Assembly (NCBI RefSeq): GCF_020510665.1
Contig: NZ_CP075187.1
Span: forward strand, 124,001 to 188,000
Source: Dechloromonas denitrificans
GTDB lineage: Bacteria > Pseudomonadota > Gammaproteobacteria > Burkholderiales > Rhodocyclaceae
Length of the DNA stretch: 64,000 nucleotides
Direction: 5' to 3'
The position numbers and the translations under genes were made by a program. This document shows positions 1 through 64,000 of the stretch, piece by piece (within the stretch, counting starts at the first letter, position 1; every line of letters starts with the position of its first letter). Below the pieces are notes generated by a model that searched no databases, was not told the DNA's origin, and saw only the letters and a list, made by a program, of their open reading frames with translations.

Positions 1-793
1 CGAGTTGCGCAGTGGCTTCCTCGATGCGCGACTGCATCGAGCGATGAACCTCTTCAATGTGATTGGCCATTTCATTGAAGCCATGTTCAAGAATGCCAAG
101 CTCGCCACTGGACGTGGCGTTGACGCGTGTTCCAAAGTGCCCGGATGACATCTGCCGAACGGCCAGCGCCAGTTGGTGCAGCGGCTTGGCGAGCGTGTCG
201 GCAATGGCGATGGCGAGTACAGCGAGCAGGATCAGGCCGACCAGCACAATGATCAGCCCGCGCTGGAAAAGATCGGCCTGGCGGGCATTCAGTTCTGTCT
301 TGTCGAACTCGACAAAGACATGCCCGATCACCTCGGGCGGGCTTCCTTTTTGTTCAGGATGGAGCGGCTCGAACAGGCTGTCTGCTTCATTGAGCGAGCG
401 AACGACCGGTGCGCCGAAGGCGACCCAGCGATCGTTTTCGGCAACCTGACGCGGGCCGTCCGGGGTCTGGCGCAGAATTTCGCCCGACAGCGATACGCGG
501 CCGCTGACGGCCATGGCCCGCCCTTTTTGATTGACGATGATGGCCGCCTTGACGCCGGAGTCCTGAACCGTTGCCTGGGCAAGTGAATGCAGGCTTTCGA
601 TCTGCCCTGAAATGATGCTGTATTCGCTGATCGGTGCCAGGTAGCGGACCGTGGACAGCCCTTTGGTTCGCAGCTCGGCTTCCAGCGTATTGATGCCGCT
701 GTAAGTGAAATAGGCGACCAGTGCAATTGCAATCAGCGTGCTGGGTAGCAGCGTCAGCAGTAGCAGGCGTTGGCGCAGGGTGATCTGGTTCAT
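1..793 (-). CDS. Membrane sensor with HAMP domain, 3' end cut by window edge
   Basis: The minus strand is open from an ATG at 793 to the window edge, so about 264 codons are visible and the output domain is missing. The N-terminus has a membrane segment (about residues 8-29). A periplasmic region of about 150 residues follows, then a second membrane segment (about 182-202, rich in I, V, L and A), then a HAMP-like segment with the typical LAKPLHQLALAVRQM helix and an ELGILEHGFNEMANHIEE helix. This layout is typical of sensor kinases, diguanylate cyclases and chemoreceptors; which one cannot be decided here. Its ATG overlaps the stop of the upstream binding-protein gene by 4 nt (ATGA), so the two are translationally coupled. 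The binding protein probably presents a ligand to this sensor (inference). Confidence 0.8.
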   Translation of the reverse strand, partial: MNQITLRQRLLLLTLLPSTLIAIALVAYFTYSGINTLEAELRTKGLSTVRYLAPISEYSIISGQIESLHSLAQATVQDSGVKAAIIVNQKGRAMAVSGRVSLSGEILRQTPDGPRQVAENDRWVAFGAPVVRSLNEADSLFEPLHPEQKGSPPEVIGHVFVEFDKTELNARQADLFQRGLIIVLVGLILLAVLAIAIADTLAKPLHQLALAVRQMSSGHFGTRVNATSSGELGILEHGFNEMANHIEEVHRSMQSRIEEATAQL

Positions 794-1695
794 CGTTGTT
801 CCCGTTCGGCGAGCATGGCGCGCCGGATGGTGGCTTCATCCGGGACGGAAAGATTGAGCGCATCGGCAACATTGCGATTGATGCTGACGGCAAACATGTC
901 CGGGCTTTGCGGCAGTGGCAGATTGGCGCCGCTGGCCTTGATCAGTTCGGCGGTCTGGTTGCCGATCTGGGTCGGCGTCGAGTAAATCGCAGCCAAGGCT
1001 CCGGCACTGGCAAATGCAGCAGAGAAGGCGACAACCGGACGTTGGTAGCGGTAGCTGGTGACCAGAATCGACTTGATGTTGTCGCGCTTGTAGATGGAGC
1101 TGTCGGGAATCGCCAGCAGGACATCGACCCGGGGCAGGAGGGTGCCGAGCGCCGCGACCAGGCTGCTGTCGGTATCGCTGTCTTCGCCGCTCAATACCAG
1201 TTTTGCGCTTGAAAAGACCTGTTTGTACTGATTGTAGAGAGTGCGTGTTTCATTGCTCAGGAGCATCCCGACCCGTTTGTGTTCAGGCAGTAAGTAACGC
1301 AGAAAAGCGGCCAGTCGAACCGGCGGCTGGTCGAGGTAGATTGCGGAGGTTCGGCCGCGCAATTTGCCGGCATCGGCAAGGATTTTCTCGTAGGTTTGCC
1401 GGGGCAGGAGGGTGGCCAGTACGGGTTGAGCACTATTTCGGCCCAGGGTCTGGCGCAGGGCTTCGGCCCCGGCGGTGATGACCAGGTCGGTCCGGATGAC
1501 CGATAGTTCGATGGTTTCCGGCGTGCCGGAAGTGACTACGTTCCAGTTGCTGCCCTCCAGTGTTTTTTGCAGGGCAGTCGAAAACTCGGCGTAAGGCCCG
1601 CCCTGCTGGCTGAGTACGAGCGCAATGCCGCCTGCCCGGGCAATCGGGGCAAGCAGGAACAGTAATACGAGGGCGCGCAGAAACGCTCGGTACAT
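790..1695 (-). CDS. Periplasmic ABC-type substrate-binding protein
   Basis: This 301-residue protein has a clear signal peptide: Arg near the N-terminus, a leucine-rich core and an ARAG cleavage region near residue 22. The rest looks like the two-lobed binding proteins of the uncharacterised ABC_sub_bind type, with a first lobe ending around LLSNETRTLYNQYKQVF and a second lobe containing DVLLAIPDSSIY and VVAFSAAFASAGALA. No permease or ATPase gene lies beside it. Instead, its stop overlaps the start of a HAMP-containing membrane sensor. A periplasmic ligand-receptor role feeding that sensor is therefore more likely than transport (inference). The ligand is unknown. Confidence 0.7.
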   Translation of the reverse strand: MYRAFLRALVLLFLLAPIARAGGIALVLSQQGGPYAEFSTALQKTLEGSNWNVVTSGTPETIELSVIRTDLVITAGAEALRQTLGRNSAQPVLATLLPRQTYEKILADAGKLRGRTSAIYLDQPPVRLAAFLRYLLPEHKRVGMLLSNETRTLYNQYKQVFSSAKLVLSGEDSDTDSSLVAALGTLLPRVDVLLAIPDSSIYKRDNIKSILVTSYRYQRPVVAFSAAFASAGALAAIYSTPTQIGNQTAELIKASGANLPLPQSPDMFAVSINRNVADALNLSVPDEATIRRAMLAEREQR

Positions 1696-1748
1696 CGGCA
1701 GACTATAGCCTCAGCCCCTATGCCAATGCAATGAGTGTTTTCCTGCAG

Positions 1749-2336
1749 TTAAGGCGAGTTGATGTAAGCCTCGAGCTGGCGCGAGATTTCGCCAACCGGC
1801 ATGGCGAAGGGGAATTTTTTGATGAATTGGCCATCGGGGCCGAGCAAAATCATCCCTGCCGAATGGTCGACCGCATAACGGTCGGCCGGGGTGTCCGGCT
1901 CAAAAACCTTGCTGTAGCGGATCTTGAAATTGTCTGCCGAGCGGCGGACGAGTGCGACCGGGCCGGTCAGGCCGAGAATGCGGGGGTCGAAAAATTCGGT
2001 ATAGGTCTTGAGCACCTTGCCGGTGTCGCGTTCCGGGTCGACCGTAATGAAGATTGCCTGGACGCGTGCCGCCTTGTCGCCCAGTTGTTTCAGGATTTCA
2101 GCCATTTCAACCAGGGTGGTCGGGCAGATATCAGGGCAATAGGTGTAGCCAAAGGAAATCAGCTGGTAGCGTCCGCGAAAGTCCTCACTGTTGACCGAAC
2201 GACCGTTCGGGTCCTGCAGGAGATAGCGCGGAATAATGCCGGCACTGCTGTTGCTGCGCAGAGCCTCCCATGATTCAGCCAGAGCGGGGGGAGCCAGCCA
2301 CAAGCCAATCAGCAGCAGTGCGCAAAGACGGATCAT
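1749..2336 (-). CDS. SCO1/SenC family copper chaperone
   Basis: SCO1/SenC proteins carry copper to the CuA site of cytochrome c oxidase and have a thioredoxin-like fold in the periplasm. Here a signal peptide (cleavage near APPALA, residue 20) is followed by the Cys67-x3-Cys71 motif in GYTYCPDICPTT and by the third copper ligand His158 in YAVDHSAG, so all three ligands are intact. The protein is 195 residues, normal for the family. I chose the ATG at 2336 because it starts the signal peptide and overlaps the stop of the upstream small exported protein by 4 nt. A longer in-frame extension would remove the signal peptide from the N-terminus. Confidence 0.9.
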   Translation of the reverse strand: MIRLCALLLIGLWLAPPALAESWEALRSNSSAGIIPRYLLQDPNGRSVNSEDFRGRYQLISFGYTYCPDICPTTLVEMAEILKQLGDKAARVQAIFITVDPERDTGKVLKTYTEFFDPRILGLTGPVALVRRSADNFKIRYSKVFEPDTPADRYAVDHSAGMILLGPDGQFIKKFPFAMPVGEISRQLEAYINSP

Positions 2337-2665
2337 TGAGCCGACTTGAAGACCGCTTGCAGGCGTTGTTCGGCAGCGCCGAGCTGGTTGGCGAGCGTTG
2401 CGGCCTCCGGACACTTGGCTTTGCCTTGAGCCAGGAAGGCGGCATTGGTCGCGTTTTCAAACGTTTCGCCATTGGCGCGCGTCTTGGGGGCCGTGGTGGC
2501 GACCGAGTTGCGCGCCCGGCTGACCAGTGCCGGCTGCTTGCAGGCCAGTGCCGTACCGTTGATCTGGCCGATGGCTTCCAGCGCGGCCGTGCCTTCATCG
2601 GCGGCAAAAGTCGGAGTGGTGGCACAGAGCAGGCTGAGCAAGAGGGTCGATACGGCGATTTTCAT
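2333..2665 (-). CDS. Small exported protein with two cysteines, unknown
   Basis: This 110-residue protein has a strong signal peptide ending at TFAADEG (about residue 22). The mature part of about 88 residues is predicted mostly helical and has two cysteines (in ALACKQPA and KAKCPEAA), consistent with a periplasmic disulfide. I do not recognise the family. Its stop overlaps the start of the SCO1 gene by 4 nt, so they are co-translated. A role near copper delivery or oxidase assembly is possible from context alone. The upstream region to 2722 is short and shows only a plausible ribosome binding site (AAGGATCC). Confidence 0.6.
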   Translation of the reverse strand: MKIAVSTLLLSLLCATTPTFAADEGTAALEAIGQINGTALACKQPALVSRARNSVATTAPKTRANGETFENATNAAFLAQGKAKCPEAATLANQLGAAEQRLQAVFKSAQ

Positions 2666-2721
2666 GGTCTGGATCCTTGGCGGAGAGGCTGATTATAGTC
2701 AGCGGGTTTCGAGCTGCTTTC

Positions 2722-3513
2722 TTACAGATCAAATATTTCGAGCAGTTGAGGCAGTCCTTCGCTGATTGCCACCGGCCCTGGCGTCAGGATGACGGCTGAT
2801 TTGATTTCATGCATTTTTCCGTTGTTGACCGCGGGAATCTCCCGCCAGCCGGGTCGGGCGGCGACCCGTTCGGGGCGGAAGTGCTTGCCGCACCATGAGC
2901 CGATGATGATGTCCGGCGCGGCGGCAATCACGTCTTCGGCAGAAGGGCGGCGGTCCTTGGCCAGCGGCGAGCGGGCTTGTTCGGCAAAAACATCTTCGCC
3001 GCCGGCGATTTCGATCAGCTCGGAAGCCCAGCGGATACCGCTGATCAGCGGCTCGTCCCACTCCTCGAAATAAACGCGCGGCTTCTTGCCGGTTTTGGCC
3101 AAGCGTTCGGCCGCGATCGCTCGGGTCTGGGCGATTTGAGCTTCCAGTCCGGCGACGATGGCGAGCGCCTTATCTTCCGCCCCGACCAGCCGGCCGAGCG
3201 TTTCGATCATGCCGAGAATGTCGTCGACACTACGCATGTTGAAGGCGTAGACCGGGACACCGGCCTTGATCAAGTCGCGCGAAATTTCGCTCTGCAGATC
3301 GGAGAAAGTGAGGACGAGATCGGGCTGGGTGGCGAGGATCTTGTCGATGTCGCCGGTCGTGAAGGCAAAAACCTTGGGCTTCTCCTTGCGCGCTTCGGGC
3401 GGACGGACGGTGTAACCGGAAATGCCGACGATGCGGTCTTGTTCGCCCAGGGCGTAAAGCACTTCGACGGTTTCGGTGGTCAGGCAGACGATGCGTTGCG
3501 GCAGACGGGGCAT
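2722..3513 (-). CDS. Second cobalamin-binding-type protein, no signal peptide
   Basis: The protein has the helical-backbone periplasmic binding fold of BtuF (opening PQRIVCLTTETVEVLYALG, then DLVLTFSDLQSEIS and PDIIIGSWCGKHF). It is about 263 residues from the ATG at 3513 and shows no signal peptide there. Other starts at 3549 or 3579 add residues that overlap the preceding btuF gene and are still not signal-like. It lies 4 nt after btuF in the riboswitch-led cobalamin operon, so a corrinoid role is likely. Without a signal it may act in the cytoplasm, for example as a corrinoid-binding or trafficking protein (inference). The start codon is uncertain. Confidence 0.65.
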   Translation of the reverse strand: MPRLPQRIVCLTTETVEVLYALGEQDRIVGISGYTVRPPEARKEKPKVFAFTTGDIDKILATQPDLVLTFSDLQSEISRDLIKAGVPVYAFNMRSVDDILGMIETLGRLVGAEDKALAIVAGLEAQIAQTRAIAAERLAKTGKKPRVYFEEWDEPLISGIRWASELIEIAGGEDVFAEQARSPLAKDRRPSAEDVIAAAPDIIIGSWCGKHFRPERVAARPGWREIPAVNNGKMHEIKSAVILTPGPVAISEGLPQLLEIFDL

Positions 3514-3517
3514 GGTT

Positions 3518-4408
3518 TTACTTGGCTGGACGATGGCTGCGTGCGACATCGAGATGAGCGCAAAGTTTCTCTGCGCCATCGAGAATGCGCGGCGTGTGGC
3601 GCTGCATGATGTCCGGATTGATATGGAACAGATTGTCGCGTTTGACCGCAGTCATTCGCGTCCATTTGTCCCAGTCGTGCAGCCATTCCGGCTTGGCATC
3701 GCCCATGCCGGTTGCGATGATGGCTTCCGGATCGGCCGCCAGTACGGCTTCGACGCTGACCGTCGGCGCCATCTGCGGTAGTTGGCCAAACACGTTTTCG
3801 CCGCCGCACAGCGTGATTGCATCGCTGATGATCTGCGGACCGCCGACGGTCATCAGCGGCGATTTCCAGATCTGGTAGAAAACGCGGATTTTCGGCTTGC
3901 CGGCATTGGCCTTGCGCAAGCCTTCCAGGCGCTTGCGGAACTGTTCAGCCGCTGCGTTGGCCGCCGTTTCGGTGCCGGCCAGCTGACCCATGCGGATCAA
4001 CTGGTCGGCGACGTTTTCCATTTTGTTCGGTTGCGAGACGTAAACTGTCAGGCCGAGCGCCCGGAGTTTGTCGACCTGCGTCAGGTTGTTGCCGCTTTGC
4101 CAGGCCAGCACGAGGTCCGGCTTGAGCGCCGCCACCGCTTCGAGGTCGATGCGGGAATAGCCGCCGACGCGGGCGACTTTCTTCGCCTCCGGCGGGTAGT
4201 CGCTGTAATCGACGGTGCCGACCAGCTTGCTGCCGGCGCCTGCGGCGTAAAGACTTTCGGCCGCATGCGGCGCCAGTGTGACGATGCGCGTTGCTGCCTT
4301 CTTCAGGCGCACCTCGTAGCCGGTGTCGTCCTTGAAGACCAGATCGGCAGCACTGGCCGGATTGCTGGCGAGTGCTGCGGTCAACAGTGCGAAAAGGTGG
4401 TTTTTCAT
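3518..4408 (-). CDS. btuF: Vitamin B12 periplasmic binding protein BtuF
   Basis: BtuF captures corrinoids in the periplasm and hands them to the BtuCD importer. A signal peptide of about 20 residues (cut near NPASAAD) precedes the helical-backbone binding fold: RIVTLAPHAAESLYAAG, DLVLAWQSGNN, and a C-terminal half with the ENVFGQLPQMAPTVSVEAVLA block. At 296 residues it is normal for the family. The ATG at 4408 overlaps the stop of the upstream cobD by 4 nt. No btuC, btuD or btuB is in the window, so the transporter partners must be elsewhere. Confidence 0.85.
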   Translation of the reverse strand: MKNHLFALLTAALASNPASAADLVFKDDTGYEVRLKKAATRIVTLAPHAAESLYAAGAGSKLVGTVDYSDYPPEAKKVARVGGYSRIDLEAVAALKPDLVLAWQSGNNLTQVDKLRALGLTVYVSQPNKMENVADQLIRMGQLAGTETAANAAAEQFRKRLEGLRKANAGKPKIRVFYQIWKSPLMTVGGPQIISDAITLCGGENVFGQLPQMAPTVSVEAVLAADPEAIIATGMGDAKPEWLHDWDKWTRMTAVKRDNLFHINPDIMQRHTPRILDGAEKLCAHLDVARSHRPAK

Positions 4409-5397
4409 GCGGCTTTCCAGTCGTTCAGGGCGGCGGCCAGGCGCTGCCATTCCGCTTCATTGGCCGGCAGGCCGAAGCGAAGCAGCGGCTGCTGGTCGAA
4501 ATGGCGGGTCAAAATGCCGCGTCGAGCGAGAAACTCGTGCAGTTCGCCGGTTTCTGCGGCGTTCAGCGTGGCAAACAAGGCCGTGCTGCTGACGTCGCCC
4601 AGCGGTGCCAGCAAGGCATGCAGGCGGGCGGCAGCGGCTTGCAGTTCGATCCGGGCATTCGCCTGCCAGGCCGTATCCGACAAGGCCAGCCGGGCGGCAA
4701 CGCGCGACGGCCCGGCAACCGACCACGGGCCGATCAGTTCGGCCAGCTTGGCGAGCAGGTCGGGGGCGGCGAAAACGAAGCCGACGCGGGCGCCGGCCAG
4801 ACCGAAAAACTTGCCGATCGAGCGCAGCACGATCAGGTTCGGCGCTTCCGGGGTGCCGGCCAGTGCGGTCAGGCTGTCTTCCGGCGTCGGGTCCATGAAG
4901 GCTTCATCGACAATCAGCCAGCCGCCGCGCTTTTTGAGCTGGATGGCCGCGTCGACCGCGACATCGCGCGGGTGACGGCCGGCCGTCGGATTGTTCGGAT
5001 TGCACATCAGCACATACGGTGTCGCCGTGGCCAGGGCGCGCGGGAGCGTGGCGTTCTGCAGGAAGCGCAGACGATGGCCGGCGCGCTGCCAGGCGTGCGG
5101 ATGTTCGGCGTACAGCGGGCTGATGCAGGCAACGACGGCGCGCGGCAATAAATGCGGCAGTAACTGGATGGCGGCTTGCGAACCGGCCACCGGCAGCAGA
5201 TTGCTGTTGCCGTAGTAGGCGGCGGCGGCCGCTTCCAGGCCATCGTCGTTTTCCGGCAGGCGGAGCCAGCAATCGGCCGGCATTTCTGGCACCGGCCAGC
5301 AGTTCGGGTTGATCCCGGTCGACAGGTCGAGCCAGTCGCCGAGCGGAATGTCGTATCGGACTGCGGCTTGGCGCAGGCGTCCGCCATGCTCAAGCAT
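4405..5397 (-). CDS. cobD: Threonine-phosphate decarboxylase, PLP enzyme
   Basis: CobD (called CobC in the aerobic-pathway nomenclature) decarboxylates L-threonine O-3-phosphate to (R)-1-aminopropan-2-yl phosphate, the linker of the B12 nucleotide loop. The sequence is a type I PLP aminotransferase fold: LSTGINPNCWP near the N-terminus, the NPNNPTAG substrate/PLP motif, VDEAFMD with the PLP-pyridine Asp, and the SIGKFFGLAG motif with the PLP lysine. It is 330 residues. The ATG at 5397 (LEHGGRL) is the family start and lies inside the end of cbiB, so the genes overlap by 8 nt. It is the third gene of the riboswitch-led operon. Confidence 0.92.
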   Translation of the reverse strand: MLEHGGRLRQAAVRYDIPLGDWLDLSTGINPNCWPVPEMPADCWLRLPENDDGLEAAAAAYYGNSNLLPVAGSQAAIQLLPHLLPRAVVACISPLYAEHPHAWQRAGHRLRFLQNATLPRALATATPYVLMCNPNNPTAGRHPRDVAVDAAIQLKKRGGWLIVDEAFMDPTPEDSLTALAGTPEAPNLIVLRSIGKFFGLAGARVGFVFAAPDLLAKLAELIGPWSVAGPSRVAARLALSDTAWQANARIELQAAAARLHALLAPLGDVSSTALFATLNAAETGELHEFLARRGILTRHFDQQPLLRFGLPANEAEWQRLAAALNDWKAA

Positions 5398-6304
5398 GCA
5401 GGATTCCAATCATGAAAAAGACGGCCAGCCACAGCCACAGGCTGCGTTGGATCAGGGTGATCGCCCGGCCAAGATCAGCGGCCAGCGGGGCCGGCCCGGT
5501 GCCGAGCGGCGGGCGGATTTCTTCCTGGCCGTGATACATCGCCGCGCCGCCGAGCAGCACGCCGAGGCTGCCGGCACCGGCTGACATGACCGGCCCGGCG
5601 TTCGGGCTTTCCCAGCCCGGCGCCTGGGTTTTCCAGCAAGCCAGCGCATTGCGCGTCCGGCCAAGCAGGGCGTAGGTCAGCGCGGTCAGGCGGGCCGGCA
5701 GCCAGTTGAGCAGATCGTCGAAACGTGCCGCAAAGCGCCCGAACAGGTTGTAGCGTTCGGTGCGGTAGCCCCACATCGCATCCAGCGTGTTGGCCAGCCG
5801 GAAGAGCAGTGCGCCGGGCCCGCCGAGCAGGGCGAACCAGAACAGCGTGCCAAAGATCGCGTCGTTGCCGTTTTCAAGCACCGATTCGACGCCCGCCTTG
5901 GCGACGCCGGACTCGTCGAGTTGCGATGTTTCACGGGAAACCATCCAGCTGACCCGCGTCCGCGCCTCGTCCAGCCGGCCTTCGCGCAACGGCCGGGCGA
6001 CGGCTTCGGCGTGTTCGGCCAGGCTTTGCGCGCCGAGGGCGAAGTAGAGCAGGGCGACATCGACGGCAAAGGGCGCGAATGGCCGCAGCCAGAATGCCAG
6101 TGCAACCCATGGTCCGACAACAAGTAGCCAGGCGAGCAGGCCGCTGGAGATGTGTCGATTGTTGAGTTTCTTTTCCAGCATCGACGCCAGATTGCCGAAG
6201 CCGACCAGCGGATGCCAGCGCCGTGGCTCGCCGAGTACACGGTCGAGCAGGACAGCGGCGAGGGCGGCCAGCGGCATGGCAAAGGCGTCGATGCTGAGGT
6301 TCAT
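5390..6304 (-). CDS. cbiB: Adenosylcobinamide-phosphate synthase CbiB
   Basis: CbiB (CobD in Pseudomonas nomenclature) is an integral membrane enzyme that attaches the aminopropanol phosphate linker to adenosylcobyric acid. The 304-residue protein has the family N-terminus (AVLLDRVLGEPRRWHPLVGFGN), several hydrophobic segments, the SWMVSRETSQLDE region and the GYRTERYNLFGRFAARFDD motif, then the conserved ESPNAGPVMSAGAGSLGVLLGG segment. It starts within the bluB stop (ATGA overlap) and overlaps cobD, whose product supplies its substrate. This supports a single coupled operon. Confidence 0.93.
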   Translation of the reverse strand: MNLSIDAFAMPLAALAAVLLDRVLGEPRRWHPLVGFGNLASMLEKKLNNRHISSGLLAWLLVVGPWVALAFWLRPFAPFAVDVALLYFALGAQSLAEHAEAVARPLREGRLDEARTRVSWMVSRETSQLDESGVAKAGVESVLENGNDAIFGTLFWFALLGGPGALLFRLANTLDAMWGYRTERYNLFGRFAARFDDLLNWLPARLTALTYALLGRTRNALACWKTQAPGWESPNAGPVMSAGAGSLGVLLGGAAMYHGQEEIRPPLGTGPAPLAADLGRAITLIQRSLWLWLAVFFMIGILHA

Positions 6305-7056
6305 TTCGGGAAAATGCCTGGCCCTTGAATGTCGGCCTGCATTTCACGCAATGCTGCGGTCAACGGCTCGTTCTGGCCGGAATCCGTGGCTCCCCATTGC
6401 TCGAAATAGACCAGATCCTCGATCGGCAAACGCGGTAGCCAGCCGGCTTTTTCCAGTTCGGGTTTGTCGTGGAAATGGCTGACATAGCCGATGCACAGGT
6501 AGGCAATCGGCACGATATGGTGCGGAATGCCGAGCGCGTCCTGCAGTTCGGCTTCATTGAAAATGCTCACCCAGCCGACGCCCAGGCCCTCGGCACGGGC
6601 GGCCAGCCAGAGATTCTGGACGGCACAGACGCTGCTGTAGAGATCCATCGTCGGGATGTGCGTGCGACCGATGACGACCGGCCCGGTACGCGTCCGGTCG
6701 CAGGTGATGCACAGGCTGATCGGCGCTTCGAGAATGCCTTGCAGCTTGAGCTTGCTGTAGATCTCACGCTTGCCGTCCGGAAACATTCGGGCCGCTTCCT
6801 GGTTGGCCTGGTCGAAGATGGCATGGACGCGTTGCTTGACCTCGTTGGAGCGCACGAGCAGGAAGTTCCACGGCTGCATGAAACCGACCGAAGGGGCGTG
6901 GTGCGCTGCCATCAATACGCGACTCAGGACATCGTCCGGCACCGGCGTCGGCAAAAACTGACCACGCACGTCGCGGCGATTGAAAATGGCTTGATAGACG
7001 GCAGCCCGATCGGCATCGGAAAAGGCGGGTGCCATTGGTGTGGCTTGGTTTTCCAT
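6301..7056 (-). CDS. bluB: 5,6-dimethylbenzimidazole synthase BluB
   Basis: BluB destroys its own reduced FMN with oxygen to make 5,6-dimethylbenzimidazole, the lower ligand of B12. The protein is a nitroreductase-fold enzyme: FNRRDVRGQFLPTPVP, then AAHHAPSVGFMQPWNFLLV, and GLGVGWVSIF. This pattern is characteristic of BluB rather than of general nitroreductases. I chose the ATG at 7056 because AGAAGGGGAA sits 6 nt upstream and it gives 251 residues; the longer in-frame reading would run into the riboswitch. It is first in the operon after the minus-strand cobalamin riboswitch. The oxygen-dependent route fits an aerobe. Confidence 0.93.
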   Translation of the reverse strand: MENQATPMAPAFSDADRAAVYQAIFNRRDVRGQFLPTPVPDDVLSRVLMAAHHAPSVGFMQPWNFLLVRSNEVKQRVHAIFDQANQEAARMFPDGKREIYSKLKLQGILEAPISLCITCDRTRTGPVVIGRTHIPTMDLYSSVCAVQNLWLAARAEGLGVGWVSIFNEAELQDALGIPHHIVPIAYLCIGYVSHFHDKPELEKAGWLPRLPIEDLVYFEQWGATDSGQNEPLTAALREMQADIQGPGIFPK

Positions 7057-7104
7057 GGATTCCCCTTCTGGAAAGATGTGGACTGCCGGGCCTGACAGCC
7101 TGTG

Positions 7105-7280
7105 ATTTGCCTCCCGGCCGGTCTTCTGACTTGGATTCAGCCTGGCGATGCGCCTTCCCGGTCGGGATTCCCGTCCAGTGGCCTGATGCATCGCCCGTCA
7201 TCCTTACAGCGTTGGGCACGTGGCGGATTTGCACCGCCTTCCCGATTCTCCGTCCAGTGTTGGCTGAACGGCACCCGGAG
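7105..7280 (-). promoter_or_regulatory. Cobalamin riboswitch upstream of bluB
   Basis: Read on the minus strand, the leader carries the conserved blocks of the AdoCbl riboswitch in the right order: GGTGCCG-type 5' arm, GGAATCGGGAAGGCGGTG, then CGGTGCAAATCCGCC, GCCACTGG, ACGGGAATCCC, GGGAAGGCG and a final GTCAGAAGACC. The 3' edge is about 50 nt before the bluB ATG. I see no strong terminator between it and the start, so control of ribosome access is the more likely mechanism (inference). High B12 should reduce the bluB-cbiB-cobD-btuF operon. Boundaries are approximate. Confidence 0.92.
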
Positions 7281-7349
7281 ACACTCGCCCAAACAAATGG
7301 GCGGGGCTGATGGTGCCATAATTACGGACTTTTTTCACATTTGGTCGCT

Positions 7350-8813
7350 ATGTCCTGCTTTTCACTGATGGTCCAGGGGACCACGTCGGATGCCGGTAAA
7401 TCCACGCTGGTCGCGGCTTTATGCCGGATTCTCAAGCGTCGCGGGATCAATGTCGCGCCGTTCAAGCCGCAGAACATGGCGCTCAATTCGGCCGTCACCG
7501 TCGACGGTGGCGAAATCGGTCGGGCCCAGGCGCTGCAGGCGCTGGCTTGCGGCCTGTTGCCGCATACTGATTTCAACCCGGTGCTGCTCAAGCCGACGAC
7601 CGACAAGAAGTCGCAGGTGATCATTCACGGCAAAGTCGCGATGGACCTCAATGCGCGCGACTACCAGGAATACAAGCCACGGGCGATGCAGGCCGTTTTG
7701 GCCTCCTGGGGGCGGTTGACCGCGCAATACGACGCGGTGATGGTCGAAGGCGCCGGATCGCCGGCCGAAATCAACCTGCGGGCGCGCGACATTGCCAACA
7801 TGGGCTTTGCCGAAGCGGTCGATTGCCCGGTGATCATCGTCGCCGACATCGATCGTGGCGGCGTCTTCGCCCATCTGGTCGGGACCTTGGAACTGCTCTC
7901 GCCGTCCGAACAGAACCGGGTCAAGGGTTTCGTGATCAACCGTTTTCGCGGCGATATTTCGCTGCTGGAATCCGGCCTGACCTGGCTTGAAGAGCGTACC
8001 GGCAAGCCGGTGCTCGGCGTATTACCCTACTTGCACGGCCTGATGCTCGACGCGGAAGATGCGATTGCCACCGCTGCGGTCGACGGTAAAAAAGCGGCCC
8101 GTTTGAAAGTGATCGCGCCAGCTTATCCGCGTGTTTCGAATCACAACGATCTCGATCCGCTGCGCCTGCACCCGGAAGTCGATTTCCAATGGATCGGCCC
8201 GGGCGAAACGCCGCCGGCCGCCGATTTGATCGTCCTGCCCGGCTCCAAGGCGGTGCGTGCCGACATCGACTGGCTGCGCCAGCAGGGTTGGGCGGCGGCG
8301 ATCCAGAAACACCTGCGTTACGGCGGCAAGGTCGTCGGCCTGTGCGGCGGCTACCAGATGCTCGGCCGGATGATTCACGATCCGCTCGGGCTGGAAGGCC
8401 AGCCGGGCAGCACGCCGGGGCTGGCGGCGCTCGATCTGGAAACGACGCTGGAAACCGAGAAACAGTTGCGCAATGTCAGCGGCCATCTTGCGTTGCCGGG
8501 CAATCCGGCCATGACCGGCTACGAAATTCACCTGGGCGTGACGCGCGGCGATGCTCTGGCTCAGGTCGCGGTGCAACTGGCCGATGGCCGGACGGATGGG
8601 GCGGTTTCAGCCGACAACCAGGTCTTTGCGACGTATTGCCACGGCGTTTTCGATCATCCCGAGGCGTTGACCGCGCTACTTGCCTGGGCCGGCTTGCAGG
8701 AAAGCGGGCAGGTCGATTTTGCCGCCCGGCGCGAAGCCGATCTCGACCGCTTGGCCGATTCAGTGGAAGCGGCGCTCGACTGGCAAAAAATGGCGACTTT
8801 CCTGCCGCTTTAA
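7350..8813 (+). CDS. cobQ: Cobyric acid synthase CobQ
   Basis: CobQ (CbiP) amidates four side chains of adenosylcobyrinic acid a,c-diamide using glutamine and ATP. It is a two-domain protein of 487 residues. The N-terminal ATP-binding domain has [14 protein letters not shown] and [11 protein letters not shown]. The C-terminal class I glutamine amidotransferase domain has the nucleophile motif [10 protein letters not shown] and the catalytic His in [10 protein letters not shown]. The start at ATG 7350 gives the usual family N-terminus; a TTG 9 nt upstream is possible. It is divergent from the riboswitch-led bluB operon and does not itself follow a riboswitch. Confidence 0.93.
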
Positions 8814-8835
8814 GACACGTTGGCCGGACTTTGCC

Positions 8836-10188
8836 TCAGCCGGCCGGCTTGGGCTCTTCGTGATGAATCCGCTTGAGCGCGACCTGGCGCTGGATCTCGC
8901 GGAAATCCATTTCCCGGCCGTGCAGTGCGTAATGTTTGCGGATGCTGCCGAACACCTTTTTGGCATCCGGACTGCTCATTAGTTCTTCGGTATGGCGGTC
9001 GGCCAGCTCACGATCGCCGACCGAGAGTGCGGCACGCATCACATCGAGTCGCACTGTGGCGCTGAGTTCGGTGGCGAGCAAAGCCGGGCGAAGACCGGCA
9101 AAGCGTTTCTTGCCGCGATCCGGCGAGGCCAGCGCGAGCAGTGAAGCGTAGCTGCCCTGTTCGTTGAGGCTCAGGTTCTGCAATTCCGATTCGCGAATGC
9201 CGACCAGCACTTTTTCGGCGGTAATCAGGTCGCCGGCATCGACATAGCTGCGGGCCAGGGTCAGTTGGTCGTCGGCTGAAACGGCGCCGGGCATGGTGTC
9301 GTTGGCAATGACATCGGCCATCGCCGCCCGAGCCGCCTCGCTGTCGCCATTGAGCGTTGCCGCTTCGGCCAGCAGGCGCTTGCGGACATAGTTGCGCGGG
9401 GTTTTTTTGGCCACTTCATCGAGCACCTTCTGGGCTTCTTCGTGTTCGCCCTGGGCCATGCAGATGCTGGCCTTGATGTCCGAGGCATCAAAGAAGTGTG
9501 GCGTGCCGGCGACAACGCGATCAATTTCCTCGCGCGCTTCGGTCAGCCGGTTCTGCTGGTGCAGCGAGCGTGCCACGCCGGCTCTGGCCCAGGGGAAATC
9601 GTAATTTTCCAGAATCCGGCGATAAGCCGTTTCGGCCGAGCTTGAATCGCCGGTGGCGAGCAGCACTTCGGCTTGCTGGCGAAGAATTTCGAAACGGTAG
9701 GGACGGCCAGCTTCGCTATCGCGCTGCGCAGCCAGGATAGCCAGTGCTTTTTGGTATTCCTGCTGGCGTTTTTCCCGGTAATAAGCGGCGAAAAAATCCT
9801 TTTTCTGAACAATCCGATTGAGCCGCAAGAGCAGTTTGTCGGGCGAAAAAGGTTTGATGATGTAGTCGTCGGGCACCAGCTCAACCGCAGAAACCACCTG
9901 TTCGTAGGATTGTTCGCCGGTCACCATCATGAAGATGGTTTCGTCCGGCAGCAGGTTGAAGCGGCGCAATTCTTCGAGCAATTGCTGGCCGGAGCGACCG
10001 TCGCCGAGGATGTAGTCGCAGAGGATGATGTCCGGTACGTTGTTGCGAATGCGGTAGATCGCATCCTGGTAATTCGAGGCGAATTCGACGGCGAAGGCAC
10101 CGACCGTCTGGGCGATGCTGCGCAGCGCGTCGCGGGCCAGCGGCTGGTCGTCAATGACGAGAAAACGCTTTTTGCTGTAATCGCTCAT
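8836..10188 (-). CDS. Response regulator with C-terminal tetratricopeptide region
   Basis: Residues 1-125 form a receiver domain with Asp13-Asp14, the phospho-acceptor Asp58 (PDIILCDYILG), the conserved Thr in MMVTGEQS and the Lys in YIIKPFSP. A linker helix then leads to about 300 residues of helical repeats of the tetratricopeptide kind, for example AETAYRRILENYDFPWARAGVARSL followed by similar units. There is no DNA-binding domain, so output is probably protein-protein contact. The gene abuts the kinase-like gene upstream with no gap, forming a pair. Its target is unknown. It sits between cobQ and cobU without an obvious link to cobalamin. Confidence 0.85.
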   Translation of the reverse strand: MSDYSKKRFLVIDDQPLARDALRSIAQTVGAFAVEFASNYQDAIYRIRNNVPDIILCDYILGDGRSGQQLLEELRRFNLLPDETIFMMVTGEQSYEQVVSAVELVPDDYIIKPFSPDKLLLRLNRIVQKKDFFAAYYREKRQQEYQKALAILAAQRDSEAGRPYRFEILRQQAEVLLATGDSSSAETAYRRILENYDFPWARAGVARSLHQQNRLTEAREEIDRVVAGTPHFFDASDIKASICMAQGEHEEAQKVLDEVAKKTPRNYVRKRLLAEAATLNGDSEAARAAMADVIANDTMPGAVSADDQLTLARSYVDAGDLITAEKVLVGIRESELQNLSLNEQGSYASLLALASPDRGKKRFAGLRPALLATELSATVRLDVMRAALSVGDRELADRHTEELMSSPDAKKVFGSIRKHYALHGREMDFREIQRQVALKRIHHEEPKPAG

Positions 10189-10797
10189 CTACGGAATGAA
10201 CAACTCAAAACGAGCGCCGCCCAGCCGGCTGTCGTTGCTCAGGCGCAAGCTGCCATGCCGCTCCTGCCGGCAGTGCAGCCGGGCCAGCCGTTCGGCCAGC
10301 AGCAGCCCGGTCCCGCTGGAAGGTGGAAAATTGGCAAAGCCGGGGCCGTCGTCTTCGACCAACAAATGCAGGCCATCGCTGCATTCGCTGGCGGTCAGGC
10401 GCACTTGGCTGCGGGCAAAGCGGCCGGCATTTTGGACTGCGTTGCCGAGCATGTCGGTCATCAGGTCACGGTCCAGCGGCCAGGCATCTGGTGCCTGGCA
10501 ATCGATGCTCAGGGTGATGCCGTTGGCGGCAAGGTGGGCTTTCTGGGCCAGCCCGACTTCGGCACAAAGATCGCCAATGATGGTTGGTACGATGGCCAGT
10601 TGGGCGCCGTGGCGGAGCAGCCGATAGCTGGCGAGCGTGCGCGACAGGCGCTCGGCGGCCGCTTCAATGGCGTAGCGTGCCTCGCCGAGATCGATGCGGT
10701 GTTCGGCTTCGCGCGCGGCAATCAGCGCTTCGGCGACGAACAGCTGATTCTTGGTGTCATGGATGCCGGAGGCCAGAATGTCGAGCAAGCGCTGCAT
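10189..10797 (-). CDS. Small soluble histidine-kinase-like protein
   Basis: This 202-residue protein has no sensor or membrane segment. It opens with a DHp-like helix containing the H-box ASGIHDTKNQL, followed by an ATPase domain with the N-box MLGNAVQNAGRFA, G1 VEDDGPGF and G2 GTGLLLAERLARLH. It is therefore a minimal kinase (or phosphatase), probably acting on the adjacent receiver-TPR protein. A strong ribosome binding site (GGAGGAACC) precedes the ATG. The N-box ends ...GRFA rather than the usual KY/KH, so weak or altered catalysis is possible. Confidence 0.82.
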   Translation of the reverse strand: MQRLLDILASGIHDTKNQLFVAEALIAAREAEHRIDLGEARYAIEAAAERLSRTLASYRLLRHGAQLAIVPTIIGDLCAEVGLAQKAHLAANGITLSIDCQAPDAWPLDRDLMTDMLGNAVQNAGRFARSQVRLTASECSDGLHLLVEDDGPGFANFPPSSGTGLLLAERLARLHCRQERHGSLRLSNDSRLGGARFELFIP

Positions 10798-10832
10798 GGT
10801 TCCTCCGCCGCATTAAAGTACGAAGAATAACC

Positions 10833-11378
10833 CTACTTCAGTGATAGTGGCAGTCCGGCTGCAACCAGTGTGACGCGGTCGCAAACAGCGGCGACGCGTT
10901 GGTTGAGGCGTCCCTGTTCATCGGCGAACAGTCGGGAAACCGGATGCATCGGCACGATGCCCCAGCCGACTTCGTTGGAGACGAGGATGATGCGTCCGGG
11001 CAGGCCCGGCAGGCATTCGATCAGGCCGGCCGTCTCGCCGTCGAACAGCGGACAGTCGATGGCCTGGCCGGCTTCGGCCTGGGTGCCGGCCAGGCCGGCA
11101 AAAAGCAGGTTGGAAAGCCATAGGGTCAGGCAGTCGACCAGGATGCAGGTGTCCGGCGCGGCCAGTTCGCGCAAACGTTGCGCCAGGTGAAGAGTTTCTT
11201 CGGCACAGCCCCATTCGGCCGGGCGGCGGGCGCGGTGATGGGCGATGCGGCGCGACATTTCGCCGTCGCGGGGTTCGGCCGTGGCCAGGTAGACGACCTT
11301 GAGGCCGGATTCGGCTGCCCGTTTTTCAGCGTGAACGCTTTTGCCCGAACGGGCACCACCAAGAATGAGTTCTTTCAT
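10833..11378 (-). CDS. cobU: Adenosylcobinamide kinase / guanylyltransferase CobU
   Basis: CobU phosphorylates adenosylcobinamide and then transfers GMP to give adenosylcobinamide-GDP. The 181-residue protein starts with the P-loop GGARSGKS and has the guanylylated histidine region AHHRARRPAEW, the DCLTLWLSN motif and the SNEVGWGIVP motif. I chose the ATG at 11378 because the P-loop then begins about six residues in, as in the family; the upstream in-frame extension would run through the riboswitch region. It is transcribed away from cobT and is not led by the plus-strand riboswitch. Confidence 0.93.
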   Translation of the reverse strand: MKELILGGARSGKSVHAEKRAAESGLKVVYLATAEPRDGEMSRRIAHHRARRPAEWGCAEETLHLAQRLRELAAPDTCILVDCLTLWLSNLLFAGLAGTQAEAGQAIDCPLFDGETAGLIECLPGLPGRIILVSNEVGWGIVPMHPVSRLFADEQGRLNQRVAAVCDRVTLVAAGLPLSLK

Positions 11379-11424
11379 GGTCGGCACTTTAGGTGATTGC
11401 GCCGGGTCGCCGCAAGCCGGATAA

Positions 11425-11580
11425 TTCGGCCCGATTCGATGTAACGGAACACGGTGCAATTCCGTGGCGGGCCCGCCGCTGTAATCGGGGACGGATGTCG
11501 CGACAAACCACTGCCTATGGGGAAACAGACCCGGCGGGAAGGTGCGGCAAACGGCTGATCCGAGAGCCAGAAGACGTATC
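11425..11580 (+). promoter_or_regulatory. Cobalamin riboswitch upstream of cobT
   Basis: The plus-strand leader carries the AdoCbl riboswitch signature: ACGGTGCAATTCCGTGGCGG, a CCGCTGTAATCGGGGACG block, then CCACTGCC, TATGGGGAAACAGACC, GGCGGGAAGGTGCGG and a terminal GAGCCAGAAGAC. It lies about 100 nt before the cobT start. Together with the hairpin and T-rich tract that follow, it most likely attenuates the cobT-cobS-hemerythrin-cobC unit when B12 is abundant. Edges are approximate. Confidence 0.92.
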
Positions 11581-11619
11581 GAGTCAGTTTGGGCCGGAAG
11601 CCTGTGGACAGGGCTTCGT

Positions 11620-11663
11620 GGCGACGTTTTTGCAAACGTTGCCGCGAGGCCCTTTTGCTTTTT
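11620..11663 (+). terminator. Putative terminator in the cobT riboswitch expression platform
   Basis: A 10-bp stem (11620-11629 paired with 11634-11643, one G-T wobble, TTGC loop) stands just downstream of the riboswitch aptamer. It is followed by a T-rich tract interrupted by GC (11653-11663) and then the cobT ATG at 11681. This fits an intrinsic terminator under riboswitch control, though the T tract is 9 nt from the stem. Confidence 0.5.
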
Positions 11664-11680
11664 CGAACAGAAAGAATCGG

Positions 11681-12730
11681 ATGCATTCAAAATTCAATAT
11701 CACTCGCCCCGACCAGGGGCTGGCCGTTACGCTGCAACACAAAATCGACCAGAAAACCAAGCCGCTTGGCGCGCTTGGCCAGCTTGAAACGCTTGCCAGG
11801 AAAATCGGGCTGATCCAGCACAGCCTGACGCCGCAGCTCACGCAGCCGCAGATGCTGGTTTTTGCCGGCGACCATGGTGCGGCCAAGGCCGGTGTGTCAG
11901 CTTTCCCGCAGGAAGTGACCTGGCAGATGGTGGAAAATTTCCTGGCCGGCGGTGCGGCGATCAATGTTTTCTCCCGCCAGAACGGTATGGCGCTTTCCGT
12001 GGTCGACGCGGGGGTGGCCCATGAATTCGGTCGTCGTCCGGGTCTGATCGACGCCAAGGTCGCCGCTGGAACGGCCAGCTACATCGATGAGCCGGCAATG
12101 ACCCTGGCGCAATGCGAAGTGGCGATTGCCAGCGGCGCCGAGATCGTGCGCGGTCTGGCGGCGGGCGGTTGCAATGTTGTTGGCTTCGGCGAAATGGGGA
12201 TCGGCAACACGGCATCGGCGTCGCTGATTACACATTGTCTGACCGGGGTTTCGCTGGCCGAGGCGGTTGGCCGCGGCACCGGGCTGGACGATGCCGGCCT
12301 GGTTCGTAAACAGGCTTTGCTGGATAAGGCGTTGAGTCGTTACCGGGCCACCGGAGGCAGCGATGAAGCGCTCGCCGTGCTGGCCGAATTCGGGGGTTTC
12401 GAGATCGCCATGATGGTTGGCGCCATGCTGGCGGCGGCGGAAGCCAAAATGGTGTTGCTGATCGACGGCTTTATTGTCAGTTCGGCCGCGTTGACCGCAG
12501 CAAAGCTTTTCCCGGCATTGACCGATTACTGCATTTTCTGCCATCGCTCGGCCGAGCCAGGGCATCAGGCCCAACTGCGCGCAATGCAGGCCGAGCCTCT
12601 GCTTGATCTCGGCTTGCGGCTCGGCGAAGGTACCGGAGCGGCGCTGGCTTATCCGCTGGTCCGTGCGGCGCTGGCTTTCCTCAATGAAATGGCCAGTTTC
12701 GAGTCGGCCGGCGTGTCCGAGCAGGAATAA
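11681..12730 (+). CDS. cobT: Nicotinate-nucleotide:dimethylbenzimidazole phosphoribosyltransferase CobT
   Basis: CobT makes alpha-ribazole phosphate from nicotinate mononucleotide and the dimethylbenzimidazole supplied by BluB. The 349-residue protein has the family landmarks [46 protein letters not shown] and the catalytic glutamate near the C-terminus in [12 protein letters not shown]. The ATG at 11681 is the only sensible start, since anything upstream lies in the riboswitch leader. cobS follows after 6 nt. Confidence 0.95.
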
Positions 12731-12736
12731 GCCCCG

Positions 12737-13498
12737 ATGTTGAAGCGTGAGCTGGAATATTTTTTCGGGGCTATCCGTTTTTTCACCCGGCTGCCGGTAC
12801 CCGGCTGGGTTGGGCATTCGGCCGAGGCACTGAATTCAGCCGCGCGCTATTTCCCTGCCGTCGGCCTGCTGGTCGGCGGTATCGGGGCGCTGGTTTATCT
12901 CGGGGCGGCCTGGCTCTGGCCCAAGCCGGTGGCTGTCCTGCTATCGATGGCGGCGACGATTTATGCGACCGGGGCTTTTCACGAAGATGGCCTGTCCGAT
13001 ACGGCCGATGGCCTGGGCGGCGGTTGGGAAAAGCAGCGCATTCTTGAAATCATGAAGGATTCGCGGGTCGGAAGTTATGGCGTGGTAGCGCTGGTCCTGG
13101 CCTTGTCCGGCAAGTTCACCTTGCTGGTCGCGCTGGACGAAGCCCTGCTGCCTTGGGTGCTGCTCGCCGGGCATGCCGTTTCACGCTTTTGCGCAACGTC
13201 CTTGCTGGCGTGCATGGATTATGTCCGCGACGATGCGCTTTCCAAGGCCAGGCCGCTGGCCAATCGTCTTTCCTGGCCGGCCTGGCTGATGGCCGCGGGG
13301 TTTGCCTTGCTGCCTTTGGCCGGGCTGCCGCCGGTCAAGGCGGTGGCCGGGTGTTTGCTCGCTGCACTGATGACGGCTTGGCTGTCACGGCTTTTCATGC
13401 GCTGGCTGGGCGGTTATACCGGCGACTGTCTCGGCGCCACCCAGCAGTTGAGTGAAATTGCGTTCTATCTTGGCGTGCTGGCATTGTTGCCGGTCTGA
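12737..13498 (+). CDS. cobS: Adenosylcobinamide-GDP ribazoletransferase CobS
   Basis: CobS is the membrane cobalamin synthase that joins adenosylcobinamide-GDP to alpha-ribazole (phosphate). The 253-residue protein has the conserved FFTRLPVP near the N-terminus, the Mg-binding-type motif FHEDGLSDTADGLGGGW, then KDSRVGSYGVVALVL, and C-terminal GGYTGDCLGATQQLSEI. Five or more hydrophobic segments are visible. It lies 6 nt after cobT, so co-transcription is near certain. Confidence 0.95.
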   Translation: MLKRELEYFFGAIRFFTRLPVPGWVGHSAEALNSAARYFPAVGLLVGGIGALVYLGAAWLWPKPVAVLLSMAATIYATGAFHEDGLSDTADGLGGGWEKQRILEIMKDSRVGSYGVVALVLALSGKFTLLVALDEALLPWVLLAGHAVSRFCATSLLACMDYVRDDALSKARPLANRLSWPAWLMAAGFALLPLAGLPPVKAVAGCLLAALMTAWLSRLFMRWLGGYTGDCLGATQQLSEIAFYLGVLALLPV

Positions 13499-13588
13499 GC
13501 CGTCGGTAACGTTTCATGCAATCGGCTTATGTCGTTCGGCTTTGCTGTTGTGCGACAATGTGACGAAAAGTTAGAGGGCGGGTTTGGC

Positions 13589-14020
13589 ATGCATAAAAAT
13601 TACGATGCGGTAGTGTGGGACCCTGCCATGAGCGTCGGGCAGCCGCGTCTGGATTATGACCACAAGCTGTTCATCGGTTTCTTCAATGAAATGATGGCGC
13701 ACGCCGATGCCGACGTTCATTCGGAATTCATCTCCGGTTTTCTCGACAAATTCATGCGCTATGTAGGCGCTCATTTTGTTGAGGAAGAACGCTATATGAC
13801 CGATATTGCGTATCCCGGCGCCGAGGAGCATCGCCGTTTGCATAATGAAACGGTCGAGCAGCTGACGCATATTTTCGAACTGACCATTCTTGGCGAGCAG
13901 CGCGCCGTCAGCATGCTGGTCGACTTCATCGTCCAGGGTTACGAACATCACTTGCTGGTCGAGGATCGCAAACTGGCCGAATTTGTTCGCCTCCGCGCGC
14001 GGCCGATTCGCTACGCCTGA
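13589..14020 (+). CDS. Bacteriohemerythrin
   Basis: Hemerythrins bind oxygen at a di-iron site in a four-helix bundle. Starting at ATG 13589 (143 residues), the ligand pattern is complete: His in LDYDHKLFIGFFNEM, then HFVEEERYM (H..E), EEHRRLHNETV (HxxxH), and C-terminal YEHHLLVED (HxxxxD). The usual position-one His lies in the N-terminal part, where here DYDHK is the clearest. It sits 90 nt after cobS and 23 nt before cobC, inside the cobalamin unit. No promoter is obvious in the 90-nt gap. A link to the oxygen-dependent BluB reaction is only a guess. Confidence 0.85.
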   Translation: MHKNYDAVVWDPAMSVGQPRLDYDHKLFIGFFNEMMAHADADVHSEFISGFLDKFMRYVGAHFVEEERYMTDIAYPGAEEHRRLHNETVEQLTHIFELTILGEQRAVSMLVDFIVQGYEHHLLVEDRKLAEFVRLRARPIRYA

Positions 14021-14043
14021 CGCGTGAAATTTGTGGCGCCTGG

Positions 14044-14556
14044 ATGATTCTTCACCTTGTTCGTCATCCGCGGCCACGGGTCGAGGCCGGTATTTGCTAC
14101 GGTCAACTCGATCTGGCAGCCGAAAATGTCGAGGCCGCCGCGTGCGCCTTGCGTCCTCGCCTGCCGTCCGGCTTGCCTGTGTGGAGCAGTCCCTTGCAGC
14201 GTTGCCGGCATCTGGCCGAGGCCCTGCATCCTTCGCCCCGGCTTGATGCCCGTCTGGCGGAAATCAATTTTGGCGATTGGGAAGGTCGACCGTGGGATGC
14301 CATTCCGCGTCAGCAGATCGACGCCTGGGCGAGCGATGTCGCGCATTTCGTGCCGCCTGGCGGCGAGTCGCCGTTCATGCTGCAGCAACGGGCACTCGAT
14401 TTCGTGGCCGGGCTGGACGTGCCGGAAGCGGTGCTTGTCACGCACGCCGGGGTGATCCGGGTGTTGCTGGCACATTGGCGGAATTTGTCGCCGGAACGCT
14501 GGAGCGAACTGGTTTTTGACTACGGATCGCTGACGACGGTCGAGCTAGCCCGGTAA
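14044..14556 (+). CDS. cobC: Alpha-ribazole phosphatase-like histidine phosphatase CobC
   Basis: This 170-residue protein of the histidine phosphatase superfamily should remove the phosphate from alpha-ribazole phosphate or from cobalamin phosphate. The catalytic motif is LVRHPRPR (RHP in place of the common RHG), with Arg in WSSPLQRCRHLAEAL, Glu in RLAEINFGDWEGRPWD and the second His in VLVTHAGVIRVLL. Position at the end of the cobT-cobS unit supports CobC over other phosphatases. The next gene starts 10 nt downstream. Confidence 0.87.
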   Translation: MILHLVRHPRPRVEAGICYGQLDLAAENVEAAACALRPRLPSGLPVWSSPLQRCRHLAEALHPSPRLDARLAEINFGDWEGRPWDAIPRQQIDAWASDVAHFVPPGGESPFMLQQRALDFVAGLDVPEAVLVTHAGVIRVLLAHWRNLSPERWSELVFDYGSLTTVELAR

Positions 14557-14565
14557 AATACCGGG

Positions 14566-15663
14566 ATGCAAATATTCAATCCTCTGGGCGATGCCGTGCC
14601 GCTCGGCGAAGTTCGCCGGGTGCTGGTCATCAAGCTGCGCCATCACGGCGATGTGCTGGTCAGTTCGCCAGTGTTTTCGGTGCTCAAGGCGCATGCGCCG
14701 CAAGTCGAGATCGATGCGCTGGTTTATGCCGACACGGCCGAGATGGTGACTTTGCATCCGGCAATTGCGCAGGTTCACACCATCGACCGCAAATGGAAGA
14801 AACTCGGTATCGTCGGCCAGAGCAAGGCTGAACTGGCGCTCTACAACGCGCTCAAGTCCCGTGGTTACGACCTGGTCATCCACCTGACCGAACATTGGCG
14901 TGGGGCCTGGCTGTGCCGCCTGCTCAAGCCGCGCTGGTCGGTCGGGCCGTCGGTCGGTGGCCGGAGCAAGCGCTGGAAGCAGAGCTTTACGCATCTCCAG
15001 ACTGCGCCGCGCAATGCTTTCCGGCACATGGTCGAGGCCAATCTCGACGCGCTGCGCCGGATCGGCATTCAGCCGACGCCTGAAGAACGGCGCATGTGCC
15101 TGGTTCCGGGGCCGACGGCCGAAGCCAGTGTGGCGGCGCATTTGCAGGGATTCGGCCTGAATGGCGGTGATTTCATCCACATTCACCCGGCCTCGCGCTG
15201 GTTTTTCAAATGCTGGCCGGTTGAGCGCATGGTTGCGCTGATCAGCCGCCTGCAGGCCGAAGGTCATGCGGTGGTGCTGACGGCAGCGCCAAGCAAGGAT
15301 GAACAGGCCATGCTCGATGCGATCCAGGCCGCGCTGGAAAAGCCGGCTTTCAGCCTGTCCGGCGTGCTTTCGCTCAAGGAACTGGCGGCGTTGACCCAGT
15401 CGGCAAAGCTGTTTATCGGCGTCGACTCGGCGCCGATGCATATCGCTGCGGCCGTAGGCACACCAACCGTCGCGCTGTTCGGTCCTTCCGGTGACAAGCA
15501 GTGGGGGCCGTGGGGCATTCCCTTCCGCGTTGTCAGCAGTACCCAGCATCCCTGCCGGCCTTGCGGTATCGACGGTTGTGGCGGCGGCAAGCTCAGCGAT
15601 TGCCTGGTCAGCCTGGGGGTGGATGAAGTACTGGCGGCGGCTCACGAGTTGCTCGCGCTGTGA
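14566..15663 (+). CDS. GT9 lipopolysaccharide heptosyltransferase III-like
   Basis: Glycosyltransferase family 9 enzymes transfer heptose from ADP-heptose to the LPS inner core in the cytoplasm. The 365-residue protein has the N-terminal VLVIKLRHHGDVLVSSPVFSVL motif, a mid region HIHPASRWFFKCWPVERM typical of the RfaQ/HepIII branch, and the C-terminal GVDSAPMHIAAAVGTPTVALFGPSG signature with a Cys-rich tail. It opens the glycan operon, and its stop overlaps the next start (GTGA). Confidence 0.85.
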   Translation: MQIFNPLGDAVPLGEVRRVLVIKLRHHGDVLVSSPVFSVLKAHAPQVEIDALVYADTAEMVTLHPAIAQVHTIDRKWKKLGIVGQSKAELALYNALKSRGYDLVIHLTEHWRGAWLCRLLKPRWSVGPSVGGRSKRWKQSFTHLQTAPRNAFRHMVEANLDALRRIGIQPTPEERRMCLVPGPTAEASVAAHLQGFGLNGGDFIHIHPASRWFFKCWPVERMVALISRLQAEGHAVVLTAAPSKDEQAMLDAIQAALEKPAFSLSGVLSLKELAALTQSAKLFIGVDSAPMHIAAAVGTPTVALFGPSGDKQWGPWGIPFRVVSSTQHPCRPCGIDGCGGGKLSDCLVSLGVDEVLAAAHELLAL

Positions 15664-16820
15664 AGATCGCCATCGTTCGCCAGCGGTACAACCCGTTTGG
15701 CGGGGCCGAGCGCTTTGTCGAGCGGGCCTTGGCGGCGCTGGCGGCCGAAGGGGCGGAAGTCACGCTGATTACGCGCAGTTGGGATGGTGCGCCGCGTGAA
15801 GGGTTTCGTCAGGTGACCTGCGATCCGGCGTATTCCCGCTTGCTGGGTGGACGGGCGGCGCGCGACCGCAGTTTTGCAGCAGCGGCACAGCGCGAGATGG
15901 CGGTGGGGGCATTCGACATCACCCAGTCGCACGAGCGCATTCCCGGTTGCATGATCTTTCGGGCCGGCGATGGCGTGCATGCCGCATGGCTGGTTCATCG
16001 GGCGCGCATTCTTGGGCCATTGCAGCGTCTGATGCAGCGTTTCTCGCCCTATCACCGTTATGTTTGCGTGACGGAACGGGCGATGTTCGAACATCCGGCC
16101 TTGTGCCGCGTGATCTGCAATTCGCAGATGGTGGCCGATGAAATCAGACGTTTTTACGGTGTCGACCGCAGCAAGCTCGCAGTAATCTACAACGGCGTCG
16201 ATACGGCGGTGTTTTATCCCGGGCTGGCTGACGAATTCCGTAGTGCAACCCGCGCCGCAGCCGGGATTCCGCAGGATGTGCCGGTGCTGCTTTTTGTCGG
16301 CAGCGGTTTTGAACGCAAGGGCGTGCCGCAGTTGTTGCGCGCTTTTGCTGCGGCCCGGCATGCGACGGCGCATCTGGTGGTGGTTGGCGCCGACCGCAAG
16401 CTCAAGACCATGCGGGCGCTGGCCGGCTCGCTCGGTTTGGGCGATCGCGTTCATTTCACCGGCCCGCTCAAGGATGTGCGCCCGTGGTACGGCGCGGCGG
16501 ACGGTTTTGTCCTGCCGACGCTGTACGACCCTTGTCCGAATGCAGCGCTTGAGGCGCTGGCTTGCGGCTTGCCGATTGTCACCTCGACGACCTGTGGTGC
16601 TCAGGAATGGGTACAGGCCGGGGTGAATGGCTGGGTGGTCGATGCCGTTGATCGGGCCGAACTGTCTGCCCGGCTCGACGACCTGTGCGTATTGGCCGGT
16701 AACCAGACGGCGCGTGCGGCGGCCCGGGCCAGTGTCGAGGCGCTGACCCTGCCGGCGATGGCCGACCGGCTGCTCGCCCTTTACCGTTCGCTCAGTCCCG
16801 CTCCGGTCGGGCAGGTATAA
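15660..16820 (+). CDS. GT4 LPS core glucosyltransferase, WaaG-like
   Basis: The 386-residue GT4 (GT-B fold) enzyme starts with GTG at 15660 inside the previous stop codon. MKIAIVRQRYNPFGGAERFVE is a WaaG-type opening. VLLFVGSGFERKGVPQLLRAF and DPCPNAALEALACGLPIVTS give the donor-binding Lys/Arg and the EX7E-type region. WaaG adds the first outer-core glucose to heptose II. Placement between a HepIII-like enzyme and msbA supports a core function. Confidence 0.82.
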   Translation: MKIAIVRQRYNPFGGAERFVERALAALAAEGAEVTLITRSWDGAPREGFRQVTCDPAYSRLLGGRAARDRSFAAAAQREMAVGAFDITQSHERIPGCMIFRAGDGVHAAWLVHRARILGPLQRLMQRFSPYHRYVCVTERAMFEHPALCRVICNSQMVADEIRRFYGVDRSKLAVIYNGVDTAVFYPGLADEFRSATRAAAGIPQDVPVLLFVGSGFERKGVPQLLRAFAAARHATAHLVVVGADRKLKTMRALAGSLGLGDRVHFTGPLKDVRPWYGAADGFVLPTLYDPCPNAALEALACGLPIVTSTTCGAQEWVQAGVNGWVVDAVDRAELSARLDDLCVLAGNQTARAAARASVEALTLPAMADRLLALYRSLSPAPVGQV

Positions 16821-16853
16821 TCACGGGTTCTACTTTTCGCATCAGGGATTTGC

Positions 16854-18611
16854 ATGGCCAGTGACATGACCAGTCGTCAGCTTTACCTCCGGCTGTTGAC
16901 CTATGTCCGCCCCTACTGGAAGGCGTTTGCCGCCGCACTGGTAGCGATGGGTTTGTCGGCCCTGGCCGAGCCGGTTTTTCCGGCGATGATGAAGAAACTG
17001 CTCGACGACGGCTTTTCGGCCGCGGCTGGCGAGTGGGACTGGTTGCTTTTCCCGGCGGCGATCATGGGCATTTTCCTGGCCCGCGCCGTCTTCGGCTTCA
17101 TTGGCGAATACGCCATGAGCTGGGTGTCGAACAATGTCATCACCGAGCTGCGCCAGGCGATGTTTGCCCGCATGGTCCGCCTGCCGACCAAGTATTACAG
17201 CGACAATCTCTCGGGTCGCCTGATGTCGCGCATTGCCTATGACGTGGCTGGCGTGGCCGGAGCGGCGACCAATGCGCTGACTTCGCTGATCAAGGATTCG
17301 CTGGCCATCGTCGGCCTGATGGCCTGGTTGCTCTACCTGAACTGGCAACTGACGCTGATCACCCTGTCCGTCGTGCCGTTCATTGCCTTTGTCGTGCGTT
17401 TTTTCAGCAAGCGTCTGCGCAGCGTAGCCAAGGGCCAGCAGGAATCGATGGGCAAGATTACCCAGGTGCTGCAGGAAACCATCGAAGGTCACAAGGTGGT
17501 CAAGATTTTTGGCGGCCAGACCTACGAGGAAGCCCGCTTCTACAAATCGGTCCGTGAGCAGCGCCGGCTGGCCATGCGGGCGACCATGGCGGTTGCCGCA
17601 CAAAGTCCGATCGTCCAGTTCTTCGCTGCATCCGGCGTGGCAATCATCATGGGCGTCGCGCTCAAGCAGGCTTCCGGCGACCAGACGACGGTCGGCAGTT
17701 TCGTTTCCTTCATTACCGCGATGCTGATGATCCTGCCGCCGCTGCGCCGGATCACCGACGTCAATGCGCCGATCCAGCGCGGTCTGGCTGCGGCTGAAAG
17801 CGTCTTTTCGCTGATCGACGAAGAGGCCGAAGAAGATAAGGGACAGACCGATCTGGGCCGGGCAAAAGGCTTGGTCGAGTTCGACAAGGTCAGTTTTACC
17901 TATCCCGGCGCCGAGCGTCCGGCGCTCGACAATGTTTCCTTGACGGTCAGACCGGGCGAGTGCATTGCGCTGGTCGGACCGTCCGGCAGCGGCAAGACGA
18001 CAGCAGCCAACCTGTTGCCACGGTTTTACCAGATCGATGCCGGCGAAATCCGCGTTGATGGTCATGCCATCCAGGACATCAAGCTCGACAGCCTGCGCGA
18101 CAACATCGCGCTGGTCAGCCAGGATGTCGTGCTGTTCAATGACACGCTCGGTGCCAATATCGCTTATGGCGGCAAGCACGACGCGACGGTCGAGGAAATC
18201 CGCGCCGCGGCCAAGGCGGCGCATGCGCTGGAGTTCATCGACGCGCTGCCCGAGGGGCTGGAGACGATGATCGGCGAAAACGGCGTCAAGCTTTCCGGCG
18301 GCCAGCGCCAGCGTCTGGCCATTGCCCGCGCCATCCTGAAAGATGCGCCGATCCTGATTCTCGATGAGGCGACGTCGGCGCTCGATACCGAGTCCGAGCG
18401 CCATGTCCAGGCGGCCCTTGATGAGTTGATGCGGGGGCGCAGCACGCTGGTCATTGCCCATCGTCTTTCTACCGTCGAGCGAGCCGACCGCATCGTTGCG
18501 CTGGCCCACGGCCACAAGCAGGAAGAGGGTTCGCACGCCGAACTGCTGGCTCACGACGGCCTGTATGCCCGCCTGTACCGGATGCAGAAAGCGGAAGAGA
18601 GCGCCGTCTGA
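16854..18611 (+). CDS. msbA: Lipid A / LPS core flippase MsbA
   Basis: MsbA is a homodimeric ABC exporter that flips lipid A-core across the inner membrane. The 585-residue half-transporter has an N-terminal six-helix membrane domain (about residues 20-320) and a nucleotide-binding domain with Walker A GPSGSGKTT, signature LSGGQRQR, Walker B ILILDEATSALD and an H-loop IAHRLSTV. Length and layout match MsbA. Its stop overlaps the following GT4 gene by 1 nt. Position among core transferases fits the role. Confidence 0.92.
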   Translation: MASDMTSRQLYLRLLTYVRPYWKAFAAALVAMGLSALAEPVFPAMMKKLLDDGFSAAAGEWDWLLFPAAIMGIFLARAVFGFIGEYAMSWVSNNVITELRQAMFARMVRLPTKYYSDNLSGRLMSRIAYDVAGVAGAATNALTSLIKDSLAIVGLMAWLLYLNWQLTLITLSVVPFIAFVVRFFSKRLRSVAKGQQESMGKITQVLQETIEGHKVVKIFGGQTYEEARFYKSVREQRRLAMRATMAVAAQSPIVQFFAASGVAIIMGVALKQASGDQTTVGSFVSFITAMLMILPPLRRITDVNAPIQRGLAAAESVFSLIDEEAEEDKGQTDLGRAKGLVEFDKVSFTYPGAERPALDNVSLTVRPGECIALVGPSGSGKTTAANLLPRFYQIDAGEIRVDGHAIQDIKLDSLRDNIALVSQDVVLFNDTLGANIAYGGKHDATVEEIRAAAKAAHALEFIDALPEGLETMIGENGVKLSGGQRQRLAIARAILKDAPILILDEATSALDTESERHVQAALDELMRGRSTLVIAHRLSTVERADRIVALAHGHKQEEGSHAELLAHDGLYARLYRMQKAEESAV

Positions 18612-19696
18612 TGCGCATTCTCCATACCGAGTCGTCGAAGGGTTGGGGCGGTCAGGAAAACCGCACGATGAACGAACTGGTCACGATGCGCGAGCGCGGC
18701 CACGAACTGGCGGTGGTCGGCCGGCCCGGCGCACGCATTCTGGACCGGGCGAAGGAGGCGGGTTTCGCCACTTTCACGGTCGACATGCGTGGCGCGATCG
18801 ATTTGCCGGCGATCATCAAGCTGCGCCGGGTGATCTGTGAGTTCGGTGCCGACGTGGTCAATACGCACAGCGGTCGCGATACCCAGCTGGCCGGCATGGC
18901 GGCACGAACGCTGGGCCAACGCCCGCGCATTGTGCGTACGCGGCATCTGGCGCTGCCCATTACCTCGAAATTTACCTACAGTATCCTGCCCGACCAGGTG
19001 GTCACCGTCAGCCGCTTTGTCGAGCGTTACCTGGTCAGTGCCGGCGTGCCACAAAACAAGGTGTGCACCATCGCCACCGGCGTTGATTTCGGCCGTTACC
19101 AGCCGTCGACCGCAGGCGGTACCTTGAAGGCCGAGCTGGGCTTGCCGCCCGAGACCTTGCTTGTTGGCACCGTGGCCATCCTGCGCGCCAAGAAGGGGCA
19201 TGCCGAGATTCTCGATGCGGCGCCCGCCGTGCTCGCCCGCTTTCCCGATGCGCATTTCGTCTTTGCCGGCGATGGTCCGCAAACTGATAATTTGAAGGCG
19301 CGCATTGCCGCCGAAGGGCTGGATGGCCGTGTGCATCTGCTCGGTCTGCGCCGCGATGTAACCAATGTGCTCGAATCGCTCGACCTCTTCGTTCTGCCGA
19401 CGCATCAGGAGGCGCTGGGTACGGCCTTCATCGAAGCCGCGGCGCTCGGTGTGCCGGCGATTGGCACGAATATCGATGGTGTGCCCGAAATTGTCCAGGA
19501 CGGTTCGACCGGCCTGCTCGTGCCGCCGCATGACGGCAAGGCGCTGGGTGAGGCGATCATCAGCTTGCTTGCCGATCCTGATCGCCGCGCCGAGATGAGC
19601 CGGACAGCCAGCGAATTCGTCCGTCGCCAGTTCTCGCGCGAGAAAATGGCCGCAGGCATGGAAGCGCTATACCAGCGCCTGCTGGACGCCCGATGA
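18611..19696 (+). CDS. GT4 family glycosyltransferase
   Basis: This 361-residue GT-B enzyme has the N-terminal glycine-rich SSKGWGGQENRTMNELV loop, VVNTHSGRDTQLAGMAAR, and the family 4 donor site LVGTVAILRAKKGHAEIL plus LPTHQEALGTAFIEAAALGVPAIGT (EX7E). Acceptor and sugar donor cannot be told from sequence. It overlaps msbA by 1 nt and the deacetylase gene by 4 nt. Confidence 0.85.
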   Translation: MRILHTESSKGWGGQENRTMNELVTMRERGHELAVVGRPGARILDRAKEAGFATFTVDMRGAIDLPAIIKLRRVICEFGADVVNTHSGRDTQLAGMAARTLGQRPRIVRTRHLALPITSKFTYSILPDQVVTVSRFVERYLVSAGVPQNKVCTIATGVDFGRYQPSTAGGTLKAELGLPPETLLVGTVAILRAKKGHAEILDAAPAVLARFPDAHFVFAGDGPQTDNLKARIAAEGLDGRVHLLGLRRDVTNVLESLDLFVLPTHQEALGTAFIEAAALGVPAIGTNIDGVPEIVQDGSTGLLVPPHDGKALGEAIISLLADPDRRAEMSRTASEFVRRQFSREKMAAGMEALYQRLLDAR

Positions 19697-20523
19697 GCTT
19701 CAGCCAGCCGCTGCCGGTGCTGATGTATCACCACATCAGTCCGAAGCCCGGACTGGTGACCTGCTCGCCGGAAAATTTCCGGGCGCAGATGCAGTGGCTG
19801 GCGAAAAATGGCTGGACGACGCTGTCGACCGCGGCATTTGCCGACGCCGTGGCGAGCGGCCAGGTGCCGAAGAAAAGCGTGCTGGTGACGTTTGACGACG
19901 GCTATCTCGACAACTGGGTTTATGCCCATCCGGTGTTGCAGGAGTTTGGTCAGCAGGCGACGATTTTTCTGATCACCGGCTGGGTCGGCGATGGGCCGCA
20001 ACGTCCGCACGCGGGTCAATCCGACATTCCCGATGTGCCGACCCACAAGCAGGCGATGGCTGCGGCAGCCGAGGGCAAGCTCGATACGGCTTTCCTGCGC
20101 TGGTCCGAAGTCGAGGCCATGCGCGCGGCCGGTACGGTCGAATTTCACTCGCATACCCACAGCCACACCCGCTGGGATCGCAAGATCGCCGATCAGGCCG
20201 AACGCGATGCCGCGCTGGCCGCGGATCTTGCCGTTTCACGTGAAACCCTGGCGGCGCGTTTGGGGGAGGCCAGCCCGCACTTGTGCTGGCCGCAAGGCTA
20301 TTACGATGCCACCTACCAGCGGATTGCCCGGGCCGCCGGTTTTTCGCACCTGTACACCACCGAACACGGTGTCGCCCGGCGTGACGTCGACCCGGCCCGG
20401 ATTCCCCGGCTTGTCGCCAAGGACAAGCCGGCTGGCTGGTTTGGCCGACGCATGACGATCTACGGCAATTCGTTGCTCTCGGCCCTGTATCTCGGCCTCA
20501 AGTCGGACAAGAAGAGGCACTGA
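19693..20523 (+). CDS. Polysaccharide deacetylase (NodB/CE4 domain)
   Basis: CE4 deacetylases remove N-acetyl groups from amino sugars using a metal centre. The 276-residue protein has no signal peptide. Motif 1 is VTFDDGYLDNW (catalytic Asp and metal Asp), motif 2 is EFHSHTHSHTRW (His ligands), and the CWPQGYYDATY segment corresponds to motif 3. The apparently cytoplasmic location suggests it acts on a lipid-linked precursor or nascent core sugar (inference). The ATG at 19693 overlaps the previous stop. Confidence 0.85.
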   Translation: MSFSQPLPVLMYHHISPKPGLVTCSPENFRAQMQWLAKNGWTTLSTAAFADAVASGQVPKKSVLVTFDDGYLDNWVYAHPVLQEFGQQATIFLITGWVGDGPQRPHAGQSDIPDVPTHKQAMAAAAEGKLDTAFLRWSEVEAMRAAGTVEFHSHTHSHTRWDRKIADQAERDAALAADLAVSRETLAARLGEASPHLCWPQGYYDATYQRIARAAGFSHLYTTEHGVARRDVDPARIPRLVAKDKPAGWFGRRMTIYGNSLLSALYLGLKSDKKRH

Positions 20524-21671
20524 TGCGCCTGCGTCTGCGCGAACCGCTGCTCTATCGCTGGCTGCGTCTCAAACGTGCCCTGGATCGCCGGCCACGTTCG
20601 GCGGACGAACTGGCGACGCCGGCGATCAAGCGCATCCTGGCCATTTCGTGCACGGCGCTGGGTGATACGCTGCTGTCCACGCCGGGCTTGCGTGCCCTGC
20701 GCCAGACCTATCCGCAAGCCCACATCACACTACTCGTGCATCCAGCCTTGCAGACCCTGTTTGCCGGGCTGGACGAGGTCGATGAACTGATTCCCTACGA
20801 TGGCAAATGGCGTGGTTTTGGTCGGCTGGCAAGGCTGCTCAAGGACTACGATCTGGCGGCCATTTTCCACGGCAACGAACCGCAGGCGACGCCGCTGGCT
20901 TATTTGTCGGGGGCGCGTTACATCTTCAAGCTGCCGAACAATAACCGCTGGAATTTCCTGCTCAGCAACCGCGAACCGGTCGTTGGCTGGGATGATCTGG
21001 GGCATGGCATTGAACAACGGCTGGCTGTTGCCCGGCTGGCCGGTGCGCAAGGCGATTTTTCCCCGCGCATGACGGTGCCGCTGTCGCCGGCCGGTGATCT
21101 CGCCCTGGCTGATGCCTTGGCCGAACGTGGCTGGCAGGCGGCGACCATCGTGGCCTTGCAGCCCGGTGCATCGACGATGAGCCGGCGCTGGCCGCGCTCG
21201 CGTTTTATTGCCGCAGCGGTGGCGCTGAGCCAGAAATATCCTGAGTTGCGCTTTGTCGTGACCGGTTCGCCGGCCGAAGCGGCGCTGTGCCAGGAAGTGG
21301 CGGCCGGCATCGCGGCGGCCGCACCCTTGGTCGGCGGTATACGTGCCTGGGCCTCGGCCGGACAGTTGCCGCTGATCGCCTTGCCGGCCTTGCTTAAACG
21401 GGCCAGCCTGCTGGTGACCGGCGATACCGGCCCGATGCATCTGGCGGTGACGGTCGATACGCCTGTCGTGGCCTTGTTTGCCGTGTCCGATCCGGCCCGC
21501 TCCGGTCCGGGCTACGATCCAGAAAAGCATCTGGTGATCCGCAAGTGGCGTACTTGCGATCCCTGTCAGTCCAAGAACTGTCCTTACGCCGAACCGCTGT
21601 GCATGGACAACATCTCGGTCGATGAGGTGATTGCTGCGGTCGACACGATTTTGAGCCGAAAATCCGCATGA
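20523..21671 (+). CDS. GT9 heptosyltransferase-family protein
   Basis: This 382-residue family 9 transferase has the opening ILAISCTALGDTLLSTPGLRALRQTYP, the mid-motif ALQPGASTMSRRWPRSRF, and the C-terminal TGDTGPMHLAVTVDTPVVALFAVSDP followed by a Cys-containing tail (CDPCQSKNCPYAEPLC). The paired cysteines near the end occur in several GT9 enzymes. The acceptor is unknown. The start overlaps the deacetylase stop. Confidence 0.83.
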   Translation: MRLRLREPLLYRWLRLKRALDRRPRSADELATPAIKRILAISCTALGDTLLSTPGLRALRQTYPQAHITLLVHPALQTLFAGLDEVDELIPYDGKWRGFGRLARLLKDYDLAAIFHGNEPQATPLAYLSGARYIFKLPNNNRWNFLLSNREPVVGWDDLGHGIEQRLAVARLAGAQGDFSPRMTVPLSPAGDLALADALAERGWQAATIVALQPGASTMSRRWPRSRFIAAAVALSQKYPELRFVVTGSPAEAALCQEVAAGIAAAAPLVGGIRAWASAGQLPLIALPALLKRASLLVTGDTGPMHLAVTVDTPVVALFAVSDPARSGPGYDPEKHLVIRKWRTCDPCQSKNCPYAEPLCMDNISVDEVIAAVDTILSRKSA

Positions 21672-22864
21672 CAAATCCGAAAAAAATCCTTCTGCTTGAT
21701 ACCGGCAACGAATGGGGCGGCGGGACTAACAGCATGATCGAACTGCTCAAACGTCTCGACCGCGAGCAATTCGCCGTGACTTGCTGTTTCTACAAGGATT
21801 ACCGCAAGGGTGGCGAAGGACGACTGTTGTCCGAGGAATTGGCGGATATCGGCATTCCGTTGATCATCCTGCCCACTCGCCAGCAGCCTTTGTGGGCCAA
21901 GTTGGGCAAAGAACTGGTGCGGGGCTTGTTTTCCTGGTCGGCCCGGCTGAAAAAGCGCAGTGTACGGGCGATCGACCGGCGCTGGCGCATGGTGCCGCGC
22001 GGTGCGGCCTTGCAAAAAATCTTGCTGGAGGGGGGCTTCGACCTGCTCTACATGAATAACCAGCCGTCCACCAATCTTGAAGGTTACCTGGCGGCGGGGC
22101 CGATCGGCTTGCCGATTGTTCAGCACTGCCGGGTGCAGCCGGAATTGCTGATTGAAGAGGCCGAGGTGGTCAATCGCCTGGTCAGCCGTGTCATTTGCGT
22201 TTCGCACGGTTCGGCGGATGTGATGGCGGCTTGTGGTGTTGAACGCAAGCATATTACGGTGGTTCACAACGCAATCGATCATCGCCGGCCGATGCCCGCA
22301 CCGATCGAGCCGGATTCGTCGTGGAACGGGCTGGTGATCGGAACGGTGGGTCGATTGACCCCGCTGAAGAGTATTCCGCATCTGATTGAAGCCGTGGCCC
22401 AGTTGAAGGCCGAGGGGCTGGATGTGACCTGCCTGATTCTGGGTGAAGGGCCACAGCAGGAAGCGCTGCAAGCTTTGGCCGCCGAGCGGCAGGTTGCCGG
22501 GCAGGTCAGGTTTGTCGGCTTCCAATCCTTGCCGCTGGCCTGGGTGCAACGCATGGATGTTTGTGTGCTGTGTTCGAGCAAGGAAGGACTGCCGCGCGTC
22601 GTGCTCGAAGCGATGCTTTCGGGCAAGCCTGTCGTCGGTTCCGATGTCACCGGGACTCGCGAACTGGTGGTCAATGAACAAACCGGGCTGCTTTATGGCT
22701 ACGGTGACATACCCGCGCTCACCGCGGCCTTGCGTCGCTTGCTGTCCGATCCGGCCCTGCGCGAACGGATGGGGCAGGCCGGGTATCAACGTGTTGTCGA
22801 ACACTTTTCGATCGAAGCCTATGTGGCCGGTGTTACCCGCGTGTTGACCGAGGCGATCCGGTGA
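21668..22864 (+). CDS. GT4 family glycosyltransferase
   Basis: A 398-residue GT-B enzyme with an N-terminal DTGNEWGGGTNSMIELLKRL loop, ICVSHGSADVMAACG, VIGTVGRLTPLKSIPHLIEA (donor phosphate contact) and LCSSKEGLPRVVLEAMLSGKPVVGS (EX7E motif). It is similar in design to the GT4 gene at 18611 but clearly distinct in sequence. Four-nt overlaps on both sides show tight coupling. Confidence 0.84.
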   Translation: MTNPKKILLLDTGNEWGGGTNSMIELLKRLDREQFAVTCCFYKDYRKGGEGRLLSEELADIGIPLIILPTRQQPLWAKLGKELVRGLFSWSARLKKRSVRAIDRRWRMVPRGAALQKILLEGGFDLLYMNNQPSTNLEGYLAAGPIGLPIVQHCRVQPELLIEEAEVVNRLVSRVICVSHGSADVMAACGVERKHITVVHNAIDHRRPMPAPIEPDSSWNGLVIGTVGRLTPLKSIPHLIEAVAQLKAEGLDVTCLILGEGPQQEALQALAAERQVAGQVRFVGFQSLPLAWVQRMDVCVLCSSKEGLPRVVLEAMLSGKPVVGSDVTGTRELVVNEQTGLLYGYGDIPALTAALRRLLSDPALRERMGQAGYQRVVEHFSIEAYVAGVTRVLTEAIR

Positions 22865-23988
22865 TTTACCTGCTGCTGACCTGGCTGGCTGCCCCCTGGC
22901 TGTGGTGGCGTGCTTCGCGACGGAGCAAAAATGAAATCCGGCGCGTGCTGGTCATCCAGACCGCCAAGATTGGTGATTTTGTCGCCACGACGCCGGTTTT
23001 CAGTGCTTTGCGCAGCCGTCTGCCGCAGGCGGAAATCGTCGCCTTGCTGCACCCGGTCAATCTGCCGCTGGCCGAAGGGTTGGACAGCATCGATCGAATT
23101 GTTACCCTGCCGCCTGGCGGCTACAAAGGTTGGGCCGGCAAGCGCTGGCTGTTGGGGGTGCTGGGCGAAGGCTACGATGCGGTGCTGGTGCTCAGTCCTA
23201 ACCTGACCAACCTGCTGGTCCCCTTCTGGGCCGGCGTACTGCATCGGGTTGCGGTGCTGGCCGACCGTCGCCAGGGAAGCGCTCGTCTGGCCTGGCCATT
23301 CCTGACGCACGGCGAGACTCATCGACCCGGCTCCCTGTTTCGGGAAACGGCTGTGCGGGCATTGTCCGGTGTCGGGCTGGGCGTGGATGCTCCTTTGCTT
23401 GCGCTGCCAAATCGCGTGGCCGTTCCAGCCAATGGCGAGTTACGTCGCCAGGCGCTGTTTTCCGGGTTTCAGCCGCCTCTGGTCGGTCTGGGGCTGGGGG
23501 CTGGCAACCGGATGAAGGCCCTTGAGGCAGCCCAGCTGCTGGAATTGGCACGGGGGATCGTCGAGCAGACGTCAGCCAGCCTGATTTTGATCGGTACTGC
23601 GGTCGACCAGCCGATTGCCGCTGAATTGACTGCGGCATTGCCGGCCGGCCGGATCATCGATACGACCGGACAATGGAGTCTGGCCGAACTTCCGGCTCTG
23701 TTGGCCGGGCTGGATTGCTTTGTCGGGGTCGATTCGGGGGCGACTTACATGGCCGATGCCCTGGGCGTGCCGGTGATCGATTTCATGGGCCCGGCCGATG
23801 CCGACGATCAACGTCCGATTGGTGCTCGCGCCATCGTCATTTCGAGCAAGGAAGCCTGCGCTCCTTGTTCGCACGCCTTTGATGCGCCGTATCGCTGCCG
23901 TCTGGGTAGCCGGGCCTGTATCGTCAATGCACCGCTTGCCGCTATCATAGCGGCCGTTGTCAAAACCCTGCGGCGACCGGTGTCATGA
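22861..23988 (+). CDS. GT9 heptosyltransferase-family protein
   Basis: This 375-residue family 9 enzyme starts with GTG at 22861. A hydrophobic N-terminal stretch precedes the IRRVLVIQTAKIGDFVATTPVFSAL motif, so it may be membrane-associated. The C-terminal signature is GVDSGATYMADALGVPVIDFMGPADADDQRP, with Gly-Ala-Thr replacing the usual Gly-Pro-Met/Thr. A Cys-rich tail (CAPCSHAFDAPYRCRLGSRAC) follows. Substrate unknown. Confidence 0.8.
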   Translation: MIYLLLTWLAAPWLWWRASRRSKNEIRRVLVIQTAKIGDFVATTPVFSALRSRLPQAEIVALLHPVNLPLAEGLDSIDRIVTLPPGGYKGWAGKRWLLGVLGEGYDAVLVLSPNLTNLLVPFWAGVLHRVAVLADRRQGSARLAWPFLTHGETHRPGSLFRETAVRALSGVGLGVDAPLLALPNRVAVPANGELRRQALFSGFQPPLVGLGLGAGNRMKALEAAQLLELARGIVEQTSASLILIGTAVDQPIAAELTAALPAGRIIDTTGQWSLAELPALLAGLDCFVGVDSGATYMADALGVPVIDFMGPADADDQRPIGARAIVISSKEACAPCSHAFDAPYRCRLGSRACIVNAPLAAIIAAVVKTLRRPVS

Positions 23989-24743
23989 GCTGGCATAAAT
24001 ACAAAAAATCCCTGCTGAAAATTTATCGCCGCCTGCGTTGTTCATTGCTTGGCGGCCACCGGATATTGATCCTGGGCGATTCGCACGCAGGCGTGTTCGA
24101 ATATGTCTTCGATCACGACTTGCTGACCCCGCATCTGCTCAACTGCGAAATCGTCGGCGGGGCAACGGCGGGCGGCCTGAACAACGACCATTCTGTCACG
24201 GCCGCTTTTGCCAAATATCAGCAATCCCTGCGGCGCTTCGCTGATTACGATGTCGTGGTGCTCATGCTGGGTGAAGTCGATTGCAGTTTTGCGCTGTGGA
24301 ATCGCGCCAAGCAACGGAATGAATCGGTTTTCGAGCAAATTCCGCGCGCCATGCAGGGCATCGTGCGCTTGCTCGACTGGGCCGGAGAACACTATCCACA
24401 ACGTCGCTTCATGTTGGCCGGCACCATCCTGCCAACCATCAAGGACGATGAAATCGATCTGCAATACTATGAATTGCGGCGCAGTGTCCGGGCTACCCAG
24501 CGTGAGCGGAGCGAACTGGTCCTGGCTTTCAACCAAGCTGTCCGGCAGTTGGCCGGGCAGCGCGGCCTGTCCTACATGGATATCAGCAACCAGACGATCG
24601 ATACCGAAAAAGGTGTCGTGCGCGATGAGTTCCTGGTTCATGAAAAACTCGATCATCACCAGTCTCAGGCAATGACGGCACCTTTGTGGGTTGAAGAATT
24701 CAGGCGCGTGCTTGATGAGCCTGCCCAGGATGGTGCGCGATGA
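23985..24743 (+). CDS. SGNH/GDSL-like hydrolase or acyltransferase
   Basis: The 252-residue protein has the block layout of SGNH enzymes: LILGDSHAGVFEY (block I Ser), GGATAGGLNN (block II Gly), LMLGEVDCSFALW (block III, Glu-Val-Asp in place of the common GxND) and KLDHHQSQAM near the C-terminus (block V Asp-x-x-His style). There is no signal peptide. In this operon it could add or remove an O-acyl group on a glycan. The block III change makes the assignment less than certain. Confidence 0.65.
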   Translation: MSWHKYKKSLLKIYRRLRCSLLGGHRILILGDSHAGVFEYVFDHDLLTPHLLNCEIVGGATAGGLNNDHSVTAAFAKYQQSLRRFADYDVVVLMLGEVDCSFALWNRAKQRNESVFEQIPRAMQGIVRLLDWAGEHYPQRRFMLAGTILPTIKDDEIDLQYYELRRSVRATQRERSELVLAFNQAVRQLAGQRGLSYMDISNQTIDTEKGVVRDEFLVHEKLDHHQSQAMTAPLWVEEFRRVLDEPAQDGAR

Positions 24744-26071
24744 CTGCCCGGCAAGTGCTTTCCCTGCGCCGTGAAGGTCTGCTCCTGTTGGTTTTCGGGC
24801 TCTTGCTGTTTGTTCTGCCGGTGCCGGGAACGATCGCCTTACGTCATTCGCTGCTTGCTGTGCTGCTGCTTGCTCTGGCGCTGCGCTACCGCGACCAGTG
24901 GCCTGTGGCTGCCCGCTCGGCGAGCGCTCCGCTGCTGGCACTTGGTGCGCTGTCTGCCTGGTTGTTGATCCAGGCATTCTTCATTTCCCCCGAAACAGCC
25001 TGGGCCTGGCGTGAAATCAAAAGCCAATGGTGGCCGGCCGTCCTGGCTTTTGTGGGGGGTATCGTGCTGGCCTGCACCATTCGCAGCGAGAGCAAGCTGG
25101 TCGCTTTTTCGGTTCTCGCACTACTGGCCCAAACTATTTTTGCCCTGCTGGCGTGCTTCCCTGATTTTCTGTCACAAGGCGAATTTCCTCAGGCGGCAAC
25201 CCGGTGGACCGCCGGGAAGCTCGAAATCAGTTATGCCAACAATCTGTTGCTGGCTTTTCTGGCGGTCGAGCTTGTTTTTCTTGCTTTGTACCGACGTGCC
25301 GTTAGTCATTTGCCGATCTGGCTCTTGTTGACCGGTGTTGTGCTGGTCATTGTTTCCAACCTCGCATTTGGTGCGCGCAACGGGATCATCGGCAGTGTCT
25401 TGATGCTTGTTTCCCTGTCTTTGGTGGTTTTCTGGCGCGAGCGCCGCTGTTTGTGTTCGCGCCGGGTGACGGCCGGCATACTGATTTGCATTGGACTGGT
25501 CGGGGCGATCGGCTGGATCAGCTACCGCGCCGATGCGCGCTGGCAAAAGCTGGCTGAAACTGCCGCGGTTGGCTGGGATATTGATGCCAGCAAGGCCTGG
25601 CTGGATCGAACAAAGCACGAGTATCCGGTGTTGCAGAATGGCGAGCCGATCGATCCTTCAGCCTATGTTCGCATCGCATGGATGCATGCCGGTTTGCGTC
25701 TGGCCATGGAAAATCCGCTCGGGGTCGGTTATGGGCGAAATGCTTTCGGTCATGCCCTCAGGCAACATGCCGACACCCCGCTTGGTCATGCGCATAGCGG
25801 TATTGTCGATCTGACCATCGCCGCCGGGATTCCGGGATTGATTCTCTGGCTGGCATTCATCGGGATCTGTTTGCGGACAGGCTGGCGACGCTATCGGGAT
25901 CAACGCGACCCGCGCGGCCTGATCCTGTTTTTCGTGACAGCCGGCTTTCTCGGTCGCATGTTGCTCGACAGCATCAACCGCGATCACATGCTGGTGATGT
26001 TCTTCCTGCTGCTTGGTACCCTGTTGCCTGTCCTGTCAGACAATGACCCAAAAGGAAAAGTGAATGAATGA
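24740..26071 (+). CDS. O-antigen ligase / polymerase-like membrane protein
   Basis: This 443-residue protein has about 10-12 hydrophobic segments and one large hydrophilic loop (about residues 255-345) between membrane segments, the layout of the WaaL/Wzy_C family. GARNGIIGSVL before the loop and RIAWMHAGLRLAMENPLGVGYGRNAFGHAL followed by GHAHSGIVDLTIAAGIPGL within or after it carry the conserved Arg and His residues of ligases. It probably joins a glycan to lipid A-core in the periplasm; polymerase activity cannot be excluded. Confidence 0.78.
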   Translation: MTARQVLSLRREGLLLLVFGLLLFVLPVPGTIALRHSLLAVLLLALALRYRDQWPVAARSASAPLLALGALSAWLLIQAFFISPETAWAWREIKSQWWPAVLAFVGGIVLACTIRSESKLVAFSVLALLAQTIFALLACFPDFLSQGEFPQAATRWTAGKLEISYANNLLLAFLAVELVFLALYRRAVSHLPIWLLLTGVVLVIVSNLAFGARNGIIGSVLMLVSLSLVVFWRERRCLCSRRVTAGILICIGLVGAIGWISYRADARWQKLAETAAVGWDIDASKAWLDRTKHEYPVLQNGEPIDPSAYVRIAWMHAGLRLAMENPLGVGYGRNAFGHALRQHADTPLGHAHSGIVDLTIAAGIPGLILWLAFIGICLRTGWRRYRDQRDPRGLILFFVTAGFLGRMLLDSINRDHMLVMFFLLLGTLLPVLSDNDPKGKVNE

Positions 26072-27125
26072 AGGGCCGAAGGCGACGATGAAGATTCTCG
26101 TCATCCGGCGCGACAACATCGGCGATCTGATTTGCACGACGCCCTTGTTCGAAGCCATTCGCCGGCAATACCCGCAGGCTTACATTGCCGCCCTGGTCAA
26201 TAGCTATAACGCACCGGCAATCGAGGGCAATCCCCACCTCGATGCCATCTTTGCCTATACCAAAGGCAAGCATGCAGCCGGTGAGTCGGTCTGGCAGGCG
26301 TATTTCCGACGCGTCAAACTGCTCTGGCAACTGCGCCGGATGAGGTTCGATTACGTCGTGCTGGCGACCAGCGGGTTTGCCGTACGGGCGTTGAAACTGG
26401 CCCGGATGCTGGCGCCCAGGCATATCGTCGGTTTCGTCACCGAACAGGCCTCTTCCCGATCGATCGATCAGGCCATTTCGCATGCCGATGGTGCGCAACT
26501 GCATGAAACGCAGGACATGTTCCGCTTGCTCGCGCCGCTCGGCATTTCGGGTGAAATTCCCGGGTTGACCGTGGTACCCGATCCCCGGCTCGCCAACCAT
26601 CTGCGCGAGCAGTTGCCGGAGACGGTGCGCCAGGGGAGCGGGCCGCTGCTGGCCCTGCATATCAGCGCGCGCAAGGAAAAACAGCGCTGGCCGGTCGAAC
26701 ATTTTGTCGAGTTGGCGCGTCAGCTGCATGCCCGGCATGCAGCACGGTTTCTGGTTTTCTGGTCGCCGGGTGACGAAAACAATCCCTTTCACCCCGGTGA
26801 TGACGGCAAGGCGGCCAAACTGTTGGCTGCGTTGGCTGATTTGCCGGTGGCACCCGTACATACAGCGCATCTTTCCGAACTGATTGCCGGCTTGTCCCTG
26901 TGCGATGCCGCGGTTCTCTCCGATGGCGGCGGGATGCATGTCGCTGCCGGCCTGGGCAAGCCGCTAGTCTGCTTCTTCGGCAACTCACCGGCCGCCCGCT
27001 GGCATCCCTGGGGTGTGCCTTACCAACTGCTGCAAAACGAGTCACGCGATGTGCGGACGATTACGCCGGACGAGGCGCTGATGGCTTTTGAGCGACTGCT
27101 GCCGGCCGTCGCCACTCATAAATAG
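26064..27125 (+). CDS. GT9 heptosyltransferase-family protein
   Basis: The fourth GT9 enzyme of the operon, 353 residues. It has KILVIRRDNIGDLICTTPLFEAIRRQYP at the N-terminus, LLALHISARKEKQRWPVEHFVELA in the donor half and LSDGGGMHVAAGLGKPLVCFFGNSPAARWHPWG at the C-terminus, a GGG variant of the usual SGPMH site. The ATG at 26064 overlaps the ligase gene by 8 nt; an internal ATG at 26088 (start of KILVIRR) is an alternative. Acceptor unknown. Confidence 0.83.
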   Translation: MNEGPKATMKILVIRRDNIGDLICTTPLFEAIRRQYPQAYIAALVNSYNAPAIEGNPHLDAIFAYTKGKHAAGESVWQAYFRRVKLLWQLRRMRFDYVVLATSGFAVRALKLARMLAPRHIVGFVTEQASSRSIDQAISHADGAQLHETQDMFRLLAPLGISGEIPGLTVVPDPRLANHLREQLPETVRQGSGPLLALHISARKEKQRWPVEHFVELARQLHARHAARFLVFWSPGDENNPFHPGDDGKAAKLLAALADLPVAPVHTAHLSELIAGLSLCDAAVLSDGGGMHVAAGLGKPLVCFFGNSPAARWHPWGVPYQLLQNESRDVRTITPDEALMAFERLLPAVATHK

Positions 27126-27135
27126 AAAGAAATTC

Positions 27136-27849
27136 ATGGAAACCCTGCTTGTCGGCCTGCTCAAGTTGCCGGTCATCGGCCCTGTCGTCAATGCACTGTG
27201 CGCCTGGCAATACCGTTTGGTCGCTGCCGCCATGCGGCGTGCACGGCGTCATGAAGTACGGCCGCGTGAATGGTCGAATCGCGAGCTGGCCAAGATCGCC
27301 GGCCAGTTTGAGGGTGCGGTGATCAATGTCAGCGGCTGGCGCGATGAAGACCAGCGCGGCGGTCACTACCGCGATTACTTCTCGCGTGCCTCGGCCTACG
27401 CGGTGTCCAACTTCAAAGGCACCAAAGGTATGGAAGACCAGTCGGGCGATGCGGTTTTCATCGATCTTGAGGAAGATCTGCCGGCCGAGTTGCGTGGCAA
27501 GTATCAAGTGGCTTACAACCACACGACGCTGGAACACGTTTTTGAGATCCATAAGGCGATCGAGAATATCTGCGCCCTGAGCCACGACACAGTGATTCTG
27601 GTGACGCCTTTCCTCCAGTCGGTGCATTTCGAGGAGGGGGCGTTTGGCGATTACTGGCGGCCGACGCCGATGTGTCTTAGCCGGATTCTCGAAACCAACG
27701 GCTTTGCCACGGTCTACCAGTCGTCAAACGACAATCCGTGGCACTACGCCTACATCTTCACCGTGGCCGTGCGTGATCCGAAAACCTCCGTCTGCAAGAC
27801 CGGGCCCTTGTCCGTGCCGCTGGTCGGTTCGGGACATTTCTCGGTGTGA
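27136..27849 (+). CDS. Methyltransferase-like protein, function unknown
   Basis: A 237-residue protein starting at ATG 27136, preceded by AGAAAGAAA. The central part resembles class I SAM methyltransferases after the glycine-rich loop: DAVFIDLEEDLPAELRGKYQVAYNHTTLEHVFEIHKAIENI, then DTVILVTPFLQSVHFEEGAFGDYWRPTP. The N-terminal SAM-binding glycine motif (GxGxG) is not evident, so it may be degenerate or use a variant site. It closes the glycan operon and may modify a sugar or act as a scaffold. Confidence 0.55.
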   Translation: METLLVGLLKLPVIGPVVNALCAWQYRLVAAAMRRARRHEVRPREWSNRELAKIAGQFEGAVINVSGWRDEDQRGGHYRDYFSRASAYAVSNFKGTKGMEDQSGDAVFIDLEEDLPAELRGKYQVAYNHTTLEHVFEIHKAIENICALSHDTVILVTPFLQSVHFEEGAFGDYWRPTPMCLSRILETNGFATVYQSSNDNPWHYAYIFTVAVRDPKTSVCKTGPLSVPLVGSGHFSV

Positions 27850-27855
27850 GATTTT

Positions 27856-27877
27856 CAGCCGGATTGCAGTCCGGCTG
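27856..27877. terminator. Palindrome between convergent genes, possible bidirectional terminator
   Basis: An 8-bp perfect inverted repeat (27856-27863 with 27870-27877, 6-nt loop) lies between the convergent methyltransferase-like gene and polA. It lacks a clear T run on either strand, so termination is only a possibility. Confidence 0.35.
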
Positions 27878-27885
27878 AACCATCC

Positions 27886-30612
27886 TCAGTGCGCCGCTTC
27901 CCAGTTCGGGCCGACGCCGACTTCGACGATCAGCGGCACCTTCAGTTCAGCCACCTGACCCATCAGGCGCGGTAGCTGGAGGCGGATTTCGGCCAGTTCC
28001 TCGTCCGGCACTTCGAGCACCAGTTCATCGTGCACCTGCAGGACAAGGCGTGATTTGCGCGCCGATTTTTCCAGCCAGTCCTGAACGGCGATCATCGATA
28101 GCTTGATCAGGTCGGCCGCCGTGCCCTGCATCGGCGCGTTGATCGCGGCCCGTTCCGCCCCCTGGCGGCGATTGCCGTTGCTTGAGCGAATGTCCGGGAA
28201 CCACAGTCGACGGCCGAAAGCGGTTTCGACGTAGCCGGTCTGGCGAGCCGCTTCGCGGGCTTCTTCCATGTAGCGGGCGACGCCCGGATAACGGTTGAAG
28301 TAGCGGTCGATATAGGTCTGTGCCGCGCTGCGCTCCAGCCCGAGCTGACGAGCCAGCCCGAAGGCACTCATGCCGTAGATCAGGCCGAAGTTGATGCTCT
28401 TGGCGACGCGGCGCTGATCGGGGCCGACTTCGAGTGGCGTGACGCCGAAAATTTCGCCGGCGGTGGCACGGTGTACGTCTTCGCCAAGCGCAAAAGCCTC
28501 AAGCAAGCGCTCATCACCCGACAGATGCGCCATGATGCGTAGCTCGATCTGCGAGTAGTCGGCTGAAACGATGTGGTGGCCGGCCGGGGCGACGAAGGCG
28601 GTGCGGATGCGCCGGCCTTCCTCGGTGCGTACCGGAATGTTCTGCAGATTGGGGTCGCTCGACGCGAGTCGTCCGGTCACCACCGAGGCCTGCGAAAAGT
28701 GCGTATGAACGCGACCGGTCGCCGGGTTGATCATGCGCGGCAGCTTGTCGGTATAGGTGCCCTTGAGCTTGGCCAGGCTGCGGTGTTCGAGTAGCAATTT
28801 GGGCAATGGGTAATCGAGCGCCAGTTCGGAAAGCACTTCTTCGTCGGTTGACGGGCCGCCCGAAGGTGTTTTCTTCTTGATCGGCAAACCCTGCTTTTCG
28901 AACAGGATCTCGGCCAGTTGCTTGGGCGAAGCGAGGTTGAACGGCTGGCCGGCCAGTTCGTAAGCCTGGGCCTCAAGAGCCATGATCTTCTGGCCGATTT
29001 CGTGGCTCTGGCGCGACAGGGTGCTTGCATCGATCAGGATACCGGTTCGTTCCATCTGCCAGATAACCTGGCGGGCCGGCATTTCGATCGCGCGGTAGAT
29101 GTAGTCGAGGCCTTTTTCGCCGCTGAATTGCGGATGCAGCGTTTGATGGACGCGCAAAGTGACATCGGCATCTTCGGCGGCGTAGGTGGCGGCGCGCTCG
29201 ATATCGACCTGGTCGAAGCCGATCTGTTTGGCACCCTTGCCGCACAGGTCTTCGTAGGCGATGGTGGCGAGGCCGAGATGGCGGCTGCACAACTGACCAA
29301 GGTCGTGGCCCTTGTCGGACTCGATGACGTAGCTTTGCAGCATCGTGTCGTGGGCGATGCCGGCCAGCGCAATGCCGTGATTGGCAAAGACATGCTGGTC
29401 GTACTTGGCGTTTTGCAGCACTTTCTTGCGGTCGACTGCTTCCAGCCACGGTTTCAAGCGGGCCAGCACAGCATCGAGCGGCAGCTGGTCGGCAACGCCG
29501 GGGGCGGTGTGGCCGAGCGGGATGTAGCAGGCTTCGCCCGGTGTGACCGAGAGCGAAATGCCGACAATGCGTGCGGCGAAGGAATCGAGGCTGGTCGTCT
29601 CGGTATCGAGAGCCGTCAGTTCGGCCGCTTCGATCTTGCGCAGCCAGGCTTCGAATTGCGTCCACTCGAAAACGGTTTCGTAACTGACTTCGACCGGCGC
29701 CGCAGCCGGGACGGGTGTCTCGGCGAGGGCATGGGTCGGTGAATCGGGCGCCGGTTGCGTATTGCCCGGCGTATCGAGCTCCCGCCGCCAGGTGCGGAAT
29801 TCGTAACGCTCGTACAGCGTGCGCAGCGTGTCGCTGTCGCGCTCTGTCGTGGTCAACGTGCCGGGAGCCGGCAAATTGGACAGGTCGCAGGCGACGGTGA
29901 CCAGTTTCTTGCCGAGCGGCAGGAAAGCAAGGTGATCGCGCAGGTTCTGGCCGACGACACCACCGATGTCGTTGGCGTGAGCGACGATTTCATCCAGCGA
30001 ACCGTATTGGTTGAGCCACTTCAGTGCCGTCTTCGGGCCACATTTGGCGACGCCGGGGACGCCATCGACGGTATCGCCGACCAGCGCCAGATAGTCGACG
30101 ATTTTGCCCGGTGGCACGCCAAACTTGGCTTCCACGCCGGCTTCGTCGAGCAGCTCGTTGCTCATCGTGTTGTACCAGCGGGTCAGTGGATTGACCAATT
30201 GGGTCAAGTCCTTGTCGCCGGTGGAAATCAGCGTTTCGATGCCGTCGACCGCGGCATGCGTCGCCAGCGTGCCGATCACGTCATCAGCTTCGACCCCATC
30301 GACCATCAGCAGCGGCCAGCCGGCAGCGCGGATCGCGGCGTGCAGCGGTTCGATCTGGCTGACCATCTCGGGCGGCATTGGCGGCCGGTGGGCCTTGTAT
30401 TCCGGATACCAGTCGTCGCGGAAAGTCTTGCCCTTGGCATCGAAGACGACGGCCTTGTAGTCTGCCTTGTGGTCGCTTTCCAGCCGGCGTAGCATGTTCA
30501 GGACGCCGTAGATGGCGCCCGTCGGCTCGCCGGCCTTGTTGCGCAGGTCGGGCAGGGCGTGGAAGGCGCGATAGAGATAGGACGAACCGTCCACCAACAA
30601 TAAGAGAGGCAT
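27886..30612 (-). CDS. polA: DNA polymerase I
   Basis: PolA fills gaps and removes RNA primers in replication and repair. The 908-residue protein has all three domains. The 5' nuclease domain (about 1-290) has LLLVDGSSYLYRAFHALP and GDKDLTQL. The 3'-5' exonuclease domain (about 320-510) keeps ALDTETTSLDSF. The polymerase domain has motif A SADYSQIELRIMAHLSGD, motif B RRVAKSINFGLIYGMS and motif C LVLQVHDELVLEVP. I start it at ATG 30612 (LLLLVDGSSYLYRAF), the family N-terminus. That leaves only 5 nt to the divergent LOG gene start. Confidence 0.95.
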   Translation of the reverse strand: MPLLLLVDGSSYLYRAFHALPDLRNKAGEPTGAIYGVLNMLRRLESDHKADYKAVVFDAKGKTFRDDWYPEYKAHRPPMPPEMVSQIEPLHAAIRAAGWPLLMVDGVEADDVIGTLATHAAVDGIETLISTGDKDLTQLVNPLTRWYNTMSNELLDEAGVEAKFGVPPGKIVDYLALVGDTVDGVPGVAKCGPKTALKWLNQYGSLDEIVAHANDIGGVVGQNLRDHLAFLPLGKKLVTVACDLSNLPAPGTLTTTERDSDTLRTLYERYEFRTWRRELDTPGNTQPAPDSPTHALAETPVPAAAPVEVSYETVFEWTQFEAWLRKIEAAELTALDTETTSLDSFAARIVGISLSVTPGEACYIPLGHTAPGVADQLPLDAVLARLKPWLEAVDRKKVLQNAKYDQHVFANHGIALAGIAHDTMLQSYVIESDKGHDLGQLCSRHLGLATIAYEDLCGKGAKQIGFDQVDIERAATYAAEDADVTLRVHQTLHPQFSGEKGLDYIYRAIEMPARQVIWQMERTGILIDASTLSRQSHEIGQKIMALEAQAYELAGQPFNLASPKQLAEILFEKQGLPIKKKTPSGGPSTDEEVLSELALDYPLPKLLLEHRSLAKLKGTYTDKLPRMINPATGRVHTHFSQASVVTGRLASSDPNLQNIPVRTEEGRRIRTAFVAPAGHHIVSADYSQIELRIMAHLSGDERLLEAFALGEDVHRATAGEIFGVTPLEVGPDQRRVAKSINFGLIYGMSAFGLARQLGLERSAAQTYIDRYFNRYPGVARYMEEAREAARQTGYVETAFGRRLWFPDIRSSNGNRRQGAERAAINAPMQGTAADLIKLSMIAVQDWLEKSARKSRLVLQVHDELVLEVPDEELAEIRLQLPRLMGQVAELKVPLIVEVGVGPNWEAAH

Positions 30613-30617
30613 GAGAC

Positions 30618-31346
30618 GTGACTGAGAGCGATAAGCTGGTGATGGGGGTGGAATCCGAGGCCTTGCTGAATTCGGCATCGGCCCGCGAGTCCTGGCGGAT
30701 TTTCGGCATTATGTCAGAGTTCGTCGAAGCGACGGAGCGGCTGGCCGCCATTCGTCCGGCCGTGACGATTTTCGGCAGCGCCCGCGTCAAGCCGGGGTCG
30801 CCGTATTACGAACTGACTGAAAACATTGCCCGTTTGCTGTCGGATTCCGGCTTCTCGGTCATTTCCGGCGGTGGTCCGGGGATCATGGAAGCGGCCAACA
30901 AAGGGGCGTATTTTGGCAAGTCGCCCTCGGTCGGCCTCAATATCCAGTTGCCGCATGAACAATCGTCGAACCCGTATCAGGATATTTCACAGACCTTCCG
31001 CCACTTTTTTGCCCGCAAGTACATGTTCGTCCGCTTTGCCAGCGCTTATGTCGTGATGCCGGGCGGCTTCGGGACGCTGGATGAGTTGATGGAAGCGCTG
31101 ACCCTGATCCAGACCGGCAAGGCGCGCAAGATTCCGCTGATTCTGGTCTGCTCCGATTTCTGGAAAGGGCTGATCGACTGGTTCAAGCAGCGTCTGGTCG
31201 AGGAAAAAATGGTCGATCCGGAAGACATCGACCTGATCCAGCTGATCGATGAACCGTCGCAGGTGGTCGAGGCCATCTTCAAGCATTACGAGGCTCGTCC
31301 CTTCGCTCCCTTGCCAAGCGAACGCGAGATGATGCTCAACCTGTAA
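30618..31346 (+). CDS. LOG family (TIGR00730-type) Rossmann protein
   Basis: LOG-family proteins hydrolyse nucleoside 5'-monophosphates to base and ribose phosphate; many are annotated as cytokinin riboside phosphoribohydrolases. The defining motifs are SGGGPGIMEAANKGA and MPGGFGTLDELMEALTLIQTGK, both intact. Starting at the GTG at 30618 gives 242 residues; ATG 30642 is an alternative. The start lies 5 nt from the divergent polA start, which is unusually close and makes a downstream start more plausible. Confidence 0.85.
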   Translation: MTESDKLVMGVESEALLNSASARESWRIFGIMSEFVEATERLAAIRPAVTIFGSARVKPGSPYYELTENIARLLSDSGFSVISGGGPGIMEAANKGAYFGKSPSVGLNIQLPHEQSSNPYQDISQTFRHFFARKYMFVRFASAYVVMPGGFGTLDELMEALTLIQTGKARKIPLILVCSDFWKGLIDWFKQRLVEEKMVDPEDIDLIQLIDEPSQVVEAIFKHYEARPFAPLPSEREMMLNL

Positions 31347-31379
31347 TAAAATCGGCTTCAGATAACCGAGGAAATTTTC

Positions 31380-31709
31380 ATGCGCCGCATTGTCCCCCTT
31401 CTCATGCTTGCTGCCTTGCCGGTCTGGGCCCAGCAAGGCGATCTCCAGCCGTTGCCGGCTGTCCCGCCGCCGCCTCCCGGCATGGAGGCTTTCGACGCCG
31501 CGCTTGAACCGCAGGTCAATATCGTCAAGACCGAAAAGGAAACGCGCGAGGAATTCCGCATCAAGGGCAAGCTTTACATGGTCAAGGTCACGCCGTCGAT
31601 CGGCAAGACCTACTACCTGGTCGACCGTCAGGGTGACGGTAATTTCATTGAATCCGACACCTTCGGGCCGAACGTCAAGCCGCCGATGTGGATTCTGCAT
31701 TCCTGGTAA
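31380..31709 (+). CDS. Small exported DUF2782-type protein
   Basis: This 109-residue protein has a signal peptide (cut after PVWAQ, about residue 18), a proline-rich stretch, then a compact domain with NIVKTEKETREEFRIKGKLYMVKVTPSIGKTYYLVDRQGDG, as in the DUF2782 family. Function unknown; likely periplasmic. It is located 33 nt after the LOG gene and 3 nt before thrB, a common beta/gammaproteobacterial neighbourhood around polA and thrB. Confidence 0.65.
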   Translation: MRRIVPLLMLAALPVWAQQGDLQPLPAVPPPPPGMEAFDAALEPQVNIVKTEKETREEFRIKGKLYMVKVTPSIGKTYYLVDRQGDGNFIESDTFGPNVKPPMWILHSW

Positions 31710-31712
31710 AAC

Positions 31713-32639
31713 TTGTCCGTCTATACCACCGTCGGGCGCGACGAACTTTCCGCCTGGCTCCAGCCGCTTGGGCTGGGTGAGTTGATCAGTCATGCCGGCA
31801 TCGCTGCCGGCATGCAGAACTCCAACTATTTCGTGACGACGGCGAGCGGTCGCTATGTGCTGACGCTGTTCGAACGCATCGAGCCGCAGGCGCTCGACTT
31901 CTACCTGATGCTGATGGCCCGGCTGTCCGGGCGCGGCATTCCGTGTCCACAGCCATTGGCCGATGCGGCTGGCCAATTGTGGCGGCCGCTGTCCGGCAAG
32001 CCGGCTGCGCTGCTCAGCTGCCTGCCCGGCACTGCCGATGAAGCGCCGACGCCGGCGCGTTGCCGCCTGCTTGGTGCCACCTTGGCTGACCTGCATGCAG
32101 CCGGCGCCGATCTACCGAATCCGCTGCCCAACCCCTGCGGCGCTGCCTGGCGCCAGGCGGTCGGTACGGCTTTGCTGCCTCTGCTGGATCGCGACGAGCA
32201 AAGCTTGCTGGCCGATGAACTGGCTTTCCAGCAGGCACAGGATTATTTGGCCTTGCCGCGCGGCATCATCCATGCCGATCTGTTCCGCGACAACGTATTG
32301 TGGGATTCCCGCGGTCAACTCGGTGGCGTGCTCGATTTCTATTTTGCTGGCGAAGATGTCCTGCTCTTCGATCTGGCGGTCGTTGCCAACGACTGGTGCT
32401 TTGATGATCTCGCCCTGACCGCCCTGATTGAGGGTTACACCAGCCGGCGTCGTCTGTCAGATGCCGAAGTGGCTGCCTGGCCGGCCATCCGGCGGGCTGC
32501 GGCCTTGCGTTTCTGGCTGCTGCGGCTTGAGGTTCGTCAGCAGCCGCGGCATGGCGATGTGGTGACAATCAAGGACCCGGACCATTTTCGGCGCATGTTG
32601 CAAGGTTTTCGCCTTGCTCCCGAAGCGCTGTCCCGTTAG
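31713..32639 (+). CDS. thrB: Homoserine kinase type II (ThrB)
   Basis: This is the aminoglycoside-phosphotransferase-fold homoserine kinase found in pseudomonads and betaproteobacteria, which phosphorylates homoserine for threonine synthesis. GMQNSNYFVTTASGRYVLTLFE is the nucleotide-binding beta-sheet region. The catalytic HADLFRDNVLW and the Mg site GVLDFYFAGEDVLLFDLAVVANDW are present. Length is 308 residues. The start is TTG at 31713, 3 nt after the previous stop; there is no better ATG upstream of the conserved VYTTVGRDEL opening. Confidence 0.9.
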   Translation: MSVYTTVGRDELSAWLQPLGLGELISHAGIAAGMQNSNYFVTTASGRYVLTLFERIEPQALDFYLMLMARLSGRGIPCPQPLADAAGQLWRPLSGKPAALLSCLPGTADEAPTPARCRLLGATLADLHAAGADLPNPLPNPCGAAWRQAVGTALLPLLDRDEQSLLADELAFQQAQDYLALPRGIIHADLFRDNVLWDSRGQLGGVLDFYFAGEDVLLFDLAVVANDWCFDDLALTALIEGYTSRRRLSDAEVAAWPAIRRAAALRFWLLRLEVRQQPRHGDVVTIKDPDHFRRMLQGFRLAPEALSR

Positions 32640-32648
32640 CATCCGCGC

Positions 32649-33395
32649 ATGAACGAATCCACTGCATTCCCGATGGCCCCGGCCCCGTTTACCGGCGCCA
32701 GCCGCGAAGTCGATCCCGGTGCCTGCTTTGACTGGCTGCGCCAGGGCTGGGCCATGTTCCTGGCGAATCCCGGCTTGTGGATCGGCAGTGCCGTCTTGCT
32801 GCTCATCATGCTGATGGCGATTTCCATCGTGCCATTTTTCGGCCAGATCGCTGCCCATTTGCTGGTGCCGCTGTTCGGCGCCGGCATGGTGCAGATCTGC
32901 CGCCACCTGGCGGAAGAAAAACCGGCCGAAATTGCCGATCTGTTCGCCGGTTTTCGCCATGGCGCCGGTGAACTGGTCATGGTCGGCGTGTTCTTTGCCA
33001 CCGGTATCTTCGGCATCGCCTTTCTTGCCTTCCTGCTCGTCAGCGGCGGCATTCTCGGCGGCGTTGTGACCGGCCGCGTCGGTGGTTTCGGGATCGCGCT
33101 GGGCGGCGTCATGCTGGCCGGCCTGCTGGTCATGGTGCTGTCGATACCGGTCATCATGGCCACATGGTTTGCCCCGGCCCTGGTTTTCTTCCACGACATG
33201 AAGCCGCTCGATGCGATGAAGGCGAGCTTTGCCGCTGGTGCGAAAAACTGGCTGGCGATGACCATCTTCGGGGTTTTCCTCGTGGTCGCGCTGTTTTTCG
33301 CGATGTTGCCGCTCGGTTTGGGCCTGCTGCTGTTCCTGCCGGTCTTCTCCGGCGCGGTCTACGCCTCCTACCGCGATATTTTCGAGGGCGTCTGA
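32649..33395 (+). CDS. BPSS1780-family membrane protein, first copy
   Basis: A 248-residue integral membrane protein with about five or six hydrophobic segments and the pattern CFDWLRQGWAMFLANPGLWIG ... GAGMVQICRHLAEEKPAEIADLFAGFR ... WFAPALVFFHDMKPLDAMKASF ... FSGAVYASYRDIF, typical of the BPSS1780 family. Function is unknown. It lies 9 nt after thrB and 1 nt before a related second copy, so the two may form a heteromer. Confidence 0.7.
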   Translation: MNESTAFPMAPAPFTGASREVDPGACFDWLRQGWAMFLANPGLWIGSAVLLLIMLMAISIVPFFGQIAAHLLVPLFGAGMVQICRHLAEEKPAEIADLFAGFRHGAGELVMVGVFFATGIFGIAFLAFLLVSGGILGGVVTGRVGGFGIALGGVMLAGLLVMVLSIPVIMATWFAPALVFFHDMKPLDAMKASFAAGAKNWLAMTIFGVFLVVALFFAMLPLGLGLLLFLPVFSGAVYASYRDIFEGV

Positions 33396-33396
33396 G

Positions 33397-34170
33397 ATGC
33401 GCGCCCTGACTCTTCCGGCCAATGCCGGCTGGCGTTGGATCGCCGCCGGCTTTGCCATTTTCCGGCGCAATCCGCCGATGTTGTCGATGTTGGTGATGAC
33501 CTACTGGTTTGTCATGATCTTCCTCAACATCGTGCCGCTGATCGGTGCGCTGGCGGCTTCGATGGCCATTCCGGGCCTGTCGGTCGGCCTGATGCAGGCG
33601 GCGCGCAATCTGGAACGTGGCCAGCCGGTTGGTATCCAGACGCTGTTCGGTGGTTTTCGTGAAAACGCCCGGACGCTGGTCCTGCTCGGCGCTCTGTACC
33701 TTTGTTGCACGCTCGGCGTGCTCGGTATTTCTGCGCTGTTCGATGGCGGCGACCTGCTGCGTTACATGCTCTCGGGCAGCAAGGCAGAGCGTGCGGCACT
33801 TGAAGAGGCTGATTTCCTGCTGCCGTCGCTGGTCGTCGTTCTCTTGCTGCTGCCGGTCATGATGGCCTGGTGGTTTGCCCCGGTACTCGCCGCCTGGCAT
33901 CGTCTGTCGCTCGCCAAGTCGCTGTTCTTCAGCTTCGTTGCCTGCTGGATGAACTGGCGCCCCTTCCTGACCTACGGTCTTGGCCTGTTGCTGGTCTGCG
34001 GCGTTGCGCCGGGTGTGTTGCTCGGCTTGCTGCTGGTGATTTTTCCGGAAGGGCAGTCGTTCATGACGGCGCTGGTCACCGTACCGATGGCCCTGATCAT
34101 CGCGCCGGCTGTCTTTGCCAGCTTCTACGCCTGCTATCGCGACATCTTCGGCATTTCGGAAATTGTCTGA
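33397..34170 (+). CDS. BPSS1780-family membrane protein, second copy
   Basis: This 257-residue paralogue of the preceding gene repeats its layout: AGWRWIAAGFAIFRRNPPML, GLSVGLMQAARNLERGQPVGIQTLFGGFR, WWFAPVLAAWHRLSLAKSLFFSF and FASFYACYRDIFG. It has about six hydrophobic segments. The shared motif order (Trp-rich N-terminus, aromatic WFAP, CYRDIF end) shows tandem duplication followed by divergence. Its stop overlaps the nadD start. Confidence 0.7.
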   Translation: MRALTLPANAGWRWIAAGFAIFRRNPPMLSMLVMTYWFVMIFLNIVPLIGALAASMAIPGLSVGLMQAARNLERGQPVGIQTLFGGFRENARTLVLLGALYLCCTLGVLGISALFDGGDLLRYMLSGSKAERAALEEADFLLPSLVVVLLLLPVMMAWWFAPVLAAWHRLSLAKSLFFSFVACWMNWRPFLTYGLGLLLVCGVAPGVLLGLLLVIFPEGQSFMTALVTVPMALIIAPAVFASFYACYRDIFGISEIV

Positions 34171-34816
34171 ACCGCTAGGCCTGTTCGGCGGGACTTTTGA
34201 TCCCGTCCATTTCGGCCACCTTCGCCTGGCTGAAGAATCCATCGCCCATCTCGGCCTGGCTGGCGTGCGCTGGATTCCGGCCGGGCATCCGCCGCATCGC
34301 GGCACGCCGCAGGTGACGCCGGCCCAGCGGCTTGAGATGGTGCTGCGGTCGACGGCTGAAAATGAGCAATTTTCAGTCGATCCCGGTGAAGTCGAAGCGA
34401 CCGTGCCAAGTTACACCGTGCTGACGCTCGAACGTTTGCGCCGCGAACTGGGCAGCGAACAGTCGCTCGTCCTGCTGGTCGGGGCCGATGCTTTTGCCGG
34501 TCTGGCCACCTGGCATCGCTGGCGCGACATATTTTCGCTGGCGCACGTGGCGGTTTCGCACCGGCCTGGTTTTCCGGTCGAAGTGGCCAGTTTGCCGGAA
34601 GAACTGGCCGCCGAATTCAGCGCCCGCCGATTGCTCGATGCCGATGCACTGAAAGCCAGACCAGCCGGCGGAATCGTGACTTTTGCGATGACCCAGCTGG
34701 CGATTTCGGCAACCCAGATCCGTACCCTGCTGAGCAACGGAAAATCGGCGCGCTATTTGCTGCCGGATACCGTTCTCGACTATATTCGGACCCATTCTCT
34801 CTACAGAAACGCCTAA
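34163..34816 (+). CDS. nadD: Nicotinate-nucleotide adenylyltransferase NadD
   Basis: NadD converts nicotinate mononucleotide to deamido-NAD in NAD synthesis. The 217-residue protein has the nucleotidyltransferase motif GLFGGTFDPVHFGHLRLAEE, the GADAFAGLATWHRW region and the C-terminal ISATQIRTLL motif. I chose the TTG at 34163, 8 nt before the upstream gene ends, since it puts the GLFGGTFDP motif near the N-terminus and has CGGA upstream. Other starts would extend 16 residues into the neighbour. Confidence 0.9.
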   Translation: MSEPLGLFGGTFDPVHFGHLRLAEESIAHLGLAGVRWIPAGHPPHRGTPQVTPAQRLEMVLRSTAENEQFSVDPGEVEATVPSYTVLTLERLRRELGSEQSLVLLVGADAFAGLATWHRWRDIFSLAHVAVSHRPGFPVEVASLPEELAAEFSARRLLDADALKARPAGGIVTFAMTQLAISATQIRTLLSNGKSARYLLPDTVLDYIRTHSLYRNA

Positions 34817-35181
34817 TGGACATCCCAAAGCTGCAAAAAATCGTCGTCGCCGCCCTTGAAGACATCAAAGGCAAGGATATCGAAGTACTCAACACCAGCA
34901 AGCTGACCTCGATGTTCGATCGTCTGGTCATCGCGACCGGCGACTCGAATCGTCAGGTCAAGGCACTGGCCCGCAATGTTTCCGAAAAAGTGCGCGAAGC
35001 CGGTGGCGAAGTGCTCTCGATGGAAGGTGAAGACACCGGTGAATGGGTGCTGGTCGACCTCGGCGATATCGTCGTGCACGTCATGCAACCGACCATCCGC
35101 ACCTATTACAACCTTGAGGAACTGTGGAAGGCCACGCCAGCCCAGCGCCGCAAGGCAGCGGAGCCGGCTGCCGGCGAATGA
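34816..35181 (+). CDS. rsfS: Ribosome silencing factor RsfS
   Basis: RsfS binds ribosomal protein uL14 and blocks subunit joining when nutrients are short. The 121-residue protein has the DUF143 pattern KDIEVLNTSKLTSMFDRLVIATGDSNRQVKALA and GEWVLVDLGDIVVHVMQPTIRTYYNLEELW. The nadD-rsfS-rlmH order is a widely conserved bacterial arrangement, and starts and stops overlap on both sides. Confidence 0.95.
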   Translation: MDIPKLQKIVVAALEDIKGKDIEVLNTSKLTSMFDRLVIATGDSNRQVKALARNVSEKVREAGGEVLSMEGEDTGEWVLVDLGDIVVHVMQPTIRTYYNLEELWKATPAQRRKAAEPAAGE

Positions 35182-35648
35182 AGCTGAGCGTACTCGCCGT
35201 CGGCCATCGCCAACCCGACTGGGTGAGCGCCGGTTGTGCCGAGTACCTCAAGCGCATGCCGCGCGAACTGCCGGCCAGCGTCACCGAAATCAAGCCCGAA
35301 CCGCGCGGCTCCAAGACCCGCGAGCAATTGCTGTCAGCTGAAAAGGGCCGCATCCGCGAAGCCCTGGCCAGCGGCAGCCGCATTGTCGTGCTCGATGAAA
35401 AAGGCGACGACCTGACCACGCTCAAGCTGGCCAAACGGCTTGAAGCCTGGATGCTCGACGGGCGCGACGTGGCGCTGCTGATCGGTGGGGCCGATGGCCT
35501 CGATGAAGAATTCAAGCAACAGGCCGACGACCGTCTGCGCCTTTCCAGCCTGACCCTGCCGCATGGCATGGCCCGGCTGCTGCTCTGCGAACAGCTTTAT
35601 CGTGCGGTCAGCGTCCTGAAAAACCACCCTTACCACCGGGAGGGATGA
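35178..35648 (+). CDS. rlmH: 23S rRNA pseudouridine-1915 methyltransferase RlmH
   Basis: RlmH N3-methylates pseudouridine 1915 of 23S rRNA in the assembled ribosome. The 156-residue protein starts at ATG 35178 (KLSVLAVGHRQPDW), overlapping rsfS by 4 nt. The SPOUT knot is visible in ALLIGGADGLDEEFK and in the C-terminal LPHGMARLLLCEQLYRAVSVLKNHPYHRE. It ends inside the start of maf. Confidence 0.95.
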   Translation: MKLSVLAVGHRQPDWVSAGCAEYLKRMPRELPASVTEIKPEPRGSKTREQLLSAEKGRIREALASGSRIVVLDEKGDDLTTLKLAKRLEAWMLDGRDVALLIGGADGLDEEFKQQADDRLRLSSLTLPHGMARLLLCEQLYRAVSVLKNHPYHREG

Positions 35649-36253
35649 TGCGCATCTATCTCGCTTCGCGCAGTCCGCGCCGTCGTGAACTGTTGACCCA
35701 GATCGGCGTCGATTTCGATACCGTGATTTTCCGCACCGGCGAGCGCAGTGATCCGCAGACCGATGAAACGCCCTTACCGGGTGAAGCTGCGCTCGACTAT
35801 GTCGAGCGTGTTGCCCGCGCCAAGGCAGAACATGGCGCCCGTCTGCTTGCCTGGCGCAAGTTGCCGCTGCGTCCGGTTTTGTCGGCTGACACGACGCTGG
35901 AGTTCGATGGGCAGATTATTGGCAAGCCGCTCGACGAACATGATGCGGTGGTCATCCTGCGCCGCTTGTCCGGCCAGACGCATCGCGTGCTGACCGGTGT
36001 CGCCGTGGCTTTTGCCGGGCGTGTCGACTACGTTTTGTCGCGCAGCGAAGTGACTTTCCGGGTCATCGAAGAGGCTGAAATCCAGCATTACGTGCGTAGC
36101 GGCGAGCCGATGGACAAGGCCGGTGCCTACGGCATCCAAGGCCGTGCCGGGATGTTTGTCGAGCATCTTTCCGGCAGCTACACCGGCGTCATGGGCCTGC
36201 CGCTTTGTGCGACCGGTGAATTGCTCAAGCGCGTCGGGCTCAAGCCTGACTGA
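35645..36253 (+). CDS. Maf family nucleotide pyrophosphatase, dTTP/UTP type
   Basis: Maf proteins hydrolyse non-canonical or excess nucleoside triphosphates. The 202-residue protein opens IYLASRSPRRRELLTQIGV, with LSADTTLEFDGQIIGKP containing the catalytic Asp. The segment MDKAGAYGIQGRAGMFVEHLSGSYTGVMGLP matches the YhdE (dTTP/UTP) branch better than the YceF (m7GTP) branch. Two ATGs in a row (35645, 35648) both work. The start overlaps the rlmH stop. Confidence 0.88.
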   Translation: MMRIYLASRSPRRRELLTQIGVDFDTVIFRTGERSDPQTDETPLPGEAALDYVERVARAKAEHGARLLAWRKLPLRPVLSADTTLEFDGQIIGKPLDEHDAVVILRRLSGQTHRVLTGVAVAFAGRVDYVLSRSEVTFRVIEEAEIQHYVRSGEPMDKAGAYGIQGRAGMFVEHLSGSYTGVMGLPLCATGELLKRVGLKPD

Positions 36254-36285
36254 ACGGTCGAGTCCGCTGCTCTCTGGCGCAGTAC

Positions 36286-36864
36286 TCAGGCTGGCATCCG
36301 GGTTGGGCTGACGCACAGCGTGCCGACATGGCTGGCCGGTAAAGCCAGCCGCATGCAGCGACATTGAGCGAGCCTTTCCGCCAGCGCCGGGGTCCATTCT
36401 TCTAACGCCAGGCCCAGGCATTTCAGGCTGGCCTCATGTGCCGTCCAGGCGGCCGCAAAGGCGGGCGGATCGGCCAGTTGCCGTTGCACCATGCCGGGGC
36501 CCAGATAGTCGCTGGCCAATTGCCGGATTTCCGTCGTGTCGGGCAGCCCGGCATCAAGCCGCATCAGATCGATGCCGACCGGCCCATTGAAATGAATGGC
36601 CGCCAGTGAAAGCCCGGGCTCGTGTGTGCACGACAGGCCGATGCCTGGATGTCGCTCCAGGCGCGGGGGGCGGCCTGCTTCCACGATCAGCCGATCGGCG
36701 ATGCCTTGCTCGGCCAAAACTTCGCTCAGTGCCTGTCGCAATCGTTGGCGGGCTGCATCGCGAATTGGCGTTTCGGGCGTGTCGACCGCGATAACGATCA
36801 GGCCCTCATGCCGAATGGCCTGCCCGGCACACGCCGGCCAGTGGTGGATGGGCGGAGCGCGCAC
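36286..36864 (-). CDS. 4'-phosphopantetheinyl transferase (Sfp/AcpT-like)
   Basis: These enzymes attach phosphopantetheine from CoA to a carrier-domain serine. The 192-residue protein has the Mg-binding motif PVGIDLMR (Asp99) and the second motif AAAWTAHEASLKCLG (Glu144, Lys148), with His143 where many relatives have Lys. The N-terminal half has GRPPRLERHPGIGLSCTH, including the usual His. Start is GTG at 36864, 9 nt after the stop of the Pls-type synthetase, whose carrier domain is the obvious substrate. A maf gene converges on it from the other side. Confidence 0.8.
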   Translation of the reverse strand: MRAPPIHHWPACAGQAIRHEGLIVIAVDTPETPIRDAARQRLRQALSEVLAEQGIADRLIVEAGRPPRLERHPGIGLSCTHEPGLSLAAIHFNGPVGIDLMRLDAGLPDTTEIRQLASDYLGPGMVQRQLADPPAFAAAWTAHEASLKCLGLALEEWTPALAERLAQCRCMRLALPASHVGTLCVSPTRMPA

Positions 36865-36873
36865 CGGCGGCGA

Positions 36874-39800
36874 TCAGTTGCGGGCCGGCGCCGCAGGACA
36901 GCCACGCCAGCTTGAGCCGGCCGGCAGGCTTTCACCCTTCATGACCAGTGTCAGTGGTCCGAGGCGAACATTGTCGGCGACCACCGCACCGTAGAGCACG
37001 GTACTGCGTGGCCCCATGTAAACCCGTTTGCCAATGACCACTTCGTCAATTTTCATGACGCGATCTTCAAACAAATGGGTTTGCGGGCAGGCCAGGGCGT
37101 TGATTTCGCTGTGTTCGCCAATCCGGACGCAATCGAATTCGGTGACATCGGTGGTGTCGATATAAACCCCGCGTCCGATACGGCAACCCAGCATGTTGAG
37201 TGCGATCGGCAACCACGGCGTCCCGCGCAGGTAGCGCATGAAGTTGGGGACGGCGATGCCTTCGTACAGGCTGGTGACGGCTTCCGACAGCCAGACAAAC
37301 GGCGTCCACATCGGGGCCGAGGCTTTGCGGTAATTGCCGATGAACAGCCATTTGAAAAGTACGACGAAGAAAAATGCGCCGATCCCGAACAGCAGTCCGG
37401 CCAGGGTCAGGGCCGTAAAGGCTGCGCGCCACTCACCGGTTTCGGCCAGCGGCATGACGTTGAGTACGACGGTGTAGCCGACGGCAATGACCAGCGCGTG
37501 CGGCGAGATGATGCGGAAAGCTTCGACCAGGGCGCGGCCCAGGCGGCGGGCGCGTGACGGGCGGAAAGTCAGGGCTTCGGGGAAGCCGGCGGTTTGTTCG
37601 CGGGCTGGCAGGTTGATGGGTGGTGAGCCGAGCCAGGTGTCGCCCGGTTGCATCCGGGCATTGTCCGGTGCGCGTGAATGAACGCCGATCAGCACGTTTT
37701 CCGGCAGGATGGTGCCATCCGGAATGAAGGCGCCGTTGCCGACGAAACTGCGCTGCGAAACGATGGTTGGCTGGATCGACATCCAGCCGCCATCGATTTC
37801 TTCATCGCCGAGCATGACTGCATCGGCGATGAAGGTTTCGTCGCCGAGCGTCAGCAGGTCGGGCACCAGGCCCTGGGCGGTCGAGATTTCGGCATCACGT
37901 CCGACCTTGGCGCCGAGCAATCTGTACCAGAATGGGGCGTAGACCGTGGCATAGATGCCGTGCAGGATATTCAGGCTGGACTCCTGGATCTGGTTGACCA
38001 GCCAGCGGCTGCAATAGACCCGGCTGTGAATCGCCCAGCGTCCGGCTTTCAGGCGGGGGAGCAGCGTCCAGCGGAAAAGTGCCGAACCGAGCAGGGTGCC
38101 GATGATCAGGACGGCGGTGCCCGGAAAGGCGAAGCCGAAATATTTGATCAGCTGCCAGGGAATGCCCGGCACGGGCTGCCCCGGGTCGCTGTCCAGCCAG
38201 TCGACCAACATGAAGCTGGGGAATACCGGCATGAAAAACAGGATTGCCGTGGTCAACACGCCGCCGACATAAAAAATGGCTTCCCCGGTAATTCGCCAGC
38301 CGGAAACTTGTGGCCTGGGAGGCAGCGCATCCGCCTCGAAGGGGCCGACATCACGGGCCGGCGAGCCGCTCCAGATACGGCTAGCCGGTATTTCCTGTGC
38401 ATCGCTCAGGGCGGATTGCCCTTCGAGATGGCCGGCCTGACGGATGCGGGTGTTGCCTTCCAGGACGGAATAGGAGCCGATGTTGGCATCGTCTTCCAGG
38501 GTGATGCGGCCAAGGTGTAACTGGCCGCGCTCGACCCGTGCATTTTCCAGATTGACGGCATTGCCGATGCTCACGCCGTGGCCGATTTCAAGCAGGTCAT
38601 GGGCGCGCAGCGTGATGTTGCCGATCAGGGCTTCGCGGCCAATCCGGGCGCCCAAGGCGCGCAGCCACCAGACCATCAGGGGGGAGCCGCTGAGCATGTA
38701 GGCCGGTGCGCCTTCGATCATCCGGTCGGCCAGCCACCAGCGGAAATAGGTCATCCCCCAGAGTGGGTAACTGCCGGCTTTCAGACGGCCGGCAACCAGC
38801 CACTTGCCGGCAATGGCCAGGGCGAAACCGAGCAGCGTCGCGAAGAGGAAGACACCGACCGAAACGGCGACGGCGCGGGCAATCGAGTCACCGGGGTCGC
38901 CGGTGAAGAAATGGTAGGTGAAGAACGGGGCCAGCCACTGGCCCATGCGCAGGCCGACCAGCAAGGGCAGGATGCAGGCCTGGGCAATGCCGCACAGCCA
39001 GCGTTTCAGTGGCGACGGAGTGGCCCAGCTTGCCGCACTGCTGTCGCTGGTCAGTTCCGTGGTGGCGTCGAGAGCTTCGACAATCCTGCCGATTTGCCGA
39101 TTGAGATAAATGTCGCGGACCGAGAATCCGGCGAAGCGTGTTTCTGTCCGCAAACTGGAAGCCAGGCGAGCGGCGAGCAGCGAATGGCCACCGAGATCGC
39201 TGAAAAAATCGGCGGCCCGTTGGATGGGCTGGCCGGGAAACAAACGGGCGAGGGCGGCAAACAGGATTTCTTCGGTCGGCGTTTGTGGCTCGTCCGACTC
39301 GCCGCTCAGTCCGGCCGGCATGTCGAGCGGCCGGGCGCGCAGCGCCTTGCGGTCGATCTTGCCGGAAGTCAGGCGCGGCATGCTGTCGAGCATTTCGAAA
39401 TGGGCCGGCACCATATAGGGCGGCAAGGTCTCGCTCAGTGCGCTGCGCAGCGTTCCGGCGTTGGTCGCGCTGTTTTCCTCCAGCACAAGGTAGGCGACCA
39501 AACGCTCGATTTCCTCGTCCTGGCGCAGGATGACCGCCGCCGTGCCGACCCCCGGCTGGCGGGTCAGGGTGGCTTCGATCTCGCCGAGTTCGACGCGGAA
39601 ACCGCGGATCTTGACCTGATCATCGGTTCGCCCGAGGCAGTGGATCTGACCGTTTTCATCGATGCGTGCCAGATCGCCGGTACGGTAGAGCCGGCTTTCA
39701 TGCGGCGTGCCGGCCCACGGATTGGCGAGGAATTTCTCGGCGGTCAGATCGGGGCGGCCAAGATAGCCTGCGGCGACCCCCGGCCCGGCGATGCATAGCT

Positions 39801-40866
39801 CCCCGGTTTCGCCTTGGGAAAGCAGGCGCAAAGGCTGGTCGACCGCAGCATCGACGATCAGCAGGCCGTAATTCGGCAAAGGCCGGCCGATGGTGACCGG
39901 CTGGCCGGGGTGCAGTTCGGCCAGGCTGGCCGAGACGGTCGCCTCGGTCGGGCCGTAGGTATTGAACACCTGGCGACCGGCGTTGGCCCAGCGTTCGACG
40001 ATGGCTTGCGGGCAGGCTTCACCGCCGAGATTGATCAGCCGCAGACCGGGTACGTCGCAGTTGAACAGTGCCAGCAAGGTCGGGACGGCATGCAGGACGC
40101 TGACCCGGTTTTTGATCAGCGCTAGCGGCAGGGCTTCGGGATCGGTCGCTACTTCCTTGGGCGCGAGCCAGAGCGTTGCGCCGACCAGGTAGCTGATCCA
40201 GATTTCCTCGAAGGACATGTCGAAGGCGACCGAAAAGCCCTGATAGACGCGATCGCTTTCCCGGATGCCGAGAATGGCATTCTCGCTGCGCAGGAAGTGG
40301 CAGATGGCGCCCTGGTTGATCAGGATGCCTTTTGGTTTGCCGGTCGAGCCGGAGGTGTAGATGACGTAGGCCGGATCTTCCGGCCGGGCGTCATGGCGAT
40401 GATTGAGCGGCCCCGGGTGAGCCGCCTGCAGTTCGCTGCTCAGCCAGCCGCGGCAAGCCAGCGGACTGACCGGCGTGTGGCTGACCAAACCGGCGGCGCA
40501 GGCATCGTCGAGGCAGACATTGATGCGGTCGACCGGCGTATCGGCATCAAAAGGCAGCCAGGCAGCACCGGTCTTGGCAATGCCCAGTTGCATGACGAGC
40601 AGGTCGATGCCGCGCGGCAGCCACAGCCCGACAATCTGGCCGGGACGAACGCCATCGGCGATCAGGCGCGAGGCAACCCGGTCGGCTGCTGCATTCAATT
40701 CGCCGTAGCTGAGTTGGCGACCGGCAAAGGTCAGTGCCGTTTTGTCCGCCAGACGCGCTGCCGTTGCTTCAAAAAGATCGGCCAGTACTTCATGGCGGAT
40801 CAGGTCGGGGGCATCGGGGCCGGCGAGACGGCCGGGCTGGTCGGGAACGGGGCAATTTTCGAGCAT
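36874..40866 (-). CDS. Pls/PosA-type single-module nonribosomal peptide synthetase
   Basis: About 1330 residues from the ATG at 40866 (a TTG at 40881 adds five). Residues 20-510 form an adenylation domain: YTSGSTGKPKG, FDMSFEEIW, NTYGPTE, YRTGDLARI, and TSGKIDRKAL with Lys503. A carrier domain follows with LGGHSLLAAR (Ser562). The remaining roughly 700 residues alternate membrane segments with left-handed beta-helix-like repeats (e.g. IGNITLRAHDLLEIGHG, GDETFIADAVMLGDEE, RVYMGPRSTVLYGAVV), the terminal domain seen in poly-lysine-synthetase-like proteins. There is no condensation or thioesterase domain. Hand alignment to GrsA gives code D216, M217, E220, H259, I278, L280, T303, V311, S312, K503; the acidic residue at code position 3 suggests a basic amino acid (inference). 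The product may be a homo-poly(amino acid). Confidence 0.8.
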   Translation of the reverse strand: MLENCPVPDQPGRLAGPDAPDLIRHEVLADLFEATAARLADKTALTFAGRQLSYGELNAAADRVASRLIADGVRPGQIVGLWLPRGIDLLVMQLGIAKTGAAWLPFDADTPVDRINVCLDDACAAGLVSHTPVSPLACRGWLSSELQAAHPGPLNHRHDARPEDPAYVIYTSGSTGKPKGILINQGAICHFLRSENAILGIRESDRVYQGFSVAFDMSFEEIWISYLVGATLWLAPKEVATDPEALPLALIKNRVSVLHAVPTLLALFNCDVPGLRLINLGGEACPQAIVERWANAGRQVFNTYGPTEATVSASLAELHPGQPVTIGRPLPNYGLLIVDAAVDQPLRLLSQGETGELCIAGPGVAAGYLGRPDLTAEKFLANPWAGTPHESRLYRTGDLARIDENGQIHCLGRTDDQVKIRGFRVELGEIEATLTRQPGVGTAAVILRQDEEIERLVAYLVLEENSATNAGTLRSALSETLPPYMVPAHFEMLDSMPRLTSGKIDRKALRARPLDMPAGLSGESDEPQTPTEEILFAALARLFPGQPIQRAADFFSDLGGHSLLAARLASSLRTETRFAGFSVRDIYLNRQIGRIVEALDATTELTSDSSAASWATPSPLKRWLCGIAQACILPLLVGLRMGQWLAPFFTYHFFTGDPGDSIARAVAVSVGVFLFATLLGFALAIAGKWLVAGRLKAGSYPLWGMTYFRWWLADRMIEGAPAYMLSGSPLMVWWLRALGARIGREALIGNITLRAHDLLEIGHGVSIGNAVNLENARVERGQLHLGRITLEDDANIGSYSVLEGNTRIRQAGHLEGQSALSDAQEIPASRIWSGSPARDVGPFEADALPPRPQVSGWRITGEAIFYVGGVLTTAILFFMPVFPSFMLVDWLDSDPGQPVPGIPWQLIKYFGFAFPGTAVLIIGTLLGSALFRWTLLPRLKAGRWAIHSRVYCSRWLVNQIQESSLNILHGIYATVYAPFWYRLLGAKVGRDAEISTAQGLVPDLLTLGDETFIADAVMLGDEEIDGGWMSIQPTIVSQRSFVGNGAFIPDGTILPENVLIGVHSRAPDNARMQPGDTWLGSPPINLPAREQTAGFPEALTFRPSRARRLGRALVEAFRIISPHALVIAVGYTVVLNVMPLAETGEWRAAFTALTLAGLLFGIGAFFFVVLFKWLFIGNYRKASAPMWTPFVWLSEAVTSLYEGIAVPNFMRYLRGTPWLPIALNMLGCRIGRGVYIDTTDVTEFDCVRIGEHSEINALACPQTHLFEDRVMKIDEVVIGKRVYMGPRSTVLYGAVVADNVRLGPLTLVMKGESLPAGSSWRGCPAAPARN

Positions 40867-40931
40867 GCCGGATTGTGCCAAATCCTGCGCCCAAGCGGGG
40901 GCGAAGGGCGCGGATCGGGTAAAAATTATTA

Positions 40932-41978
40932 TTAGATGAGCATGGCCAGTTGCCGGGCCGCTTGCTCGATGCCATCGGGCAAAGGCAAGGCCGGCATCGC
41001 CTGACGGTCGAGTTGTGCGAGTGCAGCCGCGAGATCGCCGTTAACGAGTTGCCGGGCCTCGATTTCATGGCAGCGCCCATGGCTGGCCAGCCAGGCAATC
41101 AGGCAGTCCTGTTCGGGCCAGTCATCGCGTCGCTGGTAGAGCACCGGCGTGCCGTTGCAGGCGGCCTCGGTGAATGTGCCATAGCCGGGTTTGGTGATGA
41201 CTGCATCGACGGAACAGAGCAAGTCGGTAAACGACAGCTTGAAGTGTTCGATGGCGATTGCATCCGGGTGTCGGCATTGCCAGTTGCCCGGTACCAGCCA
41301 GCGCACGCCGGGCAGGCGCGGCCACTGTTCGACGGGCAGGTGATGGGCAATGCCGCCCATGGCCACGAGCACGCCTTTATCTGTCCCCAGGCCGAGATCG
41401 TGGGCGAGACCGCGGGCGGCAATCGGCGCAACGGGCTGAAGATTGTTCAGTGCCGGCATCGGCATGCCGGGAGTGACGCGCAAGAAGGCCTGTGCGGCGT
41501 TGTAGGCGGACAGCATCTCGCGGTGTATCGGCCCGGCCCAGCTTTGATCGCCGAAAAAGTGGGCAAAGAGATCGGCCCAGTTGAGTGAACACAGGCTAGC
41601 CGAAGGAATCCCGGCGTTGGCTGCCGCCGCCAGCGGCAGATAGCTGACGTTGGTCAGGACCAGATCAGGTGCGAGTCTGGCCAGAAATTCGCTTTCGGCT
41701 GCGACGCGCCCCGGCCAGTCGGCATGTGCCTGGCGATAGGCGGCGGCACTGGCATTCAGATCGACGCGGGTCGAGTCGAGCATGACGTAGCCGAAATCGG
41801 TGCTTCCTTCGATCAGGCGGTAAGGCGACTGGATACGTTGGGCCAGCTTGCGGGCCGGCAAGCTGCTGCGCACGGTCAACTGCAAATCAGGCTGCAATTT
41901 GCCCAGCGCGTTGAGGACCGGTGCGGTAATCGCCAGATGGCCGAAGCCGTGGCTGGAAATATCGACAAATAAATGCAT
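40932..41978 (-). CDS. MurG-like GT-B glycosyltransferase family protein
   Basis: The 348-residue protein opens LFVDISSHGFGHLAITAPVLNALG, a glycine-rich loop like MurG and UDP-glycosyltransferases. Its C-terminal half has GVLVAMGGIAHHLPVEQWP and VDAVITKPGYGTFTEAACNGTPVLYQRRDDWPEQ, the donor-binding region of GT28-like enzymes. It is the first gene upstream of the Pls-type synthetase (65 nt gap) and likely shares its transcript. Donor and acceptor are unknown; a related GHMP/arabinokinase-type N-domain is a less likely reading. Confidence 0.65.
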   Translation of the reverse strand: MHLFVDISSHGFGHLAITAPVLNALGKLQPDLQLTVRSSLPARKLAQRIQSPYRLIEGSTDFGYVMLDSTRVDLNASAAAYRQAHADWPGRVAAESEFLARLAPDLVLTNVSYLPLAAAANAGIPSASLCSLNWADLFAHFFGDQSWAGPIHREMLSAYNAAQAFLRVTPGMPMPALNNLQPVAPIAARGLAHDLGLGTDKGVLVAMGGIAHHLPVEQWPRLPGVRWLVPGNWQCRHPDAIAIEHFKLSFTDLLCSVDAVITKPGYGTFTEAACNGTPVLYQRRDDWPEQDCLIAWLASHGRCHEIEARQLVNGDLAAALAQLDRQAMPALPLPDGIEQAARQLAMLI

Positions 41979-42018
41979 GACGCATTTTAGCGCGAGACGG
42001 CTGTCGCGCCGGCCATTG

Positions 42019-42043
42019 AAAAAGGCAGCGCGAAGCTGCCTTT
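42019..42043 (-). terminator. Rho-independent terminator after paaF
   Basis: A perfect 9-bp stem (42021-42029 with 42035-42043, 5-nt GCGAA/TTCGC loop) lies 23 nt past the paaF stop. On the minus strand it runs into five Ts, a classic intrinsic terminator. It separates the paa cluster from the glycosyltransferase/synthetase operon. Confidence 0.85.
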
Positions 42044-42066
42044 CAGGTCCAAACCAGCCTTGCGGC

Positions 42067-42840
42067 TTAGCGGTTCTTGAACACCGGCTTGCGCTTCTCG
42101 ACGAAGGCGGCCATGCCTTCCTTCTGGTCTTCCAGTGCGAAAGCCGAGTGGAAGACGCGGCGCTCGAACAGCAGACCTTCGTTGAGCGAGCTTTCGTAGG
42201 CGCGGTTGACCGTTTCCTTGATCATCATCGCCACCGGCAGCGAGAAGCCGGCGATGGTCTGGGCGGCCTTCAGGGTTTCTTCGAGCAACTGTTCGGCCGG
42301 GATGATGCGGGCGACCAGGCCGGCTTTTTCGGCTTCGGCAGCGTCCATCATGCGCCCGGTCAGGCACATGTCCATGGCTTTGGCCTTGCCGATGGCGCGC
42401 GGCAGGCGCTGTGTGCCGCCGGCGCCGGGCATGGTGCCGAGCTTGATTTCCGGCTGGCCGAACTTGGCGGTGTCGGCGGCATAGATCATGTCGCACATCA
42501 TCGCCATTTCACAGCCGCCGCCCAGCGCGAAGCCCGCCACCGCAGCGATCACCGGCTTGCGGGCAGTTTTGACGCGCTCCCAGTTGCGGGTGATGAAATC
42601 GGTCTTGTAGGCGTGCATGTAATCGAAGTCCTTCATGAAGCCGATGTCGGCTCCGGCGGCGAAGGCTTTCTCATTACCGGTGATGACGATACAGCCGATG
42701 TTTTCGTCGGCTTCGAAGGCGTCGACCGCGGCACCGATGCCATCGACTACGTCATTGTTCAGTGCATTCATCGCCTCCGGGCGGTTGATGCGGATCAGAC
42801 CCACTTTGCCGTGGATTTCGGTCAGGACTACTTGTGTCAT
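42067..42840 (-). CDS. paaF: Enoyl-CoA hydratase (PaaF-type)
   Basis: PaaF hydrates 2,3-dehydroadipyl-CoA in the lower part of phenylacetate catabolism. The 257-residue crotonase has the oxyanion-hole segments [14 protein letters not shown] and [19 protein letters not shown], with the two catalytic glutamates in GCEMAMMCD and [19 protein letters not shown]. The start at ATG 42840 ([13 protein letters not shown]) is the family N-terminus; a longer reading crosses a terminator hairpin. It is the last gene of the cluster, separated from the binding-protein gene by that hairpin. Confidence 0.87.
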
Positions 42841-42857
42841 TGCTGCTCTCCAGAGTG

Positions 42858-42895
42858 CAAAAAAATGGCCGCCAAGGGCATGCCCCGGGCGGCCC
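42858..42895 (-). terminator. Hairpin with T-run between binding-protein gene and paaF
   Basis: GGCCGCC (42867-42873) pairs with GGCGGCC (42888-42894). On the minus strand the stem is followed by A and then a T7 run (42859-42865), a good intrinsic terminator. It sits 18 nt before the paaF ATG, so paaF expression should be lowered or need its own promoter. Confidence 0.7.
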
Positions 42896-42912
42896 AAGTC
42901 GAATGAATCTTG

Positions 42913-44058
42913 TTATTGAACGAGCGACCAGTCGCCGTTCTTGATCTCAAGCAGGCGGAAAGCCGAGAGATCGAGGCCCATGTGGTCGGTCGCAGACATA
43001 TTAACCACGCCGCCGGTTCCGACATAGCCCTTGGTCGCTTCGATGGCATCGCGCACGGCGGCCTTATCGGTCGATTTGGCCCGTTTGATGGCGTCGACCG
43101 CGATCATCAGACCGTCATAAGCGTGACCGCCGAACGAGGAAACATCGTTCTTCCACTTGTCGTTGTAAGCCTTGGTGTAGGCCGTGACCACCGGCTTTTG
43201 CGGGTCCTTGGCATCGAGCTTGTCGGCAACGAGCAGTGCGGCCGCCGGCAGGCGAACCCCTTCGGCGGCCGGGCCGGCGAGTTTGATGAACTCTTCGGAA
43301 GCGACGCCGTGGGCGTGATAGATCGGCAGGCTGATGCCCAGTTGCTTGTAGTTCTTGGTGACGATGGCCGGACCCTGGCCGAGACCGAAGACAAACACGG
43401 CCTGGACGCCGGCGGTGTTCTTGATCTTGGTCAGTTGCGGGCTCATGTCGGTGTCTTTCGGACCGTAGGTCTCGTTGGCTACCAGCGTGACGCCGTACTT
43501 GGCTGCCACGCCTTCGGTTTCCTTCTTGCCGGAATTGCCGAAGCCGCTGGTTTCGGAGAGCAGGGCCACCTTGGTCAGGCCGCGCCTCTTCATGTCCTCG
43601 AAGACTTTTTCAGCCGCCATGCGGTCGGTGTGCGGGGTCTTGAAAATCCATTTCTTGACCGGCTCGACAATGACCACGGCACCGGCCAGCGAAATGAAGG
43701 GGATGCCGGCTTTTTCAACCAGCGGGGCCATCGACATGGTGGCGCCGGTGGTCGTGCCGCCGACCAGGATGTCGACCTTGTCGTCATCGATCAGTCGCTT
43801 GGCAAAGCCGTTGGCCTTGTTGGCATCGCTACCGTCGTCGTAATGCACCAGCTGGAGCGGACGTCCGAGCAGGCCGCCTTTCTTGTTGATGTCTTCGACA
43901 TACATCTGGATCGTTTTCAGTTCCGGATCGCCGAGGAAGGCGGCCGGGCCGGTGACCGAGAGTACCGAGCCGATCTTGATCGGTTCGGCGGCGATGGCGC
44001 CAAAGGCACCGAGGACCAGCGCAGCACCGGCAACCAGCTTCTTGATGGTTTGTTTCAT
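42913..44058 (-). CDS. LivK-type branched-chain/aromatic ABC substrate-binding protein
   Basis: A 381-residue periplasmic binding protein with a signal peptide (cut at GAIAAEP, about residue 23) and the type I fold: IGSVLSVTGPAAFLGDPELKTIQMYVEDINKKGG, LVGGTTTGATMSMAPLVEKAGIPFIS, HAHGVASEEFIKLAG and FGGHAYDGLMIAVDAI. Relatives bind branched-chain amino acids or aromatic acids. It follows paaJ in the paa cluster, so an aromatic acid such as phenylacetate is a good guess. No permease or ATPase genes are nearby. AGAGGAGACAAACC precedes the ATG, and the 70-nt AT-rich gap upstream could hold a promoter. Confidence 0.83.
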   Translation of the reverse strand: MKQTIKKLVAGAALVLGAFGAIAAEPIKIGSVLSVTGPAAFLGDPELKTIQMYVEDINKKGGLLGRPLQLVHYDDGSDANKANGFAKRLIDDDKVDILVGGTTTGATMSMAPLVEKAGIPFISLAGAVVIVEPVKKWIFKTPHTDRMAAEKVFEDMKRRGLTKVALLSETSGFGNSGKKETEGVAAKYGVTLVANETYGPKDTDMSPQLTKIKNTAGVQAVFVFGLGQGPAIVTKNYKQLGISLPIYHAHGVASEEFIKLAGPAAEGVRLPAAALLVADKLDAKDPQKPVVTAYTKAYNDKWKNDVSSFGGHAYDGLMIAVDAIKRAKSTDKAAVRDAIEATKGYVGTGGVVNMSATDHMGLDLSAFRLLEIKNGDWSLVQ

Positions 44059-44128
44059 GGTTTGTCTCCTCTGTTTTAATCGTTACGAATTATGGAACAC
44101 ATTCTACTAAAAGAAAACACGGCAAAAA

Positions 44129-45334
44129 TCAGACACGCTCGATCACCATCGCGATGCCTTGCCCGACACCGATACACATGGTGCACAGGGCGTAGCGGCC
44201 GCCACGGCGTTTGAGTTCATAAGCGGCGGTGGTGACCAGCCGGGCGCCGCTCATGCCGAGCGGGTGGCCGAGGGCAATCGCCCCGCCGTTGGGATTGACA
44301 TGCGCCGCATCGTCGGCCAGGCCGAGGTCGCGCAGGACAGCCAGCCCTTGCGCAGCGAAAGCTTCGTTGAGCTCGATGACGTTCATCTGGTCGAGGCGCA
44401 GGCCGGTTTTGGCGAGCACCTTGCGCACTGCCGGTGCCGGGCCGAAACCCATGATGCGCGGCAGCAGGCCGGCCGTCGCCATGCCGACGACGCGAACCAG
44501 CGGCGTCAGGCCGTACTGGCTGGCGGCGGCGCCGGAAGCGAGCAGCAGGGCGCAGGCGCCGTCATTGACACCGGATGCATTGCCGGCCGTGACCGACAGT
44601 TCCGGGCCATTGACGCCTTTCAGCTTGGCGAGCATTTCCAGCGTCGTTTCGGGCCGTGGATGCTCGTCGACCGCGACAATGACCGGGTCGCCCTTTTTCT
44701 TCGCGATGCTGACCGGGATGATTTCGTCGGCGAAGCGCCCGGCCGCCTGTGCGGCGGCCCAGCGTTGTTGCGAACGGACGGCGAAGGCATCCTGATCGGC
44801 GCGGTTGATGGCAAAGTCGGCGGCGACATTGTCGGCCGTTTGCGGCATCGAATGCGTTTCGTACAACTTCTTCATTTGCGGATTGGCGAAGCGCCAGCCG
44901 ATCGTCGTGTCGTAGATTGCCGCGCTGCGCGAGAAAGCCGATTCGGCCTTGCCCATGACGAAGGGGGCGCGCGACATGCTTTCGACGCCGCCGGCGATCA
45001 TCAGTTCGGTTTCACCCGACTTGATCGAACGTGCGGCCAGCCCGATGGCGTCCATGCCCGAGCCACACAAGCGGTTGACCGTGGTACCCGGCACTTCGAC
45101 CGGCAGGCCGGCGAGCAGGCCGGACATGCGGGCGACGTTGCGGTTGTCTTCGCCGGCCTGGTTGGCGCAGCCGTAGATGATGTCCTCGACGGCCGTCCAG
45201 TCGACTTGCGGGTTGCGTTCCATCAACGCCTTGAGCGGGATGGCACCGAGATCGTCGGCGCGCACGCCGGACAGGGCGCCGCCGTAGCGGCCGATCGGGG
45301 TGCGGATGGCGTCGCAGATAAAGGCTTCGTTCAT
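44129..45334 (-). CDS. paaJ: 3-oxoadipyl-CoA thiolase
   Basis: PaaJ/PcaF cleaves 3-oxoadipyl-CoA to succinyl-CoA and acetyl-CoA, and in phenylacetate degradation also 3-oxo-5,6-dehydrosuberyl-CoA. The protein has NRLCGSGMDAIGLAARSI with the acylated Cys, INELNEAF-type VIELNEAFAAQGLAVLRDLG, GGAIALGHPLGMSGARLV with the active His and CTMCIGVGQGIAMVIE with the second Cys. I chose ATG 45334, with GAGG 8 nt upstream; the ATG at 45340 has GAGG only 2 nt away. It lies 10 nt after paaK. Confidence 0.9.
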   Translation of the reverse strand: MNEAFICDAIRTPIGRYGGALSGVRADDLGAIPLKALMERNPQVDWTAVEDIIYGCANQAGEDNRNVARMSGLLAGLPVEVPGTTVNRLCGSGMDAIGLAARSIKSGETELMIAGGVESMSRAPFVMGKAESAFSRSAAIYDTTIGWRFANPQMKKLYETHSMPQTADNVAADFAINRADQDAFAVRSQQRWAAAQAAGRFADEIIPVSIAKKKGDPVIVAVDEHPRPETTLEMLAKLKGVNGPELSVTAGNASGVNDGACALLLASGAAASQYGLTPLVRVVGMATAGLLPRIMGFGPAPAVRKVLAKTGLRLDQMNVIELNEAFAAQGLAVLRDLGLADDAAHVNPNGGAIALGHPLGMSGARLVTTAAYELKRRGGRYALCTMCIGVGQGIAMVIERV

Positions 45335-45344
45335 CGTCATGTCC

Positions 45345-46670
<1,326 letters not shown>

Positions 46671-46693
46671 GATGTCTCTCTCCGTTGTTTTGG

Positions 46694-47161
46694 TCAGGCG
46701 GCCTGATCGGCCTGTTGTAATCCGGCGATGACTTCGCCGGCGATACGGTAGCTCTTGCCCCGGAACAGGGCGATGGTCTGGCCGTTTTCACCGCGCACGG
46801 TGATGTCGTACACGCCGGTCCGGCCGGCCAGCGAACGTTCGACGGCTTCGGCTTCCAACGTTTCGCCTTCCTTGCCGGGCGCGAGAAAGTCGATGTGGCA
46901 GGCCGAGGCGACGGTGTTGCGGTTGTAGCTGTTGCAGGCGAAGGCGAAGGTGCTGTCGGCCAGCGTGAAAATGAAACCGCCGTGACAGATGTGATGCCCG
47001 TTGACCATGTCGCCGCGGACTTTCATCGCAATCCGGGCATAACCCGGCCTCACTTCGCGGATTTCCATGCCCATGCCCTGGCTGGCGCGGTCGCGCGACC
47101 ACATGGCCTGCGTGACTTCTTCAGCCAGCGCCTGGGCAGCGTTGTCGTGTGGATCAGCCAT
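46694..47161 (-). CDS. paaI: PaaI-type hotdog acyl-CoA thioesterase
   Basis: PaaI hydrolyses stalled aryl-CoA intermediates and so recovers CoA. The 155-residue hotdog protein has the family motif HICHGGFIFTLADSTFAFACNSY (the conserved HGG and Asp) and ASACHIDFLAPGKEGETLEAEA. I chose ATG 47161, 8 nt inside the end of paaH; the short upstream extension has no ribosome binding site. Confidence 0.92.
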   Translation of the reverse strand: MADPHDNAAQALAEEVTQAMWSRDRASQGMGMEIREVRPGYARIAMKVRGDMVNGHHICHGGFIFTLADSTFAFACNSYNRNTVASACHIDFLAPGKEGETLEAEAVERSLAGRTGVYDITVRGENGQTIALFRGKSYRIAGEVIAGLQQADQAA

Positions 47162-48737
47162 GAATCTTCCTTCCGGCAAAAACGGCGCGCTGGATCAGCG
47201 GTGAAATGCGGTAGCGGTCCTCGCCGTAGCTCGCGCCGAGGTGGGCCAGTACGTCGCGGATCGTTTCAACGCCGACCTGATCGGCCCAGGCGAGCGGCCC
47301 TTGCGGATAATTGACACCAAGTCGCATCGCGGCATCGGCCGCGGTTTCCGAGCAAACGCCCTGGTTGACCGCGTCAGCCGCTTCATTGGCCAGCATGGCA
47401 ACGGTACGCATGACGGCCAGTCCGGGAATGTCGAGAAAGCGGCTGACGGCGAAACCGGCTGCTTGCAGCAGCCCGGTGGCGGCGGCGATGGCCGATGGCT
47501 CGCATTGTTCGGCCGCAGCCATGGCCAGTCGGGTCGCCTTGTCGTAGTCGAGCGCCAGATCGATCAGCACGGTGTTGTCTACGCCCGATTCGGCGGCGCG
47601 CTGGGTGGCGCTGCGGCCGTCGGTGACGTAGATCACGGCGCGGCCGATTTCGGCGATCCGGCCGTCCCCCAAGGGGACTTCCTTCGGGGCGCCCCCCAAG
47701 GGGACTTCCTTCGGGGCGTCACTGTCCGGGGCGCGGCTGAACGACAGGCCGGAGTGGGTCAGGCGATCGGCCAAGGCTTCGGCCGCGATGGACTCGCCAC
47801 AAACGACGATCATCCCGGCCGGTACCTGGGCGGCTTCGGTTTGTGCTGTTGGGCGTACGGCACCCTCGCGATAGTCATAGAAACCACGGCCGGTCTTCTT
47901 GCCGAAGAAACCGGCATCGACCAGTTCCTGCTGAATCAGCGAGGGCAGAAAACGCTGGTCGTTGTAGAAGGCGCGCCACACCGAGTTGGTCACGGCGAAA
48001 TTGACGTCGTGGCCGATCATGTCCATCAGCTCGAACGGGCCCATGCGGAAACCGCCGGCTTCGCGGCAGCAGGCGTCGATCGTTGCGTAATCGGCCGCGC
48101 CTTCCTGGGCCAGGCGCAGGGCCTCGGCGTAGTAAGGACGGGCGACGCGATTGACGATGAAACCGGGTGTCGACTTGGCATGCACCGGGGTCTTGCCCCA
48201 GGCCGCGGCGCTGGCGAACAGCGTGTCGGCGACGTTTTTGTCGGTGGCCAGGCCGGAAACAATCTCGACCAGCGCCATCAGCGGGGCCGGATTGAAAAAG
48301 TGCAGCCCGGCCAGACGTTCCGGATGTTTCAGTGCCGCGCCGATGGCGGTCACCGAAATCGACGAGGTGTTGGTCCCGAAAATGCAGTCCGGGTCGACGA
48401 TGGCTTCGAGATCGCGGTACAGCGTCTGTTTGGCTTCCAGGCTTTCGACAATCGCTTCGACGATCAGGCCGGCATCGGCCAGATCGGCCAGTTGATGTAC
48501 GGCACTCAGCCGGGCGCTGGCTGCGGCGGCAGCTTCCGCGGTCAACTTGCCTTTTTCGGCCATTTTGGCGAATTGGGCACGAATGCCTTCAACCGCACGG
48601 GCGGCGGCATCCGGCCGGTTGTCGAGCAGCTTGACCGGGTGGCCGGCCGCGGCCGCCACCTGGGCAATGCCGGCGCCCATCGCGCCGGTGCCGACAACGG
48701 CAATGATGGTCTGCTGGGGCAGGGGCGTGTGGCTCAC
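47154..48737 (-). CDS. paaH: 3-hydroxyacyl-CoA dehydrogenase PaaH
   Basis: PaaH oxidises 3-hydroxyadipyl-CoA with NAD. The protein of 527 residues has an N-terminal Rossmann motif VVGTGAMGAGIAQVAAAAGHPVKLLD, the catalytic region HFFNPAPLMALVEIVSG and FIVNRVARPYYAEALRLAQEG, then two C-terminal helical 3HCDH domains, the long form typical of PaaH. Start is GTG at 48737 with GGAGAG 7 nt upstream, 4 nt after paaG. The linker around residues 340-360 contains a duplicated APKEVPLG segment encoded by a 27-bp tandem repeat. Confidence 0.92.
   Translation of the reverse strand: MSHTPLPQQTIIAVVGTGAMGAGIAQVAAAAGHPVKLLDNRPDAAARAVEGIRAQFAKMAEKGKLTAEAAAAASARLSAVHQLADLADAGLIVEAIVESLEAKQTLYRDLEAIVDPDCIFGTNTSSISVTAIGAALKHPERLAGLHFFNPAPLMALVEIVSGLATDKNVADTLFASAAAWGKTPVHAKSTPGFIVNRVARPYYAEALRLAQEGAADYATIDACCREAGGFRMGPFELMDMIGHDVNFAVTNSVWRAFYNDQRFLPSLIQQELVDAGFFGKKTGRGFYDYREGAVRPTAQTEAAQVPAGMIVVCGESIAAEALADRLTHSGLSFSRAPDSDAPKEVPLGGAPKEVPLGDGRIAEIGRAVIYVTDGRSATQRAAESGVDNTVLIDLALDYDKATRLAMAAAEQCEPSAIAAATGLLQAAGFAVSRFLDIPGLAVMRTVAMLANEAADAVNQGVCSETAADAAMRLGVNYPQGPLAWADQVGVETIRDVLAHLGASYGEDRYRISPLIQRAVFAGRKIHG
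47665..47718. repeat. 27-bp in-frame tandem duplication inside paaH
   Basis: Two copies of a 27-bp unit (47665-47691 and 47692-47718) differ at only one base (T or C at the first position). Each contains an internal near-palindrome (CCCC-AAGGGGACTTCCTTCGGGG). On the paaH strand they encode APKEVPLGG and APKEVPLGD, nine codons each, so the frame is kept. They lie in the linker between the catalytic and C-terminal domains, a tolerant site. Confidence 0.9.
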
Positions 48738-48741
48738 GCTT

Positions 48742-49536
48742 TCACTCTCCGGTGAAATTCGGCGCACGCTTTTCGGTGAAGGCCTTGACGCCCTCGGCGT
48801 AGTCCGGCGACCAGCCGAGTTCGCGCATCATGCCGCCTTCGAAGGACAGCTGTTGTTCGAGCGTGTGGCCGGGGGCGGCATGCATTGCCTGACGGGTGCG
48901 GACCAGGGCCTTGGTTGGCGCGGTCGACAGCTGTTTGGCCAGCGAATCGATCCGTGCGGCAAACTCGGCATCCTCGACACATTCCCAGATCAGGCCCCAT
49001 TCGGCGGCCTTCTCGGCCGGCATTTTCTCGGCCAGCAGGGCCAGGCCCATGGCGCGGGCCATGCCGACGCGCTGCGGCAGGAACCAGGTGCCGCCGGTAT
49101 CCGGAATCAGGCCGATCTTGCTGAAAGCCTGCAGGAAGGAGGCGGACTTGGTGGCGATGACCAGATCGCAGGCCAGCGCAACCGACGCCCCAGCCCCGGC
49201 CGCAATGCCGTTGACCGCGGCAATGGTCGGCACGCGCAGGTTCTGCAGGCGCAGCACGAGCGGCTTGTAATTGCGTTCGACGGTGTTGCCGATGTCCGGC
49301 ATCTTGCCGGCCTGGATCTGCATGGCACGGTCACCGAGATCCTGTCCGGCCGAGAAGCCGCGCCCGGCGCCGGTCAGCACCAGGACGCGAATCGAGGTGT
49401 CGGCCTGGACCTGGTCGAGCGCGACGCGCAGTTCGGCATGCATGTCGTCGGTGAAGCTGTTGAGCTTGTCCGGACGGTTCAGGGTCAGGCGGGCGATGCC
49501 GTCCTGGACTTCAAACTTGATGTTCTCGAAATTCAT
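48742..49536 (-). CDS. paaG: Ring-1,2-epoxyphenylacetyl-CoA isomerase PaaG
   Basis: PaaG isomerises the epoxide to an oxepin and also acts as a delta3-delta2 isomerase. The 264-residue crotonase has TGAGRGFSAGQDLGDRAM and AAVNGIAAGAGASVALACDLVIAT as oxyanion-hole segments and keeps the catalytic Asp in SKIGLIPDTGGTWFLPQRVG, the PaaG-type pattern. The ATG at 49536 abuts the paaN stop. Its presence implies that an epoxide-forming oxygenase acts before it. Confidence 0.92.
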   Translation of the reverse strand: MNFENIKFEVQDGIARLTLNRPDKLNSFTDDMHAELRVALDQVQADTSIRVLVLTGAGRGFSAGQDLGDRAMQIQAGKMPDIGNTVERNYKPLVLRLQNLRVPTIAAVNGIAAGAGASVALACDLVIATKSASFLQAFSKIGLIPDTGGTWFLPQRVGMARAMGLALLAEKMPAEKAAEWGLIWECVEDAEFAARIDSLAKQLSTAPTKALVRTRQAMHAAPGHTLEQQLSFEGGMMRELGWSPDYAEGVKAFTEKRAPNFTGE

Positions 49537-51216
49537 TTAGTTCTCCTGGGCAACGTGATAGCGGCGCTGGACGACCCGGAAACGATTGGCGACGAAGGCC
49601 GAATCGGCGTAGGACGCATTGGCTGCCGGGTTGCCGCCGGTGCCATGGTAGTCGGAGAAAGCGGCCGACTGATTGACGAAGACGCCGCCGGTCAGGTTGA
49701 TCGACAGGGCGACTTTGGAGCGCATCGTGGCGGCGGTCATTGCATCGATCACTTCGGCCTTGGTCGAATAGACGCCGGCGGTCAGGGCGCCGTGGGTGCG
49801 GACGATGCGCTCGGACAGGGCGATGGCGGCTGCCGTGTCGGCGACCTTGACGATGAAGCTGATCGGGCCGAAACGCTCTTCCATATAGGCTTTTTCGTCG
49901 GAAGCATCGCAGGCAAGCAAGACCGGGGTACGGACTTCGGCGTTCGGGAATTCCGGGTTTTCCAGCTTCTGCGAAGCGAGGATGACCTTGCCGAGCGAGC
50001 CGCTGTCGGCTTCGGCAACGCGCTTGATGGTGTCGGCCGACTGCATGGCGCCGAGTACGGCGTGCGCCACTTCCGGCTTGGACAGGAAGCCGGAGACGGC
50101 CTTGGCCAGGTCGGCGCAGACATCGTCGTAGGACTTGTGGCCATCTTCGGTGTCGATGCCGCCGGCCGGTACGAACAGGGCCTGCGAGGTGGTGCACATC
50201 TGGCCGGAGTAGAGCGACAGCGTGAAGGCCAGGTTGCGCAGCATCGGCTTGTAGGCATCGGTCGAGTCGATGACGATGTTGTTCACACCGGCCAGCTCGG
50301 CATAGACCTGAGCCTGGCGGCAATTGTCGATCAGCCACTGGCCGAAAACGTTGCCGCCGGTGAAGTCGATCGACTTGACGGCCGGATCGGTCACCAGCTT
50401 CTGCGTCGTTTCGCGCTGGTCGGTCACGCACAGCGTGACCAGGTTGGGATCGATGCCGTTTTCGGCGAGCACGGCGCGGATCGTGCGCACCGTGATGGCG
50501 GCCGGTAGGATGGCCTGGCTGTGCGGCTTGACGATCACGGCGTTGCCGGTGGCCAGCGCAGCGAAAACGCCGGGGTAGGTATTCCAGGTCGGGAAGGTGC
50601 CGCAGCCGACGACGACGCCGACGCCGCGTCCGACGATTTCAAAATGCTTCTTCAGGACCAGCGACGGGTTCTTGCCCTGCGGTTTTTCCCAGATCGTTTC
50701 AGCCGGGACAAAAGACTGTTCGCGCCAGGCGTAGGCGACGGCTTCAAGGCCGCGGTCCTGGGCGTGCGGGGCGCCGGCCTGGAAGGCCATCATCCAGCCC
50801 TGGCCGGTGGTCAGCATCACGGCGTGGGCCAGTTCGAAACTTTGCTTGTTCAGACGATCGAGGATTTCGACACAGATGCCGGTGCGGCCTTCGGCGCCGA
50901 CTTTCTGCCAGCCGTCCATGGCCTTTTCGCCGGCGGCGATCAGCGCGGCGTGATCACACACCGGGTATTGCACATTCAGTTCGACGCCATAGGGCGATTT
51001 TTCACCGCCGGTCCAGCCGCTCTGGCCGGGCTGGCCCAGTTCGAATTGCTTACCGAGATGGGCTTCGAAAGCCTTCTTGCCGTCTTCCGGGGCGGTTTCG
51101 CCATAAGCGCGCGGGCTCGGCATTTCGTTGAAGGCTGCCCAGTAGCCGCGCGTGGCGATGGCATTCAGGGCGCTGTCGATGGTGGTGCGGTGTTTGTCGA
51201 ACATGGGATGGGACAT
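49537..51216 (-). CDS. paaN: PaaN, aldehyde dehydrogenase type (short form)
   Basis: PaaN/PaaZ acts at ring opening, oxidising the aldehyde formed when the oxepin ring is hydrolysed. The 559-residue protein is an aldehyde dehydrogenase: VVVGCGTFPTWNTYPGVFAALATGNAVIVKPH (cofactor site), VYAELAGVNNIVID (general-base Glu) and LSLYSGQMCTTSQALFVPAGG (catalytic Cys). It lacks the C-terminal MaoC-type hydratase domain that E. coli PaaZ uses to hydrolyse oxepin-CoA, matching the second PaaN family (TIGR02288). ATG 51216 has AGGAGA 6 nt upstream. It is first in the minus-strand operon and divergent from the di-iron gene. Confidence 0.88.
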   Translation of the reverse strand: MSHPMFDKHRTTIDSALNAIATRGYWAAFNEMPSPRAYGETAPEDGKKAFEAHLGKQFELGQPGQSGWTGGEKSPYGVELNVQYPVCDHAALIAAGEKAMDGWQKVGAEGRTGICVEILDRLNKQSFELAHAVMLTTGQGWMMAFQAGAPHAQDRGLEAVAYAWREQSFVPAETIWEKPQGKNPSLVLKKHFEIVGRGVGVVVGCGTFPTWNTYPGVFAALATGNAVIVKPHSQAILPAAITVRTIRAVLAENGIDPNLVTLCVTDQRETTQKLVTDPAVKSIDFTGGNVFGQWLIDNCRQAQVYAELAGVNNIVIDSTDAYKPMLRNLAFTLSLYSGQMCTTSQALFVPAGGIDTEDGHKSYDDVCADLAKAVSGFLSKPEVAHAVLGAMQSADTIKRVAEADSGSLGKVILASQKLENPEFPNAEVRTPVLLACDASDEKAYMEERFGPISFIVKVADTAAAIALSERIVRTHGALTAGVYSTKAEVIDAMTAATMRSKVALSINLTGGVFVNQSAAFSDYHGTGGNPAANASYADSAFVANRFRVVQRRYHVAQEN

Positions 51217-51290
51217 CTTTTTCTCCTGGGATGAGCGTTTTCTGGGCAGGCACAGCACTTTATCCATGACTGAAAAGGCTGTTGCGTTAC

Positions 51291-51489
51291 CAATGTATCG
51301 ATCTGTTGTTGATGCAATGTATCACATTGGAGGGTAATGTAAACCAGTTTTGAATAACGTAATTTGTTCCATTGTGTTCCAAAAACAATAATTAAAACAA
51401 CAAATGTTTCTTGTTTATGAAAGGATTTTTGGACGTTGAATTATGTATTTTCGGATTGGTTCCATAAATAATTTGCTCAACGTGATACA
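51291..51489. promoter_or_regulatory. Repeated TGATACA-type motifs, candidate PaaX operators
   Basis: The 372-bp AT-rich divergent region between paaN and the di-iron gene holds a direct repeat CAATGTATC at 51291-51299 and 51315-51323, 24 bp apart. The second extends to TGTATCA and sits in a CAATG-TATCA-CATTG inverted repeat (51315-51329). The reverse form TGATACA occurs at 51483-51489, 8 nt before the candidate -35 of the oxygenase promoter. This placement at both promoters suggests binding of the local repressor PaaX (inference). The rest of the region is AT-rich with no other clear feature. Confidence 0.4.
51316..51343 (-). promoter_or_regulatory. Candidate sigma-70 promoter for the paaN operon
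   Basis: On the minus strand a TTTACA -35 (51338-51343) is followed after 16 nt by TACATT as -10 (51316-51321). It lies about 100 nt before the paaN ATG, in an AT-rich divergent intergenic region. The -10 overlaps a TGATACA-type motif. Predicted by eye. Confidence 0.4.
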
Positions 51490-51496
51490 AAAAGCG

Positions 51497-51523
51497 TTGA
51501 CAAGATGCTTTGTTGTGTAACAT
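51497..51523 (+). promoter_or_regulatory. Candidate sigma-70 promoter for the di-iron oxygenase unit
   Basis: A perfect TTGACA -35 (51497-51502) and a TAACAT -10 (51518-51523) are spaced by 15 nt, 65 nt before the oxygenase ATG. An imperfect inverted repeat (ACAAAAAGC ... GCTTTGTTGT) spans the -35. The gene itself has a very strong AGGAGG ribosome binding site at 51579-51584. Predicted by eye. Confidence 0.45.
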
Positions 51524-51588
51524 GATGTTTCCACGGCAGCCAGTGATTGGCCCGGCCCCCAACCTGAAGACATGAATTAGGAGGAGAT

Positions 51589-52614
51589 ATGGCAAGTAAA
51601 GAAAAATTCGCGGACAAAATGGAATTTCCGCCGGCAATCGAGCAGCCGAACATCTATCCGCTGTCCTGGAACAGCAAGACCAAGAAGCTGCAGGAAGTCT
51701 GGGAAGCCGCCCGTCGTGAAGACTGGGACCCGGAAAAGCTGCCCTGGGACACGCTGGATGTCGATACCTACACCTGGGAAGAGCGCGAATCCATCGCCTA
51801 CTGGTGGAGCCTGCTTTCCGTGTTCGACGCATCGGCCCCGCCGGTTTTTGCCGAAGCCCTGATCAAGACCTACGAAGTGCATGAGGAAGATCCGGTTCGC
51901 AAGTGCTTCTTCTCGGTCACCCGTGACGAGCAGAACCACGAAATCATGTGTGGCCTGGCGATCACCAAGCTGCTCGGCCATCCGGACCCGATCACCTACG
52001 TGCCGAAGACCGACCTCGGCCGCCGCCTGCAGAAGAACGTGCAGTGGCTGTATTTCAACGGTGCGCGTTACTGGAACGGCTACAAGCAAGCCGTGCCGAA
52101 GTACGACCTGGCCGTGCTGTTCAGCTCCTTCCTGATGGGCGAAATCGCTGCCGCCACCATCTTCAAGCAGATGTTCGACAACTCCCGCGAAGCTGTCTTC
52201 AAGGAAGGTTTCAAGAACATCGGCCGTGATGAAGGCCGCCACATGGCGATCTGCATGGCCGTGATGGAACGCGATTACCCGGGCCTCAAGGAGGAAACCA
52301 AGGCGGTTGTTACCAAGCAGATCCGCGCCGGTTACCTGTTCCTGTCGGCCGTGCTGTTCGAGCCGCCGATGGAATTCTGGGACCTGCCGGCCGACTTCAT
52401 CGCCAACCAGCGCGAAGGTGAAGAAGTGGCGCGTGGCGCCGGCTTCGGTATCCCGACCTACGAGGCCAAGAAGGAAAACTGGAAGAATGCGATGATCAAC
52501 CTGAAGGGTGTGCTCGATCGCTACAACATCCCGTTCCCGGCCATTCCGGAAGTCGGCATCACCGGCCAGGAAGTCAGCGATGTGGATCTGGATGACATCA
52601 TTCCGGTCTTCTGA
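51589..52614 (+). CDS. Ferritin-like di-iron protein, putative oxygenase replacing PaaABCDE
   Basis: A 341-residue soluble helical protein with a complete carboxylate-bridged di-iron ligand set: Glu89, Glu114-x2-His117 (TRDEQNHE), Glu185 (FLMGEIAAAT) and Glu215-x2-His218 (GRDEGRHMA). Spacing matches ribonucleotide-reductase-R2-like and bacterial multicomponent monooxygenase helices. It does not match PaaA, PaaC or BoxB as I know them, so I give no family name. It has a perfect AGGAGG site, diverges from paaN and is followed by a flavin/iron-sulfur reductase. The cluster requires an oxygenase between PaaK and PaaG and has no paaABCDE, so oxygenation of an aryl-CoA is the leading hypothesis. 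Non-oxygenase roles (oxidase, desaturase) remain possible. Confidence 0.75.
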   Translation: MASKEKFADKMEFPPAIEQPNIYPLSWNSKTKKLQEVWEAARREDWDPEKLPWDTLDVDTYTWEERESIAYWWSLLSVFDASAPPVFAEALIKTYEVHEEDPVRKCFFSVTRDEQNHEIMCGLAITKLLGHPDPITYVPKTDLGRRLQKNVQWLYFNGARYWNGYKQAVPKYDLAVLFSSFLMGEIAAATIFKQMFDNSREAVFKEGFKNIGRDEGRHMAICMAVMERDYPGLKEETKAVVTKQIRAGYLFLSAVLFEPPMEFWDLPADFIANQREGEEVARGAGFGIPTYEAKKENWKNAMINLKGVLDRYNIPFPAIPEVGITGQEVSDVDLDDIIPVF

Positions 52615-52635
52615 TCGACGCCGTTCAGTCAATCA

Positions 52636-52668
52636 CCCGTTCCAGTGATGAATTTCACCCGGAACGGG
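52636..52668 (+). other. Stem-loop 1 between oxygenase and reductase genes
   Basis: CCCGTTCC (52636-52643) pairs with GGAACGGG (52661-52668), with an inner GTGA/TCAC stem (52645-52648 with 52655-52658). It lies 22 nt after the oxygenase stop. There is no T run, so an mRNA-stabilising or processing hairpin is more likely than a terminator. Confidence 0.55.
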
Positions 52669-52691
52669 CGGTAGACCGCAGTATTTGCTCC

Positions 52692-52719
52692 GGCCGGTGC
52701 CCTGAAAAGGGTGCCGGCC
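52692..52719 (+). other. Stem-loop 2 with GAAA tetraloop between oxygenase and reductase genes
   Basis: A 12-bp stem (52692-52703 with 52708-52719, two G-U wobbles) closed by a GAAA tetraloop lies 40 nt before the reductase ATG. It is not followed by Ts. With stem-loop 1 it could protect the upstream oxygenase mRNA and lower expression of the reductase, as expected when oxygenase is needed in excess. Confidence 0.65.
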
Positions 52720-52759
52720 TTGCCGCAACAGAGAAACCAATAAAACTAGGGGAAGAAAA

Positions 52760-53809
52760 ATGGCTCGCATCATCATGCAACCCTCGGGCAAGTCGGTCGA
52801 ATGCGCTTATGGCGATACCGTGCTGATGGCCCTTGAAAAGGCCGGCTACGCGCTGCCCAACAACTGCCGCGCCGGTGCTTGCGGCGAATGCAAGGTCAAG
52901 GTCACAACCGGCCAGTTCGATCAGGGCATGGTGCTCGACATGGCGCTGTCGCAGGACGAGCGCAAGCAAGGCTACGGCCTGATGTGCATGGCCAAGCCGA
53001 TTTCCGAAGAACTGGTGATCGAGTGGGGCACCGAGGACGCCAAGCCAAAACTCTTCCCGCCGCGCGAAGATGCGCTGTTCGTGGTCACCGACAAGCGGCC
53101 GATTGCCGCCCGTGTCGTTGAACTGCGCTTGCGTCCGGTCGGCCAGCCGATCCGCTACTGGCCGGGCCAGTACGTGACCGTCGGCAATCCCCGTGCCGAA
53201 GTGCCGTCGCGTGCCTATTCGATTTCCAATGCCCCGCGTCCGGACGGCGAACTGGTGCTGCAGGTTGCCCGGGCCGAGGGCGGCGTGACCAGCAACTGGA
53301 TTCACGACAGCCTGAACATCGGCGAAAACGTCAAGATTTCCGGCGCCTACGGGACTTTTATCGGCGATCCGTCGGTCGATACGCCGGTGCTCTGCCTGGC
53401 GGCAGGAACCGGTCTGGCACCGGTCCTGGCGCTGGCCGAAGCGGCGCTGCGCCGTGGCTTCAAGAAGCCGGTGACGATGGTTTTCTCGGCCCGCACCAAG
53501 GAAGACGTTTACAGCCAGGGGATGATGGCCTGGTGGCGCACCAAGCATCGCAATTTCGACTACAAGGTGACGCTGACCCGCGAAGAAACCGAGGGTTATC
53601 TCAATGGCCGGGTCGATGCCGTGTTGCCGAAACTCTTCCCCGATCTCTCCAAACACACCATCTTTGCCGCCGGCAGCCCTGAATTTGTCGAGACCTGCGT
53701 CGCGACCGTCAAGGCGCTCGGTGCCCGCGAAGAACTGATCCATACCGAAGGTTTCTTCGCCCAGCAGCAACCCGTCGTGGCGGATGCCGACCATCTGTTG
53801 CCGCTGTGA
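52760..53809 (+). CDS. Flavin/2Fe-2S oxidoreductase with N-terminal ferredoxin domain
   Basis: This 349-residue protein passes electrons from NAD(P)H via FAD and an iron-sulfur cluster to an oxygenase. Residues 1-90 are a plant-type ferredoxin domain with Cys36, Cys41, Cys44 and Cys76 (NNCRAGACGECKV ... GLMCMAKP). The FAD-binding motif is RAYSISNAP (151-159) and the nucleotide site LAAGTGLAPVLALAEAAL (213-230). The order ferredoxin-FAD-NAD is that of phenol hydroxylase, toluene and methane monooxygenase reductases. PaaE has the ferredoxin at the C-terminus, so this is not PaaE. It follows the di-iron gene, its likely electron acceptor. GGGGAAG precedes the ATG. Confidence 0.88.
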   Translation: MARIIMQPSGKSVECAYGDTVLMALEKAGYALPNNCRAGACGECKVKVTTGQFDQGMVLDMALSQDERKQGYGLMCMAKPISEELVIEWGTEDAKPKLFPPREDALFVVTDKRPIAARVVELRLRPVGQPIRYWPGQYVTVGNPRAEVPSRAYSISNAPRPDGELVLQVARAEGGVTSNWIHDSLNIGENVKISGAYGTFIGDPSVDTPVLCLAAGTGLAPVLALAEAALRRGFKKPVTMVFSARTKEDVYSQGMMAWWRTKHRNFDYKVTLTREETEGYLNGRVDAVLPKLFPDLSKHTIFAAGSPEFVETCVATVKALGAREELIHTEGFFAQQQPVVADADHLLPL

Positions 53810-53850
53810 TTACCTGATTATCCTGTTCAGGCGGGGGCGGAGCCGTTAAC

Positions 53851-54846
53851 ATGCGCAAGTTATCCGCCCCGCCCGTTCAGGTCATTTCCGTGATTCAACC
53901 GATCCACAGTCGTCTCGAAGACTTTCGGCAGCAACGCCGGGTGCAGGCCGGCTCGCTCATCATTTCTGTCTTCGGCGACGCCGTCCTGCCGCGCGGCGGC
54001 CGCATCTGGCTTGGTAGCCTGATCCGCCTGCTCGAACCGCTCGAACTCAACGAACGCTTGATTCGCACCTCCGTGTTCCGGCTGGCCAAGGAAGAGTGGC
54101 TGCGCACCGAAACGGTCGGTCGGCGTGCCGACTATGTCCTGACCAACTCCGGGCGGCGACGTTTCGAAGAGGCTTCGCGGCACATCTACGCAGCCCACGC
54201 ACCGCTCTGGGATCGCCGCTGGCGGCTGATTCTGGCGGTCGGCGATTTTGACCCGAAAGAGCGCGAACGCTTGCGTCGCGCGCTCTTCTGGCAAGGCTTC
54301 GGCGTGCTCGGGGCCGACTGTTTCGTGCATCCCTCGGCCGATCTGACGGCCGCCTTCGATGCGCTGGTGGCCGAAGGCCTGTCCGACTTGCTCGACCGAC
54401 TGATGCCGCTGCTCGCCGCCGATTCGCGTTCCGGCCTGTCGGCCAACGACGCCGACCTGGTGCGCCGGGCCTGGAATCTCGAAGAGCTCGGCACGGCTTA
54501 TGCCGGGTTTGTCAGCACCTACCTGCCTATCCTGGCCGAACTGCGCCGCGACCGGCAGGTCGAGGTCGATCCGGAAGATGCCTTCCTGCTGCGCACCTTG
54601 CTGATCCACGACTATCGCCGCCTGCTGCTGCGCGACCCGGAACTGCCCGACGTGCTGCTGACGGCCGACTGGCCGGGCCAGAAGGCGCGGCTGTTGTGCA
54701 AGGAACTCTATCGTCGCCTGGCACTGGCTTCCGAGCGGCATCTCGACAAGTTCCTGACGCTGGCGGATGGCAGTGCCCCGGCCAGCGACCCGGCCTATGC
54801 CGAACGTTTCCCGCTCGACGACCCGCTCAACTCGATGGCGCTGTAA
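53851..54846 (+). CDS. paaX: PaaX-type transcriptional repressor
   Basis: PaaX is a repressor of phenylacetate catabolism, released by phenylacetyl-CoA. The 331-residue protein has the N-terminal winged-helix region (SLIISVFGDAVLPRGGRIWLGSLIRLLEPLELNERLIRTSVFRLAKEEWL), the family segment GRRADYVLTNSGRRRFEEASRHIY and a C-terminal PaaX_C-like domain with WNLEELGTAYAGFVSTYLP. It lies 42 nt after the reductase gene on the same strand and should control both divergent arms (known for the family, inferred here). Confidence 0.9.
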   Translation: MRKLSAPPVQVISVIQPIHSRLEDFRQQRRVQAGSLIISVFGDAVLPRGGRIWLGSLIRLLEPLELNERLIRTSVFRLAKEEWLRTETVGRRADYVLTNSGRRRFEEASRHIYAAHAPLWDRRWRLILAVGDFDPKERERLRRALFWQGFGVLGADCFVHPSADLTAAFDALVAEGLSDLLDRLMPLLAADSRSGLSANDADLVRRAWNLEELGTAYAGFVSTYLPILAELRRDRQVEVDPEDAFLLRTLLIHDYRRLLLRDPELPDVLLTADWPGQKARLLCKELYRRLALASERHLDKFLTLADGSAPASDPAYAERFPLDDPLNSMAL

Positions 54847-54941
54847 GCCGCAGGCTACGCCGACCAGTTTCGGCGCGTCCCGATTTCCCCCTGTTTTCGC
54901 GGTCGACCGCGGCATCCGGCAAAAAATACGGCCTTTGATTC

Positions 54942-54976
54942 AAGCGGCATGAAGCCAGCGAAGCTGCCGTTTTTTT
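54942..54976 (+). terminator. Intrinsic terminator after paaX
   Basis: An 8-bp stem (AAGCGGCA 54942-54949 with TGCCGTTT 54965-54972, one G-U wobble) runs directly into a T7 tract ending at 54976, about 100 nt after the paaX stop. It closes the oxygenase-reductase-paaX unit. Confidence 0.6.
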
Positions 54977-55038
54977 GTCATTGAACCGCAACAATGGCTT
55001 CATAAGATGAGCGCCCACTCGTGCTCTTCCTGGTTGCC

Positions 55039-57843
55039 ATGAAACTTTTCGAACCTGCGGTTCGCCTGGTCGGACATCTCTCCTTTCGCAACAAGCTGCG
55101 TGCCACCGCCATCGTCTTCGGCCTGCCGCTCCTACTGGCTGCCGGTTTGCTGGTGTACGAATTGCAGGCCCGCGTTGCCACCTTGCAGAATGAGCGGGCA
55201 GAACTCAGCCTGCAAGTCCCGGCACTGGCCCTGCTTGGTCATCTGCACCAGATCGTCGCGGCCGGGCAGGCCTTGCAGGAGGGCGATGCATCAAGCGAGG
55301 CCCTGCTGACCGATAGCCGGCAACAGGCCAGGAATGCCCTGGATACGCTGGATGTCGGGTTTTCTGCGACGAAGCTGCAAGCGGTGGCCGGGGCCGACGG
55401 CAATCCGGCATGGTTGTCGCGTCGTGCCGCGCTGGCCGAACAGATCGAACACGCCGGTGCCGACGATATTGCCGCGCTGATTCCCTTGCTGCGCAGCGAG
55501 CTTGAACGGATGAACGAAAAAGCCGGTTTGCTGATCGACGGCGATACGGCGAGCAGCCGCCTGCTCGATATCATCACGGCTCATTTGCCGGGCCTGATCG
55601 AAACCAACGGGCAGGCTGCGCGGCTGGGCACGAATGTGCTGCTCAAGAAAAGCGTGCGCGGCAGTCGGCGGACCGATCTGACCTTGCAGCGCGGCAATTT
55701 CGACGCGCTGGTGCTGTGGAGCATGGATGGTCTGCAGAAAGTGGCCAGCGAGCATCCGGAACGTTCGGCTGCGCTGAGTCAGGCCGGGGCGCAGATGAAC
55801 ACCGCCTACCTGGCCGTCCAGGAAGCGATCACGATCAAGATGCTGGATACGACCGATTACGACATGACGCCGGCGGCCTATCTCGATCTGACGGCCAAGG
55901 CGATGAACGAAACGCTGGCCGTCGCCGACATCCTGATTGCCCAGGCCGATGTGCTGCTGCATGAGCGGCTGAGTGTGCTGCAGACCCAGCGCAATATCGT
56001 GGTTGCCGTGATGGCGATCATCCTGGCGATTGTCGCGGCCGGTTTCGTTGCCGCCTACATTTCGATCATGCGCGGCCTGAACGGCCTGGCTGACGCGGTC
56101 AACACCATGGCCGAGGGCAATCTCGAAGCGCGTGTCGATGTCACCAGCCGCGACGAAATCGGGGCGGTCGGCACGCAGTTCAACAACATGGCGGAAAGCC
56201 TGGCCGAACGGACTTCGCAGCTGCGCGAAAAGACCAAGGACATTCACGGCATGTTGCAGAACATGACGCAGGGCATCCTGACGATCATGGCCGACGGCAA
56301 GGTGCACCACGAGTACTCGGCTTATCTCGAAACAATTTTCGAAACCCGCGAAATCGCCCGGCGGCCGGCGCTGGATTTCCTGTTTTCTGGCAGCGATGTC
56401 GGGGCGGATGCCCTGTCGCAGATCGAGGCAACGGTCGCTTCCTGCATCGGCGAAGAGCGGATGAATTTCGATTTCAATGCCCATCTGCTGGTCAACGAAG
56501 TGCGCCAGACCTGGCCGGATGGCCGCGAGAAATATCTCGATCTGGTCTGGTCGCCGATTTGCGACGAAAACGATGTGGTCGAGAAACTGATGGTTTGCGT
56601 CCGCGATGTCACCGAATTGCGTCAGCTGGTCGCCGAGGCCGAGCACCAGAAGCGCGAGCTGGACATGATCGGCCAGATTCTCAAGGTGACGCACGAAAAA
56701 TTCCACGACTTCATCGACAGTTCGCGCCGTTTCATTGTCGATAACGAAGCCTTGCTCCAGTCGGCGGTCAGTCTGTCGCCCGATCTGGTGACGCAGTTGT
56801 TCCGCAACATGCACACGATCAAGGGCAACGCGCGCACGTATGGGCTGTTGCACATGACCAATGTCGTGCACCTGGCCGAGCAATCCTACGAAGCCTTGCG
56901 CCAGGGCCGTGCGGCTTTCGTGCCGGATGTCCTGCTGGCCGAGCTGGATGCGGTGCGCTGCAGCCTGGAGGAATACGCCCACCTCAACGATGTGACGCTG
57001 GGCCGCAAGGGGCCGGGCCGGCGCGGCAGTGCCGAGAAGTACGCCATGGTCGAGCACGGCCATCTGGCCAGCATGCGTGCGGCACTCGATGCCTACGACC
57101 TGTCGGCTTGCCACCGCGATACGCTGGTCGCGCTGGTTCGCCAGATCAAGCTGGATCTCGATTTGATCGGAACGGAGTCGATCAACACGATTCTCGCCCC
57201 GGTGTTCGATTCGTTGCCGTCGCTGGCCGCCGAACTGGGCAAGGAAGCGCCTCGGCTGGTCGTCAGCGATCATGGCATCCGGCTGCGTAACCAGGTGTCC
57301 GACCTGCTGCGCAACGTTTTCATGCACCTCTACCGCAATGCGATGGATCACGGTGTCGAAGTCGCGGTCGACCGGCTGGCCAAAGGCAAAACGGCCAGCG
57401 GCACGATCGGCCTGCGCCTGAGCATGAATGGTGGATTGCTCAAATTCCATCTGGGCGACGATGGCAAGGGCCTGGCGCTCGGTCACATTCGGCGCAAGGC
57501 AATCGCTCAGGGGCTGATTGCCGAAGGGGTTGAGGTGGCCGATGAAACCGTCGCCAACCTGATTTTTGCCGCCGGTTTCTCGACCGCCGCAGCCGTCACC
57601 GAAGTTTCCGGGCGTGGGGTCGGCATGGATGCGGTGCAGGACTTCATCAAGCGCGAAGGCGGCAAGATTGCCTTGCACTTTGTCGATCAGCGGATCGGCG
57701 AGGATTTCCGGGCATTTGAAACCGTCATCGAATTGCCGGCCCGGTTTGCCGTCCTCAGTGTGCAGCAGCCCGAAAGTGCGGGGCCGAAACCGGCTGCACA
57801 GGGGCTGTCTCCATTGTTACCGGTCCGTCTGGCCGAGGCGTGA
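55039..57843 (+). CDS. Membrane CheA-like histidine kinase (HAMP-PAS-HPt-HATPase)
   Basis: A 934-residue protein (from ATG 55039; a GTG at 55021 adds six residues). Membrane segments lie at about 22-40 and 319-341, bounding a roughly 280-residue helical periplasmic domain. HAMP covers about 341-395, and a PAS-like region about 400-525. An HPt-like region carries [14 protein letters not shown] with His592. A CheA-type ATPase follows: [14 protein letters not shown] (N-box, 761-774), GDDGKGL (G1, 806-812) and [15 protein letters not shown] (G2, 855-869). There is no CheW-like SH3 domain and no P1-P5 layout, so it differs from CheA. It probably phosphorylates the CheY-like protein at the end of the cluster. 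Confidence 0.88.
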
Positions 57844-58610
57844 TCTTGAGCCTCGATCAGATCGTCGGTGCATTGGTCCTGGCGCTGTCGTGCGGGCTGC
57901 TGGTTGCCTGGTCGGTCCGCCGTCACTATCTGGCCATCCTGCTCAGCCAGCATGTCCGCCAGGCGGGCCTGATTCAGAGCGCCGAAAGTGAGCAGGCGCG
58001 GCTTGCCGATCAACTGGCATCGGTCCAGGGGGAACTGGCCGTCAGCCAGCGCGAATTGCTCGCCGCGCAGGCGGATAGCGAGGTCCAGCAAGCCGAGCTG
58101 GTTCGACGCTCGGCCGATTTTGAGGCCGCCCAGGCCGTCGACCGCGACATGCAGGCCGCGTTGAACGCAGCACATGCCCGCTTCAAGGATGATGTGCTGC
58201 GCGATGCGACGGCGCTGGCCCGTGAGGTGGCCGAGCTACGCAATGTGGCGGTGACTTTCGAACACTGGCACGAGCAGATGGATGCGCTGATGGCGCAGAA
58301 CCAGGAAATGCACCGGCAGAATCGCGAGTTCGGCGACATCGTCAAGCACGTCATCATTTTGTCGCTCAACGCCGCGATCGAGGCGGCGCGGGCCGGCGAT
58401 TCCGGGCGCGGCTTTGCGGTCGTGGCCGACGAGGTACGCAATCTGGCGGCGCGTTCGGAAATGTTGTCGAAGGATTTCAGCAAGAGCCTGCACAAGAACG
58501 ACCTGACGACGACGGCGACCTTCCAGGAAATCCAGGCCGACGGGAAAATGATTTCAGCCGCGATCAGCAGCCTGGAATCGCGCATCACCCAGTTGCAGGC
58601 GGCGGTCTGA
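57840..58610 (+). CDS. Membrane-tethered receptor signalling-hairpin protein
   Basis: A 256-residue protein starting with GTG inside the kinase stop codon. One N-terminal membrane segment (about 8-26) is followed by a long coiled coil and the chemoreceptor tip segment [42 protein letters not shown] (about 175-216). The descending half of the hairpin is short and there is no sensor or HAMP domain. It resembles receptor cytoplasmic fragments. It could serve as a dedicated docking partner for the kinase, with no need for CheW (inference). Confidence 0.82.
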
Positions 58611-59149
58611 TGGTCAGCGAACAGGCCCGGCACAGCATCGAGACACTGTTCGGCAAGGCGGTTCGGGCCAATCTGGCGGTCGACCGCGAGACGGATGTGA
58701 TTGATGTCTCGGTCAATTACTCGGCCAGCGCCGACCGGCCCGGTACCCGCTTGCACGTGCTGACCATCGCCTCCTACCTGTTTCGTCTGACGACGGTGTT
58801 TCATCTGCCGCAAGACCCGGCGGTCAGTGCCTATTTCACCCGGCAGGGTGAAGCGGGCAGCCTGACCGAGGTTTTCGGTGAAATGGCCAATATGTGCTGC
58901 GGCGCGATGAACCGCGAACTCGGCCACCATTTCATGCATCTCGGCATGTCGACGCCGAATGTTCTGGACAGCGCCTGCGTCCCCTTTTTCGACGAGCTGA
59001 AGGCCAATTACATCGCCCGCCAGCGGATCAGCATTAATCACGCCATCGCCATCGATGCCACCCTTTTTCTCAAGGCTTATGCGCCGATCGATTTTCGGAT
59101 CGATGCCGGCGCACCGGTTGAGGAAACGGGGACGATCGAATTGTTCTGA
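58610..59149 (+). CDS. CheX-like phosphatase
   Basis: A 179-residue protein with the CheC/CheX/FliY phosphatase signature EVFGEMANMCCGAMNREL (acidic residue and Asn in E-x2-N spacing) and a C-terminal beta-rich region ending EETGTIELF. CheX enzymes dephosphorylate CheY-P. The start overlaps the receptor-hairpin gene stop by 1 nt. It may dephosphorylate the CheY-like protein encoded 1 kb downstream. Confidence 0.75.
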   Translation: MVSEQARHSIETLFGKAVRANLAVDRETDVIDVSVNYSASADRPGTRLHVLTIASYLFRLTTVFHLPQDPAVSAYFTRQGEAGSLTEVFGEMANMCCGAMNRELGHHFMHLGMSTPNVLDSACVPFFDELKANYIARQRISINHAIAIDATLFLKAYAPIDFRIDAGAPVEETGTIELF

Positions 59150-59183
59150 ACGGCGGCCCGGTCTCAAAATCCATGGAGCAAAC

Positions 59184-60125
59184 ATGACGCAAAAGCTGGT
59201 CAGCAAGGTGCTGGTCCTCGACAACAGCCCGGCTCATTCCGAACGCATCAAACAGTTTTGCGACGAAAACAGTCTCGTTGCCCTGAAGGTGCGCAAAAAC
59301 CGCCTGATGTCGGTGCTGCGCTCGAATATCGATCTCGGGGCCATTCTCTATGCCGACAATTACGGCACTTCGCCGGAAGAGAATGCCGAGATCGCGCTGC
59401 GCATCCACACCATTCGTCCGGAGCTGCCGATTATCCTGCGGCGTGAATCCGGGGCCAGTCTGGACGGTATTGGCGAAGCGTTGCGCCATGTTTTCTGCGC
59501 TGCCTGGAATGCCGAAGAGATCGGCCGCCTGAAGGACATCGTCGATGAATACATCTTCAGCCTGTATTTCCCTTGCGCGCTGGTGCGCGGCATTTCCGAG
59601 ATCACCGAAAACATCCTGTCGGCCCAGTTCAAGGCATTGACGACGCGCTGGGATACGCCCTGCATCGTGCGCGACAAGGTGATTTTCGGCGAAGTGTTCA
59701 GCCTGATTCCGCTCGAAAGCAGTTGGTGCCGCGGCTACATGATGTTGCAGACCGAGGAGGGGCCGATTCTCGATGCCCTTGACGGTCCGGAGGCGGAGCG
59801 CAACTTCCGCCAGGTCAACAACCTGCTCGGCGAAATCACCAACCTGATCTGGGGCGCCTTCAAGAATCGCTACATCGGCGATGCGGCAGCGGCCAGCAAT
59901 ATCCAGGTGCCGCTGATCGTCAATCACAAGCACAAGTTCATTTCGTTCGGCACAGACAACCCGCAGCTGTGTTTTCTCTACACCTTGAGCGATGAAAGCG
60001 GTGAGAAAACCATCCGCCTTTACCAGCGCTTCATTTTCAATCTCAGCTGGTCGCCCGAGGATTTCAGCGAAATCGTCCATGACACGGCTGAACTCGTCGA
60101 ATCCGGCGAGCTTGAACTTTTCTAA
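59184..60125 (+). CDS. Degenerate receiver fused to a CheX-like domain
   Basis: A 313-residue protein from ATG 59184. The first 125 residues look like a receiver (SKVLVLDNSPAHSERIKQF ... GAILYADNYG with Asp58). One acidic residue of the usual pair is Asn14, the Thr/Ser is replaced and the late Lys is missing, so phosphorylation is doubtful. The C-terminal part (about 135-313) has FRQVNNLLGEITNLIWGAFKNRY, a CheX-type phosphatase segment, and ends in the same acidic tail style (ESGELELF) as the neighbouring CheX. Together they suggest a tethered phosphatase/adaptor. Confidence 0.75.
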   Translation: MTQKLVSKVLVLDNSPAHSERIKQFCDENSLVALKVRKNRLMSVLRSNIDLGAILYADNYGTSPEENAEIALRIHTIRPELPIILRRESGASLDGIGEALRHVFCAAWNAEEIGRLKDIVDEYIFSLYFPCALVRGISEITENILSAQFKALTTRWDTPCIVRDKVIFGEVFSLIPLESSWCRGYMMLQTEEGPILDALDGPEAERNFRQVNNLLGEITNLIWGAFKNRYIGDAAAASNIQVPLIVNHKHKFISFGTDNPQLCFLYTLSDESGEKTIRLYQRFIFNLSWSPEDFSEIVHDTAELVESGELELF

Positions 60126-60155
60126 TTCACCATCCTGTTCTGGAAGGACATCAAC

Positions 60156-60521
60156 ATGGCAAAAATTCTCGTGGTTGACGATTCAAGCACCGTGCGCGAC
60201 GAAGTCGGCGGTTTTCTGAAAAAGGCCGGTCTGGACGTGTCGACCGCGGTAGACGGCAAGGACGGCCTGGCCAAGATGAAGGCCGATCCGGCCATCCGCC
60301 TGGTTGTCACCGACGTCAACATGCCGAACATGGACGGCCTGACGATGGCTGAAAAGATCCGCGGCGAGCTGGGCAACGCCAGCGTGAACATCATCATGCT
60401 GACTACCGAAAGCAGCCCAAGCATGAAGGAACGCGGCAAGGCGGCCGGGATCAAGGGCTGGATCGTCAAACCCTTCAACGGCGCCGCCGTGCTCGAAACT
60501 TTCAAGAAGCTGGCGGCCTGA
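60156..60521 (+). CDS. CheY-like single-domain response regulator
   Basis: A 121-residue receiver with Asp8-Asp9, phospho-acceptor Asp53 (RLVVTDVNMPNMDG), the Thr in MLTTESSPS and the Lys in GWIVKPFNG. No output domain, so it must signal by binding a partner. It is the intact receiver of the five-gene cluster, and the upstream CheX-like proteins are its natural phosphatases. The preceding gap is 30 nt. Confidence 0.9.
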   Translation: MAKILVVDDSSTVRDEVGGFLKKAGLDVSTAVDGKDGLAKMKADPAIRLVVTDVNMPNMDGLTMAEKIRGELGNASVNIIMLTTESSPSMKERGKAAGIKGWIVKPFNGAAVLETFKKLAA

Positions 60522-60532
60522 GTCTGGGCGTC

Positions 60533-61306
60533 TCAGTAAGGGTAGTGGTCGAAGCTGACGACGCTGTAGCCGGCGGCTTCGATGCCTTGCCGGATATGGC
60601 GGGCGGTGGCGACGGCTTCAGGATTGTCGCCGTGCACGCAGATGCTTTCAATCTTGGTTGGCAGCTGCTTGCCGGACTGGCTGATGATCGCCTGGGCATC
60701 GAGCATGCGTCGGACGTGTTCCAGTGAGGCGTCGGCCCCGTGGATCAGCGCACCCGGCTGGCTGCGCGGGACCAGTTGGCCGTCGTCCTGATAAGCCCGG
60801 TCGGCAAAGACTTCGAGAATCACGGTCAGGCCGTGCTGTCGGCCGGTGGCGGCGAGTACCGAATGGGCCGGGGCGAGCAGGATCAGCTCGGGATTGACGG
60901 CCAGCATGGCGCGGACGATCGTTTCGGCCACCTCGCGGTTGGCGCAGGCGATATTGTTCAGCGCACCGTGCGGCTTGACGTGGCTGACGTGGCCGCCTTC
61001 GGCCACGGCCAGCGCCTGTAGTGCGCCGATCTGGTAAATGATGCCGGCTTCGAGTTCGGCGGCCGGAATATCCATGCGCCGGCGACCGAAACCCTGCAGA
61101 TCAGGAAAGGCCGGATGCGCTCCGAGGCTGACGCCGCGTTGCAGCGCGGCGCGGACCGTCTGGCGCATGACCAGCGGGTCGCCGGCGTGAAAACCGCAGG
61201 CGATGTTGGCGCTGCTGACGATATCGAGCAAGGCGGCGTCGGCCCCCATCTGCCAGGCGCCGAAGCTTTCGCCGAGATCGGCATTCAGATTGATCAAATT
61301 GGCCAT
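60533..61306 (-). CDS. pxpA: 5-oxoprolinase subunit PxpA
   Basis: PxpABC is the widespread prokaryotic ATP-dependent 5-oxoprolinase, which opens the pyroglutamate ring to glutamate. PxpA (LamB/YcsF family, 257 residues) begins LINLNADLGESFGAWQMG and has ANIACGFHAGDPLVMRQTV, GAHPAFPDLQGFGRR, VKPHGALNN and a C-terminal ESICVHGDNPEAV segment. The ATG at 61306 has AGGAGC upstream. It is the last gene of the operon. Confidence 0.93.
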   Translation of the reverse strand: MANLINLNADLGESFGAWQMGADAALLDIVSSANIACGFHAGDPLVMRQTVRAALQRGVSLGAHPAFPDLQGFGRRRMDIPAAELEAGIIYQIGALQALAVAEGGHVSHVKPHGALNNIACANREVAETIVRAMLAVNPELILLAPAHSVLAATGRQHGLTVILEVFADRAYQDDGQLVPRSQPGALIHGADASLEHVRRMLDAQAIISQSGKQLPTKIESICVHGDNPEAVATARHIRQGIEAAGYSVVSFDHYPY

Positions 61307-61326
61307 GGCATGGCTCCTGTCGGCAA

Positions 61327-62361
61327 TCAAGGTTCGGCGCGGACCATGCCGCTGACCAGATTGAGGTTATACAAAGCGGATTCGTCGAGGCTGCCCGGTG
61401 GCAGGAAGGCTTGCAGGCCATTTTGCCAGGCCGCCAGTTGCTGCATTTGGGCGGCGAGCAATTGGCCGGCTTGCGTCAGGTCGACCGCAGCAAAGCGGAT
61501 TTCCTGCCCCGGCTGCCAGTGCGCCAGGCGCGGCAGGTCGGCGGTGATCACCGTGGCGATCTTGGGGTAGCCGCCAACCGTCTGGCAATCGGCCAGCAGG
61601 ATGATCGGCTGGCCGTTGGCCGGCACCTGGATGGCACCGGGCGTCACGCCGTCGGACACGATATCGGCCGCCTCCGGCGTGATGTGGCTGAGTTTCGGGC
61701 CGCTCAGGCGCATCCCCATGCGGTCCATTTCCGGGGTGGCGACGAAGGCGCTGTTCAGAAAATCGAACCACGCTATCGTGCTGAAATGTTCATCCTGCGG
61801 GCCGGGGATGACGCGGATCGGGCCGTCGTCATGGCGTAATGGTTCGGCCCGCCATTCACGCAAATCGCGTTGCGTCGGCTGGCTGCACGGCAATGTGTCG
61901 CCGGTCTGCACGGCCCGGCCGTTGATGCCGCCGATGGCCGCCCGTTGGTAGGTGGCGCGGCTGCCCAGCTCGGGGGCTACGCGAATTCCGCCGGAAACGG
62001 CCAGATAGGCCACGCCATCGGCAATGGCGCCGATCTTGACGACATCGCTGGCGTCCAGTGTCGTACTGCACCATGCTGCCAGCGGCTGGGTGTTGCCGTT
62101 GGCCCGGATCAGGGTGGCGCGGGTTTGCCCGGCAATTGCGATGCGCACAGGCCCGTGCTGCACCTTGAGGGTTGGGCCGATGCCGCGCATTTCGAGACTG
62201 GCGGCATCGGGGTGATTGCCGGCCAGCAGGTTGGCGCAAGCCGCCAGCGGGCGATCCAGCGTACCGGAAACGGCGACACCGATGTGCCGATAACCGCGCC
62301 GACCAGGGTCCTGGATGCTGTTGCCCAGGCCGCCGTCAATCAGTTCGATCAGACCGTCCAT
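61327..62361 (-). CDS. pxpC: 5-oxoprolinase subunit PxpC (KipA-like)
   Basis: The 344-residue protein belongs to the biotin-dependent carboxyltransferase-like/KipA family: LIELIDGGLGNSIQDPGRRGYRHIGVAVSGTLDRPLAACANLL, LEMRGIGPTLKV, and FVATPEMDRMGMRLSGP, which are hallmark PxpC segments. It overlaps pxpB by 13 nt and precedes pxpA, giving the usual B-C-A set. Confidence 0.92.
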   Translation of the reverse strand: MDGLIELIDGGLGNSIQDPGRRGYRHIGVAVSGTLDRPLAACANLLAGNHPDAASLEMRGIGPTLKVQHGPVRIAIAGQTRATLIRANGNTQPLAAWCSTTLDASDVVKIGAIADGVAYLAVSGGIRVAPELGSRATYQRAAIGGINGRAVQTGDTLPCSQPTQRDLREWRAEPLRHDDGPIRVIPGPQDEHFSTIAWFDFLNSAFVATPEMDRMGMRLSGPKLSHITPEAADIVSDGVTPGAIQVPANGQPIILLADCQTVGGYPKIATVITADLPRLAHWQPGQEIRFAAVDLTQAGQLLAAQMQQLAAWQNGLQAFLPPGSLDESALYNLNLVSGMVRAEP

Positions 62362-63134
62362 GCGGCCTCCGGGGCGAGCAGAAAGCTGTCGCGGGCCAGT
62401 GTCCGGCTGGCCAGGGCGGCTTCCTGCGCCCGGTACGTGTCGCGGTCGACGGCCAGCCAGCGGACTTCGTCGCCCGAGGCGAGCAGGGCAGGGTTGTCGC
62501 GGTCGACGGCGTCAAACAGTGAAATTGGCGTGCGCCCGAGCAAATGCCAGCCGCCCGGGCTTTCCCACGGGTAGACCGCGCACATTTCGCCGGCGATGGC
62601 CAGCGAGCGGGCCGGCACCGCCTTGCGCGGCGAGGCCAGACGCGGTGTGTTGAGTTCGTCCGGCAAACCGCCCATGTACGGAAAACCGGGCATGAAGCCG
62701 ATCATGTAGACGTGGAAGGTGGTGCTGGTCAGGCGTTCGATGATCGTTTCCCGGCTCAGCCCTTTGCTGGCGGCCAGCGCGTCGAGGTCGGGCGCCAGAT
62801 CGCTATCGAAACAGACCGGCAGTTGCCAGCGCCGGCCGCTGGTCGCGGCTTGTCCGGCGTTCTCGGCCAGTTCGAGCAACTGTCTGCCGAGCATTTCGCC
62901 GCTGCCGTGCAAGGGATCGTAATGCACAGTCAGGGAGCGGAAGGTCGGCACGACGTCGACAATGCTGGCCAGCGCCGGGCAGTCGCTGACGGTTCGCGCG
63001 TGTCGCAGTTGTTCGGCCAGCCCCATGACCCGGCCATGCAGCGCCGGATCGATGCTGGTCCCGAACTCTACTGTCCAGGCCGCATCGCCCAGCGGCAGCA
63101 GCCGGGGCGATGGGCGGTGAGCGTCGTGGTTCAT
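62349..63134 (-). CDS. pxpB: 5-oxoprolinase subunit PxpB (KipI-like)
   Basis: The 261-residue protein has the KipI/allophanate-hydrolase-1 pattern: LLPLGDAAWTVEFGTSIDPALHGRVMGLAEQL at the N-terminus, LTVHYDPL, HVYMIGFMPGFPYMGGLPDELNTPRLASPRKAVPARSLAIAGEMCAVYPWESPGGWHLLGRTPISLFD at the C-terminus. It starts 10 nt after the TRAP permease gene, tying transport and cleavage together. Confidence 0.92.
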   Translation of the reverse strand: MNHDAHRPSPRLLPLGDAAWTVEFGTSIDPALHGRVMGLAEQLRHARTVSDCPALASIVDVVPTFRSLTVHYDPLHGSGEMLGRQLLELAENAGQAATSGRRWQLPVCFDSDLAPDLDALAASKGLSRETIIERLTSTTFHVYMIGFMPGFPYMGGLPDELNTPRLASPRKAVPARSLAIAGEMCAVYPWESPGGWHLLGRTPISLFDAVDRDNPALLASGDEVRWLAVDRDTYRAQEAALASRTLARDSFLLAPEAAWTV

Positions 63135-63144
63135 GCCTGGAGAC

Positions 63145-64000
63145 TTAGCCGGCCATCTGCTGCGGCAACCAGGTGATGATGCCGGGGAAGAAGTAAATCA
63201 GCAGCACGGCGGCAACCATCAGGAAGAACATCGGCATCGAGTGCTTGGCCAGCCAGGTGATTTCCTTCTTGGTCATGCCTTGCAGCACGAACAGGTTGAA
63301 GCCGACCGGCGGTGTGATTTGCGCCATTTCGACGACGAGCACGACAAAAATGCCGAACCAGACGAGGTCAATGCCGGCTTTTTCGATGGTCGGCAGCAGG
63401 ACGCCCATGGTCAGCACGACGATGGAGATACCGTCGAGGAAGCAGCCGAGCACGATGAAGAAGACCATCAGTGCCAGGATCAGGGCGAACGGCGAGAGGT
63501 GCAGCGAGCTGATCCACTCGGCCAGATGACGCGGTAGGCCGATGTAGCCCATGGCCAGCGTCAGGAAGGCGGCGCCGGCGAGAATCAACGCGATCATGCA
63601 GTACAGGCGGGTGGCACCGATCAGGCTGTCGCTGAAATTCTTCCACGACAGTTCGCCCTGCAATGCGGCGATGATCAGCGATCCGACAACGCCCAGCCCG
63701 GCGGCCTCGGTGGCGGTGGCCAGCCCGGTGTAGATCGAGCCGAGCACGGCGGCGATCAGCGAGACAACCGGAATCAGGTTACGCGAGGCGTTGAGCTTTT
63801 CGAGGAAGCTCATGTTCTGGTCGGCCGGCGGAATCTGGTCCGGGTGAATCAGTGCCCAGACGATGGTGTAGGCCATGAACAAGCCGGCCAGCAGCAGGCC
63901 GGGAATGACGCCGGCGATGAACAGCTGGGCAATCGAGACATTGGCCGTGACGCCGTAGACGATCATGATGATCGACGGCGGAATCAGCAGGCCGAGTGTG
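63145..64000 (-). CDS. TRAP transporter large permease, 5' part outside the window
   Basis: The large (DctM-type) subunit of a tripartite periplasmic transporter drives solute import with an ion gradient. The visible 284 codons run off the window edge at 64000: the frame stays open, reading TLGLLIPPSIIMIVYGV, a hallmark DctM segment, upstream of any internal Met. Further segments include AIVWALIHPDQIPPADQN, GSLIIAALQGELSWKNFSDSLIGATRL and EMAQITPPVGFNLFVLQGM. Its position just before pxpBCA suggests uptake of 5-oxoproline or a related amide (inference). Confidence 0.9.
   Translation of the reverse strand, partial: TLGLLIPPSIIMIVYGVTANVSIAQLFIAGVIPGLLLAGLFMAYTIVWALIHPDQIPPADQNMSFLEKLNASRNLIPVVSLIAAVLGSIYTGLATATEAAGLGVVGSLIIAALQGELSWKNFSDSLIGATRLYCMIALILAGAAFLTLAMGYIGLPRHLAEWISSLHLSPFALILALMVFFIVLGCFLDGISIVVLTMGVLLPTIEKAGIDLVWFGIFVVLVVEMAQITPPVGFNLFVLQGMTKKEITWLAKHSMPMFFLMVAAVLLIYFFPGIITWLPQQMAG

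Follow-up and report, generated by a model that had tools for sequence, protein, structure and literature searches.

A candidate two-component phenylacetyl-CoA epoxidase in a Dechloromonas denitrificans paa cluster that lacks paaABCDE

How could a phenylacetate (paa) cluster supply the ring-1,2-epoxyphenylacetyl-CoA isomerase PaaG with its epoxide when paaABCDE is missing? The question arises in a 64,000-nucleotide stretch of Dechloromonas denitrificans DNA (hereafter, the window), in which a sequence-only reading had placed such a cluster and proposed a neighboring di-iron protein (DIIR), with its reductase (RED), as an alternative aryl-CoA oxygenase. Our analysis indicates that DIIR and RED are probably the two components of a phenylacetyl-CoA 1,2-epoxidase standing in for PaaABC(D)E. 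Aerobic degraders of phenylacetate are recognized in genomes by PaaA and PaaC, and the criterion of a 2026 survey is paaA plus paaC in a ligase context (PMC13186573). If DIIR and RED constitute an epoxidase, surveys based on paaA and paaC would overlook degraders because of this criterion, including strains with cultured representatives. A difficult reaction would then have two unrelated protein scaffolds whose mechanisms could be compared, and expression should be easier with two proteins than with PaaABCDE.

Gene content of the cluster and the genome

The gene calls and coordinates of the cluster held upon re-analysis with open reading frames (ORFs) and profile scans, in which curated NCBIfam cut-offs were used for the paa gene identities. 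The reverse strand encodes PaaN of the aldehyde dehydrogenase type (PaaN_2; 49537..51267; TIGR02288, 910 bits, cut-off 578.75), PaaG (48742..49536; TIGR02280, 382.9 bits, cut-off 345.15), the 3-hydroxyacyl-CoA dehydrogenase PaaH (ORF extent 47154..48767, scanned protein from 48737; TIGR02279, 669.4 bits, equal to the cut-off), the thioesterase PaaI (ORF extent 46694..47179, scanned protein from 47164; TIGR02286, 166.4 bits, cut-off 118.9), the phenylacetate-CoA ligase PaaK (45345..46670; TIGR02155, 705 bits, cut-off 646.3), and the 3-oxoadipyl-CoA thiolase PaaJ/PcaF (ORF extent 44129..45376, scanned protein from 45334; TIGR02430, 724.6 bits, cut-off 597). On the same strand are the periplasmic binding protein of an ABC transporter (SBP; 42913..44058; PF13458, 211.8 bits), which may function in aromatic-acid uptake, and, across a 63-bp junction (42850..42912), an enoyl-CoA hydratase (ECHF; 42067..42849, longest ORF to 42897). 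ECHF passed a general enoyl-CoA hydratase model (NF004517, 449.4 bits, cut-off 396) but failed the PaaF model (NF007239, 273.8 bits versus 371), and the label PaaF is therefore positional only.

The divergent arm, on the forward strand, comprises DIIR (51589..52614; 341 residues), RED (52760..53809; 349 residues), and, as its third gene, the PaaX repressor (53851..54846; TIGR02277, 270.7 bits, cut-off 264.55). The divergent region between PaaN and DIIR (51268..51588) carries the 9-mer GATACAAAA at 51484-51492, which is the single copy in the 64 kb (0.08 expected) and recurs in 39 of 57 divergent regions of the PaaN/DIIR kind.

As the sequence-only reading had stated, the locus contains no paaABCDE. 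The complete genome, one contig of 3,457,400 bases (completeness 100), also yielded no match to PaaA (TIGR02156) or to the PaaA/PaaC family (PF05138), the latter search covering the partner PaaC; both searches were positive in 4 of 14 control genomes. A complete paaABCDE set elsewhere in the genome, the counter-case raised by that reading, was thus not found. BoxB (TIGR03225) was likewise not detected in the genome, nor over the cut-off in any of the 14 controls, while the model scored 923.5 and 921.1 bits on the BoxB proteins of two fetched loci (L149 and L153). For oxepin-CoA hydrolase (NF046063), neither this genome nor any of the controls gave a match over the cut-off.

The di-iron protein and its reductase

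The candidate metal ligands of DIIR are D80, E114, H117, E185, E215, and H218, each of which is invariant in 121 aligned sequences. Five of these had been named in the sequence-only reading, together with Glu89; position 89 varies (Glu in 74, Ser in 26, Ala in 19, and Thr in 2 of the 121 sequences), and the alignment indicates that Glu89 is not a ligand candidate. The six residues follow the D/E, ExxH, E, ExxH pattern of the R2-like di-iron superfamily, and the AF2 model (pLDDT 89.2, pTM 0.88) predicts an R2-like helical fold. Cys121, seven residues past E114, is also invariant (121/121). Four residues ahead of the Glu of the last ExxH motif, 112 sequences have Ile and 9 have Val. The best Foldseek E-values for the model were ~4e-4, with VlmB and CmlI among the structural matches, and a credible sequence match was not found in the PDB. 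None of the NCBIfam models matched DIIR. Its sole Pfam match was a weak one to PF11583 (AurF), at 20.6 bits under a cut-off of 29.6, and we did not assign it to the AurF family on this score. Membership in the PaaA or BoxB families was also rejected, with no match to TIGR02156, PF05138, or TIGR03225.

RED has a BenC/MmoC-like domain order, with an N-terminal 2Fe-2S ferredoxin domain (Fer2, residues 7-80), followed by an FAD domain (FAD_binding_6, 118-200) and finally an NAD domain (NAD_binding_1, 213-313), as assigned by Pfam. It adjoins DIIR in all 78 testable loci, and RED is followed by PaaX in 40 of 76; no PaaX was observed next to RED in L119. Among the 39 loci holding all eight cluster proteins compared, DIIR was the protein most identical to its window counterpart in 34.

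Co-occurrence with PaaG and variable presence of paaABCDE

We surveyed a family sample and an order sample of 199 genomes each, which include the centers G000 and G248, both known to contain DIIR. PaaG was counted only over the curated cut-off; weaker matches, found in 191 of the 199 family genomes, were not counted. DIIR occurred in 35 family genomes and PaaG in 74, and all 35 DIIR genomes encoded PaaG (Fisher p = 1.4e-18, ignoring kinship). The order sample gave 7 genomes with DIIR and 39 with PaaG, again with PaaG in 7/7 (p = 7e-6, ignoring kinship). With the centers removed, the counts were 34/34 and 6/6. Two genomes were dropped: G041 from the family count (a DIIR piece matching query residues 226-341 at 53% identity with one stop; PaaG-positive) and G274 from the order count (its match, at 24% identity, belongs to another family, and PaaG was not matched at the 1e-95 limit used). 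PaaA was absent from 18 of the 35 family genomes with DIIR and from 6 of the 7 order genomes. DIIR was present in 18 of 27 PaaG genomes without a PaaA-type match versus 17 of 47 with one (Fisher p = 0.016, ignoring kinship).

The earlier statement that PaaG is pointless without PaaABCDE proved too strong, as 21 of the 39 PaaG genomes in the order sample had no PaaA, DIIR, or divergent PaaA-like match. The PaaG regions of four of these were fetched: three lie in box-type clusters, namely L149 (BoxC, BoxB, and BoxA over the cut-off near PaaG), L153 (BoxB over the cut-off), and L150 (assigned by its likeness), and L152 is unexplained. In the family sample, 14 of 74 PaaG genomes had neither PaaA nor DIIR; five of the 14 have a divergent PaaA-like match beside paaG and one has a DIIR fragment. 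Box genes explained none of the five PaaG regions fetched from family genomes without PaaA or DIIR (L134-L138). The short divergent PaaA-like proteins represent another oxygenase type, and together with the PaaG genomes that have no recognized oxygenase, they imply that further types are possible.

At the locus level, paaA was not seen in 59 of 80 fetched loci. Fifty genomes among these, excluding nine loci (L082, L092, L103, L108, L111, L114, L115, L117, and L118), were checked genome-wide, and PaaA was absent from 32, including draft records of Azonexus hydrophilus, Dechloromonas hortensis, D. denitrificans, Brachymonas denitrificans, Castellaniella defragrans, and Insolitispirillum peregrinum. 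L119, from the same genus, has the paa gene order of the window with paaABCDE inserted between SBP and ECHF (13205-17043, PaaA to PaaE; PaaA-PaaD over the cut-off, PaaE 419.4 versus 420.8 bits). paaABCDE comes and goes at a single junction, with DIIR-RED present throughout. On a quick PaaG+PaaN tree, in which 13 of 45 inner branches are unsupported, the PaaA state changes at least eight times among 48 DIIR-bearing clusters (those with PaaG and PaaN found, of 71 loci with a known PaaA state). PaaABCDE and DIIR-RED lie within one cluster in L119, L120, and L121, and paaEDCBA stands side by side with DIIR-RED-PaaX in L086, L091, and L102. In L148, DIIR-RED lies apart from the paa cluster, with SBP (65% identity to that of the window) and PaaX (46%) genes within ~6 kb. 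No paa genes above 50% identity were found in the fetched stretches of L114, L115, L117, and L118 (labeled Azoarcus/Parazoarcus), L123, L124, and L128.

Proposed function and relation to known systems

In the proposed pathway, PaaK would generate phenylacetyl-CoA, and RED would pass NAD(P)H electrons through FAD and the 2Fe-2S domain to DIIR, whose di-iron site, once reduced, would activate O2 and place one oxygen atom onto the ring across C1-C2. PaaG would convert the epoxide into the oxepin, followed by ring opening, oxidation by PaaN, and β-oxidation by PaaF, PaaH, and PaaJ, with PaaX as the probable controller of both arms. Comparative genomics supports an alternative aryl-CoA oxygenase well, in that DIIR was found only with PaaG, PaaA is often absent, and paaABCDE is present or missing at one junction beside a constant DIIR-RED. 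Replacement seems to be only part of the story, since 17 of the 35 family genomes also carry PaaA; DIIR may therefore serve a related acyl-CoA or other conditions.

The latter idea makes DIIR-RED a PaaABCE isozyme suited to different conditions, such as oxygen tension or iron supply, and retained by itself in some lineages; it is a serious though not the favored possibility. It overlaps the epoxidase assignment because the chemistry is common to both, and they differ in why both systems are kept. The clusters with both systems and the repeated PaaA changes agree with it, but in its low-oxygen form it would predict more NosZ, our proxy for denitrifying low-oxygen life, and NosZ was not commoner with DIIR (25/35 versus 32/39 other PaaG genomes, p = 0.41). 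We consider it unlikely that DIIR-RED instead oxygenates a related aryl- or arylacetyl-CoA, such as hydroxylated or substituted phenylacetyl-CoA, whose product enters at PaaG or later, with the organism of the window not using plain phenylacetate in this way. Coexistence with PaaA and the adjacent paaEDCBA sets would suit a second substrate; however, this would leave PaaG without an oxygenase in the PaaA-free genomes (18/35 and 6/7), and the PaaK, PaaG, and PaaN of the window exceed equivalog cut-offs.

Less likely still is a role of DIIR within the paa regulon as an accessory oxidase or as a stress or iron protein, with the epoxide formed by an unrecognized oxygenase elsewhere. The short PaaA-like proteins and the PaaG genomes without a recognized oxygenase leave room for it, but an electron-transfer reductase adjoins DIIR in all 78 testable loci, and neither the PaaA/PaaC family nor BoxB is matched in the complete genome. 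It is highly improbable that DIIR is an AurF-type N-oxygenase in an incidental paa neighborhood: the weak PF11583 match, the precomputed PF11583 annotation of many listed relatives, and the resemblance to VlmB and CmlI are countered by the sub-threshold score, the Ile/Val at the extra-His position, and the co-occurrence with PaaG.

Returning to the epoxidase assignment, we lean toward regarding DIIR-RED as the first R2-like di-iron epoxidizer of a CoA-bound benzene ring and a widespread non-homologous replacement of PaaABCDE, in a paa cluster with at least three interchangeable modules: PaaABCDE, DIIR-RED, and a lone PaaA-like protein accompanied by a flavodoxin. DIIR-RED would have in common with PaaABC(D)E the predicted reaction, the pathway position, and a di-iron protein of the ferritin-like superfamily, and it shares a cluster or genome with PaaABC(D)E in many relatives. 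Unlike PaaA, DIIR matches neither PaaA-type model, and one oxygenase protein takes the place of PaaA, PaaB, and PaaC. RED differs from PaaE in its N-terminal Fe-S domain and scores 127.6 bits on the PaaE model (cut-off 420.8), versus 419.4 for the true PaaE of L119.

BoxAB is a two-gene benzoyl-CoA 2,3-epoxidase composed of one di-iron oxygenase and one reductase. The description of DIIR-RED as simpler than the known five-gene solution overlooked this system. The two-gene make-up is common to both, but DIIR does not match BoxB, and RED is not BoxA (TIGR03224, 28.7 bits, cut-off 459.2; the true BoxA of L149 scores 587.2). The benzoyl-CoA ring lacks a spacer, whereas the expected substrate of DIIR has a CH2 spacer. 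Similarity to R2-like ligand-binding oxidases and ribonucleotide reductase R2 is limited to the Foldseek level given above, and DIIR differs from both in its adjoining reductase. At the position of the R2 radical Tyr/Phe, seven residues past the first ExxH Glu, DIIR has the invariant Cys121. The AurF, CmlI, and VlmB N-oxygenases have an extra, seventh ligand, a histidine located four positions ahead of the final ExxH Glu; DIIR has Ile or Val there in all 121 sequences and sits with paa genes.

The phenylacetate locus and its genome

The source genome is a single contig of 3,457,400 bases (completeness 100, contamination 0.35), of which the window covers 124001-188000. The paa locus (window 42067-54846) comprises two divergent arms. 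The plus-strand arm encodes DIIR, the 341-aa R2-like di-iron protein (51589-52614), the adjoining 349-aa reductase RED (52760-53809), both ORF calls, and PaaX (53851-54846). The minus-strand arm encodes PaaN (49537-51267), PaaG (48742-49536), PaaH (ending at 47154), PaaI (ending at 46694), PaaK (45345-46670), the 3-oxoadipyl-CoA thiolase (ending at 44129), an ABC substrate-binding protein (SBP; ORF call, 42913-44058), and an enoyl-CoA hydratase (ECHF; 42067-42849). Family models over cut-off bore out the names that the sequence-only reading had given to PaaX, PaaG, PaaN, PaaK, PaaI, and the thiolase, with PaaH scoring exactly at its cut-off. The call of paaF stood as an enoyl-CoA hydratase; its identity as PaaF follows from position only.

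A recurrent GATAC/GTATC element lies between PaaN and DIIR, in the window (51268-51588) and in homologous regions. GATACAAAA is present in 39 of 57 such regions, and the element, a possible operator, also lies upstream of several other DIIR genes. The gene adjoining PaaX (55021-57843) encodes a signalling protein of 940 aa that carries HAMP, Hpt, and HATPase_c domains. A 348-aa ORF beside the cluster (40932-41978) had no NCBIfam or Pfam match at E <= 0.001 and by eye looks like a glycosyltransferase, and positions 36874-40881 encode a protein of 1335 aa that combines adenylation (PF00501) and carrier (PF00550) domains with a match to hexapeptide repeats at its C terminus.

The absence of the five-gene epoxidase paaABCDE from the locus had been noticed from the sequence, and it extended to the complete genome, in which neither the PaaA model nor the PaaA/PaaC Pfam family found a match. 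Both PaaA searches work, because they were positive in 4 of 14 control genomes. The BoxB model likewise found nothing anywhere in the genome; this search exceeded its cut-off in none of the 14 controls, yet two proteins encoded at other loci each reach >920 bits with the same model.

Co-occurrence and exchange with paaABCDE

In a sample of 199 genomes from the window's family, 35 carried DIIR (leaving out one fragment), 74 PaaG over cut-off, and 44 PaaA over cut-off. All 35 DIIR genomes were PaaG-positive, 18 without PaaA and 17 with it; the remaining PaaG genomes had PaaA alone (25) or neither (14). A second sample, 199 genomes from the order to which Insolitispirillum peregrinum belongs, had seven with DIIR (leaving out one remote homologue), all PaaG-positive and six without PaaA. 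Each sample includes its own centre, DIIR-positive by choice. The expected pairing of the di-iron gene with paaG in relatives thus held in 42/42 pooled DIIR genomes, and PaaA was missing from 24/42. DIIR implies PaaG in both samples, and PaaG without DIIR does occur. A denitrifier link that might account for the 17 of 35 family genomes keeping both systems was sought by comparing NosZ between DIIR genomes and other PaaG genomes of that sample, and none was found.

A locus from the window's genus (L119) has DIIR, RED, PaaN, PaaG, PaaH, PaaI, PaaK, PaaJ, SBP, and ECHF in the same order at 72-94% identity, with paaA, B, C, D, and E lying between SBP and ECHF, a junction of 63 bp in the window. 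PaaA to PaaD scored over cut-off and PaaE fell 1.4 bits short; PaaX was not beside RED within the stretch examined. SBP was in view in 42 of 80 loci, beyond which lay paaA in 17, ECHF without paaA in 14 (three of them, L075-L077, with PaaA elsewhere in the genome), and neither in 11. A tree built from PaaG and PaaN of 48 clusters required at least eight changes of genome-wide PaaA state. This tree informs on changes in paaABCDE; because all its clusters were selected for DIIR, it is no evidence that DIIR itself stays constant. Thus, paaABCDE is often gained or lost where DIIR is present. Of 50 genomes, mostly drafts, picked for having no paaA at the DIIR locus, 32 lacked PaaA genome-wide and 18 had it. 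DIIR had the highest identity to the window among eight compared proteins in 34 of the 39 loci holding all eight.

DIIR-RED is also found unlinked from the paa cluster. One genome carries it (L148) apart from a cluster of PaaN, PaaG, PaaH, PaaI, PaaJ, and PaaK (L147), in which naive gene calls gave no recognised oxygenase; this genome has no PaaA match. Also present in L148 are genes resembling transporter genes, together with an SBP and a PaaX (65% and 46% identical to the window's). The pair is likewise unlinked in a 2.4-Mb genome (L128/L129) with no paaA in its paa cluster, which is not among the 51 genomes with a PaaA-model match. In Azoarcus- or Parazoarcus-labelled records, and also in L123 and L124, no paa neighbour above 50% identity lies beside DIIR-RED; the genomes of L123 and L124 (G057, G067) have PaaA elsewhere.

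Other oxygenases in PaaG genomes

Five of the 14 family PaaG genomes without PaaA and DIIR have a divergent PaaA-like match beside paaG, and one has a DIIR fragment. The PaaG regions of five of the 14 (L134-L138), inspected without a model scan, showed no recognised oxygenase. Within the order sample, PaaA, DIIR, and any PaaA-like match are all missing from 21 of the 39 PaaG genomes. Among the four whose PaaG regions were inspected, L152 has PaaG over cut-off with no PaaA, intact DIIR, or recognised oxygenase nearby; L134-L138 and L152 possibly hold further oxygenase types. Two others place PaaG-like genes over the PaaG cut-off in aerobic benzoyl-CoA clusters, with BoxC, BoxB, and BoxA (1000.4, 923.5, and 587.2 bits; L149 4055-8542) or BoxB (921.1 bits; L153 11632-13164), all over cut-off, and the fourth (L150) resembles them. 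PaaG may have a use in benzoyl-CoA clusters, or its model may be too wide.

Another oxygenase type in paa clusters is a single PaaA-like protein of 255-272 aa with a flavodoxin (L151 8517-9284 and 7834-8283; L132 8111-8890 and 7447-7896; PaaA-like gene at L130 8123-8941). The two scanned scored 73.3 and 86.4 bits for PF05138, and the nearest PDB entries are 4mud, then PaaA. The gene either directly precedes paaG or is separated from it by one gene, and the flavodoxin gene (PF00258) adjoins PaaN in L151 and L132. Weak PaaA-model matches of this kind adjoin paaG in 5/199 family genomes and lie <3 kb from it in 11/199 order genomes. One genome with the short protein also encodes a second PaaA_PaaC-family paralogue far from paaG (L131 9568-10458; 296 aa, 79.2 bits). 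A DIIR sister family, 24% identical (L146 1480-2397; 604 proteins at E <= 0.001), precedes a Rieske oxygenase gene (PF00355, PF19112) in L146.

Proposed function and known systems

Most economically, DIIR-RED would produce ring-1,2-epoxyphenylacetyl-CoA, on which PaaG acts, a chemistry that we infer. RED would supply electrons to DIIR, and the pair would use O2 to form the epoxide. Among the papers listed by literature searches, none described a DIIR-RED-like system. DIIR-RED would work like PaaABCE and shares its two-part build with BoxAB, the two-gene benzoyl-CoA epoxidase, whereas sequence tests exclude membership of either; it would represent a reaction already known, carried out by a protein family unrelated to the known ones.
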